A stretch of DNA of 64,000 bases, from positions 612,397 through 676,396 of the forward strand of contig JAFCMP010000534.1 in assembly GCA_017506865.1 (NCBI GenBank), given 5' to 3'. Under the pieces are notes generated by a model that saw only the letters and a program-made list of their open reading frames with translations, did not search any database and was not told the origin of the DNA. Shown here piece by piece: positions 1-64,000 of this stretch; the first letter of the stretch is position 1; each line of letters opens with the position of its first letter. A program made the position numbers and the translations under genes. This DNA is from Tribonema minus (Eukaryota > Sar > Xanthophyceae > Tribonematales > Tribonemataceae).

Positions 1-452
1 CGCCGCCCTGCGTACGTCAGCGACAAGAACTCATTCATCAGCATACTGTTGACATGTTCAACAGTCCAAAACGTGCAGCATCCTGGCAGCAAGTATGTGA
101 GGTGCTTCAGCTTCAACTTCACAAGCAACAGATGCGGTAGGCACTGTGACACAAGCCCGCTTCAAGTTATGAGGCATGTGGTTTCAGCCGCATGCCTCAT
201 TGCGACCTGAACCAACCCTGACCACACGGCTTCTGATGTTACAGACACATCTGATGGCAGTATGGTGCTGCTTTTCTGACTGTGCCAGCTGAACGTTCAT
301 CACCATTTCGGTGTGGCAGAGTAGAACCACACCTTTGTGCACTTCCCTGAGTCCTTCTCTGCGTCCATGCCAGCTTACACAAGTGCACTTCATACAGTAT
401 CACATTGCTAAATATGAGCAGCTCTGCCAATAATGACTACTCAAGAGCCCAC

Positions 453-3400
453 CTGTGTTGGTGGCCTGTGTCGCGCTGGGCGCCTGACATGTGAAGTGGA
501 AGGCCCTACGTCATCGTCACTAGAGTCGCTGTCCAATGGGCGCTTGGCCAGTGCACTTGACATTTGGGCGGCCTGCTCCAACAGGGCTGCTGGCGGTCTC
601 ATTGGGCCTATGCTGCGGGGCGCCTGAAAACCAGATGGAAACCAAGTGGTGGTGTCAATGCCAATGCGCACCTGGCATCGGATGTGTACACGCACTAACA
701 CGTAGCATACCAGTAGACCCACAAGAACTTGAACTGCTGAACTTATCAAGCACTGTTGCCTGAGACATCACGTGCATCATGACAGGGCCAATATGTAACG
801 AACGGCTCACACTTCAACTAAATACACTGTAACAGATGATACACGCATCAAGTGTCCTCGCTTTCGGGAGCGGCAGCTGCAGCAAGCAAGACCTGCACGG
901 TGCGATGTGAAAAGCGCATGGATCGCGAGCTTGACGTATGGCCCCAGCACCACCCTCAGCACATCAATGAGGCCTCTGTTGAATCGTTGAATCATGTAGC
1001 ACAGCCCCGCAATACAGCAGATTATGGACCACATCAAGCGTTCACAACAATCACAACCATGCTCGCGCACCAGACTTGGGGCGCCGAACAGCCGTTGAGT
1101 ACGCAAAGCAGATTGCACAGTGATCAATTGTAGAATTGCCGTCGTGATCTTCAAGACCGCAGGCGCAGTGCTAGGTACGTACGACAGCGCTACTTGAACT
1201 TGTGATGACCATTGAAGTGGGCAGCACCATTGCAATTTATGGACCCTGGCCGTCATGACCGTGAAACAACAGCTGTCCTTGCTCTGATCACTCGCTCGCA
1301 GTGCAATGCAGAGTTGTAACATGTAGGGGTCAGGTCACCTTTGAGACCAGGTATACCCACCGCAACCATCAAGCTACCTGTGAGTTTGAATTCGACTCAT
1401 TGCTATACTTTAGGCGGCGTGAATCACCATGACGCACGTTACAGCGCACCACACATACTGTACTTACACAAACACGATTTTTTGTGACCACAGCTCTGCA
1501 CATGGTAGTCCGTGATGCGAGCGCCACGCACCTTAGGCTCTGGGCTGGTTTCAGGCGGTGCTGCAGCTGCGCCACCTTCACCAGCCTCTTCACCAGTGGC
1601 TGCTGGTTGTGCTACTGCTTCTGACGCTGAAACATATGTGTCCATGACAAGCGTGACTGCTTGTCTACACGCCTCTATGTACTGCTCCTCCACTTGCGCA
1701 GCAGCTCCAGCAGCAGTTGAAGTTGAAGTTGGCAGGCCGTAGCCCTCGCTCGCACCATCGTCATCGCCATCCCGGGTTTGCAGTACCAGTCCCAGCGCTT
1801 CAAAGATGTTCACCTGGCGTACAAGAATGCAGCCGTGTCACCTCGCCAACTTGTGTTTGCAGCAGCAGCGTCCAGTTGCAGCACCATACTTTATGATACA
1901 GGTGGCAAGAATAAGGATCAGTCAAAGATGGTGAGGCCTAGTCTAGCCTCACGCCTAGCAGTCTTAGGAAGATGTGCATGTACAGCTTTTGCTTTATTTA
2001 CTCATGCAAAGTATTTAACCTCCGAACTAAACCACAATTGTTGCATCAGGGTACACATACTTCAACAATCAAGCCTCAGTACAGTCGCTATCCCGAAATG
2101 AGCGAGATGGGGACGGGACTCAAGGGTGCTGTTGAGGCTGAACATAGGATCGCGAGTTTGATGACGTTGGTATGACCCTAACCCTAACCCTAACCCTAAC
2201 CCTAAGTCACCGCACTGCAGTCAAAAGCAGCAGCTTGCAAACACACGGCACGTATGCGCTCGTGTGCACTCGTGTCCAGGATACAATGATGTCGATGAAT
2301 CTTCAAGCAGAGAAGCTTTATTGCAACGACCAACAGCGGCTGCCACACCGCTGAACACAGAGCACGCACATACACAGTAACGCCAGACATCTGCATATAG
2401 GGAAAGTGCAAGCAGCGTTGTTACAACCCTAAACTAACCGTCATCCTTAAGACCTGCTGCAACACGCACTGATCAGGCTCAAAACATTTGAGTTGATGCG
2501 GCCGCTGGTGTAACCCTTGTAAAGTAAACGACATGCGTGACCTGACCCTGGAGACCTATTGTGAGTTCAGGTGTGGCGTTACTGCAGGTGACAGGTGACA
2601 GCCCTCCACTCATACTACTAGTGAAACAGTGGCAATGCAGCTGTCTGCACTCTGTATGATCCACATTTGAAGTTGATGAGACAGGTAGCGGGGTCGGTGA
2701 CTCACCAGAAAATCTCTGAGGGTATCATCCCCCACATCGGACACCACCACCAGCTCCCCTGACAGCAGCTGCTGCATCAGCGCAGGCAGCTCCCCCCCTA
2801 TACCCTCCATGCCCTCCCTCGCTGCCATCTCTGCCACCAGCTCCTTACACTGCGCTAAGGCAGTGGTCGCATCCGGTGGGCACACAGGGGCCTCCACTAG
2901 CCCATGGTGATCCAGCAGGCTGCACAGTTTGGACATGGAGCTGGGTGTGCCATCACCGGTCTGTGAAATGATGCAGATTGACAAGGGGGGTATCAAAACG
3001 ACGGTGAGCTTTGAACAGAGATTAAATGCCATGCACGACGTGATCTGCTGATGATAATGACAACGCCTTCTCCACTGCATTTGGATGTGCATTGGCTGTG
3101 GCACGGCTCAGCAGGCAGCATTACCTGCACTGTGAACATCAGCAGAGCGAAGGTGAATGGTGACAGCCAACGTAGTCCAGAAAATGATTGTCAGGCCAGC
3201 AGCGCGTATATGACATGAATGTGCTGATGCTTGGTCACCAAACATTGGCGGTGCATCAGGTAGGATTGGGATAATAAGTTATAATCAACTTCCATGCCAT
3301 GTGTACAAGCGCACAGACGCTATAATGTGCGCAAGCGACGCCTGGCAATGGCATGGCTGCGATATCACTGTTGCCAAATCATGCAGTTCAGGATGCGCTG

Positions 3401-4212
3401 TTGACTGTATGAGGAGGACGCTTGCGCAGAAAAGCGACGCATGCATGTCATCAGCAAGACGACCATGATAATGCTTTAGTACGGACGCTTTGCAAGGACA
3501 TCTGTGATTGTAGCAGCGGCCACGGACAACCATCAGTCGTTGGGCTCAAAGCAATGCTAGTCCTCAATAGTTTCCATGTTTGTACCACTGTCACCAGCCA
3601 ATAGCGTAATGGGGCAGGATGCACCAATTGCCCTGATCAGCAATGTTGTCACCAGCCACCAGCCAATAGCGTAATGGGGCAGGATGCACCAGTTTCCCTG
3701 ACCAGCAAGCATGCATTGCTCGTGCTGCTGCGTACCTCTGCATGTCTGAAGGTCAAAGACGTTTCATCATCCCCGTGCCGCTCCAGCCCCAGATGCTTCA
3801 GCAGAGCTGCCAGCATCAGCTTGAGCTTTGCATTGCCCACACCGTCCAGACACACTGCTTCGCCAGCATCGACCGCCTCCAGCAAAGACGCCAGCTCCGT
3901 GGGCAGTGCAGGAAAGGAGCACAGCATGGCAGTCAGCAGCTGCAGGGATTCGGGCAGCGCTGCCAGAGCATCCGCTGCAGCGGCCGCCTCTTGAGCTGCA
4001 GCGACCTTATCTCCGTCGCGAGCTGCATGATCAGGCCTCAGCCGCTTTCGACTGATGCTGATGCTGGACGAAGAAGCGCTATCGCTGGAGGAGCTCGCGC
4101 TTCGTGCATGCCTGCTGTGCTTGCGGTGGTGCTTTTTTCTATCTTTCTTGCTGTGCTTGTCCTTCTTTCGCTTCTTGCTGTCGTGCTTTTTGCTGCTGCT
4201 GCTACGACCCAT
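453..4212 (-). CDS. GPALPP-motif (DUF3752-like) Lys/Ser-rich nuclear protein, 3' end open
   Basis: Four exons join in frame on the minus strand: 4212-3736 (159 codons), 2960-2706 (85), 1813-1532 (94) and 623-453 (57). All introns are phase 0 with good donors (GTACGC, GTGAGT, GTGCGT, GTGGGC). The ATG at 4212 opens MGRSSSSKKHDSKKRKKDKH, a basic Lys/Arg/His/Ser tract of about 60 residues typical of nuclear RS-like proteins. It is followed by an Ala/Leu-rich helical region. Exon 4 carries IGPMRPPAALLEQAAQM and later SDSSDDDVGP, which I read as degenerate copies of the IGPAMP...ELLAAAAEM and GPAPP motifs of plant GPALPP/DUF3752 proteins. The Asp/Ser cluster before the second motif also fits. No stop was accepted in exon 4: an in-frame TGA lies just past the GTGGGC donor, so either the protein ends there or further exons lie below position 450. 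Family assignment is by remembered motif similarity only; the exon chain is firmer than the name. Confidence 0.62.
2176..2205 (-). repeat. Interstitial telomeric repeat, five CCCTAA units
   Basis: Five perfect CCCTAA units on the + strand, in the opposite orientation to the terminal array. They lie in intron 2 of the minus-strand GPALPP-type gene. They may be an old telomere insertion or a double-strand-break repair scar. Confidence 0.9.
3590..3710. repeat. Local tandem duplication, ~60-bp unit
   Basis: Two adjacent diverged copies share AGCCAATAGCGTAATGGGGC followed by AGGATGCACCA, starting near 3595 and 3661. The second copy reaches to just short of the exon 1 donor of the GPALPP-type gene, so the duplication lies in its first intron. 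Confidence 0.8.
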
Positions 4213-4400
4213 TGCAGAGTGCCGGATCCGGAACCCCTGCAAACGCAAACCTCGAGAGATCCTGATCGATCTTTCAAGTTCTACATTGAAGTTAAGAAAG
4301 TTGAAGTAAATTTCAAAAGGAAAAGCCATGGTGGTGGCTGCACCTCTCCGGACGCATAGCTGACTGGCGCGCAGTGGTTATTTGAAGATATTCGGCCATC
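4213..4400. promoter_or_regulatory. Shared promoter region of a divergent gene pair
   Basis: 188 bp separate the ATG of the minus-strand gene (4212) from the ATG of the plus-strand gene (4401). Both 5' UTRs and core promoters must fit here unless upstream non-coding exons exist. It holds two copies of a TTGAAGTT/TTGAAGTA motif (near 4287 and 4301) and no convincing TATA box. Co-regulation of the pair is an inference from layout only. Confidence 0.5.
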
Positions 4401-7400
4401 ATGGCGCCACGGCCTGGCAGGACGCGCTCGTCCCACCTGTGGTCATTCGTAATTTTTTTGACAGTTGTAGGCGCGGATGTGCAAGTTGCTTTGGCTGCCT
4501 CTTCCGCCTCCGGTGCACAGAAAGGAGTTGCCGAGCCTGAACTAGCAGCAAATACGGTGAGTCATCTCTCAATGTTGTCTCAGGGACCCATGGGTGGCAC
4601 GCGTACTTGTGCATCTGAAGCCACACGTGTAATCTCTGCTCTTGTAGGCTGGGCAAAAGGTGGCAGCCGGCAGTTTCAGGGCTGGTGCGGCGTTGCCAGC
4701 GGCGCCAGCAAGCACAGAAGTGAAGATGAGCGAGGTTGGCGCATATCAGGGGCCCAGCTATGTCCAAAGCATGCAAGTCATGATTACGCGAGGAATGCGC
4801 AAGACGCTCACGGACAGCCTGCATTACACAGAGGAGGAGGTGAACGACATGGAGCCTCAGATAGCAGCCATCGTGGTGAGTGAATGCTACAGATTGTAAT
4901 AAAAAGCCCTGGTTCTGACAAGTGCTTTTGCATCACCAGGCGGTGATTTTCTTGCCCAGACAAGTGACGGTTGGCGCTGATGTAGCGGTTGCTTCTAGCA
5001 GTTTCTCCTGCTTTTTCAAGTGTGCAGAGCAAATTTTTGGTTCAAAACCGTCAAGCCTGATCAATTGCTCGATCTTTTTTCAAGTGACCTGTGTTTGACG
5101 CTAATCACAACAGTGCCTGCCAACAATCAATTGGTTGCAGAGTGAATGCACACAATGTGACAGTTCACGAACCACTTTCTGCCCCATTGCAGAGGTAATA
5201 CACGGTACAAGTTGACAACCACCACTTAAAGGCAACATCCGATGCATTACTTATTGTGTGCGTGCGCAGATTGAGAAGGGCCTGCCCCGCCCTCGTGCTG
5301 GCATGCCGATAGCCTGGCGCAAGAGCTTCAGGCGCCGCGAAAGCGCTTCCAGGGGCCCTTCCAGCCGAGCGCTGGCTGCAATCAGGGGCGTGGCAGCAGG
5401 GCCGGTGGCAGTGTTCAGCAGCACAGCAGCAGTGCTCAGGCGGGTGGCGCTGCCAGTTGCAGCGGTTGCAGTTGTTGCATACGGGGTCACCTACGCTGCG
5501 CCGCTGCTGCTGCCGGCTTGGCAACGGGCGATGGATTTGTTTGCACGCGATCGACCGCACGCCACGAACGAACGCAGCAGCAGCAGCAGCACTGGTGGCG
5601 GCAGCGGCAGCAGCAGCTACTGGGGAGGGGAGACAGACCTGGGGGATGGTCGTGCTGCCAGGGGGGGGGGAAGAAAGGAGCGACACTCCAATGACCCGGA
5701 GCACAAGGTGCGCGCTGGCAACGTTGATTTTTGGGATCTGATCCGTAGCTCTGTGCTAGCATTGCTTGTGTGTTAATCAGTTCTATCGGAAAGCCAGTTG
5801 GCTGTGCGGTCATTGTATTCGGGCGTTTTCAGCAGCTAGAGTTGCCCAAAACTCGTTGAAGACTCATGGAATCAGATTGAACGTGGGACCTGCAAGTGTA
5901 TGCTCACGCATTTGCTTGCACAATTGTCAATTCACCACAACATCGGCAAAATCGAGCAACAAGGTGTAGCCTCTGCTATGCATGGTGTGCATGCCAAACT
6001 GTCGCTAACCCTCTTGACACTTGAATTGATACCTGCCGCAAAAGTAACGTTACACATGCGCTGACGTCATGGAGTTATTGGACTGCTAACCGGAACACCA
6101 GTATCAGATATGTTCAGCATCAACTTGAACCTCAGTGCTGGTGCAAGAAAATGGCATCTGCTGAACAACGGCAGCTTGGTCCCCCAGTAGCAGGCAGCAG
6201 CTGCACTGCTTTTGGTACTTGGGGTAACACAATGAGTCGGCAAGTAGTAGATTGCTGGAGATCTTGCAACAGACCACGTGCTGCTTGATGCAGAGCCACA
6301 CGATTCACTACGTAGATGCATGCGACCTATCTTCATGATGACTTTGACAATTCAAAAGATCTTGAGTATGGCACCAGGTCATTCATGCCCTTGGCGATCA
6401 TCAACAATTGAGGGTTGGGCGTGGCAGCACCGCATCTAGCCATTGCGTTGTACATGCCTGCTTTATATAATGTATGTTGGGCACTCTGCATATGCAGGGA
6501 CGGGGATCTGTTGCATCACGCAATCGCCGAAGTCAGGGCAAGAGCAACGTTCGCGACGCAGACGAGCTCATGGCATATGACGACGACGCAGCATTTGAGG
6601 GACTTCTGCAGCACCAGGTAATGAACAAGTATTGAATTCTCGCAAATTTTTGGGCATTGCACACTTTTTGGTTGGTGTCAGCCATGTCGTATCATGGTGG
6701 TGAATGGTGTCATGCAAGACAAAGGAATGGAAAAGACGGGCAGAACAACACAATGTAACCATGCCAAGTTGTAGACACACGCATTTATTGTCAGCACCCT
6801 GACCTTGACCTGAATGTCCTGCGTATGTGCATTCAAAGGCAACTTTTATGGGCCATGATTGCAGCAGCACGTTGGGCCCTTGACAGTGCTCTATGACAAG
6901 CACACTTATTTGCACCGTTGCTCAATCTGCACAAGTTGTATTGAGCAAAACGAATGAGATTTGCGTATTCATCCAGCAAAAACGTGTTGGGTGAGAGTCT
7001 GGGTGCGCTGAATGTAGGTGATCACTGTAACTTACAAAGGGCTGCATGCAACCTGGCATCCAAGTACGCTCGTCACACTTCATGTTCCCGAGTCTCCAGA
7101 CAAGTGCGACCTGCATGGGACGTCAATTATTGAAGCTACCTCGTAAAAGCAATAATAATCATTGATTGCGCACATTTGCTCGTCGTTTGTCCGTCAGGAG
7201 AAACATGGGGCTGCAGCGTCGTCGACGCTTCTAGATGACGAGTTTCCAGCGGACCTAGAGCAGCTGGAGGAGCTAGAGCAGGAGTGGGCAGCAGCGGCGT
7301 CAAAAGCGAGCTTTCGCGGCGGCAGCGGCGCCGGTAAGGCCCTGGCTGACCTGGAAGACCACTTTCAACTGGGGACCAGAGGCAACAAGCAGCAACAGAC

Positions 7401-7680
7401 AGCAGGCAAGCAGGAACACTCCCTGTTTTGGTGGGGCGGCAGCGGCAAGAAGCAACAAGAAGAGGGCGACTCTCCCCTTCAACCTTGGGAAGAACCCGTT
7501 CAGGAGCAAGCGAAGGGGAAGGGGAAGAGGGGGGGCAGGAAGGGGAAGAAGGGGGAGGCAAAGCAGGATGAACGACAAGGGGGCGAAAGCTGGCTGGACA
7601 GGAAGCTGAGCAGTGCACTAGGGCTTGGTGGCGGCGCTGGTTCTTCTTCATCTGGGGCCAGAGGGGGTGGGCGGCAATAA
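4401..7680 (+). CDS. Membrane protein of unknown function, 474 residues, five exons
   Basis: Exons 4401-4556, 4648-4875, 5270-5707, 6498-6617 and 7198-7680 splice in frame. All four introns are phase 0 and their lengths sum to exactly 474 codons plus TAA. The start MAPRPGRTRSSHLWSFVIFL gives a basic then hydrophobic leader that looks like a signal peptide or organelle-targeting sequence ending near VALAA. Exon 2 encodes a conserved-looking acidic helix with YTEEEVNDMEPQIAAIV. Exon 3 has Arg-rich patches and one strong hydrophobic span (about residues 190-230, VALPVAAVAVVAYG). Exon 4 encodes MAYDDDAAFEGLLQHQ. The last exon has a second acidic helix (EQLEELEQEW), a Lys/Gly-rich stretch and a Gly/Ser tail. 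The layout suggests a single-pass or two-pass protein with charged soluble tails. I do not recognise the family. A TGTAA motif at 7947, 267 bp past the stop, may be the poly(A) signal used by chlorophycean algae. Confidence 0.72.
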
Positions 7681-9100
7681 TACTCTCAAGTGCTTTGCCA
7701 GCACCTGATCCACTGTGCTGTATGTGCATGAGTGCCATAAAGTGATGGGGGCCCCAGTTGAAGTTGCAGTTCCAGCACCTTCTCCGCAGGAAGAGAGCTG
7801 CAGGTACAGCAGAGTGGCAGACGTGTCATGAGAGCGTCTCGTTGCCGCCCTGTTGCAGATCATTAGGTGGTGCATCAATGGTCCAGATGTGTCATACCGG
7901 CAATGGCCGTTGGCGTAGCGCCGGCAACAAACTGTGAGTAGAGGGATGTAAGTTTGGAGAGCACAATGACATTAAGCACATGTATGAACGAACACAGGCA
8001 TACGTTGGGCTGCTCGCCATGTTGCTGCAACTGCTTTCGATATGCACACAAGCTCAGATCACAAGTGCGCCATCATTGTGCCTGTGCCGCCGTGCTTTTG
8101 TGGCGGCTCAAGCGATTTGCGATGCTGTACAGGACAGTGCACGCCAACCACCATGTCACTTATTTTGAGGTGTTGTAATGGGAGAACTGCCAGGCAACAT
8201 CATCATGATGCATTGGAACGAATGTGTCGCGCCTGCCAGTGTACATGTTAACCGCGCAACTGCTCAAGCACATGGGCAGCAACTCTCAGCGTTTGATCAC
8301 AGCGTGATTCACCTGACCCTCAGACAGCCGCCTCTGCAGTCGCATGTCACCCATGTGGGTGTCCAGCCTCTGGGTCCCCATAGTGACGATCGAGGGGATG
8401 TCAACCGCTGAATGGCCATTGCAGCACGCTCGTGAAACCTGACAATGTCCATGGCTCATGCTTTGTGACGTGGCTGCTACAACAGCGACATCTGCACAAA
8501 TTTTAAAGCTGAACCTCATGTCATTACTGCCTCTGTGGTCAATGCACGCTGTGCGGCTTTCAACTCAGCTCAGGTGTCTTCGTGTACACTCTAGTGACCA
8601 AATACGGTACGCAGGCTGAATGATGCATGTAGTCATATGACAGAGCAAGGGCCTTTGGCCCTTGCACCAATTCTCGTACAAAAAACAGCAGCAGTGCCGT
8701 CATTTCACTGTTTCATGGCATCAATCACAGGTAGAAGTGCACACTTGCAAGGACATGCCTGCATCCAACGCGGAGCGCAAAGACAACCACGGCAGCATCT
8801 GCTGTAAATAAAATGTCAGACATTTAAACTTGCCGTGGCCACCAACATGCTGCAGCTATCGCATGGTCGACTGCATGTGTGCCTCTAGTGAGCAGGGGTC
8901 CACACCTGACAACTCATGTGCTTCTTTAAACCCGTACTGCATTTTTGCCTAACGACTGAAACTACCTTTACGTCCCCAATGATTTAGCTCGTTGCTCCCG
9001 CTCAAATCTGTAGCGCTTCAAGTTCCTCTGTGACGTGACAGCGAAGCCACACCGCGCAGCACTGTTTTCACAGCAGCATAGGCCGGCATGACTTCCACCG
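7681..9100. other. Intergenic stretch, no gene seen
   Basis: This holds the likely 3' UTR of the plus-strand membrane-protein gene (possible TGTAA signal at 7947) and then ordinary sequence. The short reading frames lack splice-supported continuation or recognisable motifs. It faces the 3' end of the minus-strand gene that stops at 9101, so it is a convergent intergenic spacer. Confidence 0.6.
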
Positions 9101-12100
9101 TCACACGTCGTCATGCGTGCACTTAAGGGCAGGGGGTCGAATCGAACTGAAAGACAATGCACGCAGTGTCAGATGCGTACTTGGTTGCGTCCACGTTCTC
9201 AATCACGTTGCCGCCAACCTTGTCCAGGACCTGCACAGCAGCGCAGCATCAAGACTCTGAGTTAGCCATTGGCAGGCTTGTATTGCTGGCAATGAGTTAT
9301 CAAGAGGGCAGAGATGAAAGTCTGCAGCAGCGTCAACGCTCAACATGATCTGCCTATTGATACAATTGTACTGCTTGGAATGTTGCCATCATATTCTGCA
9401 CTCCGCGCCTGTGCAATGAGCGACGTTGGGTGGCGGCTGCCATGCTTAACCAGCAACAGATTTTCACTGAGCGCTGCGGAGGCTGGAAGATTTATCAAAG
9501 CACACAATATCAATACCCAGAACTGCAGTGTGTGACGCTGCTGCAGGTGGCAAGTTGGCCTCGAAAAAGTTGCGGTTACTGCAGCATACCGGTGCTGCAG
9601 CAGCCTAGGGTTAGGACACAGATATCACTGCATGTCTTGCGTGTGCGACTTTCACCTACTGAGTCACGTGCAGGTCTCACTGACAGCCTTAAAAGGTTTG
9701 CTGCTCGGGTCATATACCCAGTACGCATTGTGTATGTGTGCGTTCGCGTATGCTTGTCGTTGCCTGTATGCCTGCACGGCGCGCTCTGCAGAATTAAGTT
9801 ACTGCAGTCACTTGATCTACCAGAATACCTGCATGCAACATCACGGACTGCCAAGTGACTCACCTGCCACTGGGTAATGGGCACTTTGATGCACTTGCCA
9901 AGCAAGTTCGACTTGGAGGCTTTTGGCTGAAAAGTCTCGCGCCCGATCTTTGCCTTTCCATCCGCGTTGTACGACTTGAACTGGGTGGGGGTCAGCGCAC
10001 TGTTCAGGTTGGAAAGTGGCTGAAATACGCTGCCATCGAGGTATGTCACTGCGATGCAGAAAGAACAGGGCAGCCTTATGTAAAAAGCATCAAAATACAA
10101 TGCATACAGCCAAAAAGCGCGCTGATGATTCACAAGCGCAACAACCAGTTGCACGTGCAAAAGGATTCCAAGCGCAATGAGTGTGATTCAGACTTGTTCG
10201 CTACACATATGGCCTTGTGCAGCAGCGGAACCATCAGCACCAGCAGCGGTACTCCTCACACACACACACAACAAAACGGCGTGTCTTTCATGACACCTTG
10301 CCACGGGGGGACGGCGCGCAGTGTGCCGCACCGCGGCGCACGGCGTGCAGCGTCTGCGGGCAAAGCCCGGTGTCCCATGTGCGTTGCCTACCCTTGGTCC
10401 CTATGGGGGCCAGGTACTCAACCGGAACACTGACCTCGCAGCAGCTATAGACAGTGTAGGCGCTGACGCGGTCTTTGCTATTGAGCTCTACCTCCTCCGG
10501 ACGTGGAGTCTGCAATGCCCTTAATAGAGTACTATTCAGGGCATCACGCCTGTCTTGTGCCGTGTCCGCCTACTGTCAGCTGGAGGCTCTTGAATCATGT
10601 GCTTGGCGCATGCATGTCTGGCGGTCACATGAGCGGTGATGAAGAGTGAATATTTGAGCGCTGCCAAACCGCGTATTGTGCACATGCCACCCATGTCGAT
10701 GGCTTGCTGGCATCGCACCCCTAACCTCAACCCTATGACCTAGCCCTAACCCTAGCTGGACTAAGCTAGGGCTTGTCCTTACCCTGGTTGAGCCTCTTGA
10801 CAATACTGAAACATGCATCTTTGATGGTCCAGGAGCACTCAGGCTGCTTAAGCAGTTGGCACCTGCCAGTGCACATCACACGTCTGGACAAGTCACGCGC
10901 CGAGTCCGTCGGCATACCTGTTGGCCCGCTGTTGACCGCGCCCAAAATCTTTGCCACATTCTCAACCTTCTCTCGCGTCTTGATGGCGGTGGTGAAGGTG
11001 GTGTTGGGCTGCGCGCAAACAATAATAGTGCGCAAAGTGAAACATCATGAATTGATTACCATTGTCATTGAGTACACAATGCCTTGGGCCCTGTAAAATG
11101 TAAAACGTTTAGAGATATGCAATGAGACTCTGAGAGTATACGCAACTTGGATTTAATGTCACAAAGTGTTACAACACAGTCACAGTGGTAGTAGTTGCAT
11201 CTCTTACACACTCTGATCATGCAACCACGAGCGCACAGCAAAATCACGTGCTGCTACATGGAGTTTTAAAGTTGTTGTGCGCACAGCACGCACGCCAGGG
11301 CGCGCATTAGACTGCCGCAGACTCGCAGCTGAGATACTATCATGTGCCAGAGTGATTATCAAGGGCATCATGACCAAGCACCACTTAACACATCACCTGC
11401 ACTGCACTGCACATCGCGTGCCTTGACAAATCACTCGCCTCAAGGGGTCTCGATAAGTCACTCTTCGAGAAGTTCAGATCAGTCTGAGATTAGCTCAGAC
11501 ACCGTGTGACTGTCACTGACAGATTAGATCTCATGGCCAACTTGTCTTGTCAATCTAGAGTTGAACTTCCCTGCTAGGCCCCGGCCTACTTCAGCAAAAG
11601 GTTGCAGTTGAGGTTAACACTCATTGACAAATCCAAGTTTCAATCGGAATGTTGAGCGTCACGGTTTGAATTGCGAAAAACGGGACCTGAATTGGGAAAA
11701 CAGGACCCAGCACTGCATAAAGGTTTGACCGCTTTCAAATTGGCGAATTCTGGTTGAACCCTGCCAGCGTTCCATGCTCAGTTTCAACCTGATGTTGAGG
11801 TTGTTGGGTAAAGTGCCCAGTGTTGAAGTTGGTTAGGGTTCCGGGTAGTACACAACCACCCTTAGGCTGCTAGCAAAAAGTCTCTCTGCTACATACACAT
11901 TCAATTGTCAAGTTGAATCTCAGTGTGTTGTTTATTTCTAGGATATTATTAAGTAAATTATTTCATTGCTATGATCTTCAATGACTACTCTAATACCGAC
12001 GACACCACAATTGAGTAGAAGTCCATTTGATTACTGTAGGTGCTGTTGATTAGACATCCCATCGCTGGGCCCCGGGGCCCATGGGCACTGGGCATCTTAC

Positions 12101-14769
12101 TGCTAGTAGGAGGGATTTTTCGATACAATCCGCGAACTATCAAGTCACGCCCCGAGGTTTTGGCAGGCGTGCCACAGTGTGCCACAGCAGTGCCTCCAAG
12201 GTGATTGCCATTGCGCTCGATCGAGGCCTCACCCATTTCGATTTTCTAAAAATCAGCCACGACGGATATCTTCAAGATCCATTGGCAAGACCTTCGTTGA
12301 ACTTAATTTTTTTGTCACTTTCAACTTGAACTTCAGCTTGAAAGCAAAATTTTTCCGGATCGCGGAGAGGATGTTCAACCGTAACGATTGTAGTTTAAAT
12401 ATTGAAAAAGTGGAAAAGGTATCAGCCTTTTTCGGCTTCTGGGCCATTTCTCAGGGCGACGCGTCCGCCGGCCTCAATCCCGACGGCGCGCCTTTCGAGA
12501 AATTGCTTCAGAAGATTCCCTCCGAGGATTCCTTAGTATAGTTATACTAGTTTTTAAATTACTGGAGCCTCTGAGATCAGTCTCTAAGGTTGAGTCATGC
12601 AGTGCCGTACACAGCACGCCCTCAGGCTCCAACGGTTGAACTTGAAGTCCGCCGCGTTACTGACCACTGGTGTCAATGAAATGATGATAATTTAAAAGTT
12701 TTTTAATGATGACACGCTACTAGTAGTTAAATTAAATGTGTGTACAAAGTGCTCATTGACAGTCTGCTGCAGCAGCACTCACATTGAGTCTATAGCAGCT
12801 ATGATAAATATTAATAATTGCAGTGCCAGACTGTCAGTGAGTGCTAGAAAAATCGCTGCTGCAGCAGCTGCTGCTGCTGGCCACTAACCGTTACCAGTAG
12901 TAACATCACAACGCAACCAAGAACTTCAAGTCTGTGAAGCTGCACTTAAATTTACTGTAGTATTAGTACTCACTGACAGACTGTAACGCCGGCCTACTAC
13001 TAGTAGTAGGAACCTCAAGCTGCAGCAACTCGGACGCACATGCCATTCAATTTGGTCAACTACGCGCTGCGGCAGTTGCCGTTAAACGAATGCACAGAAT
13101 GTGATCATCAAGTGGCTACTACGGTGACCATAGTACTTAGTCTAGTGGTACTACAGTAACTACAGTACAATGTAACAGTTACTTACTGTAGCTACAGTTA
13201 CTGTAACTGTAGTACTACGGCACCTCTGGCTCAGGCTAGTACTAGTACGCCGGGCGCACGGGGCCCGGAGGAGCTGAATGTGATTTAGTCATTGAGTCAG
13301 ACTCACTGACAGACTCTCATGCACTGACAGAAGCCTTGAAGCCTCAGGCTGCCACTAGCACCGGCAGGGTCACACGGTTGAGCTAATGACCTGCAAGTGC
13401 CATGAGAAGTTCCAAAGTTCCAACTTGAATCATTGATAGTCCACAAAGCAGACTTACTGATAATAGATACTGTAAGACTAATAGACGTCAGTATGAAGAA
13501 TTCAGAATCTATATCATAGCCCAATATCACCGTGGCACACCCTGTTAGTGCCAGTGGGTCCGGTGGTTAAGTTTGGGGAGTAGTGCAGAGACTCAGTGCT
13601 GAATAAGTAGTCTAAGAGAACTTTGGCTCAAATTGATGAAACTTGAAGCACTGTACTGTTACAGTAACCGTTACAGTAGTATACTATTAGCCTAGTACTA
13701 CTAGTATGAGTGGTACTTTCAAAAAGTGTGTGAACAAGGTGATACTATCATAATGGTAACTGACCCTTAGGCTAGTGACAGTACAGTCACTACATAACTG
13801 TACTAACAGTCACTGTCGCAGCTCTGGCATGTACTTTTTATTAATGCCCAGGCCCAGATGAATGTTACAGTACTAAGTAGACTATTATAGTGGTCGAAGA
13901 GCTTCAGGAATTCATGATGGACTTCCTGGATCATGTTCACAATAATTATTGCAGACTTGGAATGATCGTGATACATTGTCTTCCACTGCTTGATACAGTG
14001 TTGCCTGGTGCTGTCGCCATGACACAACCTAATATCTGTTTCACCCCCAGAGACTGATTCCCTCCAGAGTCAAAGTCACCTCCCCGCGTCAGATATGGCC
14101 GGATGTGAAAATATGAGAAACCCGCAGCTGCATGATCTAACGGCTAGCTCACGTAGGCTTGCGTCTGCTGTCCGCTTTTACACTCTTTGTTGTGGTCACA
14201 AGCAGCTTGTTGCGGCTGAAACACTTTGTTACTCACCTTCGTGGTGCACACGTTGTAGCTTGGCAGCACGTCCTTGTAGTTGCTGAAGTAGAAGTTGCAG
14301 TGCGCAGCAGCGCTCGCGCAATCGACGACGGATACCATCCTCACTGCACAGCAGTCGCTAGGACGCTAGGAGTAGTATCGCAGCTGCACGGCTGCACGGC
14401 TGTTCGCAGGAATCAATCCGCCTCCGAACAGGCAACCCCCGCGAGATTCCATCCCCCCATTCATTCAGAGTCTGATCACGAGTCATCACTCATGAAGCAT
14501 GCACCTCCCCCATACATACGCCGAGTATGCTGCCATTTCAAGAGCTGAAGAATGTCTGATCACAAGCCGTGACTCATCAAGTATGCATTTACATGCTGTA
14601 GATGGTATCGTTGACAACCTGTAGCTTGCTGAGGCGCCCCCTGACAACTGCGGGAGGAAGTGCAGCATGCTGCAGCTGCAAACGGCTGTGCCATGAAGGA
14701 ACTCAAGAAGTTCTGCTGCGTCTCGTTGCCTTCCAGTAAGTGCACACTATGGCATGCAGTGCTTTTTGC
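9101..14769 (-). CDS. Unrecognised eight-exon gene, 250 residues modelled
   Basis: Eight exons join with matching phases: 14769-14619, 14343-14237, 11008-10918, 10862-10783, 10434-10392, 10048-9864, 9230-9181 and 9146-9101. Lengths sum to 753 nt (250 codons plus TGA). This agreement over seven introns of mixed phase is the main evidence, because no family is recognised. The N-terminal part is Ala/Cys-rich (AAAACCTSSRSC, then VVDCASAAAHCNFYFSNY), so an extracellular or disulphide-bonded protein is possible. The middle holds AIKTREKVENVAKILGAVN. The C-terminal half has LNSALTPTQFKSYNADGKAK and CIKVPITQWQ and ends in CTHDDV. No ATG with an upstream stop was identified, so exon 1 is probably missing and the true start lies above 14769. 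The intron between 14237 and 11008 is unusually long and repeat-rich. Extra exons inside it cannot be excluded. Confidence 0.55.
10719..10757 (-). repeat. Degenerate interstitial telomeric repeat
   Basis: A run of CCCTAACCTCAACCCTATG followed by CTAGCCCTAACCCTAG is a decayed CCCTAA array. It lies in an intron of the minus-strand eight-exon gene. Confidence 0.7.
11009..14236. other. Gene-poor, palindrome-rich block, modelled as one long intron
   Basis: This 3.2-kb block is AT-richer than its surroundings and dense in short perfect or near-perfect palindromes. Examples are TACTACTAGTAGTAGG near 12995, a TGTAGCTACAGTTACTGTAA run near 13187, and CTAGTACTACTAGTATGAG near 13692. A CACTGACAGAC-type motif recurs at about 11513, 12759, 12828 (inverted), 12973, 13304 and 13322. 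A frame at 12362-12541 (ending KIPSEDSLV) is the only coding-like stretch and has no splice support. The block looks like a decayed mobile element or repeat accumulation, but I found no terminal repeats. Confidence 0.5.
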
Positions 14770-15197
14770 CTGAGGCTCCAGTCCTATATAGCCACGTCCC
14801 TGCCGGTGACATCGTCAACGGGCACCCAAAATGGTACGGCATCAACCTCATCTTGGCGCACGGTGCCGTTATCAGTGCGTTGTCACTGTCTGTACCTTCA
14901 CTGCCATTAAATGGTATACCCCTGGGCTAAAGCCATTGTGTTGTACGGGCGCACAATGTGGCACTGCCCGGAAGGGCAACACGGTGATGACATGACTTTT
15001 CTTGTTTTTAAACTATTGCAATTGCCACAGGTGAGGGGCTGCCTCAATATGGTGCAATAAATCTCACTAGGCGCTGTCCGATTACTTACTTGCGTTTTCG
15101 TGGGTGCAACAATGCAGGATGCCATCTGACCACACTTTTACCATCATTTCTGCATTTTGCTGCACTGCAGGCCATGGCAGAGTGGATGCGGTGAACA

Positions 15198-15552
15198 TGA
15201 AACAAAGTTGGGGTTATATTTGTTATGTTAAGCCTGTCTTACTTGTAGATGGGGCAGCGTTGGCTTGGGCTGATCTAGAAGGGTCCATGATGGTTGATGG
15301 TTGTTGGCTTCAGTTGTCTCTATCCTGGAGCCGTGGTATCCTAGCTGACTGACAAGAACCGAGGCCTTGCAAGCACAACCCTTCATCTGGGGAGACTCAA
15401 GGGTCTCACCGGTTAAGGGGTTTTCCTGCAATGTTCCCCTAGTTCGAACCAATTGCCCTGGGCCCTAATAACGGCCGAATATAATAGAGTTGAAACATCA
15501 TAAGCCAGAAGGCTACATAAATAGTTTACTTTACATACAGCTGCCCGTGTCA
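15198..15552 (-). repeat. 3' LTR of the methyltransferase retrotransposon
   Basis: 355 bp, identical to the 5' LTR except for A instead of G at 15338. It is bounded by the 4-bp duplication AACA on its outer side and the polypurine tract on its inner side. In element orientation it starts TGACACGGGC and ends GTTTCA. Confidence 0.95.
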
Positions 15553-15553
15553 A

Positions 15554-15565
15554 CTCCCCCTTCTC
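15554..15565 (-). promoter_or_regulatory. Polypurine tract (plus-strand primer)
   Basis: GAGAAGGGGGAG on the element's coding strand lies one base from the 3' LTR, the standard position of the primer for plus-strand DNA synthesis. Its intactness implies the element is still copied by some reverse transcriptase. Confidence 0.88.
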
Positions 15566-15805
15566 ATGATTTCTCTGTCCCCAGAGAAACGCATAGCACC
15601 ACAGGGATCAACGTTGCTACAGTTCTACGTTAGCGTATGTGTAATTCAATTTGCTTCACCTCCACACCCAACCTTTACAGACCCTCGTATAGAGTATCCA
15701 CATAGGTACTGTGCAGCGCAATATTCGTTTAAGGCGCCGCTGCACAGCTCGAGGATAGCTTCATGTCACAGCGCCGGCCAGCCACTGAGCACATGCGTGG
15801 TGTAG

Positions 15806-18800
15806 CTACCTCACATCACCATCGCTCAAATCCATGTCATCGCCACTGTATGAATCTGAACCTCCCTGACCAGACTCCTGGCCCAAGGGGACCTCTTCTG
15901 CGACCGTGGTCAGCAGTAGGTTCCAACTGGACATAGGGTCTGCCTCAGCCTGCTCGCTTGTAACTGCGGTGCTGTAGTAGTCAGGCCTCAGCCGCACGGT
16001 GATTAAACGCGTGACTGGGTGCCCGTTGTAATGCACGCGAAATGTGTACTTGCCGGCCCGGGGCAAGTATTCCTTGAGCACTGCACGGCTCCAACCAGTT
16101 GCACTTTTGACTCTCACGGTCTGACCATGGTAAGTCGCACCAAAGTCTGGTGGGATCCCAGGGCACATTTCCTGCACCACCTTGGGGCTAGAAACCGTGA
16201 CGCCCAGATCCTTTGCGCGCTGCTGAGTGGCTTCAGCCAACGCAATTGCGCATTGCAACTGCCGCTTTGTGAAGTCCTCCCAGTCACCATCTTCATAGCG
16301 CACGCGCCAGTACGGGGCGAGGTAACCAGTGATGGTTCCCCATAGGTACTTGACTTGTTGCTTAAGCGCGCCGCGCTCCTCACGCACCACCTTAGTACCT
16401 CTCGGGAATAGGGCCAGCGCAGCCTCTTTCGTGGATACGCGCCGGTCCTCCCGTGGTATCCTCGTGGCGTAGGCAGGCATGTCATTCGCATGCTTCAACT
16501 CGTAGAGCGCGTGAAAAGTATCGAGCGTCCAAGGCATGGCAACCTCGAGTGCATCGTCCTCTGTCTTCCATGTGCTCAACGTACCATCTCTGAGCAGCCA
16601 ACGGTAGTCCCACGAACCATTGGGGTTGTACCGGCGGTCTACCAGCCTCTCTAGCCAGCCATCCTTGGGCAGTTGCTTAATGTCTTCCTCATTAAGCACC
16701 GCGTAGGGGTTGTCAAGTTCCATGACACTTGGCCTTAAATGAAAAGGCTTCATGTTGGTCACATGTGCCCGCGTGCGACGCACCCGGCGCCCCATCATGC
16801 GGCATGAAAATGACAGCCCAGATCCGCCAGTTTCCTCTGCTACCACCCATGGTCCAATGAATTTAGGGTCCAGCTTCCTGGAGCGTCCCTTAGCAGGCTT
16901 CTGCTTGATCATGACCAGGTCCCCAACTTTAACCTTCATTGCGCGCTTGACCGCTTCATTAGCCTTGTCAACTCTGCGCGCCTTGATGCCATATGCCTCA
17001 TCAATAACCTTCTGTGCCATTTTGAGGTTGACGCGCTTGCGTTCAATCTCAGAATGTGAGTCGCCACCATGCACTTCATCAGGGAAGGTTTCGAACGGCA
17101 GGGACGGCTCGCGGCCATACACACAGTAGAAAGGGCTCAGGCCTGTTTCTTCTCTGGGGGTGGACCGGAGAGCGAACTGCACAGCCTCAACGCCCTCATG
17201 CCAATTCTGTTGGGTCTTGTCAACCCAGGCAGTCAGAATGGCCATGATGCGTTCATTTTGCCGTTCAGCGACCCCATTTGCCTGTGGGTGGTATGCACTT
17301 GTGTCAATTTTCATGATCCTGAAAATTGAGCACAAATCGCGCACCACAATGTTCAGAAACTCCTTGCCTTGGTCCGACACCAGCTCCTCTAACATGGATC
17401 CCATTTCTAGGATTACCTTGTACAAGAGCCTTGCAACCGTATGCATGTCCTTGTTTTTAATTGGCATGAGCCAGCAAAATCCAGAGCGTGCCTCAATTAC
17501 TGTCAGCAGCCCTATGTGCCCCTCTGAAGACACCACCGAGGTCATGGTGATGTCAGTGTGCGCTCGCTGAAACATGCGAGTTGGCAGTGTTAACATCATC
17601 TTGGCCTTGCCAGTCGTAGCCTTCTTGCGCTGTAGGCAAGACATGCAACTAGTGACATACGTGTGTACATCACTGCTGATGCGAGGCCAGTAGAAGCGCT
17701 CAAACAGGCGGACATACGTGGCGCTTGCGCCGGCGTGACCGGCCGTGGCGTCGTCATGCCCCAGCCTCAAAACCAGAGGGCGCAGCGCGGCGGGTACAAA
17801 CCATTGGCGCAGCACCATCCCGCGTTTGGGGTGGCTGGTGGCCAGATGTACCAGCAGGCCGTCCTCCTCGTGACAGTACCAGTCACGGTTCACCATTAAG
17901 TGTGCAGCCACCTGCAAGAGCTGTTGCTCAAGCTTGGTCGCAGATGCGTCCTCCAACTCAATGATATCCTCAGGCGAAGCCGGCCGTGCCTCACCAATGA
18001 AGGTGTTTCTGGCCATAAGCACCGGCTGGTCTGAGAAGTTTACCATGCGTGCGCGCACAGGGTTGTGCGCGCCAACAATATCCACCGACATGGCGGCCTT
18101 TACGCCCCTTTCTTGCAACTTCAACATCGTCTGAGACATTGCGGGTTGTATTACTGCCGAGTAGGGGCTCAGCCCTTTCACTGGTGGGTGTAATGCAACT
18201 TCAACGTTCACCTCGGTGTGCGCTGGAATGAGTATGTCATTCACCAGGCACACGGCACGATGCGCAGGGGGGGCTGGTACTTTGGGGCTAATTTTCACAG
18301 CCCCTGCGGTCTTAGCGCCTTGCCACACCGTCCCATGCGCTGCCTCGCTGCCTAGCATCTTCAACTTTGGGCCGTCCGAACCTAACGGCTGGTATGTCAA
18401 ATCCTCATAGTCAAAGAGGGTTTTGTACATGCCAAAGAAGTCACTGCCTAGAATGGTGGTGATGGCCAAGTCCACAATGTAGAACTTGTGCCGCACCAGC
18501 TTGTTACCAAACCGTAAGGTGAGGTGCAAAGCGCCTACGATCTTGACCTGTGTGCGACTGTCTGCCAGTTCTATGACTGAATGGTCCCCCTTCTCAAGAG
18601 GGCATGTCGTCCCTGGAGATAGCTCATCCGCCGTTGCTTTTGCCATGATGCCTGCCTCAGCGCCGGGGTCCAGCAATGAGACAAAGTCTCGTTCTTTGAA
18701 CCCACGTTGGTGCTGCACGCGTGCCTTCAGCCTGGCAAACCGCTGCTTGCTGGGCTGGCCACTTGGCAACACAACTGTCTCTCCCGGCCTAACCGAGGCG

Positions 18801-21800
18801 GGATCCACTTCAGCGGCTTGTGAGCGGCTCGCTTCATCGTGTAGCTTGGCAGCCACAGCGCTCACGCGAGGGTTGCCTAGCCCACGCCTGCGAGTTGCCT
18901 CATGCACCGTGTCGTCAAAGTGATGCTCGTCTTCACTGGCGTATGCACCTTGTGAGGAGCCGCTAGGGTGTGACTGCACAAGTTCCTCTTCCTCAACTTC
19001 ATCAACATCAGAGTCTGAGTCATTGCACGAGTCATTGAGCGCTGTGCAAGACCAAGGACCTGTGTTCAAACCTTCTGCACATATCATATCAGGGGTGACT
19101 GCATACTGCCAAGCACTGTATCGTGCGGTGATGGCCGCAACCCTAGCCTGCACCTTGCCTTGCTCAGTAGGAGTCTCTGCCACATGCATGTAATCTTCAG
19201 ACCCTGGCAGCATCCATTCAGGGGGGGGTGCACTAGGGTCATGGTCCAGGCGGACACCCCGGGGACAAGGGGCGCCTACTTGAAGATCAAGCATGCCAGA
19301 TCCCACAAGCCCAACGGCAATGTGAAAAGCCATGCGTGGCATGACTAAGTTTACAAGCCATAACTTCATGTCCTCAATGGTGGCCTTGCATGGCAAGTCA
19401 CGTGTAAAGGTGAGCAGGACAGCCATTTCACGCAATGACAGTACTCTTGCATTTTGCACAGGGCCAGCATCATGTTCATCATCAGCCACATAGTCAGCCA
19501 GATCCACTGGTGGTTTTCCAGGGTTCCGCCTGACCGGGCTGGGCATGCAGTCATCGGCATCATACACACTCTTGGTACCCTTCACGCGAGATTTCCAAAA
19601 GAAACAGCGCTCAGGGCAGCGAAGAACGCGCCGTACGGACATGGGTAATGATGAACGCTGAATTGCATTAATTAACGCCCCGAACCGTGCCATAGCGGTC
19701 GTGACACCAACCCCTGCCCGCGCAATCACCACATACACCCGCCGCCGGTGGCACGCTATGCTAAAATCCGACCCCTTCAGCTTGCTGACATAGAGACAGT
19801 AGCCGTGGGCCAGCAGCAAAGCCTGCGCGCGCGCCCACGCCTTGGAGCTGAGCATGGATACCACATTCTCGATGACACAGCAGCGCAGCTTCGCCCTCAC
19901 AATCAGCCGCGCCGCCATGATCGTCACCTCCGCCGCTGCCCCCTCAACGCCACTCCCGTTTGCATAATCTGTGCACGGGGGGGACATTGTGGTGAGGTCA
20001 GGATCCAGTTCAGCCAGTGCTATGGCTACTGCATCATCGCTCAGGCACGCGTTTAAAACCTTGTGGGTGCCAGGGTGCAGTTCGTGGTACGCCTCACACA
20101 CGCGGGGGCACTTGTCAACAGCAAGTTGAGTGTCCACCACAAGGCCTGCCACACTTGCCTGCTTTAAACCCTCGTCCCAGCCACCAATGCCGCAGCATAT
20201 GGAGGCGTGTGTCACATGCCGCGCTGCACCCGCCACTGGCATGCCCGCATCAGGGTCCTGTGTCACAGCGGTAGCACAGACAGGCGATTCGCTTGCATTA
20301 GGTATGGTAACCGTATGCGGCGAACCAGTGTTTGATGGGGGAGTATCGTTTGCACTATCACCTTCAAGTTGCATGTTAGCATCAGCCGTAGACTGCGACA
20401 CTTCCGCGAGGGAAGGTACGCTGGGTAACGAAGGATGCAACATAGCCAGCAATACGGCGTCATTGTGCCCAGGCGCGCGCTCACGTGGTGAGGTTGCGAT
20501 GGACGCGGAGACGCACATATCACGTTGACCAAAAGCATGTTCAAGTTCAACTGCGGCGCGCGCACCGCTGGTGCCACCCCCTGAGAGGGCCGCACGCGCG
20601 CGCGCGAGCGAAGTAGACTCACCCTGAGCCCTCTGCCAGGCCACAAAGGCCATCATCTTGTGATACTCGTCCGCCTCCGCTGGCGTTGGCGCAGCGGCAG
20701 CAGCCGCCGCTGCCACGACCGGCGCCTGCGGCATAGCAGCCGGGGGCGGAAAAGGGGGGCGAGGACCGTACCGCGTGTACTGATTCGCCTGATGCGCCGG
20801 TGGCGCTCCGCGCGGCTCACCGCGCGGCCCGCCGTACGGTGCGGCGCGGGGGCGGCGGGAAGGATCAAACGCCGGGCAGTTGGGCGTGTTGCGATGCATG
20901 TCAACGGCGATACCGCGCGGCAGCGTTGTCTGGCAGTCAAAGCATACCCAGTGAGAACGCGGGTTGAACTGCACCATGCCTGAATTGTCATGCTCAGGCG
21001 CGGGGGGCCCACGCCTGGCGGGCGCGGCTGCCGGAGCCGACTTGGCGGCTACAGCAGCAGCTCGCACCTCCAAGGCTTTCTCCTTTTTGGCGAGGCGCCT
21101 CTCCTTGTCCGCCAGCGCCCTCTCCTTGCGCGCAATCTGCGAGGCGGAGGGCGTCTGGCGCGGCGCGTCACTTGCTTGCGACGCGTCGTCGCGCAAACTC
21201 TCGCGGTCAGAACCATCCTGCGACGTGGGTCCGCCCTTGCTCGCGGCATGGGCTTTCCCGTTCCAGGTGCGCTCAATGTGCTCCTGAATGCTCGCAAGAC
21301 CAGCGTCCTGCCAGCCCCTCCCCAGTGCAACCCTAGCGGCCGTCCGCTCCTTGGATGAGATGAGGCGTAAGTAGTGAAGCTTTTCAGAAAACTCACGAGA
21401 ACTTTCGCTACCACCTGCCTGTACAACCATGTTCCGCACGCGGAGAGCCAACTCCCCAGGGCTCTCGCTCGGGAGACGCCTGGCTTGAAGTAGAGAATTG
21501 TACACCTTCTCTTGAGCAGCTTCAGAGTTGAAGTGCTCAATTATGGCTGCACAACGTTCTGCGTACGTTAGCTGCTCCCACCCCTTCCGCTTGCCGCCGA
21601 CCTCTAGGGACAGTAGGCGCACAGTTGAAAGTAAGGGTTTGTCCTTCGACGCCTTTATGGCCACACTTAGAGCGTGGACCTTGACGTCCTCTGCCATGGA
21701 GCGCAGCGCAGCGGTGAGTGAGTCAAGCCTGGTGACACATACACCTACGCGAGAAGAGAGGTCGGCTACGCCGGCAATCCTACCAGCCTTCGCATAGACG

Positions 21801-22645
21801 TCTCCCTTGCCCCTGTTAGCAGCGTCAGCGCCGTCCGCTCGGGACGGTTCACTGCCATCGTCGCTGGGGGTCGTGGTGACCCCAGTGCTCGACGGCGCAG
21901 TATGAGACATCTGAATCGAGGCCGCCACGCCAACGCGGGGCGGGGCAACCTGGACCAAACGCCCTGCCTGCAAGTGCTGCACCAGCTGCACCTTCTCGAA
22001 CGCCTTGAGACGGCGCAGTGTATCTGCATCGCCAAGATCGCGATCCATGATTGCGTCGAGTTCTATGCGAGCAGTCTCCAAAGCGCTGAATCTCTGTGAG
22101 TACGCGCAGCGGTCAACTTCTACCTGCTCCATGCTCGCCTTAAGACGTGGAAGCTGGTACGTGATCGCATAGAGGTCCGTCTTGTACATTGTACGTTCAG
22201 GGGAACCCTCCTTGCTAGCATCGTGCAGGCCACGCAACACCTTCGCCTGGGCGTCAAGGTCCTGGAAACGTTCTTGCAGCTGTACCTCGTCTGCAGACAG
22301 TCTCGCCGAGGCAGATGCCCCGGACTTGTGCGAGGCCGCCAACAGCTCGAGCAGCCGGGTATAACGGGCTCTGGATACGGTTAGACCGGCACCAGTCTCA
22401 CCCGCATCAGAGCTGGCGTCGTCACCGGCGCCAGCGCATATCTCGTCGTCGAGCTCCGCCTCTCGCTCGCTACCGCCAACGGCCGGCGCAGGAGGGGTTG
22501 CGGGCTCCTTTGACGACTTGGACTTCTTCGCGGGCTTCTCCGGCTTGTCAGCCGGTGCCGCATCAGCCTTGCCCTTACTCCCCTTTCTTTTCGTGGAGGA
22601 GTCCGAGTCTGCACATGGAACAGGATCATGTGTTGAGTCTCTCAA
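15806..22645 (-). CDS. Gag - C5-DNA methyltransferase - protease - integrase - chromodomain polyprotein
   Basis: 2,279 codons in one frame. Residues 1-100: charged, Lys/Asp-rich. About 280-470: Gag-like helical region (LPSESPGELALRVRNMV). 500-535: basic coiled segment. C568-x2-C571-x12-H584-x5-C590: a zinc finger in place of the usual CCHC knuckle. 811-1115: cytosine-C5 methyltransferase. About 1315-1425: aspartic protease with D1326-P-G and ILGSDFF. 1630-1670: HHCC zinc finger (H1630, H1637, C1667, C1670). 1698-1794: integrase DDE core with D1698, D1758 and E1794, spaced 59 and 35. 1925-1935: GPF/Y-type motif. 1997-2035: chromodomain-like. About 2080-2132: Tudor/agenet-like (WRVRYEDGDWEDF). 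No RT or RNase H lies between protease and integrase: residues 1430-1620 are the usual post-protease spacer. The first codon of the open frame is TTG with a TGA four codons upstream, and the first ATG is residue 153. Initiation is therefore non-AUG, spliced from the leader, or the N-terminus is shorter. Confidence 0.93.
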   Translation of the reverse strand: MRDSTHDPVPCADSDSSTKRKGSKGKADAAPADKPEKPAKKSKSSKEPATPPAPAVGGSEREAELDDEICAGAGDDASSDAGETGAGLTVSRARYTRLLELLAASHKSGASASARLSADEVQLQERFQDLDAQAKVLRGLHDASKEGSPERTMYKTDLYAITYQLPRLKASMEQVEVDRCAYSQRFSALETARIELDAIMDRDLGDADTLRRLKAFEKVQLVQHLQAGRLVQVAPPRVGVAASIQMSHTAPSSTGVTTTPSDDGSEPSRADGADAANRGKGDVYAKAGRIAGVADLSSRVGVCVTRLDSLTAALRSMAEDVKVHALSVAIKASKDKPLLSTVRLLSLEVGGKRKGWEQLTYAERCAAIIEHFNSEAAQEKVYNSLLQARRLPSESPGELALRVRNMVVQAGGSESSREFSEKLHYLRLISSKERTAARVALGRGWQDAGLASIQEHIERTWNGKAHAASKGGPTSQDGSDRESLRDDASQASDAPRQTPSASQIARKERALADKERRLAKKEKALEVRAAAVAAKSAPAAAPARRGPPAPEHDNSGMVQFNPRSHWVCFDCQTTLPRGIAVDMHRNTPNCPAFDPSRRPRAAPYGGPRGEPRGAPPAHQANQYTRYGPRPPFPPPAAMPQAPVVAAAAAAAAPTPAEADEYHKMMAFVAWQRAQGESTSLARARAALSGGGTSGARAAVELEHAFGQRDMCVSASIATSPRERAPGHNDAVLLAMLHPSLPSVPSLAEVSQSTADANMQLEGDSANDTPPSNTGSPHTVTIPNASESPVCATAVTQDPDAGMPVAGAARHVTHASICCGIGGWDEGLKQASVAGLVVDTQLAVDKCPRVCEAYHELHPGTHKVLNACLSDDAVAIALAELDPDLTTMSPPCTDYANGSGVEGAAAEVTIMAARLIVRAKLRCCVIENVVSMLSSKAWARAQALLLAHGYCLYVSKLKGSDFSIACHRRRVYVVIARAGVGVTTAMARFGALINAIQRSSLPMSVRRVLRCPERCFFWKSRVKGTKSVYDADDCMPSPVRRNPGKPPVDLADYVADDEHDAGPVQNARVLSLREMAVLLTFTRDLPCKATIEDMKLWLVNLVMPRMAFHIAVGLVGSGMLDLQVGAPCPRGVRLDHDPSAPPPEWMLPGSEDYMHVAETPTEQGKVQARVAAITARYSAWQYAVTPDMICAEGLNTGPWSCTALNDSCNDSDSDVDEVEEEELVQSHPSGSSQGAYASEDEHHFDDTVHEATRRRGLGNPRVSAVAAKLHDEASRSQAAEVDPASVRPGETVVLPSGQPSKQRFARLKARVQHQRGFKERDFVSLLDPGAEAGIMAKATADELSPGTTCPLEKGDHSVIELADSRTQVKIVGALHLTLRFGNKLVRHKFYIVDLAITTILGSDFFGMYKTLFDYEDLTYQPLGSDGPKLKMLGSEAAHGTVWQGAKTAGAVKISPKVPAPPAHRAVCLVNDILIPAHTEVNVEVALHPPVKGLSPYSAVIQPAMSQTMLKLQERGVKAAMSVDIVGAHNPVRARMVNFSDQPVLMARNTFIGEARPASPEDIIELEDASATKLEQQLLQVAAHLMVNRDWYCHEEDGLLVHLATSHPKRGMVLRQWFVPAALRPLVLRLGHDDATAGHAGASATYVRLFERFYWPRISSDVHTYVTSCMSCLQRKKATTGKAKMMLTLPTRMFQRAHTDITMTSVVSSEGHIGLLTVIEARSGFCWLMPIKNKDMHTVARLLYKVILEMGSMLEELVSDQGKEFLNIVVRDLCSIFRIMKIDTSAYHPQANGVAERQNERIMAILTAWVDKTQQNWHEGVEAVQFALRSTPREETGLSPFYCVYGREPSLPFETFPDEVHGGDSHSEIERKRVNLKMAQKVIDEAYGIKARRVDKANEAVKRAMKVKVGDLVMIKQKPAKGRSRKLDPKFIGPWVVAEETGGSGLSFSCRMMGRRVRRTRAHVTNMKPFHLRPSVMELDNPYAVLNEEDIKQLPKDGWLERLVDRRYNPNGSWDYRWLLRDGTLSTWKTEDDALEVAMPWTLDTFHALYELKHANDMPAYATRIPREDRRVSTKEAALALFPRGTKVVREERGALKQQVKYLWGTITGYLAPYWRVRYEDGDWEDFTKRQLQCAIALAEATQQRAKDLGVTVSSPKVVQEMCPGIPPDFGATYHGQTVRVKSATGWSRAVLKEYLPRAGKYTFRVHYNGHPVTRLITVRLRPDYYSTAVTSEQAEADPMSSWNLLLTTVAEEVPLGQESGQGGSDSYSGDDMDLSDGDVR
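16250..16657 (-). other. Chromodomain and Tudor-like tail of the polyprotein
   Basis: Residues 1997-2035 read WLERLVDRRYNPNGSWDYRW, then a Trp-Lys-Thr-Glu-Asp run. This matches the chromodomain pattern of a hydrophobic start, a YxVxW-like strand and a tWEp-like turn. Residues about 2080-2132 have a GTITGYLAPYWRVRYEDGD core resembling Tudor/agenet-type folds. In chromoviruses an integrase-fused chromodomain targets integration to marked heterochromatin. Here that would place a methyltransferase-encoding element in silent chromatin. The Tudor-like label is weaker than the chromodomain label. Confidence 0.6.
17096..17773 (-). other. Integrase zinc finger and DDE catalytic core
   Basis: Residues 1625-1850 of the polyprotein. 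The HHCC finger uses H1630/H1637/C1667/C1670. The catalytic triad is D1698 (AHTDIT), D1758 (VSDQGKEF) and E1794 (NGVAERQN), a canonical D-x59-D-x35-E arrangement. All key residues are present, so strand transfer is predicted to work. Confidence 0.92.
18371..18703 (-). other. Retroviral-type aspartic protease domain
   Basis: Residues about 1315-1425. The active-site loop reads LLDPGAEAG (D1326), with Pro where most retropepsins have Ser or Thr. The C-terminal flap-side strand ends ILGSDFFG, the conserved ILGxDFL of Gypsy proteases. It is predicted to mature the polyprotein. The Pro substitution might lower activity but also occurs in some retrotransposon proteases. Confidence 0.82.
19301..20215 (-). 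other. C5-cytosine DNA methyltransferase domain inside the retrotransposon polyprotein
   Basis: Residues 811-1115 contain the DNMT motifs in order. Motif I (SAM binding): CCGIGGWDEG, 817-826. Motif II region: LAVDKCPRVCEAYHELHPG. Motif IV: MSPPCTDYANG with catalytic C891. Motif VI: IENV at 925-928. Motif VIII: HRRRVYVV at 966-973. Motif IX: LSLREMAVLLTF, R1072/E1073. Motif X: LVNLVMPRMAFHIA. Every catalytic residue is present. The Gly of the motif X GN pair is Val. The target-recognition interval between motifs VIII and IX is only about 100 residues, as in compact bacterial and DNMT2-size enzymes, and there are no extra reader domains. The domain sits between Gag and protease and has its own expanse of low-complexity linker on both sides. 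Predicted to methylate cytosines in DNA; target site unknown. Confidence 0.93.
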
Positions 22646-23760
22646 ATATACCCCTCACCATCCAACAATAAGATATCCATCAGCCTGGGAGAACAAAAAT
22701 TATTATAGTACTCATCAAGAGAGCCTCTCTTGGAACATGGGATGTCCCTGTGCGCTCGCCCGTGCAATTAGCCAGCCCGGGACGTGCACAGAACACACCG
22801 GCACTCCCATGAGATGCATGTGGTTGCCAATCATAGCCACGCAAGTCAGTAGAACCACGGGCTCCCGCAACCGTGTCAACCGCGGCATGCTATGTCTCAA
22901 TGCATTTGATTCTAGTGCGGCAGCGGCAGAGCAGAGTTACTGTTGTTGCTGCGCAAGCACCATATGCACACCTGTTTATCGTCGTAGTTAACGCTGTTGC
23001 CTAGCTGATTGTGGCCTGCACCAATCCAACACCTCCGGTATGCAACCGTTACCTAAGTTGCTCTGGGTAGCAACTTCAAGCGAGCGTCGACGCATTCGCA
23101 AGACGAACTGTGATCATCAGCTCGATTACACCATCATCAGATGGTGCCGAGAAACAAAGGGTGGGGGGTGATGGGTAACCTCGCAAGCCCACTAATGCCC
23201 GTGCAAGTCAGTACGGGAGAACCCGTACCGCAGCTTTCGACAGTCAGCCTCATCATCTCAATTACACAGCGTTAACAGCCGACGTCATGCGAAGCAACTA
23301 CGGGTGTGTGAGCCGCTGCTAAGCATGATTCCTCCGACACAGGCACTGGAGCTAGGGCGGCTCACGCAGCATAAAAGCACTGCTGCTCAGTGTTCACTTG
23401 GTAGCGACAGCTGGCACAACCAAGCAAAGGATGCGGCATGCAGGCGCATATTTACAATGTGCATGCACACCGACCCCTGCGCTAAATTCCTCCTCGTAGC
23501 TGCCTCCAGTTAGTACGAGCGGTAACCAACACTCAGCGCGTCCGCCTCGCGAAGGGCCGATACTGAATGATTGGACGATTTCCTATTCAGTCAATTGGCC
23601 TACGTTAAGGAGCGGGAAAGCAACGTTGGCGCTCCAGAGCACGTGTTGATGAGGGCAAGCGAGGGCTAACGATACGATATTTAAGGAGCACGTGTAGCTT
23701 GGTTCGTCAGGGCCCGCCAGAGCGAAGCAAGGGGTGGGTAAGGACTGTCTGTAGGTGCCA
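22646..23760 (-). other. 5' leader of the retrotransposon
   Basis: 1.1 kb between the 5' LTR and the polyprotein. I find no long reading frame and no RT motif in any frame. A possible splice donor (GGATG followed by GTGAGG) ends near 22666, right beside the open frame, and could matter for start selection. Such a leader probably holds packaging signals. Confidence 0.6.
23743..23760 (-). promoter_or_regulatory. Putative tRNA primer-binding site
   Basis: TGGCACCTACAGACAGTC directly follows the 5' LTR on the element's coding strand. It begins with TGG, the complement of the tRNA CCA end. I cannot assign the primer tRNA. Confidence 0.6.
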
Positions 23761-24115
23761 TGAAACAAAGTTGGGGTTATATTTGTTATGTTAAGCCTGT
23801 CTTACTTGTAGATGGGGCAGCGTTGGCTTGGGCTGATCTAGAAGGGTCCATGATGGTTGATGGTTGTTGGCTTCAGTTGTCTCTATCCTGGAGCCGTGGT
23901 GTCCTAGCTGACTGACAAGAACCGAGGCCTTGCAAGCACAACCCTTCATCTGGGGAGACTCAAGGGTCTCACCGGTTAAGGGGTTTTCCTGCAATGTTCC
24001 CCTAGTTCGAACCAATTGCCCTGGGCCCTAATAACGGCCGAATATAATAGAGTTGAAACATCATAAGCCAGAAGGCTACATAAATAGTTTACTTTACATA
24101 CAGCTGCCCGTGTCA
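23761..24115 (-). repeat. 5' LTR of the methyltransferase retrotransposon
   Basis: 355 bp with one difference from the 3' LTR. It carries a TATTATATTC sequence on the element strand (about 24046-24055) that may serve as the TATA element of the U3 promoter. The flank is AACA at 24116-24119. Confidence 0.95.
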
Positions 24116-24119
24116 AACA

Positions 24120-25567
24120 TATACTTGAACGCACCTGTAGTAATGGAGATTCTTCTGTTCCAGCATCCCCCCCCAAGATACCACGGGACAAAGAAACAAA
24201 CCTTGCAGTCATGCCCGTGCACGCCTGCAGTGCCACTGCAGAGCTGGTTTTTCTGCAGAGCAGCTGAAGCCACCTTTCAAGAATGACGTGCAGGGTGCTG
24301 CAGGGCACAACTTTGAGAACGCAACAGTGGATCACAGGCAATCACACAGTCACTGATAGCGAGAAGAGCGTATTGACGCAAAGACAGTTGCTGCGTTAGA
24401 GATCTGGTCGTGTGCCACACGCAATACACTGCCATATACACATCAACCGCTTGGCATACTCACTCTCGCCTGTGGACACGACACAACCATGTGACCGAAC
24501 AGCAGCTGTGTGTGTGTGCGCTCTGCTATGCCTCATCCCCTGTGCAGTCCTTGAAGGAGTCTTTGCATGGGCCACAGAAAGTATTGATGATCATCGTACG
24601 CCCGTACGGTATGTAGCTGGCGGTGTACCTGTGGCAGGCCGAAAACAGTAGAAGCAACCCATGTAACCAGTATCTCGGGGTACAAGATCACTTGCGTCCA
24701 GAGCCGGGCTAGTAGTGTGTGCATGTATATAACAGCACAAACTGACTGAGCACACAAGCTTGATCATGGGCGTCTGCAAATGGTCATCACTTGCTACTTA
24801 GCGAGACGTGTCAACTCCATAACAACACAGATTGTGCTTCATGCCCACAAGGCGTTCTGAAGCAGCTCGACAGCTGAAGTCGTTTTGCATGCAGAGGCAC
24901 TGCGACGACACCAGTATCTTAACTAGGTGTCATACTTGAAGTTTGCGGGAGGTGTCGCAGTGCACCTCAAAAGCACAACGCTCTTTTCAGAGCGACATTG
25001 CATTGGGGATATTTCGCACCTGATAGTTCAGAAGCATGCAGATATAGTCAGACACAAGTCTTTTGCTGCTTGAGAGAGAGCACCTTTTCATGCGGCAACA
25101 GGATGTGCCCTTCTTTGTCCCGATGAAGTCATATGTACACACAACAGGCAGCACACATTGAGATATGGCATGAGCTGCAAACCTCAGCCACCGCTGCCTC
25201 CATGTGCTGCAGCATAATACCGTTATGTTTCCAGCTACATAGTCACAACGTGACAAACACTCACGCGCCCCCTGCGCCACTTCAACTGGCACTGCAGCCA
25301 CAATGTGTTGTTGCAATCAGGATCTGATGCCTGCAGGTAGCTCTGAGAACGTAGCTGACTGTCACGGATGCGCGCTGGTCAACAGCAGCGCTTTGGACAC
25401 GAAAGTCCGAATCACACGTCGTTATGCATGCTATCACTCTACACATGCCACTGTGGACCGAATTCCACTAAACCTGATCTAATCGTAGTAAGCCTATTTT
25501 TGAGTGCCATCAGTGAGGGTGACATGGTGCTAGCATCGCATCACTGTGACTTGACGCATTGACTCAC
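24120..25567. other. Stretch without a firm gene; possible SFT2 3' exon
   Basis: No recognisable coding sequence, apart from a possible terminal exon of the SFT2 gene at 25018-24987 (minus). This follows an acceptor (ACTATCAG) and encodes VRNIPNAMSL and a stop, which resembles the SYIPYAR end of SFT2 proteins. The direct join to the upstream exon is out of phase, so a tiny intervening exon would be needed. Confidence 0.35.
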
Positions 25568-26143
25568 CAGACAGCAGCGATGCACTGGATGACCAGCAGC
25601 ACCAGCACAATCGCCACAAACGCCCCCGCCACCGCCGCGATGAACACCACCAGCAGCATCACCAGATAGAAGATGGCCGCAAAGCGCCTGTTCTTGTGGA
25701 ACATTTTCTTGCAATGGCTCTTGGGGCCAATCAAAAAACCCGTCCCGGACAGCGCAATCAGGTTCCCCAGCACGTAGAGCACCGCAAAACCCCTGATGCC
25801 CGCTGGCCCCCCTCCAATCAGCAGCAGCGTGCCGACAAACGACAGTATGTAGCCCACTATCATTGTGGTCACAAAGCCGATGACCCGTTGCTGGTAAGTA
25901 AGAGTTGGGCAGCAGGCGCACATGTCATCCGCGTTGAAGCCTCCCTCATTGGCAGGTGCGGTGTTGCGAAAGCCCGGCACGGATATGTCCGGCCATCCCC
26001 CCATTCCCCCTGAGCTGGGCATTCTGCCAGTTGCACCTGCTTCCTGTTGTGACAGGAATGGGGGATTGTGTCTTGCTGTAGAACCGCTAGCACCCCCCGA
26101 CAACGTCCGATGAGCTCTGTTGGTCAATTCAATATGGCAACAC
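25568..26143 (-). CDS. SFT2-family vesicle transport membrane protein, main exon
   Basis: One long exon bounded by an acceptor (TTGTTCTCAG) and a GTGAGT donor. The N-terminal half is a Ser/Gly-rich cytosolic tail with PSSGGMGGWPDI. Then comes CPTLTYQQRVIGFVTTMIVG and four hydrophobic spans including FAVLYVLGNLIALSGTGFLI, followed by GPKSHCKKMFHKNRRFAAIF. This is the SFT2/Got1-like signature (Y-x-LGN-hhALs-tFLhGP-x-KxMF). In yeast and mammals SFT2 proteins act in Golgi-endosome vesicle fusion. The frame is open upstream without an ATG before the acceptor, so a 5' exon is missing. A donor at 26213 (GATG then GTAAGC) or 26521 could belong to it. The last ~10 residues, normally WYxLSYIPYAR, lie in a further exon. 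Confidence 0.85.
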
Positions 26144-26667
26144 CTGAGAACAAACAGGAGGCACAGTCACAGTCAAGATGTGTGTGAGCAGATCCATGAC
26201 AAGCAACAGTCAAGCTTACCATCAGCTACGATGTTGTACGCAGTGAGCACACAAAACATCATCAGTGTTGGCGATGCATGCAATATTGTAAACAGGGTTG
26301 GTAATGCATGCAACGACACGCATTTTGACTGCAGCTGTCGCAGTTGATGCAGCCGTTGCAGTATGGAGGTGCAAGCTCCACACATGCGTATTGAACGACA
26401 AAGCAGTCTACGCAGCAATAGCTGTTAGTGCGAATCAATAAATGTGTCCGACCAGCACTCAAGCAGAGAAAGTACGGCATCTGAAAGCCAAGATAGCGAG
26501 CTGGCGGCGAAAGCGGACTCACCGTTGTTCGCCTGCAACAGCCCTTGCAGTGCTCAGTGCTGCACCGTCAAGCGACAGATGATGCTGGCTCGCTCTTCCT
26601 GTTGCTGCACCAGCCACTGTCTGCTGTAAGCACGCTAGCTTCACTTAGAGAGCACCGTTTTGCAAAA

Positions 26668-26787
26668 ATGGGGCGCAAACTTCACGTTGGTCGAAGGACG
26701 CCGGTGCCGTTTTGCACAACAGCAAAGCCTGGTGTTGGCGCAAAGGTGTTCTTGGAAGGAGGGAGTCCTACGGTTGCAGGCGCAGTG
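26668..26787 (+). CDS. Possible first exon upstream of the ankyrin gene
   Basis: ATG at 26668 opens 40 codons (MGRKLHVGRRTPVPFC through GGSPTVAGAV), ending at a good GTGAGT donor. Phase 0 joining to the next acceptor (26929) meets a TGA before the ankyrin frame. It therefore needs another exon between them, or it is the 5' leader or a separate small gene. Confidence 0.35.
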
Positions 26788-26948
26788 GTGAGTGTTATCA
26801 GCCTGCTCTTTCAGCCTTCAGGCCACCTTGCTGCAATGCAGTGTCTAGACGCGTCCCCTCACAAGGCCTCCCAGGTGGCTCCTGCCTCGCTTTGATGGCG
26901 CATGCCGTTGTGACTTTGCTCTTGACAGGCGGCGGCAGCGCAGGCATC

Positions 26949-29900
26949 ATGAACAAGACACACTGCGACCTGATTGCAGCAGCCTACAAGGGCCGGCTGG
27001 AGGATGTCAAGAGACTAGTCAGCAAGGAGGGCTGCGACTGCGACAAGCCGGACAGCTTCAAAGGCAGCACGGCTCTGCACTGGGCCTGTCGTGGCGGAAA
27101 GCTCGAGGTGGCGCAATGGCTGGTGGAGGAAGCAGGTGCTGACCCGGCTGCACGCAATCAGGTTCGCCAACAAACGAAACGTGCTACGTGCTCACGCAGA
27201 CTTTTTCCCGTGTGCTGCACGTACTCAACACCTTGACTCGATGATCAATCGAGCTGTTGGTGTCCACGCTGTTGTTGCAGAAATCTCAGCGACTTCGCAT
27301 CACTGAAGTCACGAGCCAAGCTGTCCCACCTGCGATTGTAGAAGTTAAATTGAAGGCAAATGGCGGTTGCATGCCAATGCTATCTATACCTTATGTTGTC
27401 AACTCATGAAATGTGCGCAAGTGTCAACTTGCGATGCATGCTCAGCTGGTAGACGTACGCTGATTGAAAGGGCTGCGTCTGCAGCATCAGCGTACATGTA
27501 CATGTACATACAGATGCTGTTCTAGTTCCATTACAGATGGCTTCCTAGTTCCATTGGTTTATCAGAAGTCCTGTCGTGCAGACTACGTCGTACCATTCTT
27601 CTGTGCGATATTTCTCTCAACGCTGCGCAAGTTGTTGTTGCCTGACTATTGATGCTCCTTTCATGCACAACCACTACTGCAGGATGGCCGTACGCCTCTG
27701 TTCTTTGCGTGCGACGGCTGTCACGAAAGCGTTGTTAAGTGGCTGGTGGGATCATGCGGAGCGGACGTGAACTCTAAGGATGACATTGATGGACAGACGC
27801 CACTGCACAGGTACTTGGTTGAAGTGCATGGCCGCCCACAACCTGTTGTGTGAAACTGTCGTTATGCACGCCTTGACTTAGGGTTAGAGTTAGGGTTAGG
27901 CGCTAGTGCAGAGACGCGTCAAAACACTCTTTACCTGATCACAATAACAAAAATGAGAGGCAGAATGACAGGATCTGATGCGCTACATGCCACCATGAGC
28001 AGGGAAGCTGCCCATAACAGCAGGTGACTTTCAGGGTGCTCTTGCTCTGCAGCTGCTCATTGCGCTGCTTATCGCCGAGTAGCGGTCCCACCAGAGTTTT
28101 TGTTGCACTTTATGCTAGACAAAGCTGGCTTACACATCAGCCAGCAATGACCACTGGTGTCATGGTGGTACATGTGTCAGGCCATTTTTGGCTAGACATG
28201 CAATTGGTGAAGGTGGTAGCGTGGTGTCAGCGCACGGTTTTCATTCTTAGGGCTAGGGTTAGCGGTGCCCGCATGCACAAACATCCGCTAGCATTGCAAG
28301 TAGTTGCAAGAATGCTGACAACCATGATGTAATCATAAATGCCTACTGAAGAACTTTGCATGTCCGCTGGAGGGACAGTAAGACAGATTGACTGACTGCT
28401 GTGTCACTTGCTTCGGCAGGCTGTGCAGTGCGGGGCTGGTGAGGGGCTTGCCAGCTGTCACAGGAGTGCTGTCGTATCTGATCAAGTGAGTGCATGTACC
28501 ATGAAAAGTGTTGTGTCATCTCAACCACCGACAACGCATTCATGCATACATGTTCTGTCCCTACTACCAGACCTCCTGAGTGTTGCAGCTCAGTTAGGGT
28601 AGAAGCTTGTGCCGGTCTATGTGCATGCAGTCAGAATGTCTGTGCGCCCATGGGCATCTTTGAGCAAGATCTGACTAGGTACAGGGACTGATTGGGTCCC
28701 ATCAGTGATGGTTGGTATTAGTGCACAGTGAAATTACATTGACGGGGGAAACGGTTACCGTAGGCAGTGTTGTCTTGTTTCGGATGTTTGCCTTGGGCTA
28801 TCATTCATCATTACAGCTTGGTTATAATCTATTATATGTTTGAGCTGTGTTGTTGCGTGATCTTGCAGTATCAGACAATCCTCTCACTGCATGGCAAGAA
28901 AAGTGTGTGTGCAAGCTGGACATTTGCTCATCCTTCGTTGTCTGCACGCTGCAGGGATGGGCGAGCAAATGTGTATGTCACTGACAACGGCGGGAAGACA
29001 CCTGAGCATGTGAGTTTGACCTCTCACCGTGACGTCTGGATCAGACAGAGGATGCATGTTGTACTTGTCGGCTTTTGGTGTGTTTCACTAAAACTTCAAG
29101 TCTTGCTGCCCCCCCCCCCCCCCCCGCCGAGCAAGCGTCAAAGTATTCACACTATGCACAAAGCCGTTAGAGTGTGTGAAGGTGCGTCTACAGCATAACA
29201 GGCGGCCCCCTTAGTGCAGCAGGTGCTGGCAGCAGTCTTCGCCATATTTGACACGACCGTTGGAGTGAGTGGCATTCAAATCACTAGTGCAGAGTTCAAC
29301 AACAAGAGCTACTTCAAAGTAATGCTACCTAGAGCGTGCTCTGATGGCCTGTTTGACACTGACTTCTGGCCATACTGCAATGATCATGCCCAGTTGATGT
29401 TTCCTCCCAACTGTAACTTGTTGTTAACAACAGCAGCCCCAAACATACACCTCTTTCAGCCACTTGCTTATGATTGCATGCCGCTGCCATTGCACTTGCT
29501 GATAAACATGACCTGTGTGATGTGACGTGAATCCGTGTTGTGTCAACTGCTGGACGCACCAGGTATCGGAGCGTGTGCCGCTGGGGGAATGGAAGGGAAA
29601 GAACCTGGGCATAGCAGACATGCTCAAAGCAGCTAGGGCGCCGGAGCCGGAGCCTGACTTTGACATTTCATGTAAGTGCTCAAACCAAAGCTGCTGAGCT
29701 ACTCCCGACACTCGAGTCAGATGTACGCATCTTTGACGCCTAATCAAGCTTGTGCAATGCAATGGAAAATATTGCATCAGTCGCCCATTTCACAGCAAAT
29801 TTCTAACCGGTTGCCAGTGCTCCTGTGTGGAGTTTATGGTGCGTCATGTACCTCCCGATTGTGCCTCAGGAGCCGCGCAGGCAGCAATGCACAGTCGGGC

Positions 29901-32365
29901 ACTAATGAAGAGGCCAAGTTCATACCTGAAGTACATTCCTACATGAAGTGCGTGCATACATAGAAGTATATATATATATACGAGTGCCACTACTCAGGCA
30001 AAGTTCATACTTGAAGTACATGCACTGTGCTCAGCACGCCAATCCGCCAAGAAGAACCACTATTTGCGTCAGTTTGTTGCAGATTGGCATACACTTGCAA
30101 GTTGCCATAGCAGCATTTGGGTTCCTTGGTGTGATTAGCAGTGAAGCCAGCGCCCTCATTACCGCCATGGCTGAGGAGTATGCAGCGCGCGAGCGGAACG
30201 ACTTCGGCCTGGCTGAGCGGCGCTTAAGGGAGTTGCAGTTGCTATGATTAGGGCTGCGCTTTCCACTGCGCTGCACAATGAGAACCCTAACCCTAAGTCT
30301 CAGTGAGTGATGGCGTATTTTTTTATTTAAATCTGGCGGCACCAACTTTTAGAGGCAATAGCGGGGGCTTCGAGGCTAACCCTAATTCTAACCCTGAGTC
30401 CTCTGATTTGATAGCGCAAAGTCTGCAGCATGCAACGGCTCAACCCGCCTTCATGAGCTGAAGCGATGTTGATGTTCGCGCGGCCTTGTATGCTGACAGC
30501 AGCTACATTACATCTTAATATTGACAGGACTGCAAGCTGTGCAGGCTTGAAAGCACATGGCCGTGGGGCAATGAGTCACGGGGAAAACAAGATTTATGAA
30601 CTCTGAACCCCTGAAAGTACGCCTGGGGGCTGTGTAGGCCCACCAGTTGTACATGGGGGTTAGGGTTAGGGTCAGGGTTAGCCTAACCCTAACTCTAACC
30701 ACTCCGCAAGTTCTACACAATGACATGTAACAGCGTAGCAAAGCCTGGCGATGACTTTGGCAAGAACTTGCCACCGAGAGGCAAGGCTACTCTTATGCTG
30801 GCGCCTACAGGCACGTTCAAGCATGTCATTCAGAACAACACTGCTTGTGCCATTGTACATCGAACTTCACAATATGAACCTCAGCATCAATGTGTTGTGT
30901 CAACTCTATCAACCGCTGAGTCCACAAGTATACTTACCAGTTGTTACAATCTTCATGTTAGCAGGCAAGCCTTGTGCTTGCTCTCTTTTGCGCACTATGA
31001 CTCATGTTGACTGAATGTGTTGTCCTCCGTGTTGCGCATGCAGCCCTTCCGGACGATGGCAGTGACCTGCCAGCAGAGATGGGCAGTCTTCATAGCACAG
31101 CCTCAGGGGCAAAGGGGCCCTCCAGGCCCACGTCCATGTCGTCGGTGGCACAGCGAGGTGAGAATCTTGTTGTGAACACATGACAACGCACCTCCACCTT
31201 GCATGCTCATCCATGTGACTGGCCTGCAGTCTGCGCTGCCGACTATGATAGTCCATAGTTTTGTCATTAACTACGTGCAGCACTTCTTTCATGGCATGCC
31301 TGTTGGCATGGCCAGGTGAATGAAGTTACATTCTCGCGATCGGAGCGAGTAGTTCTGGTGGTGTGACCTGCCAAACGGCCTGCTGTCGGAATACTTGGTG
31401 TGTTACACGGGCATCATACAACATGTATTGCGGTCCCACAGTATGTAGCCACAACGATGTGCATGAGTTGCGTGTATTGTTACTGGTCACGCGATGACGG
31501 TTCTCAATGCTTGCCATTGAGCAGTGACGCATAGATTTGTTGGAGTCAGGGTTTGAGCTTCTCTGGATCAATGTACCGTGGTCCCTTATGGCTGGTCAAC
31601 CACTGATTCGCTGAGTGGCGTAAGAGATGCAATCAGTCTTTTTAACGGCTAGTGATATTTACATGTGCTGTCAGCACTCGCAACCGGTGCATGTGGCCTT
31701 TCCAGTGCACATAGTTCTCAGCGCCGATGTGGTCATTGACACCACAATGACCATGCATCTCTTTATTGTTTATGGGATTGTTGCTTACACCATGGCCGTG
31801 CCGCCCTCTGCCTCGGATACACGCAGTGGCTGCAGTCAACGGAAGTGCATCAAACCGCAACAGCGGCTCCAACTACGCCGTTGCACGAGCAAACCTCAGC
31901 AGCAGCGGCAGCAGGCGCGGCAGCGGCGCAAGTAGCGCTACATCCTCCGGCCACGGCAGCATCGCCGGCACATCCGGCCCGCGCGCTGCATTTGCGTCAG
32001 GCGCCAGCAGCGTATCGGCCTCTGGGCACGGCAGCAGCACGGTCAGCGGCCCTCGCGGATCGCTGACCTCAGGAACTGGATCGAGACCTGTCAGCATGAG
32101 CAAGGTCAAGTCCCTTACGGCCGCGTTTGAGCAGCAGCAGGTGTCTGGGACGACGCCGGTGGTGGCAGAAACGGTGCCGGCGGCGGCAGCGGGGTCAGTG
32201 GGAACGGGACCCGGGGGACTTCGCAGGTCTAGCGGCAACAGTGTGAGCTTCAGCGTGAGGACTGCCAGCACACCAGCGGAGTCTGCGGCTGCGCCGACGG
32301 AAGAAGAGTCGCCCAACAGACGATCATTCCTGAGCAAACTGCGGCAGTTCAACCGCAAGGCGTGA
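26949..32365 (+). CDS. Ankyrin-repeat protein, 404 residues from the internal ATG
   Basis: Exons: 26949-27161 (continuing upstream to an acceptor at 26928), 27683-27810, 28420-28485, 28955-29009, 29563-29671, 31044-31157 and 31836-32365. All phases agree and the sum is exactly 404 codons plus TGA. The first ATG-bounded exon encodes GSTALHWACRGGKLEVAQWL. The next carries DGRTPLFFACDGCHESVVKW and DGQTPLHR. The fifth has DNGGKTPEH. These are three to four ankyrin repeats, a protein-binding scaffold. After the repeats comes a short linker (LGIADMLKAARAPEPEPDF). Then follows a long Ser/Gly-rich low-complexity tail (NSGSNYAVARANLSSSGSRR) ending in the basic RRSFLSKLRQFNRKA. The tail could be a phosphorylated or membrane-proximal segment. 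Partner unknown. A TGTAA at 32836 may be the poly(A) signal. Confidence 0.78.
27878..27900 (+). repeat. Short interstitial telomeric repeat
   Basis: TTAGGGTTAGAGTTAGGGTT followed by AGG, in an intron of the ankyrin gene. A second, more decayed copy (TTAGGGCTAGGGTTAG) lies at 28247-28262. Confidence 0.8.
30083..30247 (+). CDS. Orphan terminal exon candidate within an ankyrin-gene intron
   Basis: A strong acceptor (TTGTTGCAG) is followed by 54 codons and TGA. The peptide has a hydrophobic start (VAIAAFGFLGVISSEASALI) and an amphipathic charged end (AEEYAARERNDFGLAERRLR). Composition is coding-like. It is out of phase with the preceding ankyrin exon, so it is either an alternative 3' exon using another donor or the tail of a different small gene. 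No family recognised. Confidence 0.35.
   Translation: MGIHLQVAIAAFGFLGVISSEASALITAMAEEYAARERNDFGLAERRLRELQLL
30656..30702. repeat. Head-to-head interstitial telomeric repeats
   Basis: GGGTTAGGGTTAGGGTCAGG then GTTAGCCTAACCCTAACTCT: G-rich units run into C-rich units at a short centre. This is the arrangement expected at a telomere-telomere junction. Further short C-rich runs lie at 30285-30296 and 30377-30398. All are in the intron between 29671 and 31044. Confidence 0.8.
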
Positions 32366-33402
32366 TTATCTTGTGCGCATTCGGCCGAACCAGGGGGGTG
32401 CATGCGTAGTGCGTGCGTAGAGCCTTGGCATGGGTGGCGTGTGGGCCCTTGTGTGTGGCCGTAGTATTGTCGTTTGGTGAGCGCTGTGTCACCCTGGAAC
32501 TTCAAGTTTCCATTGTGACGGGCGCATGTGCACACACCTGAAGCAACCGCAGTGACGGTGGTCATGGGTCATGCCAACCCAGCAATGCAGGGACATGGTG
32601 GATTGCTTCCGCATAGAGTGCATGTCCGCCCCCACACCACAAAAAAACTGTGCAGGCCCGCCAGTGGGCTCCATCGCTCTGTGTGCTGTCTCGAGAGGGA
32701 TCTGTTACGGTAACTAAGACAGGTCGTTGCGTGTACTAGCGCGCAGCACAACAATGCTAAGTCCTTGCAACACGTTCAAGGTCCAATATATGTTTGCTGC
32801 ATGGTTTGCCTGTAGTCGTTGCTGCATGGTTTGCTTGTAAACACTGGTGGTAAGTCCTGGTTTGTTTGTTTTCACGGCTGGCTGGCTGGCTGCAGAGCGT
32901 TACTTTTTGCAACTCTGTGCAGTGGTGCTCTGCGCAGCACCTCAGCACTGGACGAAAAACAAACCGTTTGCTATACAAGTCCATACGTACAAGAGGTAGC
33001 ATGAGCTGTGCAAAAGCCGCCAATGCAGAGTACGTGAGGGGATGTCCACTCGGCATCATCTTGCTATAAATTATTTGCCTGTGCAATTTTGTGATATTTC
33101 AATAAAATTGGGTGGTCGTGAGTGACCTATCAGTGCTAATAAATGGCCAGGCTGTAGAGTTGTGAGCCAGGATTACAGAGAAGTTGACCAAAGCAGGACA
33201 GGACGAAGATCAAGGCTTGGTGTCTTGATGCTGAAGTGAAGTTCATGTTGGAAAGATTGGCCATCTGTTTGGTGCAACCGTCACGGGGGCTTTGGTGCCC
33301 CGTGGCAACCATGGTGGGGTTGTATCACCTCTTCATGGCTTTGCGTGCAAGTTGCTTCATGAAATGAGGGAGCTTCTTGCAGCTCTCAAGCTGGGCTCGC
33401 TT
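32366..33402. other. Intergenic, no gene seen
   Basis: Holds the likely 3' UTR of the ankyrin gene, a ~30-bp tandem duplication (GCTGCATGGTTTGC twice, near 32793 and 32820) and a 17-bp fragment of a longer repeat found elsewhere (ATACAAGTCCATACGTA at 32973-32989). Confidence 0.55.
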
Positions 33403-33412
33403 CAACTTCAAC

Positions 33413-36152
33413 GTCGGGGCGCACGGTTGACTGGCTCCTTGAGCTGCTGGCGTGGCTGGGTACCGCGGCGTACTCCACCCCCGCCGCGCCGCCCGCCCCC
33501 TTTTGGCGTCGCCACGCAGCCGCGCGCCTCAGCGCTGTGGGCGGCGACACCATCCGCCACCTGTTCGCCCGCACCTTCTGCACGGACACCCGAGACCGCG
33601 TCTCCGCGCTGCTAGAACCAATTGGGCAGTTTGAGGTCGGCGCGCGGGGGGGCGCAGAGAGGGTGGCGCTCATGGCGCAGCTCACGCATGAGTGCAGCGG
33701 CGTGCTCCTTGCCATTGACGGCAGTAACGCCTTCAACGCGCTGTCGCGCTCGGCAGTCCTCACTGCGGTGGCTGAGCATCTGCCTGGCCTGTACGTCGAG
33801 CACATCTACCTACAATTTGGCCTAGATGGGCACGCCGACGCCGCTATCATCATCTCTCAACAGGGCGTGCAGCAGGGCGACCCACTGGGGCCGCTGCTGT
33901 TCACGCTGGCACTGCGCGGCACCATGGTGGCTGCCCGCGCCAATTTCCCGCAGCTGGCGCTTCCGGGCTACCTCGATGACCTCACCATCATGACGCCCAG
34001 CTGTGACGCGCCAGTGCTCGGCTACGTTGGCCGCGCGTTCCGCTTCATACAACAGGCGCTGAGCGAGCTAAACATTCAGGTCAACGTCACGAAATGCGCG
34101 GCGCTGGTGCCGGCCTCAGGCGGCGCCCGCGAGCGCGCCGCCGCCGTCTTCGCCGCCGCCAATGTCCCCGTACCAGTATGTGACCGCGGCATCACGCTGA
34201 TGGAGGTGCCGGTCGGCACCGAGGACTTCGTGCGCGCACACGTAGCGGCGACCCTTCGTGCCCCCGGCACCGACCGCCTGGTGGCGGAGCTTGTGCAGAT
34301 GGAGGATGTGCAGGCTGCCTGCTCCATTCTGTCACAGTGCATCTTGCCGTCCCCGCCCGCGCAGGGCATGTCGCGCGCAACACGGCGCCATCCCTCACGC
34401 ACGAGGAGCTACGGCGCTTCGACGCCATCACGCTAGCGGCCGTGGTCGCGCTGGCGCAGGAGCCATCGGCGGGTCTCACGCCGCTGGCCCACAAGGGCGC
34501 GCCGGCGGCGGGTGACGATTGCCGCGGCCCGCCGGCGGTTGCGGCGGCGGCGGCGCCGCCCTCTCTGTGGGCGGCGGCAGTGGCATGGGTACGCGGCGCT
34601 GACTGGGGTGGCGAGGCCCCAGTGACGCTACCAGCACATCAGCAGGTACGCGTGCATCTACGGCTGGGGAGCGGTGGCTTTGACGTGCTGGGCGCGGCGC
34701 CCCGTGCATGTGCCGCATTTGCTGCACGTACCCTCGAGTGCATGGGACCGGCACTGGCGGCGTTTCCAGTGGCGGCACGCAGCCGCATCCTAGAGCACGC
34801 ATGCTATGGCTTCACCTTCACACAGATAGCTACCTGCCTGCAGAAGCTGCGCAGCGGCAGCGATGATGCCGCAGCGGCGCTCGCACTGCTCCTGCCCTCG
34901 GTCTGGTACCGGGACTGGCGCCAGGACGACGGCGCATGGCAGACGCTGCACGATCTGCTGCAACGGGCAGGCGGAGCCGCGGGGCTGGGCATGCGGACTC
35001 GCGTCGGCGCGCGCTGCGCTGCGCCAGCGGTGGGCGCGAGCCAGGCTCTGCCCAGACCCCGCCGGCCGCCGTGCTGCCGCGGCGTCAAGCGGCGCTATCA
35101 CGCGTGCTCGACGCAGCGCTCGCCGCCACGCAGCTGCGCCGGCTTGAAGCAGCAACTGCGTTGGAAGCAGTCGCGGCGTGGCGCAGCGGCGCCTCTAAGG
35201 GGGCCATGGGTTTCTTGGCGCAGTTGCGGAGCACTGACCCAGCAGAGACCATCATGTCGCCGCCAGAATTCCGCGCGACGCTGCGGCGCCACCTGGGTGT
35301 GGAGCGCCCCGCCCCTGCTGCGGCGCGGTGCCCCAAGTGCCATAAACCAGTGGACTCAGGCGCCCACCTGCGCCGCTGCACACAAGGGCTTAACGTCACG
35401 CAACACAACTTGCTCGCAGACGCGCTCTTTCAGCTGCTCAAGCAGGTGGCCCACCTCCGCGGTCTCGACCGGGACACCCTTGCCCCTTCCGCCGCCACGC
35501 GGCGCGCCACGGGTTCAACAAGTTCGTGGACATCTCTTCGGCAGCAACCAGGTCTGCCTTCCAGTCCCTAGAGTGCAGCCGAGCGCAGACGCGGTAGCGG
35601 CAGGCCGGTGCACTAAACTGCGCGGCGGCTTTGAAGTAGCTTGTTGCATAGACGTCACCATACGTGACAGCTCATGCCCCTCCCGCCTCCGTCAGGCTCA
35701 GGGGGACGCGCGCGATGTGCAGCGTGTGCTTGAATCGGCTTTGCAGGAAAAGATAGACACACACGTAGTCTCAGGGGCCCTGGACCCCACTACACACGCC
35801 CTATTTTCCGCAGCCTTTGACCACTTCGGCGGTATGTCACGCGACACCCAAGCGCTGCTACACGCACTCGCAGAGCAGAGCTCGCAGGGCAGCTACAACC
35901 TCGCGCAGCACGTTGCCTTCTGGCGCCGCCGCACCTCCCTCGCGCTGTCGCTCACACGTGTCGTGATCGACAACTGGAACGCAGTCATGCCCCTGATGGC
36001 GACGTCAGCGCTTACCGCCGCATCGCACTGTTGCAACTTGAAGTGCCGCGGCCCTCGCCAGCCAGCGCATAACCGCCGGCCCCTCCGTAGATTTAGTTAT
36101 TGCAAGCCCGATTTATCGTGTGCTAAGCCCATGCGGTCCAGGACATAATGTA
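33413..36152 (+). mobile_element. 5'-truncated, inactive copy of the AACTTC-targeting LINE
   Basis: About 2.7 kb closely similar to the 3' part of the full-length element at 47.6-54.5 kb. It starts inside ORF2 at the residue equivalent to about 483. It keeps the RT motifs (IDGSNAFN, QQGVQQGDPLGPLLF, YLDD) but has lost eight codons around KARPIA, a few codons after LPGLY, and frame at about 34330. The RT part (33537-34436) and the C-terminal part (34337-36148) therefore read in different frames. It is flanked by a 10-bp direct repeat, CAACTTCAAC, at 33403-33412 and 36153-36162, the target-site duplication. The 5' truncation plus target duplication is classic target-primed reverse transcription. 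Confidence 0.9.
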
Positions 36153-36162
36153 CAACTTCAAC

Positions 36163-37104
36163 ATCATTTGTAACTGACCTCAGTGGGACTCGAACTTTGG
36201 TTGCTAAGCCTGTCTGTGGCAGCACATGTGCAGAATCTTTGATGTGGGCATTGTCAGGGACATGCAACATGCCATTGGGCAAATCCCGGCGATCAAATGA
36301 CTATTAAATGAAGATCCGATGTGGAGGTGGTGCCTTGCCGTCATGGATTGCAAACTCACAGGGGCACTCTGACTGCGGGCATGCCAATGCGCGATCCATT
36401 TGCGCAACCATGTGTGCTGTCACATAAGGGGCATTGAAGATCTCATCCTAAGATAAGCTTAATACCAGATACTGCATCAGCGCCTACACTTTCTGTATCT
36501 GCTACAGGTCTGTGTGTTTCCAACTCTGTGTTCAGGCCCCTATCGAGATCAGCGGCAGGGCAGCGCAGCGACCCACACATCGCGCATTGCGGTGCTGCGT
36601 TCATTGTTGATGTCTCAACCACTTCAATGAGGATGGTGAATGCTTGAGGTGGGGAATCGGCATGGGTACAATTTATTGCTCTACAGGGAACAGTGCAAAG
36701 AACTATCATGATGCTTGTCTGGCTATATATTTATAAGTATATTCAACATCTCACTTTTTAAAGCGCACCTTTGATTGCATCTGATTCAAGAGTCTGGACG
36801 GACGGGCCTTTGAATGGCAGCAACCACTGATGCCAGTTCACACTGCCTGAATGAACTTGCTTGATTTCTGGAGCCACAAGCAGAAGACCACTACTACTGC
36901 ATTTTTTGACAAGCCAGTCCAGCCCTCCAGGGACTTCACAAATAAGGTCTCACTTCCCAATTGAAGCATGATTGTCGCAAGTGCATTGCCAATGCGAGAA
37001 GAAGAGCAGCACTGTTCACAGAGTGGGCATTTGCACATTATAGATGCATTGATGGGGCCTCAGCTGTGCTTCCGACCAGCACATTCAATAAATCAGCCAG
37101 GCAC
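36163..37104. other. Intergenic, no gene seen
   Basis: Ordinary sequence between the truncated LINE and the minus-strand gene ending at 37105. On the minus strand at 36184-36194 is a tRNA T-loop-like GTTCGAGTCCC, but no tRNA folds around it. Confidence 0.5.
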
Positions 37105-37988
37105 CTACTCCGAGTGTTCGCCATCATCGCTAGCAAAGGCCGCTTGCCACGTCGACAACGTTTGTAGTATGGCGTCGATACGCTCATGGGGTGGAAGCAT
37201 GAGGTCCACGTCAAGCTGCTCAACCAGAGGCCCAGGGCCCTCATCAAGCTTCTCCTTGATTTCGATAAATGCAGGCAGCACATCCCGTACCTCAGGGCCA
37301 ACTTGCGCATCCTGGCCCTCTGGCATGAACTGAGGGTCTTTGGAGCATGCACTGAGGTAGTGAGCGATGTGACGCATGGCATCTGATGCTGATGGTGACG
37401 ATCCAGCCCCACGTGCGTGGAGCACCGTAATGGCCCGCCCTTTGAGTTGATATACGGCAAAGGACGTGCCATCCGTAAACACTACCATAGTGGGGTGGTA
37501 TGACATGTTAATGGTGCCAAGGAGCACCATGGTGGCCTGCAACCTCAGCAGGTCGACAGTCTGCATTTCTGCTGGCGTCTTCCAATCAAATACAACGCGC
37601 AGCTGGAGCTCCCATGATACGATAAACACCTTCGCTGGCACAACAGCTGCACCGGTGCTACCTCTGAATGAAGTTGTGCCTACGGTAAAGCAGAGTGGCA
37701 TCTTGCTCTTGCGGGCATCTACCATGTTGAAGCACTCCTCATCACCGAGACGCACGCCAAATTTGACCAACTCAGCTGTAATATGCAGCAGCAGAGCGGC
37801 TGAGGTCGCGCCTGCCTCCTGCCCATGTGGCAACGAAAAGCTGTTGTACTCGCCGGCCATCTCTTGCTCACTGAAGGAGGCCAGCTCGGCTGGCTTGAAA
37901 TTCTGCGATAAGCCGAGGTGCGCCAGTGCGGCATCCACAAGTGGCTCGATGCGGGTGATGAAGGTGTCACTGAATCTGACGCTGTCTG
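37105..37988 (-). CDS. Unknown protein with candidate PD-(D/E)XK nuclease-like core, terminal exon
   Basis: A 294-codon exon opens after a strong acceptor (TTCTGCAG) and ends at TAG or TAA-side stop 37105 after SDDGEHSE. It starts DSVRFSDTFITRIEPLVDAA and later reads VVFDWKTPAEM (37579-37590 for FDWK), then LLRLQATMVLLG and TMVVFTDGTSFAVYQLKGR. A D-x-K after a beta strand, followed by a Gln-containing helix and a paired-strand tDGxxFxVYxL unit, resembles the core of restriction-like nuclease domains found in many uncharacterised eukaryotic and transposon-linked proteins. This is pattern matching, not a proven homology. A likely first exon at 38194-38153 starts MQGPENESEKVPKK and ends at a GTCAGT donor, but its phase 0 end does not fit the phase-1 entry of the main exon. 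An extra exon or another start is needed. Confidence 0.6.
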
Positions 37989-38928
37989 CTGCAGAATTGC
38001 AAAGATGGAACGAGAACAGAGAACACACACAGCTCAGCTGAGACAGCACTGAAGATGTTGACACTGGTGTCACAAGCCAGTTGAGTGGCATTTGAAAGGA
38101 GGAGGCACTAATGACAGTGATGGCAATGCCAAGCAGATTCCGGCACACTGACCTTCTTCGGAACTTTCTCGCTTTCGTTTTCCGGGCCCTGCATGTGCAA
38201 GCGAAATTTTGCAATACAACAGTCATGTCTGTGTCAAGTGCAGGTGATAGCATGCCACACAAAGTGACGACCGCTGGGTCTGCGGCACATCTTCGCGGTG
38301 TAACAGCACATGTTGTTCGCACAAACCTTCCCAACAGGTCAGTGGCACACAGAGTGCGCCGGACCAGATGCGATGTCTACAAAAAGGCAAGGGGTGGCTT
38401 CGGCACGCTTACCTAAATGTAGCAAACACGCAGGCGCAATTTTCAGAAAAGAGTATCGGTTGATCCAACACTGACCATACAGCCTATGCGCGCAAACAGT
38501 ATTGTTTGCCTGACATTCGTAATAGGCAGCGAGCTCACGCGTGGACGCAAGCAACATCATGAGAGTGTGTCTCAGCTGGACCATTTGACTCAGCTTGGTA
38601 CCATGTGCCGCACGGGTAAATAACGCGTATTCAAAGCGCACACGATGAAATGCTGTTTGGTATTCGCATCACCACCAGAACAACGACATCATGATGATCA
38701 AGGAGCTTGACAAGTGTGGCCAAACCTATGGCCATAGTGTCAAGCACACCTCACTAATACTGTGTCAATCATAAAATGCAGCAGGGTCAACGCAAGCTAT
38801 GGAAATGATCTGTGTCAATGAAGCACCCACAGTGAAGCGTTGCAAGACAGGTGGAACACCGCATAAAACTCAGTCGTGCTCAATTGATTGCAAATACAAG
38901 CGTACAACTGCAAGCTCGCCACACATCA

Positions 38929-39312
38929 TCATACCGGCGTCAACAACGCATCAGACCGCTGACCTGGTGCGTCCGGGGGTGGCATGGCTAGCGTTGCCTC
39001 CTTCTGGCGCATCTCTGCTGCCTGCTGGCGCATCAGCACTATTCCCTGCAGCGTCGCCGTCAATTGCAAGTTGGCCTGTTGCAGACATGCGTCGAGAGCG
39101 GCGCCTCTCATGCCACCGAACACCGCCTTCCGCCCACTCCTCTGCTTGACCTCCATTATCGCCTCCACCCTGGCCTCCAACTTCTCCGCAGCATTCTCTT
39201 GCTTGCAAATACCCTCCTCAAGCAGCTCAATTTTTGAACCACCAGAGTCGCTGCCACCACCATGTCCTGCGGCATCTGCAGCATGGAGAGTCCCCAATAA
39301 AACGGCGCGCAT
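38929..39312 (-). CDS. Small secreted or coiled-coil protein, 127 residues
   Basis: ATG at 39312 opens MRAVLLGTLHAADAAGHGGG, a short hydrophobic leader with an AxA-like site, then a Ser/Gly stretch. Residues about 27-105 form a long amphipathic helix (LLEEGICKQENAAEKLEARV ... QQAAEMRQKEATLAM) with heptad-like spacing, so a coiled coil is likely. It ends in a Pro-rich tail. It is intronless or the visible part is one exon. No family recognised. GC content and codon use match the host genes. Confidence 0.5.
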   Translation of the reverse strand: MRAVLLGTLHAADAAGHGGGSDSGGSKIELLEEGICKQENAAEKLEARVEAIMEVKQRSGRKAVFGGMRGAALDACLQQANLQLTATLQGIVLMRQQAAEMRQKEATLAMPPPDAPGQRSDALLTPV

Positions 39313-39400
39313 GAGAAGAAAAACGATACTGTGAACAACTGCTGCGTGCACACTTGTTTGTAGGCGAGGGACGCTTCAGGGCGCAAGCCTTCTTAGATTT

Positions 39401-39742
39401 TTGGTGCGCGTGCGGTTCTCCACACTACCGATGCATCTGGGCGTGCTGATTTTTGCGAGCCGGGTATGCGTACGTGCGTACCGCTACTACCGTCTACCAA
39501 TCAGCGCGCTGGGGTCGAGTTGCCGCTCCCCAGCGGGAACACCTGGAAGCCTCGAGCTTATTCTGGCGCTGGCTCTCCAGCGCGTGGGGTGGTGCTGCAC
39601 AAGCGACGCTGAGCGCGTGCAGCGTGTTGACGCTTGGCACATATCGTACTGCAGTCTCAAGCCTGCGGTCACGCTTCACGGCCGCCAGGCCGCTCTCATC
39701 ATGTTCCACCACTTTTCCGCCTCGAGAGCTCTAGAAGTGTAG
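39401..39742 (+). CDS. Possible small gene divergent from the 127-residue protein
   Basis: A GC-rich ~340-bp block starts about 90 bp from the ATG of the minus-strand gene. It is open in two plus frames: 39401-39742 starting MVRVRFSTLPMHLGVLIFAS, and 39453-39734 starting MRAGYAYVRTATTVYQSARW. Neither shows a domain. The divergent layout and compositional jump are the only support. Confidence 0.22.
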   Translation: MVRVRFSTLPMHLGVLIFASRVCVRAYRYYRLPISALGSSCRSPAGTPGSLELILALALQRVGWCCTSDAERVQRVDAWHISYCSLKPAVTLHGRQAALIMFHHFSASRALEV

Positions 39743-41935
39743 TTGTGCGTAACGGCTTTGAAGTTGCAGAGATGGAACGGGTTGGATGTGCTTGGCGTAG
39801 TAGCAGCGTCGGGACCGTCTAGCGGCAGGGCAGAATTTATGCCCGCCAAATGTACGTATTGTCATGGTCACAGGTTCAACGCATCAAGGGTGGCACATTC
39901 GCAAAAAACTTTTGCTGAGGTGGGAGCGATGGTCTCTAACCCGCTTTGGGAGCAACTTACACTTGTTCGCCCACATGCAGGAGGGGTCCCTTGCCCCCTA
40001 CCTCCGGAGGTACAAGGGAGGGCCTTCCTTGCGAATCTAATTGCAAACAAGTGTGGTTGCAGCAGATCCTGACATGCATGCATGCCATAAATAGTATTTC
40101 CAGGTATATTTGAAGGTCAGCAGGGACACCACCAGCATGCATGCTCTGTCCCTCGAAACCAACTGCTAAAAGCACATGATGTCCTACTACCCCACTTGAC
40201 GCTTGGCAAGGTCCATGTGACGGAAGCCACTCGTGGCGCTGCTATAGTACAAACGGGGTCTGAGGCACTTCTGCGACCAACAAACGCTGTGAAAAGATCG
40301 TTTTGAGGCTCAGGTTCCGCTGCCCCTGCTGCTGCTGCTGGTGGTGGCCCTACTGGCTACATGCCAATGAGATATGAGACGTGCCGTTTGACAAGAGCAA
40401 CAGGAAAGACAGCCGCAGGCCGACGGTTAGTCAAGACATGTGATGCTCACTGGCGCTTACCAGGCGCCTGCGCTTTCCCCGAACTCTGTCCACTGCGGGT
40501 GCGCCTGGTGGCTCTTGTGTTGCGACGCTCAGGTTCGATCTGCTCTTCACTGGGCTGGGCTGGGCTGGGGCTATTCTGGCGCTGCGTTTTTGCCTTCTGC
40601 TTGCTCGACATGAGCCCGTTAGCAAGCCGGGCAAGGTGTGCTGCCAGACGTGTTTATTCTCTAGATTTTGAAGTTTGATTTGTTGAAGTGCAGGATTTAG
40701 CGCTGGTGTAACACGAGATGTAAGACTTTCGCAACTACCCTGATGGGGCGAACCAAGCAGCGATAGTCGGCGTGCTCTTTAGACTCAGCCTATACGAGGG
40801 GGAAACTAAGACGCGCCCGCACAGCTAGCGCGAAGCCTGTGTGTGCAGAAGTATCGGCATTTATCGAACTACACACAGCACCGGCGCCACAACGTGATCA
40901 TTTGACAGTGCAGCACTGATGCATATGCATGCATCCCTATGTAGAAATCTGATACGTCTATAAGGCAACGCTTGCTCATTACTTTGAGGTCGCACGCTTC
41001 CAAAGACTGCTTACATATATTCCTATGTGTCCAGTACTTTTTTTTACTCTTATCAGGCATCGGTGGGGGGTCCTCCCCCCCCCGACCACCCACCGGCGCG
41101 CACACACCACACACGCATGCCCGTGGCCTCAGTACAGGTTGCTACTGTCGTATAGTGTCCCACGATATCATCTGCTTCATGCCACCGGCTCGCGCGGTGT
41201 ACGGCGGCTGAAAATGTACTTTTGGTGTGGCTGAATGCTTTCTGCAAGATGCAATTGCTCGCGCGTTGCCACACACGCACATATGATTGGCGCACACCAT
41301 GTCGAATGTATCCTGTTATAGCCATTCAAAATCACCAGCTGCGACGTGCATGCTCTCGCTGTGTGTTGCAGCTGCTGTACGCTTGTTGTCAAGGGCGCCT
41401 GTTGCAACAACCTCAAGAAAGCACGATGAAACGATGTCGACACAGCGCGCGTTGCACTCGTAATTAGATGAACTGATGCTATGTATCGTGGACTGTCGGC
41501 TGCTGTCCACGGCGCGCTGGCAAGCACCGTGGCGCAAGCAATAACAGGATTCGGCCTCAGAAAAAAGCGCAGAACTTCAAACACCTGGCTGCTTTTGCTG
41601 CTTGCTCGCGCCATGAAGCTGCCGGTGAGCGTTGGCAGGCTGGGCTACTTACAATACGTTGCTCATGTGCATTACGCGGCCTCACTAAGTGTCACTCAGC
41701 TGGTATGCTGCCCTGCGGCTCGATTTTTCTATGCGCCAGCACACTGGAAGGGGAACCCTAGTTGTGGCCCTCCTACCAATTCTTGTTTTTGTGTCGCACC
41801 TTATGAACCACGAGGAAACGAGAGGCACAAAAATTGGAATTGGTGGGAAAGCCCTACCTTCCCCCCCCTACTTATTAACACCACTGATTCCAGAGAATTG
41901 GCTGTGTTGCGGCGCCGGTGTCCAAGCTCCTAGGG
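39743..41935. other. No firm gene
   Basis: The plus frame at 41481-41933 (MYRGLSAAVHGALAS...) contains a basic and hydrophobic mix but no recognisable domain or splice support. The rest is unremarkable. Confidence 0.4.
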
Positions 41936-42028
41936 CACAGCGCAGACTAGGCTGCTGCGTTGACGCAAGCTTTTCGATTGCATAGGCAACCCGGCCTCCC
42001 TTGGGCCTTTATAAATACAAGTCCATAC
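41936..42028 (+). repeat. 93-bp dispersed repeat, copy 1
   Basis: Identical over 93 bp to 59647-59739. It starts CACAGCGCAGACTAGGCTGC and ends with TTTATAAATACAAGTCCATAC. The TATAAATA near the 3' end suggests a promoter-bearing end of an element (LTR fragment or MITE). The adjacent sequence is unrelated at the two sites. Confidence 0.9.
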
Positions 42029-43900
42029 AGACTTTTTTTTTAAATAAATAATTTCAAAGTTTTCGGCAATTTTGGCACAAAATGTTGTCAGCTGTCTGTT
42101 GCACTTGTGCTGCTGCCTAATAGTGCTCGCACCAAATCGATTATGTGCGCTTCACATCGCATCCCGTCGTCCAGCCCACAGCTAGTTCTACTAACTATCA
42201 TGGATACTGACGATAGCATGGGAGTATCGCATAACTTAAGCATTTGCTGCCGCAATTTGCAAACCTTGCTTTGCCATTTAGATGCGTGTGGCGCGTGGTG
42301 TTAGTGTTGGCCGCTCTTGATGCACATGCAGTACTGTGACATGCTTTGGATGCATCGATGCATCATATCTTTAGAGAGGGCAGCAAGCAGTCTAGAATAT
42401 TTAGTTCAAAGACCTTCTGAGTTCAACATTGTAATCTGTTGTCAAGTCTCATGCTGCTCGTGGATCTCACACCTTTGGGGCCATTGCTGGCTGATTTAAT
42501 GCTGTCTCTTGTTGTTCATCACTTGCTGCCCAATCCTCATGTATTCTATATTACTTGTGCTACCCAATACTGATGAATCCCACTTGATGTTGATCACTTG
42601 CTGCTTGCGACAGGTTGCGAACTCAGTCAGGAGCTCTGATGCTGGGAGCAGGCCATGTTCAGGAGTTGGGATGTAGGGGAGGCTCGAGCTGTCGGGAGCT
42701 CTGATTTGGAGGCATGTGACACGGTGGGGAGTATGCCTGCTGGTGATGGTGGGGGAGGGAGCAGGTGCTTCGTTGGCAGCTGGGTTGTCAGCGAAGCTTA
42801 GCCTGGACGGCATACAAGGCAGGCCTGTGCTCGGCACGTGCACTAGGCATCGTGCAGTGATGTCTTCAATGTACTTTTCTTTCCACGGTACATGGCGTCG
42901 AGCTGTTTATTCTGCTGCTGCTGCTGCCGCTCCAGGTACATTTGCAAATTTCACATGTGAGCACTTTGCGGCATGCAGCGTGAGACCCGTGTGCGTCCTG
43001 TGCATGCGGAGACCTGCGTGAGACCTGTCCCACACCCCGTCCTGAGGCGCGCAGAGACGTGCCGAGACCACACGTCTTCACTTACGTCCCCAGATTCTGA
43101 GACGGCTGAGTTCCCTAAATTCCCCAAGCTCGAGACGGGCAAAGACGTGTGTGGAGACGTGGGCCGTCCTGGATGACGTCCTGGAGGCCCGCCAGACCCC
43201 CCCCCTCGGTCTACCTGTGCAGCGATGTCAGCACCCACTGCCGTGCACTGGAACACCTGCATGTACAGGTGCTAGGCTGATAGCAGCGCGTCATGTGATG
43301 TGGGCCTTGCACAAGCGGGCGGACCAAGCTCAGCGCAGTGGCATTGCACACACATCAGCCAAGTTGCACAAGTGTTCACGTTTCAGGTGCCGGCCGCCCA
43401 TGGCATGCATTGCACGACTGGTGTGCTTCAGGGGACGTTCAAGTTGTTGGGCTTGTCATATACCGGTCTTGGTGCCACAACCTGAAGACTGGGGGGGGCG
43501 GCCTTTGCTTTGGCAGGTTGGGACCCCTGTGCCAACGTGTGGTGCTGTTGCTTTTGCAATGGGTTCATTCTGCGCCCATGCAGCAGCGCTCAGTAGATTT
43601 TCGAACGCGTGTGTTCCTGTGCAGGCCTGTCATTACTACTATAGTATGGCCCTCTTTTGCTGCTGTGGGGCAATGCACAGGTGTTGTAGTGGCCTCCTTT
43701 GCGACTGTAGTGCAATGCACAAACGTTGGAAACCATCAGGGCTGGGGCGTCACGTGCTTGCAGTGCATGGCCTGCTTCGGTTTCGTTTCATGCATGATGA
43801 TGTCGACGATGCAGTTTGTGATGTGTGCTGGCCGGAATCCGCAGTGCTCACATTCTGCGCATAGCTGCACAGCAGTGGCCCACTGCTATCTCGATTCCTG
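42029..43900. other. No firm gene
   Basis: Contains overlapping plus frames at 43151-43864 and 43338-43940 that are Cys/His/Ala-rich through composition. They include a local repeat (GCAATGCACAGGTGTTG / GCAATGCACAAACGTTG, about 43670-43730) and have no domain. A run near 42985-43160 is dense in GAGACGTG-like words. Confidence 0.4.
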
Positions 43901-43924
43901 GCACCTTTTTTCTGCCCTGTTTAG

Positions 43925-44160
43925 GGCCACATTCTGCTGATTCTAGGCTCCTCACATCCTGTGCAGTCTAGGCTCAAATTCTGTGCAGTCTATGGTCCTC
44001 ATGCAGACTTTGAGCAGAATATGGTCTCTGCCCTGGGGAGAATAAACACCTAGACTGCACAGAAACCATCAATTTGACCACTTCTGTGCACATTCTGTCC
44101 GTCCTAGGTGCGCTTTTTGCTGCTCTCATGCACATTCTGCTTATGCTAGGTGCAATTTCT
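43925..44160. repeat. Degenerate minisatellite, CACATTCTG...CTAGG unit
   Basis: Five or more irregular units of about 25-45 bp share CACATTCTGNNNNNNCTAGG (for example near 43928, 43953, 44090 and 44130). One unit is inverted (CCTAGACTGCACAG near 44052). Spacing is uneven. Confidence 0.65.
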
Positions 44161-44569
44161 GTACGCCTTCTGTCACCATGCTTGCTGCCTTAGCGCGACA
44201 TATGTGGCGCATGATATGGCAGCATCATACAGCATGCGCAGCACTGCAGGCCAGGTTTCACATCATGGGTGGCGCAGGCAACAAAGCAGAGGTAGCGCGT
44301 ACACCTGTGGCACGCGTACAGGTACGAGTTTTTGACGCGTTTTAAGGCCAGTTTATGACCCTGATAACCGACGCTCGGCCGACCGCTCGTGGGCTTAGCT
44401 GCACATTCGCCCGCCCTAGGCCCGACGATCAGCCACTCACGCTTTTGCTCAACCTATCGGAAACCTCACCCGTCCCTCGTCTCTGCCAACCGTCCGAGTC
44501 GTCTTGCAGTACACAACACATGGCTGCATTCAGCACCTCAAAAGTCAGCCTAACACCGCGCGCCTCATA

Positions 44570-44820
44570 GGCTATTAGGCTTCGTTGTTCACAGCGCATG
44601 GCAGATAAAGCTTCATCAGGTTGACTGTCACAGATCAGGCTTCGTCCACAAACAGCAGTGCAAGGCGAAGTAGGCTTCGTCGGGTTGACGTTTTGTCGCA
44701 GAAGGCTTATCAGCGCATGGCAAACACAAGGCTCTGTCAGGATAAAACAGCATGGCAGAATAAGGCTTCGTCCGGCTTCGTCAGGATAACAGCGCAGCAG
44801 AACAACAACAGCTTCGTCCC
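44570..44820. repeat. Degenerate minisatellite built on AGGCTTCGTC
   Basis: AGGCTTCGTC/T words recur about eight times in 250 bp, interleaved with CAGCGCATGGCA and TCAGGATAA words. This implies an older ~40-bp tandem unit. Confidence 0.75.
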
Positions 44821-44927
44821 ATTAGCTTAGGACCCCGCAGCGGCGCACACAAACGAGTGTGATCGCAGCTGCCATTCACGTTTTAAATCCTGCACTTTTA
44901 AAAAAGTAGGGCCAGCCTGTGAAATGC

Positions 44928-44930
<3 letters not shown>

Positions 44931-44968
<38 letters not shown>

Positions 44969-44978
44969 TGTGTGTGTC
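44931..44978. repeat. TG dinucleotide microsatellite
   Basis: About 20 TG units with one interruption (TTTG). Confidence 0.95.
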
Positions 44979-45188
44979 GCTGCTTGCTGATGCAATTTTC
45001 TGACCAGAAGCCGTTGATTTTTTCCCATTCATATCGGAAGGCAGCACTCAATTTTGGTCACGAGTTGCCTGCCGCCTCTAGGTGCTGCTGAGAGGGTTGA
45101 TTGTTATCTGTTTTGCCCTGTTGCCAGCACCTCAAGCTCAACGGTGAGCAGCAGCAGCCTTTCGTTGCACTGTGCGCCCAGGTGTTGT

Positions 45189-45245
45189 CGATGCAACGCA
45201 TCTCGGTACCTGTACGTACGTGTTGATGCAACGCATCTCGGTACC
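45189..45245. repeat. Short direct repeat
   Basis: GATGCAACGCATCTCGGTAC followed by CT occurs at 45189-45210 and again at 45224-45245. Confidence 0.9.
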
Positions 45246-45369
45246 TATGAAACAGGCTACCATGTGATGCTGTCATAAATGCAAGCTAGCAAGCTGGAAG
45301 AGCAAAACATGGAGACAAGCTCCAGAGAACAAGTTGATGTCTGAATGATGCGAACGCAAGGCTCACCAG

Positions 45370-45473
45370 GGATGTCTTATTGGTCGATGCGGAGAGAAGG
45401 AGGCTTAGGGCCTGGATGTCTTGGTACAGCAGCTGCTGCTGTTGTCTGCTACTAGCTGCTGCTGCAGCAGAGG
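45370..45473 (-). CDS. Isolated exon candidate, Gln-rich
   Basis: Between an acceptor (GGCTTCAG-like, 45474) and a GTGAGC donor lie about 35 codons: TSAAAAASSRQQQQLLYQDI then QALSLLLSASTNKTSL. The composition is coding-like, but no neighbouring exon could be linked. Confidence 0.25.
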
Positions 45474-46279
45474 TTCTGAAGCTGTGTACACTATACTGAT
45501 GTGCCCTTTGGCATGTGACCTGAGCTAACCTGATTCCACTGGGGTCAAGTGCAGCTCTAGGCACCTATTTCAGGTCTAAGATGACCAGCCAGGTCTGACT
45601 ATGACCTGGCCTCACTATGAGGTATAACTGGTCCTCAATCTACCCTCAAGCCGTGTCAGATCCCCCTTTTCGCTGAGCACCGCCCTTGATGCGGAGTTCA
45701 AGCTCGACGCATTGGACCTTGCTTTGTGATAGTTGCAGCATGCCCGCACTTAGTGCACTACTGAGCATGGAGGCCAATATTAACTGGTTGGAAACCCCAT
45801 TAAAAACCTGGGAGGCAAACCTGCTGTTCAGGTGAACCCTCTCTTCAGGAAAAGGGAGTTCCCGGCCTCACGTGTGACTCACACTTAGAGTCCCCACAAC
45901 TATATCGCACTTGAAGATTACGAGGGACAGGCGAGCTGCGAGCACGTTCTGACTGACACATGCTGTGCCGGCCACGCTCTCTAGTCACTGTGACATGAGC
46001 GCAACTCTGTTCGTTGAACAGTGTGTTGAACGTGTACTGCACGCCTGGAAGCATACACTGCTCCGAGGCGCCGCGCGTACAACCTGAAAGAGAATGGTAC
46101 TGCACCATCTCACCTCAAAATCTGGTTCGGGCAGTCTAGGTAGCTTTTCCAGCAAAATCTGTAACTGTTCAGATTCATGTCTGAGCTTTCCTCATACTGC
46201 GCGTATGCTACAGCAAATGCGTAACTTTTGACTTGCAACTTGTGTTACTTGTCACGCACCGCTTCTGTCAACTGTATGA

Positions 46280-46347
46280 CAGACTTGAGCCTGCAACCCC
46301 CGCTTCCCGGCGGATGCCTAGGCTATCTTGATTAGGCCACTATGGTC
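46280..46347 (-). pseudogene. tRNA-Arg-like relic (possible SINE head)
   Basis: On the minus strand GACCATAGTGGCCTAATCAA opens like a tRNA-Arg 5' half (GTGGCCTAAT box A region). GCAGGCTCAAGTC resembles box B (GGTTCGAGTCC with two changes) at the right spacing. The acceptor stem does not close and the anticodon arm does not pair well, so it is not a working tRNA. A decayed gene or the head of a tRNA-derived SINE are both possible. Confidence 0.4.
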
Positions 46348-46642
46348 CTAACTCGTGAGCAACTGCCACAATCTGGCAACACCAAACCACTGCTCTGCAG
46401 CTTACAGAGGTGGCATACACACTTTGGGTCTGGGCAACGTTTTTGACTGTACGTTTGCCTAAGGCTGCTGCACCTGCCAGGTGACTGACGCCTGCCTCAC
46501 CAGCATTTGACAAAGGTTCTACTGTACCCTCTTGTCAAGGTGACGCTGTTAACTATCTGCATGCCGCGCCGCTACATATCAGCTCTTGTAGGAGCCACGG
46601 AAGCGGCTGCCGCGCACCCAAAGTGCCCAGCCGTACTTGGCA

Positions 46643-46678
46643 CGAGAATAAACTCTCTGTGAGAATAAACTCTCTCTG
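46643..46678. repeat. 17-bp tandem duplication
   Basis: GAGAATAAACTCTCTGT followed immediately by GAGAATAAACTCTCTCT. Confidence 0.9.
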
Positions 46679-46888
46679 ACACCGCGCTCAGGCCTTTGCC
46701 ATGGAACTGTCCCAAGGAATTGACTCATCAGCTGTTGCTGTTCGCTGACGTGCCTACATAAGGGGATATATCTTGCAGGCTTCACTGAGCTGCGTCAACT
46801 CAGTACTGTTTTTGAGTGACTTGGGGTTCTGAAACATGAACTTTTGAAAATTTCAGGTCAGGTCCCCATTTCTCTCCCCCTTTTTTTG

Positions 46889-46992
46889 CAAAAAATGGTA
46901 TTGTTCCATTTTCACAAACTTTTAAAAACCAAGGCAGGATGCAAAAATGGTACTCTGCCATTCTCACAAACTTAAAACCAAGGCAGGATGCA
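46889..46992. repeat. ~50-bp tandem duplication
   Basis: Two adjacent copies share CCATTNTCACAAACTT and AAAACCAAGGCAGGATGCAA. They differ by a few substitutions and a short deletion. Confidence 0.88.
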
Positions 46993-47060
46993 ACCTCGTC
47001 TGCAGCACGTCTTAGACTAATGCTCACTGACTGGGTGACTGGTTGCAACTTGTGGTAACT

Positions 47061-47592
47061 TTACCACTGGTCACAGCGGTAATTGGGACCGTAGTAACTG
47101 CCATTGTTCTTGTAGCTTGAGAGCAATTCTGCGCGCTCTGCGGGCGTGAGGTCGGCTATGGCGCTGATTGCCATGTCTACCTTGCTCTTTTTGCTGTACT
47201 GAGTGTGGGAGTCACTTGAGTCCGACTTTGACTTGTCAGCGCTGCTCTCAGCACTGTCCCACAAACGCTTGTCTTGCTATATGCGTTCATCTGTGAAAGC
47301 GGTCATTCCGTTTCGAAATTGAAGCTCTCTTTCATGTTCGGGAGCAGCCTGCAGTGCACTTTTGCTGAGCAACGGCTACCACCTTAGGCAACTTGGTATT
47401 AGCCATACCCCAAGTGTCGTGCATGCCGTTTACATCTCGACGGCAGCTCAAGGGTAATCCATGAACAAACTTCATGCGGACAATTTGCTGGTTGTTCGAG
47501 CAGTCAGCATCACATGCAGCTGCGACCACCTGCCTGCCCCATACTTCAGGGCTGGCACCAGTAGTCCTAGTGAGTTCGTGGAACTTCTGCAA
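47061..47592 (-). pseudogene. Downstream part of a gag-like gene interrupted by the LINE
   Basis: The minus strand below the LINE insertion reads LQKFHELTRTTGASPEVWGR, then VVAAACDADCSNNQQIVRMK and GLPLSCRRDV, stopping at 47332. A further segment at 47264-47061 has ADLTPAERAELLSSYKNNGS and ends YYGPNYRCDQW. The arrangement (helical F-x-eLTR, GLP turn, Ser/Lys-rich linker) resembles Gag/UBN2-type capsid regions of LTR elements. Several stops and frame changes show decay. It continues on the far side of the LINE (54498 upward). Confidence 0.5.
47582..47592 (+). repeat. Left target-site duplication of the full-length LINE
   Basis: AACTTCTGCAA, repeated exactly at 54487-54497 next to the element's 3' end. 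Confidence 0.8.
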
Positions 47593-47751
47593 GACCGTGG
47601 TGCAGGGGTGGATTTTGCTGGCGCCACGTTGGTGACTCCCACCCTGTGTGCCTGCTGTTCAGCCAACGCTCGGCACCCTCCACGAGGGGCAGCCGCCACC
47701 GTGTCCCAGGGGCGGGGCAGGGCCCGCCCCATTTCAACTTCAAGTCGTTTC

Positions 47752-49989
47752 ATGCCATCCGAAGCGATGGAGGTGGTGCTGCCAGCGGCGACTGGCGACA
47801 CGCCAGCTGGCCCAAATGGTCGCGTGGCCACCCCTCCTGCTGCTGCTGCCTCGTGGGCGGCCAAAGCCGCCAAAACTGCGACAACACCCCCGTCGCTTAC
47901 AGCGAAGAGCAACCTGCTTCGGGAGGAGGCACGGCTGCTGCACGGCCACGATGGAGCCTACTTCACTCCCCGAGGCAGCTACACGCCAACCCCAGCCCCA
48001 TCCGCCCTCACTCCAGGGCAGCTAGACCAACAGGCGAGCGAGATGTTCCACGCCGCGGAACAGGAGCAGTACTTCTTCGTGCCCCCCGCTGTCGCGGCGG
48101 TGGGGCGCCAGGGTGGAGCCGCTGCGGGCCGCCTCATGGCGATGGCGGCGCGCGTGCAGGGCCGTCCGACAGCGGAGGGACAGCCATTTGTGCCGCCGGC
48201 GGCGGCAGCCGGCACAGACCTAGTCTCGTTTACGGTGGATCCAGTCACCTGCTACACCCAGGAGCACTTGGCTGCCTTGCCGGCCAGCGTCCGCGCACTG
48301 TTAGCAGAGCTCGCGCCGGCCCGTCAGCCTCACGAGCGCGAGCGCAGCACCCCTGCGGCGGCTGCACAGCGCCGCGCCCGACTCACGCGGGGGCGCCAGC
48401 AGCTGCTAGCGGCGGCGCTCACGCACATGCACGACGCGGCGAGGGCCGGCGCTGGAGACGCTGCCTCACTTGCATCCCTATTCAAGGGTGCAGAGACGCT
48501 GGGGCCTCTGTCGCCTCGTGATGACTTCCGCACGCTATGCTTGCGGGCGCCGGCCGCGCTCGTTGACGCGGCGCTCGGAACGGTCTGCGACTCCGCTGAC
48601 TTCAGCTTCAGCGGCTTCCGCCTGCGCATCACCCGCGCTGGTGACATGAGCGCCCCGGTCACGGTCACCGTGCGCGGCGCGCCGGCGGCGTGGTCTGCAG
48701 CGCAGCTTGCAATGCTGCTTGCGCCCGCACTCGCAGCTCCTGGCATGCCCATCGCGCCGGTGCGCTTGCGGGCGGGCGGCGGCGGCACTTCCGCCGCCTT
48801 TCTGCTGCTGGCCAGCGCTCTGAAGACCTGCGGCGTAGGCATTAACGGTGCGGCCTCATCCGCGGCGCCGGCGTCGGCGGCATCGCCAGGCGCCGCGGGT
48901 GTTTGGGAGCTAACAGTGGTCCGCGGCGTTGCGCGGCGACTCGCGCACTCGGTCCTATGCGCGGTGGACGGCACGGAAGTAGCGCTGCGGCTGCTGGGCC
49001 CTGACAATCTGACAGCGTGCCTGTCCTGCCTGCGACGGCACTTCACGCGCCCGGGTCAGCAGTGCCGGGCAACGCGCTGCGCGCACACCACGCTCCCCGC
49101 GGCCTGCACCACGCCAGCCGCCGCCACTGGCACAGCCGCCGGTGCCCCTGCGGTAGCCACGGCTGCAGCCGCTTCGGCGGCAGCCGCCACGACGCAGCGT
49201 GCGCCCACCGGCGCCGCCGCCTCCCACCCCCCAGCGCCGGCGGCGACCGGCGCCGCCGCGACGGACGCTGCCGCCGCCTCGACGCCCGCGCTGGCGAGCG
49301 CGTCGCCGGGCGCCTCGCTGCCGCCGCCGGCGGCCGACGCGGACCCTGCGCAGCTGGGCCAGGAGCAGCGCATTCAGCAGCTGCAGGGGGCCATCCTGGA
49401 GGGGAGGACCGCGCGGAAGGGGCTGCAGCAGCAGGTCAAGGCACTGACAAAGCTGCTGGCAGCCTCCGAGGCAGGAAAGCGGGCTGCTGAGGCCGATCGC
49501 GACCGGTCTCTGGCAGAGCAAGTTCGTGCGGAGCGGCTGGCGGCGCAGCAACGGAGCCTGCGCGAAGGAGAGCAGGTGCGCAACGCTGCGGCGACCGCTC
49601 GACTCGAGGCGCAGCTGACAGCGGAAGCGGCGCGCGCTGCGAGCATGGCGGTGCTGGCGGCGGACGCCGCCGGCGCGGTGGCCACCACGCCCGTGGCGGG
49701 AGACCTTGAGGCTAGCTCTGCAGCGGCTGGCGGTGCGGCGGCGGTGGCGGCGGACGGGGCAACGGCGGCGGGCGCGGCGGCGGCAGGCGCGGCGGCGGCG
49801 GGCGCGCCGCCGCCTGCTGTAGGTGCTGCCAGCGCGGCAGCGGCAGCGGCCGCAAGCGCGGCAGCGGACCCCGGCGGCGCCGCGGCAGCCGCCACGCTCT
49901 TGCTCACGCGGGCGCTCGCGGTGTCGGCGCGCATCGTCGCCAGCGGCTCGGCACGGCAGCGACTGCAGCGCCTCCCCCTCGCGCAGTAG
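47752..49989 (+). CDS. LINE ORF1 protein
   Basis: The frame is open from 47461, but positions before 47593 are host sequence. The first ATG inside the element is 47752 (MPSEAMEVVLPAATGD), giving 745 residues. The protein is Ala/Pro-rich with a central folded-looking region (FSFSGFRLRITRAGDMSAPV ... VTVRGAPAAW) that could be an RRM-like fold. A Cys/His cluster follows (LSCLRRHFTRPGQQCRATRC, with a further His), a likely nucleic-acid-binding knuckle. About 100 residues of coiled coil come next (EQRIQQLQGAILEGRTARKG onward) and an Ala-rich tail. This is the usual layout of an RNA-binding, trimerising ORF1 protein, although the order differs from mammalian L1. Confidence 0.75.
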   Translation: MPSEAMEVVLPAATGDTPAGPNGRVATPPAAAASWAAKAAKTATTPPSLTAKSNLLREEARLLHGHDGAYFTPRGSYTPTPAPSALTPGQLDQQASEMFHAAEQEQYFFVPPAVAAVGRQGGAAAGRLMAMAARVQGRPTAEGQPFVPPAAAAGTDLVSFTVDPVTCYTQEHLAALPASVRALLAELAPARQPHERERSTPAAAAQRRARLTRGRQQLLAAALTHMHDAARAGAGDAASLASLFKGAETLGPLSPRDDFRTLCLRAPAALVDAALGTVCDSADFSFSGFRLRITRAGDMSAPVTVTVRGAPAAWSAAQLAMLLAPALAAPGMPIAPVRLRAGGGGTSAAFLLLASALKTCGVGINGAASSAAPASAASPGAAGVWELTVVRGVARRLAHSVLCAVDGTEVALRLLGPDNLTACLSCLRRHFTRPGQQCRATRCAHTTLPAACTTPAAATGTAAGAPAVATAAAASAAAATTQRAPTGAAASHPPAPAATGAAATDAAAASTPALASASPGASLPPPAADADPAQLGQEQRIQQLQGAILEGRTARKGLQQQVKALTKLLAASEAGKRAAEADRDRSLAEQVRAERLAAQQRSLREGEQVRNAAATARLEAQLTAEAARAASMAVLAADAAGAVATTPVAGDLEASSAAAGGAAAVAADGATAAGAAAAGAAAAGAPPPAVGAASAAAAAAASAAADPGGAAAAATLLLTRALAVSARIVASGSARQRLQRLPLAQ

Positions 49990-49999
49990 GCAGCCCCCC

Positions 50000-50224
50000 A
50001 TGCCTGCCAGTGACAGCAGCGCGCTTATGTCCGACAGTGGCACACCCCGCGCCAGCCGCAAGCGCACGGCTGCTGAGCGCACGCCGGGCTCGGCGGCGGA
50101 ACCCCCCGCTGCACGCCCCGCGCGCGGGCTGCCCCAAGGTCAGTCCGCCGCCGACCGCTTCCTCTCCACCTCGACGGCCCAGCCGCCGGCACCGGAGGGC
50201 GGCGGCGCCGCCTCGGGCCTGTAA
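50000..50224 (+). CDS. Small ORF between LINE ORF1 and ORF2
   Basis: ATG 11 bp after the ORF1 stop; 74 codons (MPASDSSALMSDSGTPRASR ... GGGAASGL). Ser/Pro/Ala-rich and basic, ending 33 bp before the ORF2 ATG. It may be translated by reinitiation or be the true N-terminus of ORF2 separated by a frame change. There is no domain. Confidence 0.4.
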   Translation: MPASDSSALMSDSGTPRASRKRTAAERTPGSAAEPPAARPARGLPQGQSAADRFLSTSTAQPPAPEGGGAASGL

Positions 50225-50257
50225 GCCGCCGGTGCGGCGCTCCCCTCATCCACCGTA

Positions 50258-53200
50258 ATGATGTCTGACTCTACTTCAGGGGGAGCCGCACCGGCGGCCA
50301 TTGCGGCAGCTGCTGCTGCAGCAGCGGCTGCCGCGGCGGGCATAGACCCTGCGCAGCCTGAGGCAGTGCAGGCGCCCGCTCAGCCTGCAACGGCTGCCAT
50401 CTATCCGCGCTGCCCTTTATATGACACTGGCTGCCTCTTTCGGGTGCCAGTGCCCAAACCGCGCCTCCGCCGGAACGGGGAGGTGCACACGCTCACGGCG
50501 CAGACGTCGGCGTCGCTGGCGCTGGCGCGCCGCATTGCCACGACGCTGGCGGATCACCAGCGCCGCGAGCATCCGAATGTGCCTGCCGACTTTCTCGCGC
50601 GTATGCAGGCGGTCGACGATGAGTGTTTGACTCTCCACCGAGCCGGCGCGGGCACCTACTACGCCGTGGAACCCGAGCTGCTACTCTGCGCATGCGCCTC
50701 GTGCGGCGAGCCAGGGTGCGTGCGCACGAAATTGCACCAGCGCGACCACCTGTACAAGTCCCGGGGGGCGGCCGCAACGCAGCGGCCACACGGGCCCCGT
50801 GTCGCGCCTCTGCCCCCCATCCTCCCCCTCTCTACAGCCAGCGGCGGCGCGCGCGGCCCCGGCGCCCGCGCAGCTGCCGCTGTGGCTGCGGCAGGGCCAA
50901 CATGGCGCAGCGCGCTTCCGCTCTGGACGCTGGCGCCGCTCTCGCCCGCGCGCGCAGCGCTTGACGACCTCTCCTTTGACTATGTTCTGCAGCAGCAACC
51001 GGTGGTCGGCCGCTGCATTCGCCTGGAGCACCGCTCGGACTTCACAGCCGCCTTGACGGCCACGCTGGCGGGCCTCCGGGAAGCGCAGACGGCGGTAGCG
51101 CAGGCACACGGGGTTGAGGCAGCGGCACAGGCGTCCGCCACAGCCGGTGCATGGTGCAAGCTGCTGCATCTGCTGCCGTGCCTGCTGCTTGTACCCGACG
51201 GCTCCCTGCCGCGGGCGCACCGTTTTGCGGCCTTCGTGGCAGGCGACCTGGACCTGCTCACGCGCACAGCGCTGGCCTTCTGCCGCCGCGGCGCCGCCCG
51301 TGCGTGCATGCGCCGCGCTAGGTCTATGACGGAGGCGGCGGCGGCAGTGCGGGAGCGCGCGGCGGCGACGGCGCGGCAGCCGGGCGGCGTCGGGCGCGCC
51401 GCGCGGCTGCTGGCGGAGGGTGCTGACACATCTGCCCCCCGCGACTCCGCTACCTTGCATAAACTGCAGGCTAAACACCCAGCTGGCGATGCGTCTGCGA
51501 AGCTGGATGCCGCGGCATTGCGGGCGCGCAGCTTGGTGGCGGCGGCGGCGCTGGCGGCGCCGGCACCACTCAACTGCGCTTCATTCACGGCGGACGGGCT
51601 ACGCGAGGCCATCCTCGCCGCCAACCCTGGCTCGGCCGCCGGTCCCTCTGGGCTGCGCAACTCCCACCTCCAGCAGTGCGTCCGGCACACGGCGCACACG
51701 TCGGGGCGCACGGTTGACTGGCTCCTTGAGCTGCTGGCGTGGCTGGGTACCGCGGTGTACTCCACCCCCGCCGCGCTGCCCGCCCCCTTTTGGCGCCTTC
51801 ACGCGGCCGCGCGCCTCAGCGCTGTGGGCGAGAAGGCGCGCCCCATCGCGTGCGGCGACACCATCCGCCGCCTGTTCGCCCGCACCTTCTGCACGGACAC
51901 CCGGGACCGCGTCTCCGCGCTGCTGGAACCAATTGGCCAGTTTGGGGTCGGCGCGCGGGGGGGCGCAGAGAGAGTGGCGCTCATGGCGCAGCTCACGCAT
52001 GAGTGCGGCGGCGTGCTCCTTGCCATTGACGGCAGCAACGCCTTCAACGCGCTGTCGCGCTCGGCAGTCCTCACCGCGGTGGCCGAGCATCTGCCTGGCC
52101 TGTACGGCTACGTCGAGCACATCTACGGCCCCGGCCGGGCCCCTTGGCTACAATATGGCCTAGATGGGCACGCCGACGCCGCCATCATCCTCTCCCAACA
52201 GGGCGTGCAGCAGGGCGACCCATTGGGGCCGCTGCTGTTCGCGCTGGCACTGCGCGGCACCATGGTGGCTGCCCGCGCCAAGTTCCCGCAACTGGCGCTT
52301 CCGGGCTACCTCGATGACCTCACCATCATGACGCCCAGCTGTGACGCGCCGGTGCTCGGCCACGTTGGCCGCGCGTTCTGCTTCATACAACAGGCGCTGA
52401 GCGAGCTCAACATTCAGGTCAACGTCACGAAATGCGCGGCGCTGGTGCCGGCCTCAGGCGGCGCCCGCGAGCGCGCCGCCGCCGTCTTTGCCGCCGCCAA
52501 TGTCCCCGTACCAGTATGTGACGACGGCATCACGCTGATGGGGGTGCCGGTCGGCACCGAGGGCTTCGTGCGCGCGCAAGTGGCGGCGACCCTTCGTGCC
52601 CCCGGCACCGACCGCCTGGTTGCGGAGCTTGTGCAGATGGAGGATGTGCAGGCTGCCTTCTCCATTCTGCGTCTTGCCGTCCCCGCCCGCGCAGGGCATG
52701 TCTCGCGCAATACAGCGCCATCCCTCACGCACGAGGAGCTACGGCGCTTCGACGCCATCACGCTAGCGGCCGTGGCCGCGCTGGCGCAGGAGCCATCGGC
52801 GGGTCTTACGCCGCCGGCCCACCAGGGCGCGCCGGCGGCGGGTGACGATTGCCGCGGCCCGCCGGCGGTATCGGCGGCGGCGGCGCCGCCCTCTCTGTGG
52901 GCGGCGGCAGTGGCATGGGTACGCGGCGCCGACTGGGGTGGCGAGGCCCCAGTGACGCTACCAGCACATCAGCAGGTACGCGTGCATCTGCGGCTGGGGA
53001 GTGGTGGCTTTGGCGTGCTGGGCGCGGCGCCCCGTGCATCTGCCGCATTTGCTGCACGTTCCCTCGAGTGCATGGGGCCGGCACTGGCGGCATTTCCAGT
53101 CTCGGCACGCAGCCGCGTCCTAGAGCATGCCCGCTATGGCTTCACCTTCACCCAGATAGCTACCTGCCTGCAGCAGCTGCGCAGCGGCAGCGATGAGGCT

Positions 53201-54304
53201 GCAGCGGCCCTCGCACTGCTCCTGCCCACGGTCTGGTACCAGGACTGGCGCCAGGACGACGGCGCATGGCGGGCGCTGCGCGATCTGCTGCAACGGGCAG
53301 GCGGAGCTGCAGGGCCGGGCATGCGGACTCGCGCCGGCGCGCGCCGCGCTGCTGCGCCAGCGGTGGCGCGCGAGCCAGGCTCTGCCCAGGCCCCGCCGGC
53401 CGCCGTGCTGCCGCGGCGTCAAGCGGCGTTATCACGGGTGCTAGACGCAGCGCTCGCCGCCACGCAGCTGCGTCGGCTTGAAGCAGCAAATGCGTTGGAA
53501 GCAGTCGCGGCGTGGCGCAGCGGCGCCTCTAAGGGGGCCATGGGTTTCTTGGCGCAATTGCCGAGCACTGACCCAGCGGAGACCATGTCCCCGCCGGAAT
53601 TCCGCGAGACGCTGCTACGCCACCTGGGCGTGGAGCGCCCCGCCCCCGCTGCGACGCGGTGCCCCAAGTGCCATAGACCAGTGGACTCGGGTGCGCACCT
53701 GCGCCGCTGCACACAAGGGCTTAACGTCACGCGACACAACTTGCTCGCAGACGCGCTCTTTCAGCTGCTCAAGCAGGTGGCCCACCTCCGCGGTCTCGAC
53801 CGGGACACCCTTGCCCCCTTCCGCCGCTACGCGGCGCGCCACGGGTTCAACAAGTTCATGGACATCGTCTTTGGCAGCAACCAGGTCTGCCTTCCAGTCC
53901 CTAAAGTGCAGCCGAGCGCCGACGCGGTAGCAGCAGGCCGGTGCACTAAACTGCGCGGCGGCTTTGAAGTAGCTTGTTGCATAGACGTCACCATACGTGA
54001 CAGCTCATGCCCCTCCCGCCTCCGTCAGGCTCAGGGGGGCGCGCGCAATGTGCAGCGCGTGCTTGAATCGGCTTCGCAGGAAAAGATAGACACATACGTA
54101 GTCTCAGGGGCCCTGGACCCCACTTCACACACCCTATTTTCCGCAGCCTTTGACCACTTCGGCGCTATGTCACGCGACACCCAAGCGCTGCTACACGCAC
54201 TCGCCGAGCAGAGCTCGCAGGGCAGCTACAATCTCGCGCAGCGCGTTGCCTTCTGGCGCCGCCGCACCTCCCTCGCGCTAAGCGCGCGCTCACACGTGCC
54301 GTGA
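50258..54304 (+). CDS. LINE ORF2: reverse transcriptase with candidate restriction-like endonuclease, 1,348 residues
   Basis: The N-terminal region holds possible zinc-binding sets (C52, C59, H100, H105, and CACASCGEPGC near 144-154). RT spans about 455-760. A conserved RPIACGDTIRRLFAR precedes motif A, IDGSNAFN (D591). Motif B is QQGVQQGDPLGPLLF (647-661). Motif C is YLDD (684-687). A thumb-like region follows. A CCHC knuckle (C1135-x2-C1138-x8-H1147-x3-C1151) precedes the nuclease candidate with SAD1222 and CCID1243VTI. That order, knuckle then PD...D, is the one seen in R2-type elements. All RT catalytic Asp residues are present. Predicted to nick the target and copy its own RNA by target-primed reverse transcription. 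The endonuclease assignment is tentative because the Lys of the (D/E)xK motif is not obvious. Confidence 0.88.
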   Translation: MMSDSTSGGAAPAAIAAAAAAAAAAAAGIDPAQPEAVQAPAQPATAAIYPRCPLYDTGCLFRVPVPKPRLRRNGEVHTLTAQTSASLALARRIATTLADHQRREHPNVPADFLARMQAVDDECLTLHRAGAGTYYAVEPELLLCACASCGEPGCVRTKLHQRDHLYKSRGAAATQRPHGPRVAPLPPILPLSTASGGARGPGARAAAAVAAAGPTWRSALPLWTLAPLSPARAALDDLSFDYVLQQQPVVGRCIRLEHRSDFTAALTATLAGLREAQTAVAQAHGVEAAAQASATAGAWCKLLHLLPCLLLVPDGSLPRAHRFAAFVAGDLDLLTRTALAFCRRGAARACMRRARSMTEAAAAVRERAAATARQPGGVGRAARLLAEGADTSAPRDSATLHKLQAKHPAGDASAKLDAAALRARSLVAAAALAAPAPLNCASFTADGLREAILAANPGSAAGPSGLRNSHLQQCVRHTAHTSGRTVDWLLELLAWLGTAVYSTPAALPAPFWRLHAAARLSAVGEKARPIACGDTIRRLFARTFCTDTRDRVSALLEPIGQFGVGARGGAERVALMAQLTHECGGVLLAIDGSNAFNALSRSAVLTAVAEHLPGLYGYVEHIYGPGRAPWLQYGLDGHADAAIILSQQGVQQGDPLGPLLFALALRGTMVAARAKFPQLALPGYLDDLTIMTPSCDAPVLGHVGRAFCFIQQALSELNIQVNVTKCAALVPASGGARERAAAVFAAANVPVPVCDDGITLMGVPVGTEGFVRAQVAATLRAPGTDRLVAELVQMEDVQAAFSILRLAVPARAGHVSRNTAPSLTHEELRRFDAITLAAVAALAQEPSAGLTPPAHQGAPAAGDDCRGPPAVSAAAAPPSLWAAAVAWVRGADWGGEAPVTLPAHQQVRVHLRLGSGGFGVLGAAPRASAAFAARSLECMGPALAAFPVSARSRVLEHARYGFTFTQIATCLQQLRSGSDEAAAALALLLPTVWYQDWRQDDGAWRALRDLLQRAGGAAGPGMRTRAGARRAAAPAVAREPGSAQAPPAAVLPRRQAALSRVLDAALAATQLRRLEAANALEAVAAWRSGASKGAMGFLAQLPSTDPAETMSPPEFRETLLRHLGVERPAPAATRCPKCHRPVDSGAHLRRCTQGLNVTRHNLLADALFQLLKQVAHLRGLDRDTLAPFRRYAARHGFNKFMDIVFGSNQVCLPVPKVQPSADAVAAGRCTKLRGGFEVACCIDVTIRDSSCPSRLRQAQGGARNVQRVLESASQEKIDTYVVSGALDPTSHTLFSAAFDHFGAMSRDTQALLHALAEQSSQGSYNLAQRVAFWRRRTSLALSARSHVP

Positions 54305-54486
54305 TCGACAACTGGAACGCAGTCATTGCCCCTGATGGCGACGTCAGCGCTTACCGCCGCATCGCACTGTTGCAAGTGCCGCGGCCCTCGCCGGCCAGCG
54401 CCGAACCGCCGGCCCCTCCGTAGATTTAGTTATTGCAAGCCCGATTTATCGTGCGCGCAGCCCATGCGGTCCAGGACATAATATAC

Positions 54487-54497
54487 AACTTCTGCAA
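54487..54497 (+). repeat. Right target-site duplication of the full-length LINE
   Basis: AACTTCTGCAA, identical to 47582-47592. It directly follows the conserved element end GGACATAATATAC. Confidence 0.8.
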
Positions 54498-55264
54498 CGC
54501 CATCTGCTTACAGATGTGCTGTCATACGCCGCTGTCAGACACTGTATCATCTGAGCGTATGTTAGGTCACTGAACAAGCGAGCCTCCTTGACTCCTGTAC
54601 GCTCGTTGAGCACTGGGTGAGTCAGGTCAGATTACTGACTCGCACTCAGACTCTGCATGAGTGCTTCTGACTAAGCATATTGAGGTACGCCGCGTACTTC
54701 GCAGCTACGCTCACAGGCTCTGATGGAGGCCTGAAGCCTACCAACTTGGGTTACTATTTCCACATCACCATCGTCAAAACCTCTAAGGTCTAACCTTGGC
54801 TTGCCAATGTGTGTTGAACTTGAAGTTAACTCAAAGTGCGGTGAAGTTTCACTAATAACTTCTGCTCGCTCACTACCGTAACGACGTGATGCGATCTGAT
54901 GTGCAGTAGCACTATTGGCCGCCTCTTCCGTGCCCTCCGGGTCAAAGGGTATGCCGCCCGTACCCTTAAAAGACTTAGAAGTCTTACGGTGCTCCTTGCC
55001 ACTCCGCACAACTGGTGCTTGTGGCGCGACGGGCACCTTGTGTGGCACTGCTGGCACACGCGGCGCGGAACTCTTAGAGTCTGACGCACTAGCCACTGGT
55101 GCCACCTCAGGCGCACTCAGGACCTGCGCACTGCGCGCAACTGATGTCTTGGTCGGCTTGCTATGCCTGACCTTCTGTGGGGTCACCACGGGCGCAACTG
55201 GGGCCCGTTGAACGAACCAGGGTCGGCAGTCTACCACACTGACATTTTGCATATGAGCTGGCAT
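54498..55264 (-). pseudogene. Upstream part of the gag-like gene interrupted by the LINE
   Basis: A minus-strand frame of 197 codons (55264-54671) is Pro/Val/Ser-rich (APVAPVVTPQKVRHSKPTKT ... HKVPVAPQAPVV). It ends with LDLRGFDDGDVEIVTQVGRL and a stop after GVPQYA. Between 54670 and the LINE a second frame reads MIQCLTAAYDSTSVSRW, directly before the LQKFHELTR segment on the other side of the insertion. This suggests one ancestral Gag broken by stops and then split. It could also be a host gene remnant. Confidence 0.42.
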
Positions 55265-55321
55265 AACATTGGCCCTTCGAGGGGTAACCCCTTTATTTTT
55301 GTGATTACGTTTCGCCTGCAG

Positions 55322-58300
55322 TGTATCAACTGCAGGCGGTTGTGTGCTCTATGCATGACTCTGGCAGCTACGACAGCGGCCATTACACCACGTGGAGTAG
55401 GGTGGAGGACGGCAACTTCGTGCACTTCAACCTTGGGGAAGTCAGTCCCCGTGGACATAGCTTCACAGAGGTGAGATCTTTTGCACACACTTTTTGTGCT
55501 GCTTTTTCAGACTGTGCTGAAGGTTGTCATCAGTTTGCGGGTACAGTAACGGCACTCAATAGGTGGCCTTCAGAACAAGGAAGGTGTTTGGCAGCGCATG
55601 CATGTTGTATCACCTGACTTGCCACAGCTTCGCATGTCACCTTACCTCGTCTATCACATTTCTTGCCGTAGGTGTGTTGTGACAAGAAACCCATCACCAT
55701 ACCTACACCTCGAGTGCTGTTCATTGCTGTTAGGTGCACCAATTGTTAGAGGCGGGGGGGGACCCGCAACACGCACGTGGCCCCCGTCCCCCCCCCCCTC
55801 CCCCGCAACACGCACTCAGGTGCGGCAGCTTGTGGCGGAGACTTGGGTGCTGGCTGTGTACAGCAAAGGTGCAGTTTCGGCGGAGCAGTGTGCACCCAAT
55901 CGTCGGTCCGGAGGCGGGGCATACAACATCTCCGCCTGCGTCGAAGTCCACCCGCCCAGAAGCAGCACGAACCCCCCCTTCCAGCCAGTCACGGCGTGGA
56001 CGTGCCCGCACGGCGGCCTCACGAAGAGGAGCAATTTCGCAGCAGGAGCCGTCTTCCGAGGTACATGCACAACATGATGTATATAATTTGAGCTACTAAT
56101 AGTGGCAGGACGTTCAATTTGATGGAGCTTGAGGATAACCCCTGGTTACCGATTCTAAGCATCCCTCTTCGGCTGACATCGTATATGCGTTAGCACACAT
56201 GGATAATGGAACTCGAGGTTAGAATAGGTCCCTGACTCCAAAATCTGCATCTCTCTTAATCTGACATGGTAGCACACATGGAGGATGGTTTCTTGGGACT
56301 AGCAAATATTGATGACGCCATACCCGCTAGAGGCAGTGCTTGGCCGCATGTGTAAGCGTGTGTATGGTGGTGCCTGTCTGATGCAGGTGCACCGCTGCCC
56401 TGCATGGGTGTCATTGTTGAATGCCCCTTGTGCCTGGCACATGATGCAAGACCAAGCAATCCTGTGTGGTTCAATCATGTGTATGCTCAGGGTTATATCT
56501 GGGATAACAGTAAGACGATGCCCCCCATCTTGGTGTTCTGCAGTCACCATCGAGTTCTGGATCACCAACGAGGCACAGTCCTGATGAGCAAGATGAAAGA
56601 GAGGAAACCGATTCGGAACCGCCCAGGCGCCGCATCAATTCCACACAGGGCCGTCGGCCCACAATGCAGGATGCTGACCCCGCCGAGTCAGACTGCAGCG
56701 ACGACAGCCACTCAACAGTGGCCGAGGCTGACTCCGATGACAAGTGGCAATTTGACGCTGACGCGACCGAATCCGAGAAAGTCTATGATCCCCTCATGGA
56801 CGACGCAGGGGAAGCGGATGATGGTCAGCCTCAGGTAGCATTCATCGAGGCTGCTTGCTTGCAAGCACTTACACTACCTGCCGGTTCCACTTGAGCGGGT
56901 GATGGCAAGTGCGTATAACGGTAATCATCATGGCAATTGAATCTGCCTCATGTCTGCGGTATTAACCCTGAGCATGTGGGCTGGACCTTGTGTGTGACGC
57001 ATGTTGCTCTATGCGTTTGCATGGCATGACTGCGCCTGAGGCCAGAGGTAGACATGGCAGAGCAATCAGCCTTTCAGGGGCGCAGCTGCTGTGACTCGAA
57101 ACTCAATGCAAACCTAGCATTGCTGCGTTATGCATGGACAAATGTCTGAAGCACTCTGCATACCAACACCTCTACCCCCTTTCTGATTACACAGGCTCCG
57201 CGCGCACCTTGGACGGGCACAGACAGACAATTGCTGAGTGTGTCACAGGAAGGGGTGTCCTCAGCCATTTGGCTAGCGGCCTTGGCGATGTGAACGTGCG
57301 GACGAACCTAGGACGTGATAGGACAGGTGTCACAGCACTAAGTGGTGCGTTGTCTATGACACCAGCCAGACGGCAGGAGAAGCTGGCGCTGGATGGGGGT
57401 CGCCTCTTACTTGCACCAGATGCCAGGGCCCCTCGCCATGGTGGTCCTCTGTCCGACATGCCCTGGAGAACTGGTGGGACTATTCGATGTTGACACAATC
57501 TATGTGAGTCGATCAGTTGATCATGAATGCTGGCAGGCTGAGCTTAGAGCAACACCGGATTTGTCCTTCTAGGCTGCCAGTGCGTCATCTACAAGCACCG
57601 CATGCAATGTCGATGTGTAGATGTGTGTAATATTGTTGGCAAAGTTGCATACTCAGCCCGTCACAGGCGTCCACAGTATGTGGATCTGCTGCTCCATGAG
57701 ACAGAGCATCGTCTGTGGTGCAATCAGGCCAACTGCCCACACATGAGGAGTTTGAGCAAATGCTGATGAAATCTTTGAGTCCACACTGCGCGGCGCGCAC
57801 TTGGCCAATGTGCCGGTAAAGTAAAACAAGCATTGTGCGCACGAGTTAGGTATGTTAAGGTAAGCAGTGTTCTGAATAAAATGCCACCGTTTTTCACCTA
57901 CTAGCACTGCCATAATTGGTTGCAGATGTGTCAGCTGTGTCCTTCCTGGACTTTTGACGCGATAAGTGATATTTGACAAGATGTTGATTAATGCTGTATT
58001 GTTATCTTAAAGTGCTTCGAAAGTAGTCTTTGTACTTTCTACTGCAAGTACTTTGAAAATAGGTGTTTTTCTCACAATATGGAACGCTTACATTGCTCAG
58101 CGCTGGAGCACGAACTTGAAATCTGAGGCGCCTACTGTTCTGCCTGGCGTGTAGGTTCTCACAGTTTGAAGCCATAACCGCGCACTCTGTGTCTGATGCG
58201 GTGTGCAGGGCTTTGCACCGACTTTGCGCAGTATGGTATGCGGTGAGAAAGGTCTGCTCTCTGGTCCGGGAGTCATTGCCAGCCTGGAACTGTCGACTGC

Positions 58301-59432
58301 CATCAGGGCTCAGCACAGCACTCCACGACCCACAAAGTTGCGGTTCCCTGTGGAGGAGACGCGTGCGAGACGGAGTTCAAACAGCGGTGCCACCGACACA
58401 TCCACGGGCCAGGAAGATGCACAAGAGAGTCAGGCACCAGAAGAAGCAGCACCCCGCCGTCGTCGACGTGATGGTCTGTCAGGTGTGTGGCATGTACACC
58501 TCTTCTGTGAGGTGTGCAACTTTGTTTGGTATGTATCAGTATGACTGGCGGTGGAGTCTGCGCGAACAAAGCCCGCTGTAGCAACGTGAACAAGGTGCCC
58601 TGCCCCCATCTTCAGTTCATGTTTGCGCACTCCTGCTGAATGTTTACTATCCGTGTCGTCATGCCCACCATGTCACTGCTTGCCCAAGGTAGCTTGGCCC
58701 GTTGAAATTGTCTTTTTGGACATGAAGAGTGAGGTTTCGAGTTTGGCTTAGGCATATGATGGAACACTGTGTTTGTGAACCGTGGATGCTCATCTTGCCA
58801 AGGACACCCGCTGTGAGGCTGGGCCCGTACAGGTTTCAGCACATGAATGATGCGGTTGATGTGCAGCACCAAGTGCATGAACTTCAAGTGAACAGGGGGC
58901 TGGGCATGGGTACAAGCAGGCCACTGGACCAGCCAGATGCAAATTCAACTGCGAACAAGGTGCGAGTGCGAGGGGCACCCCATCATGATTGTTGTGCCTG
59001 TGATACCCTCCACCGCGACAGTGCGACATTTTATAAACGCTACGCTGGCCCTGAGTCTTCTGCAATAGTCACTGTATTTATTGCAAAGGTTTCATGACCA
59101 GTGGCACCGAATCAGCGGCACTGATTATCGTGTCTTGCAACAAGAGCTGGTCATGTGGAACAAATGGCACGCTCAGGGACACGCAATCACAAGCTTTCAG
59201 TTTGACAGTGGTATAACCTTTGTGTGATCATCTGCTGAAGCTGCGCAATTCACATCCCTACATCTCCAGGACAATTTTGAATACCTGGTGCAATCATCTG
59301 CTCATGCTGTGCAATTCATGTCTGTACATTTCCAGGGTCAGAGCGTGCCTTCACCTTGGTTTCACTTGGTGCACAGGCTGCGGTCAGGGTGGCTGCCGTG
59401 CGTACGGCTGGGGGCCTTCCTTTCACTGGTGA
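55322..59432 (+). CDS. Ubiquitin-specific-protease-like gene, 5' end missing
   Basis: Exons 55322-55470, 55820-55868, 55960-56060, 56544-56834, (57195-57254), 58209-58482 and 59377-59432 keep phase and end in TGA (325 residues). Exon 1 reads YQLQAVVCSMHDSGSYDSGH then YTTWSRVEDGNFVHFNLGEV. This is the His-box half of a USP/UCH catalytic domain (YxLxAVV...GHYtxxxR...FxxFN). Exon 2 (VRQLVAETWVLAVYSK) matches its terminal VLxYxr strand. Then come Pro/Ser/Arg-rich exons, an acidic exon (ESDCSDDSHSTVAEADSDDK) and a basic RRRRRD stretch. The Cys-box half with the catalytic cysteine is not in the expected upstream position: the adjacent 5' sequence is the gag-like remnant and the LINE. The fifth and last exons are the least certain. 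Without the Cys box the encoded fragment could not be an active protease. Confidence 0.55.
59226..59336. repeat. Tandem duplication, ~65-bp unit
   Basis: Two diverged copies share ATCATCTGCT...GCTG.GCAATTCA...TACAT.TCCAGG (59227 and 59290). The second sits just before the putative last exon of the USP-like gene. Confidence 0.8.
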
Positions 59433-59646
59433 GTGACTAGTGCTTCGGGCCGCATGTTCATTGTTTTTGAAAACGCTCTCAGTTGATCACTTCACAAAGG
59501 CATTCTGTCAAGGCACTTTACAGTGCCACAATGTCAAGGCGGGAGAGGGAAACTGTTTTGAGCGCCTCTCCTTCAAAGTTTTGCGACCACTACGCCGCCA
59601 ATGATCATACTTTAGAGTGCCCATGAGCATGAATACTGCACAGGTA

Positions 59647-59739
59647 CACAGCGCAGACTAGGCTGCTGCGTTGACGCAAGCTTTTCGATTGCATAGGCAA
59701 CCCGGCCTCCCTTGGGCCTTTATAAATACAAGTCCATAC
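59647..59739 (+). repeat. 93-bp dispersed repeat, copy 2
   Basis: 100% identical to 41936-42028. Continues GTACTCAGAGG, whereas copy 1 continues AGACTTTTTT. The 17-bp end ATACAAGTCCATACGTA also occurs at 32973-32989. Confidence 0.9.
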
Positions 59740-61756
59740 GTACTCAGAGGGGGGGAGTCGAGGGGGGGTCGCACGAGGTTTTTTCCGATCTGGAGCGCAT
59801 CGCCGGAAGCACGGATGTTTTGCAAGTTTGACGATATGCTCTACGAGGTGCTCGTATCGTAAGGCTGACGCGACATGCAGGGTCGTAGCGCTGGGCGAGC
59901 CTGCAGACATCGCTGATAGCAGGCTATTGGTGCATCGCCTCTGCAGAGATGTGGCCACGTCGCAGCATGGTGGCGATGCTAGAGCATCGCTGCACCTGAG
60001 ACATGCGTGCATGACAGGCGAGCACGCAGCGCAGCAGCAGGAGCACAAAAGTTAAATAGCAAGTGGCTGGCGTGTGGCATAAGGCGATTGCATTTTGCGT
60101 GCGACTCTGCTGCTACACAACTACCGTAGTACATGAAGCGCGAGTGGTAGCTCACGTACAGCTGCTGGTGTCACTGTAGCTACCAGCACACTAAAAAGTA
60201 CAGTTAGCCGTCACGGCAGTGCCGTGTCTTCTTCATGCACGTGCTTGCGGTCTTCATGAAGCCCACCCATGCTGATTGCGGATCTGCAGTGAGGACGAGA
60301 CAACGTACTACACACAAGACGAAACGTCGTGTCAGTGTTAAAGTCGTTGTACTGGCAGTGGTATCATACGGGCATCATGAAGAACTCAAGACAGCAGTAA
60401 ACTAGAGCAATGAGGCCCATGCACATCAGTCGATGCCTTCAAATTTGAAAGATCAAAACATTATGATAGTGAGTGGTGATTTTGAAGCGCTAGACAGTGC
60501 CATCAGCTACATCACTGCAGTAAGTGCGTGTGCCAAGCAGCTGATTAGCCGTATTACGAGCTTGGTATAAATTGAGCAACTGTGACTGCCTTGTACATGC
60601 TCATGTTCTACAATTGTAATGCATCAGCAAAGGTGTAATAGTAGATGGTGACAATGACTGCGTCGTCGTGTGCGCCACGCATTGCACAGCAACGGTGCAA
60701 CGAAAATAACTGCGCGGTCTTGTGCGCCAGCGGTGCACAGCAACGGTGCAACGAAGACAAAATATACATTGAACATGACTACTTGAGGTAAAAGATGAAT
60801 GGAATGCGACTTGAAGTATAGATGAGCAAAATTCGGCTGCGGATGCTCCTCTTAATGTACCACGTCAATCTGTATACACAGCATCGGTCAGTGAAGTAAC
60901 TATGTAAAGTGAAATACAACGCAACGCAAGCTCACGATTTGAGTGTGGCTACATTGCCGGCATCGAGGTGCAAGCCGGGTCTCAGCTGCAAATTATCAGG
61001 GGGCTCATGATGTAAATGCTTTCGTGCGGCATGTTGGAGCGTCTACACTCGCAAATTGGTTTGTTTGTGTTCAAATTACATTTTGTTGTATTTGCGGCGT
61101 CTGTGTGCGGGACATGCCAGCATCTGAAGTTCTTTTTTGAAAACGGCAGTGCTGAAGTTATTGCTCGCCAAAGTATATTTTGGTGTAGACCATTGAATTC
61201 ATTTCACGGTGGCTACGCAGCACCTGCGGTTCTGTAGCTTAGCCTGTGCTCTGTTGCCCGCGCTGACAGCTACATTGTTAGAGGGCATATCATGTGACGT
61301 GCACTCCTAGGGGATGGCAGCATGGAAACTTCTATGGAATGGCAGCACGGACAGCCTCGCCTAGTGCTCAGCGCTTCTGATAAACTAGTGCACAGCGCTT
61401 CTGACAAACTTTGATATTTTTATTATGAAAGTGTGAACATTGACTTGATGGATTGTTAAATTCCATGAAAGGGGTTTTGAAGTAGCTTTGGTTGAAATGG
61501 AAGTAATTATCACAACCAACATGCACCTTCGGCATAATGGATCAAGCTACTTCATATACTATAGTATGAGCACTGCCCTGCGCACACCACAGAGCTCTAA
61601 CACAAACATTGCCTTGCCAGCTACCAGCATTGATTGCCTCCACGCAGGGCAAGTCAACTGCAAGAGTTTGATGTTAAAGTGGAAACGCACACCAGCCTTG
61701 CGCTGTTATGCAGCGATTGTATGTCCGGGGTTGTGATGGCCCCGAGCGGATTTTGG

Positions 61757-61777
61757 GGTAGGGTTAGGGTTAGGTTA
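61757..61777 (+). repeat. Interstitial telomeric repeat
   Basis: GGTAGGGTTAGGGTTAGGTT followed by AG, in the same orientation as the terminal array about 1.8 kb away. Confidence 0.85.
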
Positions 61778-63303
61778 GTATAGGCCTTCGGAGCCTGGCG
61801 CCGAGGGGTCGGGAGCAAACCAGCTTTGCTGAGCGGTGCCGCAGCATTAAAAAATCGCGTGTGGTAGGCTGCTTTGATACACAACGCACAGAGGCGGCCC
61901 TTGGGAGCGTTGCGAAGGTGCTCAGGAAGGAGGTGCTGCTGCTGCCTACAGGTGCATTGCGCGCGCGTGATCAGCGTCGGCCTCCACATCTCTGAAGGTG
62001 TTGGCACAAAATCGCAGGAGCTGGGGTGGCGATAGCTCGTGCGGACACCAGCGCCCACCAGGTGCCAGAAACCATTGAAATACCACGTTTAGTTTCCTCC
62101 ATGTATACCTGTTCAGCCTGTTCTTCTCGCCCTCACGTGCTGCAATGCATTACTTGAAAATGCGCTCCTGAGCTTGGCAGCACGAGCAAACAAAAAGCCA
62201 TCCGCTTGAGCAGGCAGTTGTTTGATTCGCCAAGTACTTTGGTACGTGCACATGCAGTCGCTATGACGATGGCCTGCCCTCGCGGCAACATGTACGATGT
62301 GCTTTGTTGATGGAGAAGGCCTGGTGCTGCATGATTTTGTGTTTTCGCAAGCAGAGCCCACGGCATGTACATATATAGGCTATATACCGCTCGTTCCTGC
62401 ATTGCGAGCATTCGTGTATAACTGCTGCCGCTGCTATGGCCCATAATTCGCTGAGCGGCCAGCTCTCACGAGCCCTGCAGCGCGTGCCAGCTCGCAAAGT
62501 TGTCGTTCGTATGTGCTGTGGTTCTGCTGCCCGTGGTTCAAGCTGCGCGCAATAGCGGCTGGTCGTAAACTACTACATGAAGCCAGTGGTACATTTCAAC
62601 TCAGAGAACTGATATGACGTCGTCAGCGTCGTGCACTTGTGCGATCAATTTGCGAACGTGGTGCTTCGGGCCCGCGATGCGGCTGCTTTCTGTGCGTGAG
62701 CCAGGTGCATTCACTCAGTTCACAGCATACGCTGTGCAGGATTGCTATGTTGCCCTTGACAGTATTTCTGAACTCATTTACGGCATCAGTGTGTCGATGG
62801 AAGGATTGTGTAATTTGCCATACGTGGTCTTTGAACCATGTACAGCTTGCACCTGGATGTTGGTTCCAATTGGAGCATTACCAGCTCCTGAGTGAGACAC
62901 TGGTAATGGATCAACATTTAACTAGTCACCACCACCGTGTATTATGCTGTATATTGTTAAGGGTGCAGCATCAATGTCTGCGTGTACAGAGATGCCTTCA
63001 GGTGCAAGTTAAACGATTCAAGTGTAAGTTAAACGAGCTCCACTAGCCTGGTACACAGATGCATGCAGCTTGACACACCGGTGTCCCAACACCAATACTG
63101 CAACATGATGATGTTTTACATCAACGATGGCGGCTCTTCTCATTTTGTAGTGCACTGCATGACTTCCTTTTGCTGACAATCGTGATGAACTCCTTTGTGA
63201 CTCACACTAGGTTTAAACCGGCAGACAGCCTGTGGGAAGGGGTTATGCAGTGCCCATAGCTGTCAGACGGGAACAGCGCCGGTAGTGCAGCTGGTTAGGC
63301 GTC

Positions 63304-63534
63304 ATGAGCTCTGCGGATTCGGACTATGTGATTGAGGAGGCCTCAGGGAGTGAGACTGGCTCAGATGGAGCGAGTTCAGATGATGACGGCGCCGGTTCAG
63401 ACGATGAGGGGGAGCTTGGTGAAGAGGGGGAGCTTGGTGAAGAGGTGCAGAACAATGAGGAGCTTGATGATTCAGAAGAGGGGCAGGACAGTGATGCCGC
63501 CGATTCAGACGATGAGGAGGAGCGTGGTGAAGGG
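63304..63534 (+). CDS. Acidic Ser/Asp/Glu-rich reading frame cut off by the telomere
   Basis: ATG at 63304 (MSSADSDYVIEEASGSETGS) starts 77 codons made almost only of Ser, Asp, Glu and Gly, with GELGEEGELGEE repeats. The frame then enters the TTAGGG array without a stop, becoming Leu-Gly then Val-Arg then Leu-Gly repeats as the unit phase shifts. An acceptor-like TAGTGCAG ends at 63290, so this may be an internal exon. Acidic tails like this occur in chaperones and chromatin proteins, but nothing identifies this one. It is most simply a gene broken where a telomere was added. Confidence 0.45.
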
Positions 63535-64000
63535 TTAGGGTTAGGGTTAGGGGTTAGGGTTAGGGTTAGGGTTAGGGTTAGGGTTAGGTTAGGGTTAGGG
63601 TTAGGGTTAGGGTTAGGGTTAGGGTTAGGGTTAGGGTTAGGGTTAGGGTTAGGGTTAGGGTTAGGGTTAGGGTTAGGGTTAGGGTTAGGGTTAGGGTTAG
63701 GGTTAGGGTTAGGGTTAGGGTTAGGGTTAGGGTTAGGGTTAGGGTTAGGGTTAGGGTTAGGGTTAGGGTTAGGGTTAGGGTTAGGGTTAGGGTTAGGGTT
63801 AGGGTTAGGGTTAGGGTTAGGGTTAGGGTTAGGTTAGGGTTAGGGTTAGGGTTAGGGTTAGGGTTAGGGTTAGGGTTAGGGTTAGGGTTAGGGTTAGGGT
63901 TAGGGTTAGGGTTAGGGTTAGGGTTAGGGTTAGGGTTAGGGTTAGGGTTAGGGTTAGGGTTAGGGTTAGGGTTAGGGTTAGGGTTAGGGTTAGGGTTAGG
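63535..64000 (+). repeat. Terminal telomere array, (TTAGGG)n
   Basis: About 77 units of TTAGGG running to the window edge, G-rich strand 5' to 3' toward the end, as at a right chromosome end. Rare variants: TTAGGGG at 63547-63553 and TTAGG at 63584-63588 and 63829-63833. This is the vertebrate-type repeat, known from some chlamydomonadalean algae as well as many other eukaryotes, and differs from the plant TTTAGGG type. Confidence 0.98.

Follow-up and report, generated by a model that had tools for sequence, protein, structure and literature searches.

DNA methylation is usually a weapon of the host against transposons; in the systems discussed here, the enzyme is carried by the retrotransposons themselves. 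Retrotransposons bearing a DNA methyltransferase (DNMT) were described by de Mendoza et al. 2018 (PMC5890265) and are cited in PMC6338049 and PMC12344493. KnitGypsy-Dnmt3, from the charophyte Klebsormidium nitens, encodes a DNMT3-related enzyme within its Pol ORF and has repeats arranged as in DIRS elements (PMC5890265). The SymbioDIRS-Dnmt3 and SymbioLINE-Dnmt elements of Symbiodinium are of DIRS (tyrosine recombinase) and LINE type rather than LTR/Gypsy, and carry either a DNMT3 or a Symbiodinium-specific enzyme (PMC5890265). The original prediction for the present locus had invoked DNMT-bearing LTR elements from dinoflagellates and a charophyte as precedent; the charophyte element is indeed a Gypsy, while the dinoflagellate ones are LINE and DIRS elements (PMC5890265). 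When the isolated domains were assayed in yeast, two from SymbioDIRS-Dnmt3 carried out de novo CG methylation. Those from SymbioLINE and the Klebsormidium Gypsy were inactive, an outcome that the authors regarded as inconclusive, human DNMT3B having failed too (PMC5890265). A further relevant system is Gypsy-10_Ec32 of Ectocarpus, a Tudor-bearing Gypsy with a homolog in Tribonema minus; Ectocarpus is said to be without cytosine methylation (PMC12477816).

The window, i.e. the whole analysed stretch of 64,000 nucleotides, comes from T. minus, a yellow-green alga and stramenopile (PMC10538959), and the chlorophyte host that had been proposed gives way to a xanthophyte. It contains an insertion of 8918 bp that represents a recent LTR retrotransposon copy, with LTRs of 355 bp each that start with TG, end with CA and differ by one mismatch when aligned. 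The features of the element are as follows, in window coordinates and from its 5′ to its 3′ side:

24116-24119, no strand: target-site duplication TGTT, element's 5′ side
23761-24115, minus strand: 5′ LTR, 355 bp (TGACAC...TTTCA), from the LTR-LTR alignment with 1 mismatch, boundaries from the flanks
23745-23760, minus strand: putative primer-binding site TGGCACCTACAGACAG, adjoining the 5′ LTR, assigned by position and leading TGG
15806-22645, minus strand: polyprotein frame, 2279 aa from TTG, Gag-DNMT-PR-(RT/RNaseH deleted)-INT-Tudor-like
20876-20944, minus strand: Gag-side zinc-finger-like motif C-x2-C-x12-H-x5-C, residues 568-590, by pattern match
19301-20215, minus strand: C5-cytosine methyltransferase domain (predicted), residues 811-1115, catalytic Cys891
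18416-18718, minus strand: retropepsin-like protease, about residues 1310-1410, D-P-G-A active site, ILG at 1398, by pattern match
17903-17913, minus strand: junction of the in-frame 2466-bp deletion, the 8-bp TGGCTGCA bordering both sides of the lost stretch
17306-17797, minus strand: integrase, H2C2 zinc-binding residues 1617-1675 and rve core 1689-1780, by Pfam
16253-16351, minus strand: Tudor-like stretch, residues 2099-2131, by Pfam, below cut-off
15554-15565, minus strand: putative polypurine tract GAGAAGGGGGAG, adjoining the 3′ LTR, assigned by position and make-up
15198-15552, minus strand: 3′ LTR, 355 bp, by alignment with the 5′ LTR
15194-15197, no strand: target-site duplication TGTT, element's 3′ side

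The stretch upstream of the DNMT is called Gag by position; the part of the polyprotein N-terminal to the DNMT gives zero Pfam matches at E≤0.05. The protease has sub-threshold matches to Pfam gag-asp_proteas in L015 and L018, with E values of 0.043 and 2e-4, respectively. Its active site near 18670 (residue 1326) reads D-P-G-A in the family A and B rows looked at; the usual form in proteases of this kind is D-[S/T]-G-A. At the C-terminal end, the Tudor-like stretch scores 25.7 bits against PF21743 (cut-off 27.2), and a single-sequence structure model reaches a pLDDT of only 36.5. The window element has the direct LTRs and short target-site duplication of Ty3/Gypsy elements, and the order PR-RT-RNaseH-INT is found in the C121 copy (PR by motif), which was read as two adjacent pieces, L009 (DNMT, RT, RNaseH) and L029 (INT). 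The window element is one young Ty3/Gypsy LTR retrotransposon copy of T. minus.

The absence of RT had been put forward as a trait of the element. It is a trait of this copy: both RT and RNase H are present in an intact copy, whereas 2466 bp are missing in frame from the window copy, and an RT-less type of element is thereby ruled out. Relative to the C121 copy, the missing stretch lies between sequences sharing the 8-bp TGGCTGCA; the match end points are 2456 bases apart and overlap by 11 positions, giving 2466 bp, or 822 codons (3104 minus 2282). The frame of 3104 codons occurs in eight of at least 31 full-length family-A rows, and the deletion junction is absent from all 10 further copies of family A that were compared, each place being counted once. 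RT (RVT_1, E 1.5e-29) and RNase H are encoded in the lost part, integrase in the piece downstream of it. The complete element thus reads Gag-DNMT-PR-RT-RNaseH-INT; the window copy derives from it by deletion and, lacking RT and RNase H, would need help in trans.

Near the element lies a Got1/Sft2-like gene (window 25567-26127). A (TTAGGG)n telomere repeat closes the contig at about 63530-64000 of the window, so the element sits about 40 kb from the chromosome end. Two GC-rich regions (0.58-0.78 per kb) with long frames, at window 33363-36148 and 47458-54304 (+), each contain one frame with RVT_1 as its sole Pfam match and further frames with zero Pfam matches; they look like subtelomeric non-LTR elements.

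The central claim of the original prediction, a cytosine-C5 methyltransferase inside an LTR retrotransposon polyprotein between Gag and protease, is borne out by profile, fold and architecture. The profile search it had asked for matches Pfam DNA_methylase to residues 814-978 (E 6.1e-12), and the domain contains both the motif IV catalytic Cys and the motif VI ENV. Fold searches aligned model residues 1-305, including the small domain and motif X. From sequence and model, the domain is predicted to be a complete C5-cytosine methyltransferase. Like bacterial M.HaeIII and M.HhaI and eukaryotic DNMT2 and DNMT1, it has the whole catalytic fold with motifs I-X in order; unlike them it is embedded in a retroelement polyprotein, and its identity to them is only 13-22% in the fold-search rows.

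The closest matches of the domain bear on its substrate. A profile search of the PDB places DNMT2/TRDMT1 on top (4h0n 9.8e-10, 6fdf 5.3e-9), and the first Foldseek row is S. pombe Dnmt2. As DNMT2 is a tRNA enzyme, and a Gag-linked enzyme would encounter RNA first, the domain could be an RNA m5C methyltransferase that acts, while the particle is packaged, on the RNA of the element or on the primer tRNA. The VIA fold ranking points the other way, with M.HaeIII (27.4) and M.HhaI (26.1) placed over Dnmt2 (24.9), as does a 32-row tree, in which the enzymes of the transposable elements (TE) stand apart from the DNMT2 clade: three DNMT2 rows, the host's own L040 included, form their own branch (100/99). 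Moreover, the CpG transition excess described below indicates methylated DNA, though not by which enzyme. An RNA substrate is thus quite improbable.

The same tree (217 columns, long branches, a single DNMT3 row and a single DNMT1 row; built without DNMT4, DNMT5, DNMT6 and CMT) sets all 16 TE-type rows, 13 of them seen beside an RT and the other three being L035, L036 and L039, apart across a branch (97/93) from the bacterial enzymes, DNMT1, DNMT2, DNMT3A and two short host enzymes. It likewise separates the element enzymes from DNMT3, although the AU test does not reject a clade of 12 core TE rows plus DNMT3A (p 0.083). Of the 58 PDB sequences with E≤1, none is a DNMT3 chain, though the library contains 29 DNMT3A/B/C sequences; DNMT3 chains are also absent among the 50 rows listed by either fold search, where absence excludes nothing. 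DNMT3 is missing in most stramenopiles, diatoms excepted (PMC9998398).

Among long proteins in the protein database (0.55-1.75 times query length), none of 5535 candidates was related at E≤0.001, and a search of viral contigs gave 27 pattern matches, 0 of them confirmed. Relatives of the domain were found in the JGI proteins P0001-P0004, with identities of 62-82% at a query coverage of 51-68% (P0005 is Tribonema minus), so the family probably occurs outside the T. minus genome too.

Within the genome (158 Mb, 554 contigs), a search with the domain gave 437 candidates, of which 129 rows were scored and 119 of these were stop-free in the matched stretch. At least 31 full-length rows, the window's included, are 98-100% identical. 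Together with a search by PF00145, in which 123 of 378 candidate places were scored, this amounts to at least 203 separate DNMT places, spread over 146 contigs. Four of these, L030-L032 and the DNMT2 L040, appear to stand alone; the surrounding element was checked for part of the other places. An assembly artefact, or the accidental joining of a host DNMT to an element, has a negligible probability and is already refuted by this repeated occurrence: there are 129 scored rows, one order and spacing recurs on many contigs, LTRs and a target duplication are present, and relatives exist in other assemblies (P0001-P0004).

The stand-alone L030 (79-1248), L031 (99-1199) and L032 (121-1227) are single-frame C5-MTases of 367-390 aa, two of them nearly identical; L030 and L031 fall outside the element-enzyme group in the tree. 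They are possibly viral insertions.

Linkage to the retroelement was also traced from the other side, with an RT query from the intact copy. It yielded 538 candidates, of which 144 were scored as relatives, at 54-100% identity, and at least 111 of the 144 have a DNMT upstream on the same strand, with 2058-3312 bp between match starts. The proportion is at least 32/34 at ≥97% identity, 12/16 at 89-96, 6/8 at 73-79, 16/23 at 66-71, 36/49 at 60-65 and 9/14 at 54-55. Four of the 33 RT relatives without a listed DNMT were fetched as candidates for DNMT-free elements, and each contained DNMT sequence (two full, two truncated). Across nine families, which follow our own sorting on identity, DNMT and RT protein distances correlate with r 0.81, a value matched by 1 of 5000 permutations. 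The upstream DNMT across RT identity classes and the correlated distances fit a single capture followed by joint descent, and show that the predicted enzyme travelled with RT during most of the clade's diversification.

A second Gypsy lineage (C340, C550), with an RT 28% identical to that of the first, also carries a DNMT, related to that of the first. An open frame of 6208 codons at G000:C311 covers DNMT and RT matches (3913-7269) and perhaps represents head-to-tail or nested copies. More tentatively, and with the balance somewhat against it, this Gypsy clade may be regularly armed with an independently captured C5-MTase unlike DNMT1, DNMT2 and DNMT3, shared with the second lineage and accompanied by a Tudor-like reader; RT identities as low as 54% would attest to the age of the clade. 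If this were true, the element would combine an epigenetic writer with a Tudor-like histone reader, setting the chromatin state at each insertion.

General inactivation at Cys891 or the ENV motif, the outcome that had been named as fatal to the idea, is not seen. The Cys is present in 30/30 full domains and ENV in 29/30, with ENL in 1/30, a count that covers relatives of families A, D, E, H and I, leaves out two truncated domains and has the second lineage outside it. There are 0 stops in these 30 domains, and the catalytic Cys is retained down to about 35% identity. By the Nei-Gojobori method, the dN/dS of the DNMT is 0.13 and 0.11 for A-B, 0.16 for B-B2, 0.15 for the D pair and 0.16-0.19 for two E pairs, and 0.14-0.46 in deeper pairs (dS under 2). 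The H pair reaches 0.85 with few changes, and the family C pairs have few DNMT changes, all non-synonymous (dN 0.006-0.012, dS 0). For RT the ratios are 0.02-0.04 in A-B and B-B and 0.10-0.13 in B-E and C-E, where dS is large. The DNMT ratio is above that of RT in A-B, B-B and the deeper pairs for which both are defined (RT dS being large), and below it in the close D pair (0.15 vs 0.23).

These differences might be read as the mark of a passenger, inert or structural, that was acquired in a single event and retained through its location in the polyprotein alone. Such a passenger would account for the higher DNMT ratio in deeper pairs, for the close C and H pairs without clear constraint and for the altered residue before the catalytic Cys in some families. 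The loss that it would lead one to expect is not observed, since Cys together with ENV or ENL is kept in 30/30 full domains to about 35% identity, and we regard it as very doubtful. The substitution patterns show, at the level of sequence, selective maintenance of the DNMT inside the Gag-Pol frame.

The residue preceding the catalytic Cys is mostly Pro, with Ser in families I and K and Leu in copy L020. In L034, L044 and L047 (families I and K) the active site reads SSC or PSC in a DNMT domain that is otherwise intact.

The copies also bear a trace of methylation. In 11 copies of family A (3800 columns, 38 variable), singleton transitions are found at 8/562 CpG positions vs 4/1675 other C/G positions (p 0.003). 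Pooling one pair each from families C, D, E and H gives a transition rate of 0.0208 at CpG vs 0.0103 at other C/G positions (p 7e-6), with the direction of change not polarised and the E pair contributing one difference. Thus the copies were probably CpG-methylated in the past. The host's own enzymes could have caused this excess, and the counts come from DNMT-bearing elements only, with no DNMT-free one to set against them. Nor is the element more depleted in CpG than its surroundings, its observed/expected ratio being 0.83 vs 0.69-0.74 in three flanks and 0.81 in the window minus the element.

Raised CpG transitions in genomic copies would also be expected if the enzyme acted in trans on the genome, silencing other copies or competing elements as a form of self-limitation or warfare. 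With at least 203 DNMT places, four apparently stand-alone, there is much that would profit from damping, and slowed retrotransposition has been raised as a possibility (PMC5890265). Family A, on the other hand, has been recently active (at least 31 full-length domain rows at 98-100% identity), a silencer present in every competitor would bring little individual gain, and the location in Gag-Pol before PR would suit particle-borne action. Silencing in trans is therefore unlikely, if still worth considering.

Methylation of the element's own cDNA ranks as the likeliest role in this analysis. LTR-retrotransposon biology provides the basis for particle packaging and in-particle release. The DNMT would be translated within Gag-Pol and packaged in the virus-like particle; its position upstream of PR suggests that the enzyme is carried into the particle and freed there by the protease. 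The nearest DNA for such an enzyme would be the cDNA of the element itself, whose cytosines, most likely in CpG context, could be methylated before or at integration. A fresh insertion would then resemble methylated host DNA, and the host maintenance system would copy the marks. This might protect the premethylated insertion from responses to unmethylated foreign DNA, or reduce damage to the host. DNMT5, HELLS and a CDCA7-like protein have been reported in T. minus (PMC10538959), so the host could perpetuate the marks on methylated cDNA once it has integrated. Self-methylation has already been proposed for the Symbiodinium DIRS elements (PMC5890265). The complete reading, a T. minus Gypsy element with a maintained DNMT in its Gag-Pol that methylates its own new cDNA, is given about an even chance on the sequence evidence.

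Comparison with the described systems sets this element somewhat apart. Among the titles listed by searches of the open-access literature (subscription papers and preprints lay outside it), none reports retrotransposons with a DNMT from Tribonema. The Tribonema element may belong to the same lineage as the Tudor-bearing T. minus Gypsy. The Gypsy-10_Ec32 lineage has a C-terminal Tudor and the window element a sub-threshold C-terminal Tudor match; a C5-MTase goes unmentioned for that lineage, and 'dnmt' is absent from the main text of its description (PMC12477816). With KnitGypsy-Dnmt3 the Tribonema element shares an algal Gypsy-type polyprotein and a C5-MTase under purifying selection, and with the Symbiodinium elements the abundance of the enzyme, hundreds of DNMTs being carried by retrotransposons in that genus (PMC5890265). 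It differs from KnitGypsy-Dnmt3 in its stramenopile host, in having the enzyme between Gag and PR, in its ordinary LTRs and in an enzyme that does not retrieve DNMT3. Host group, Gag-DNMT-PR order, ordinary LTRs and the apparent distance from DNMT3 are thus what would be new relative to the known cases, and the Tribonema capture looks separate from those of dinoflagellates and charophytes. T. minus, with its reported DNMT5, HELLS and CDCA7-like protein, and Ectocarpus make a natural pair for testing whether elements of this kind rely on a methylated genome or contribute to its upkeep. As a further lineage after dinoflagellates and charophytes, with the enzyme retained over long diversification at many places of a single genome, Tribonema suggests that self-methylation is a recurrent strategy of retrotransposons and not an oddity.
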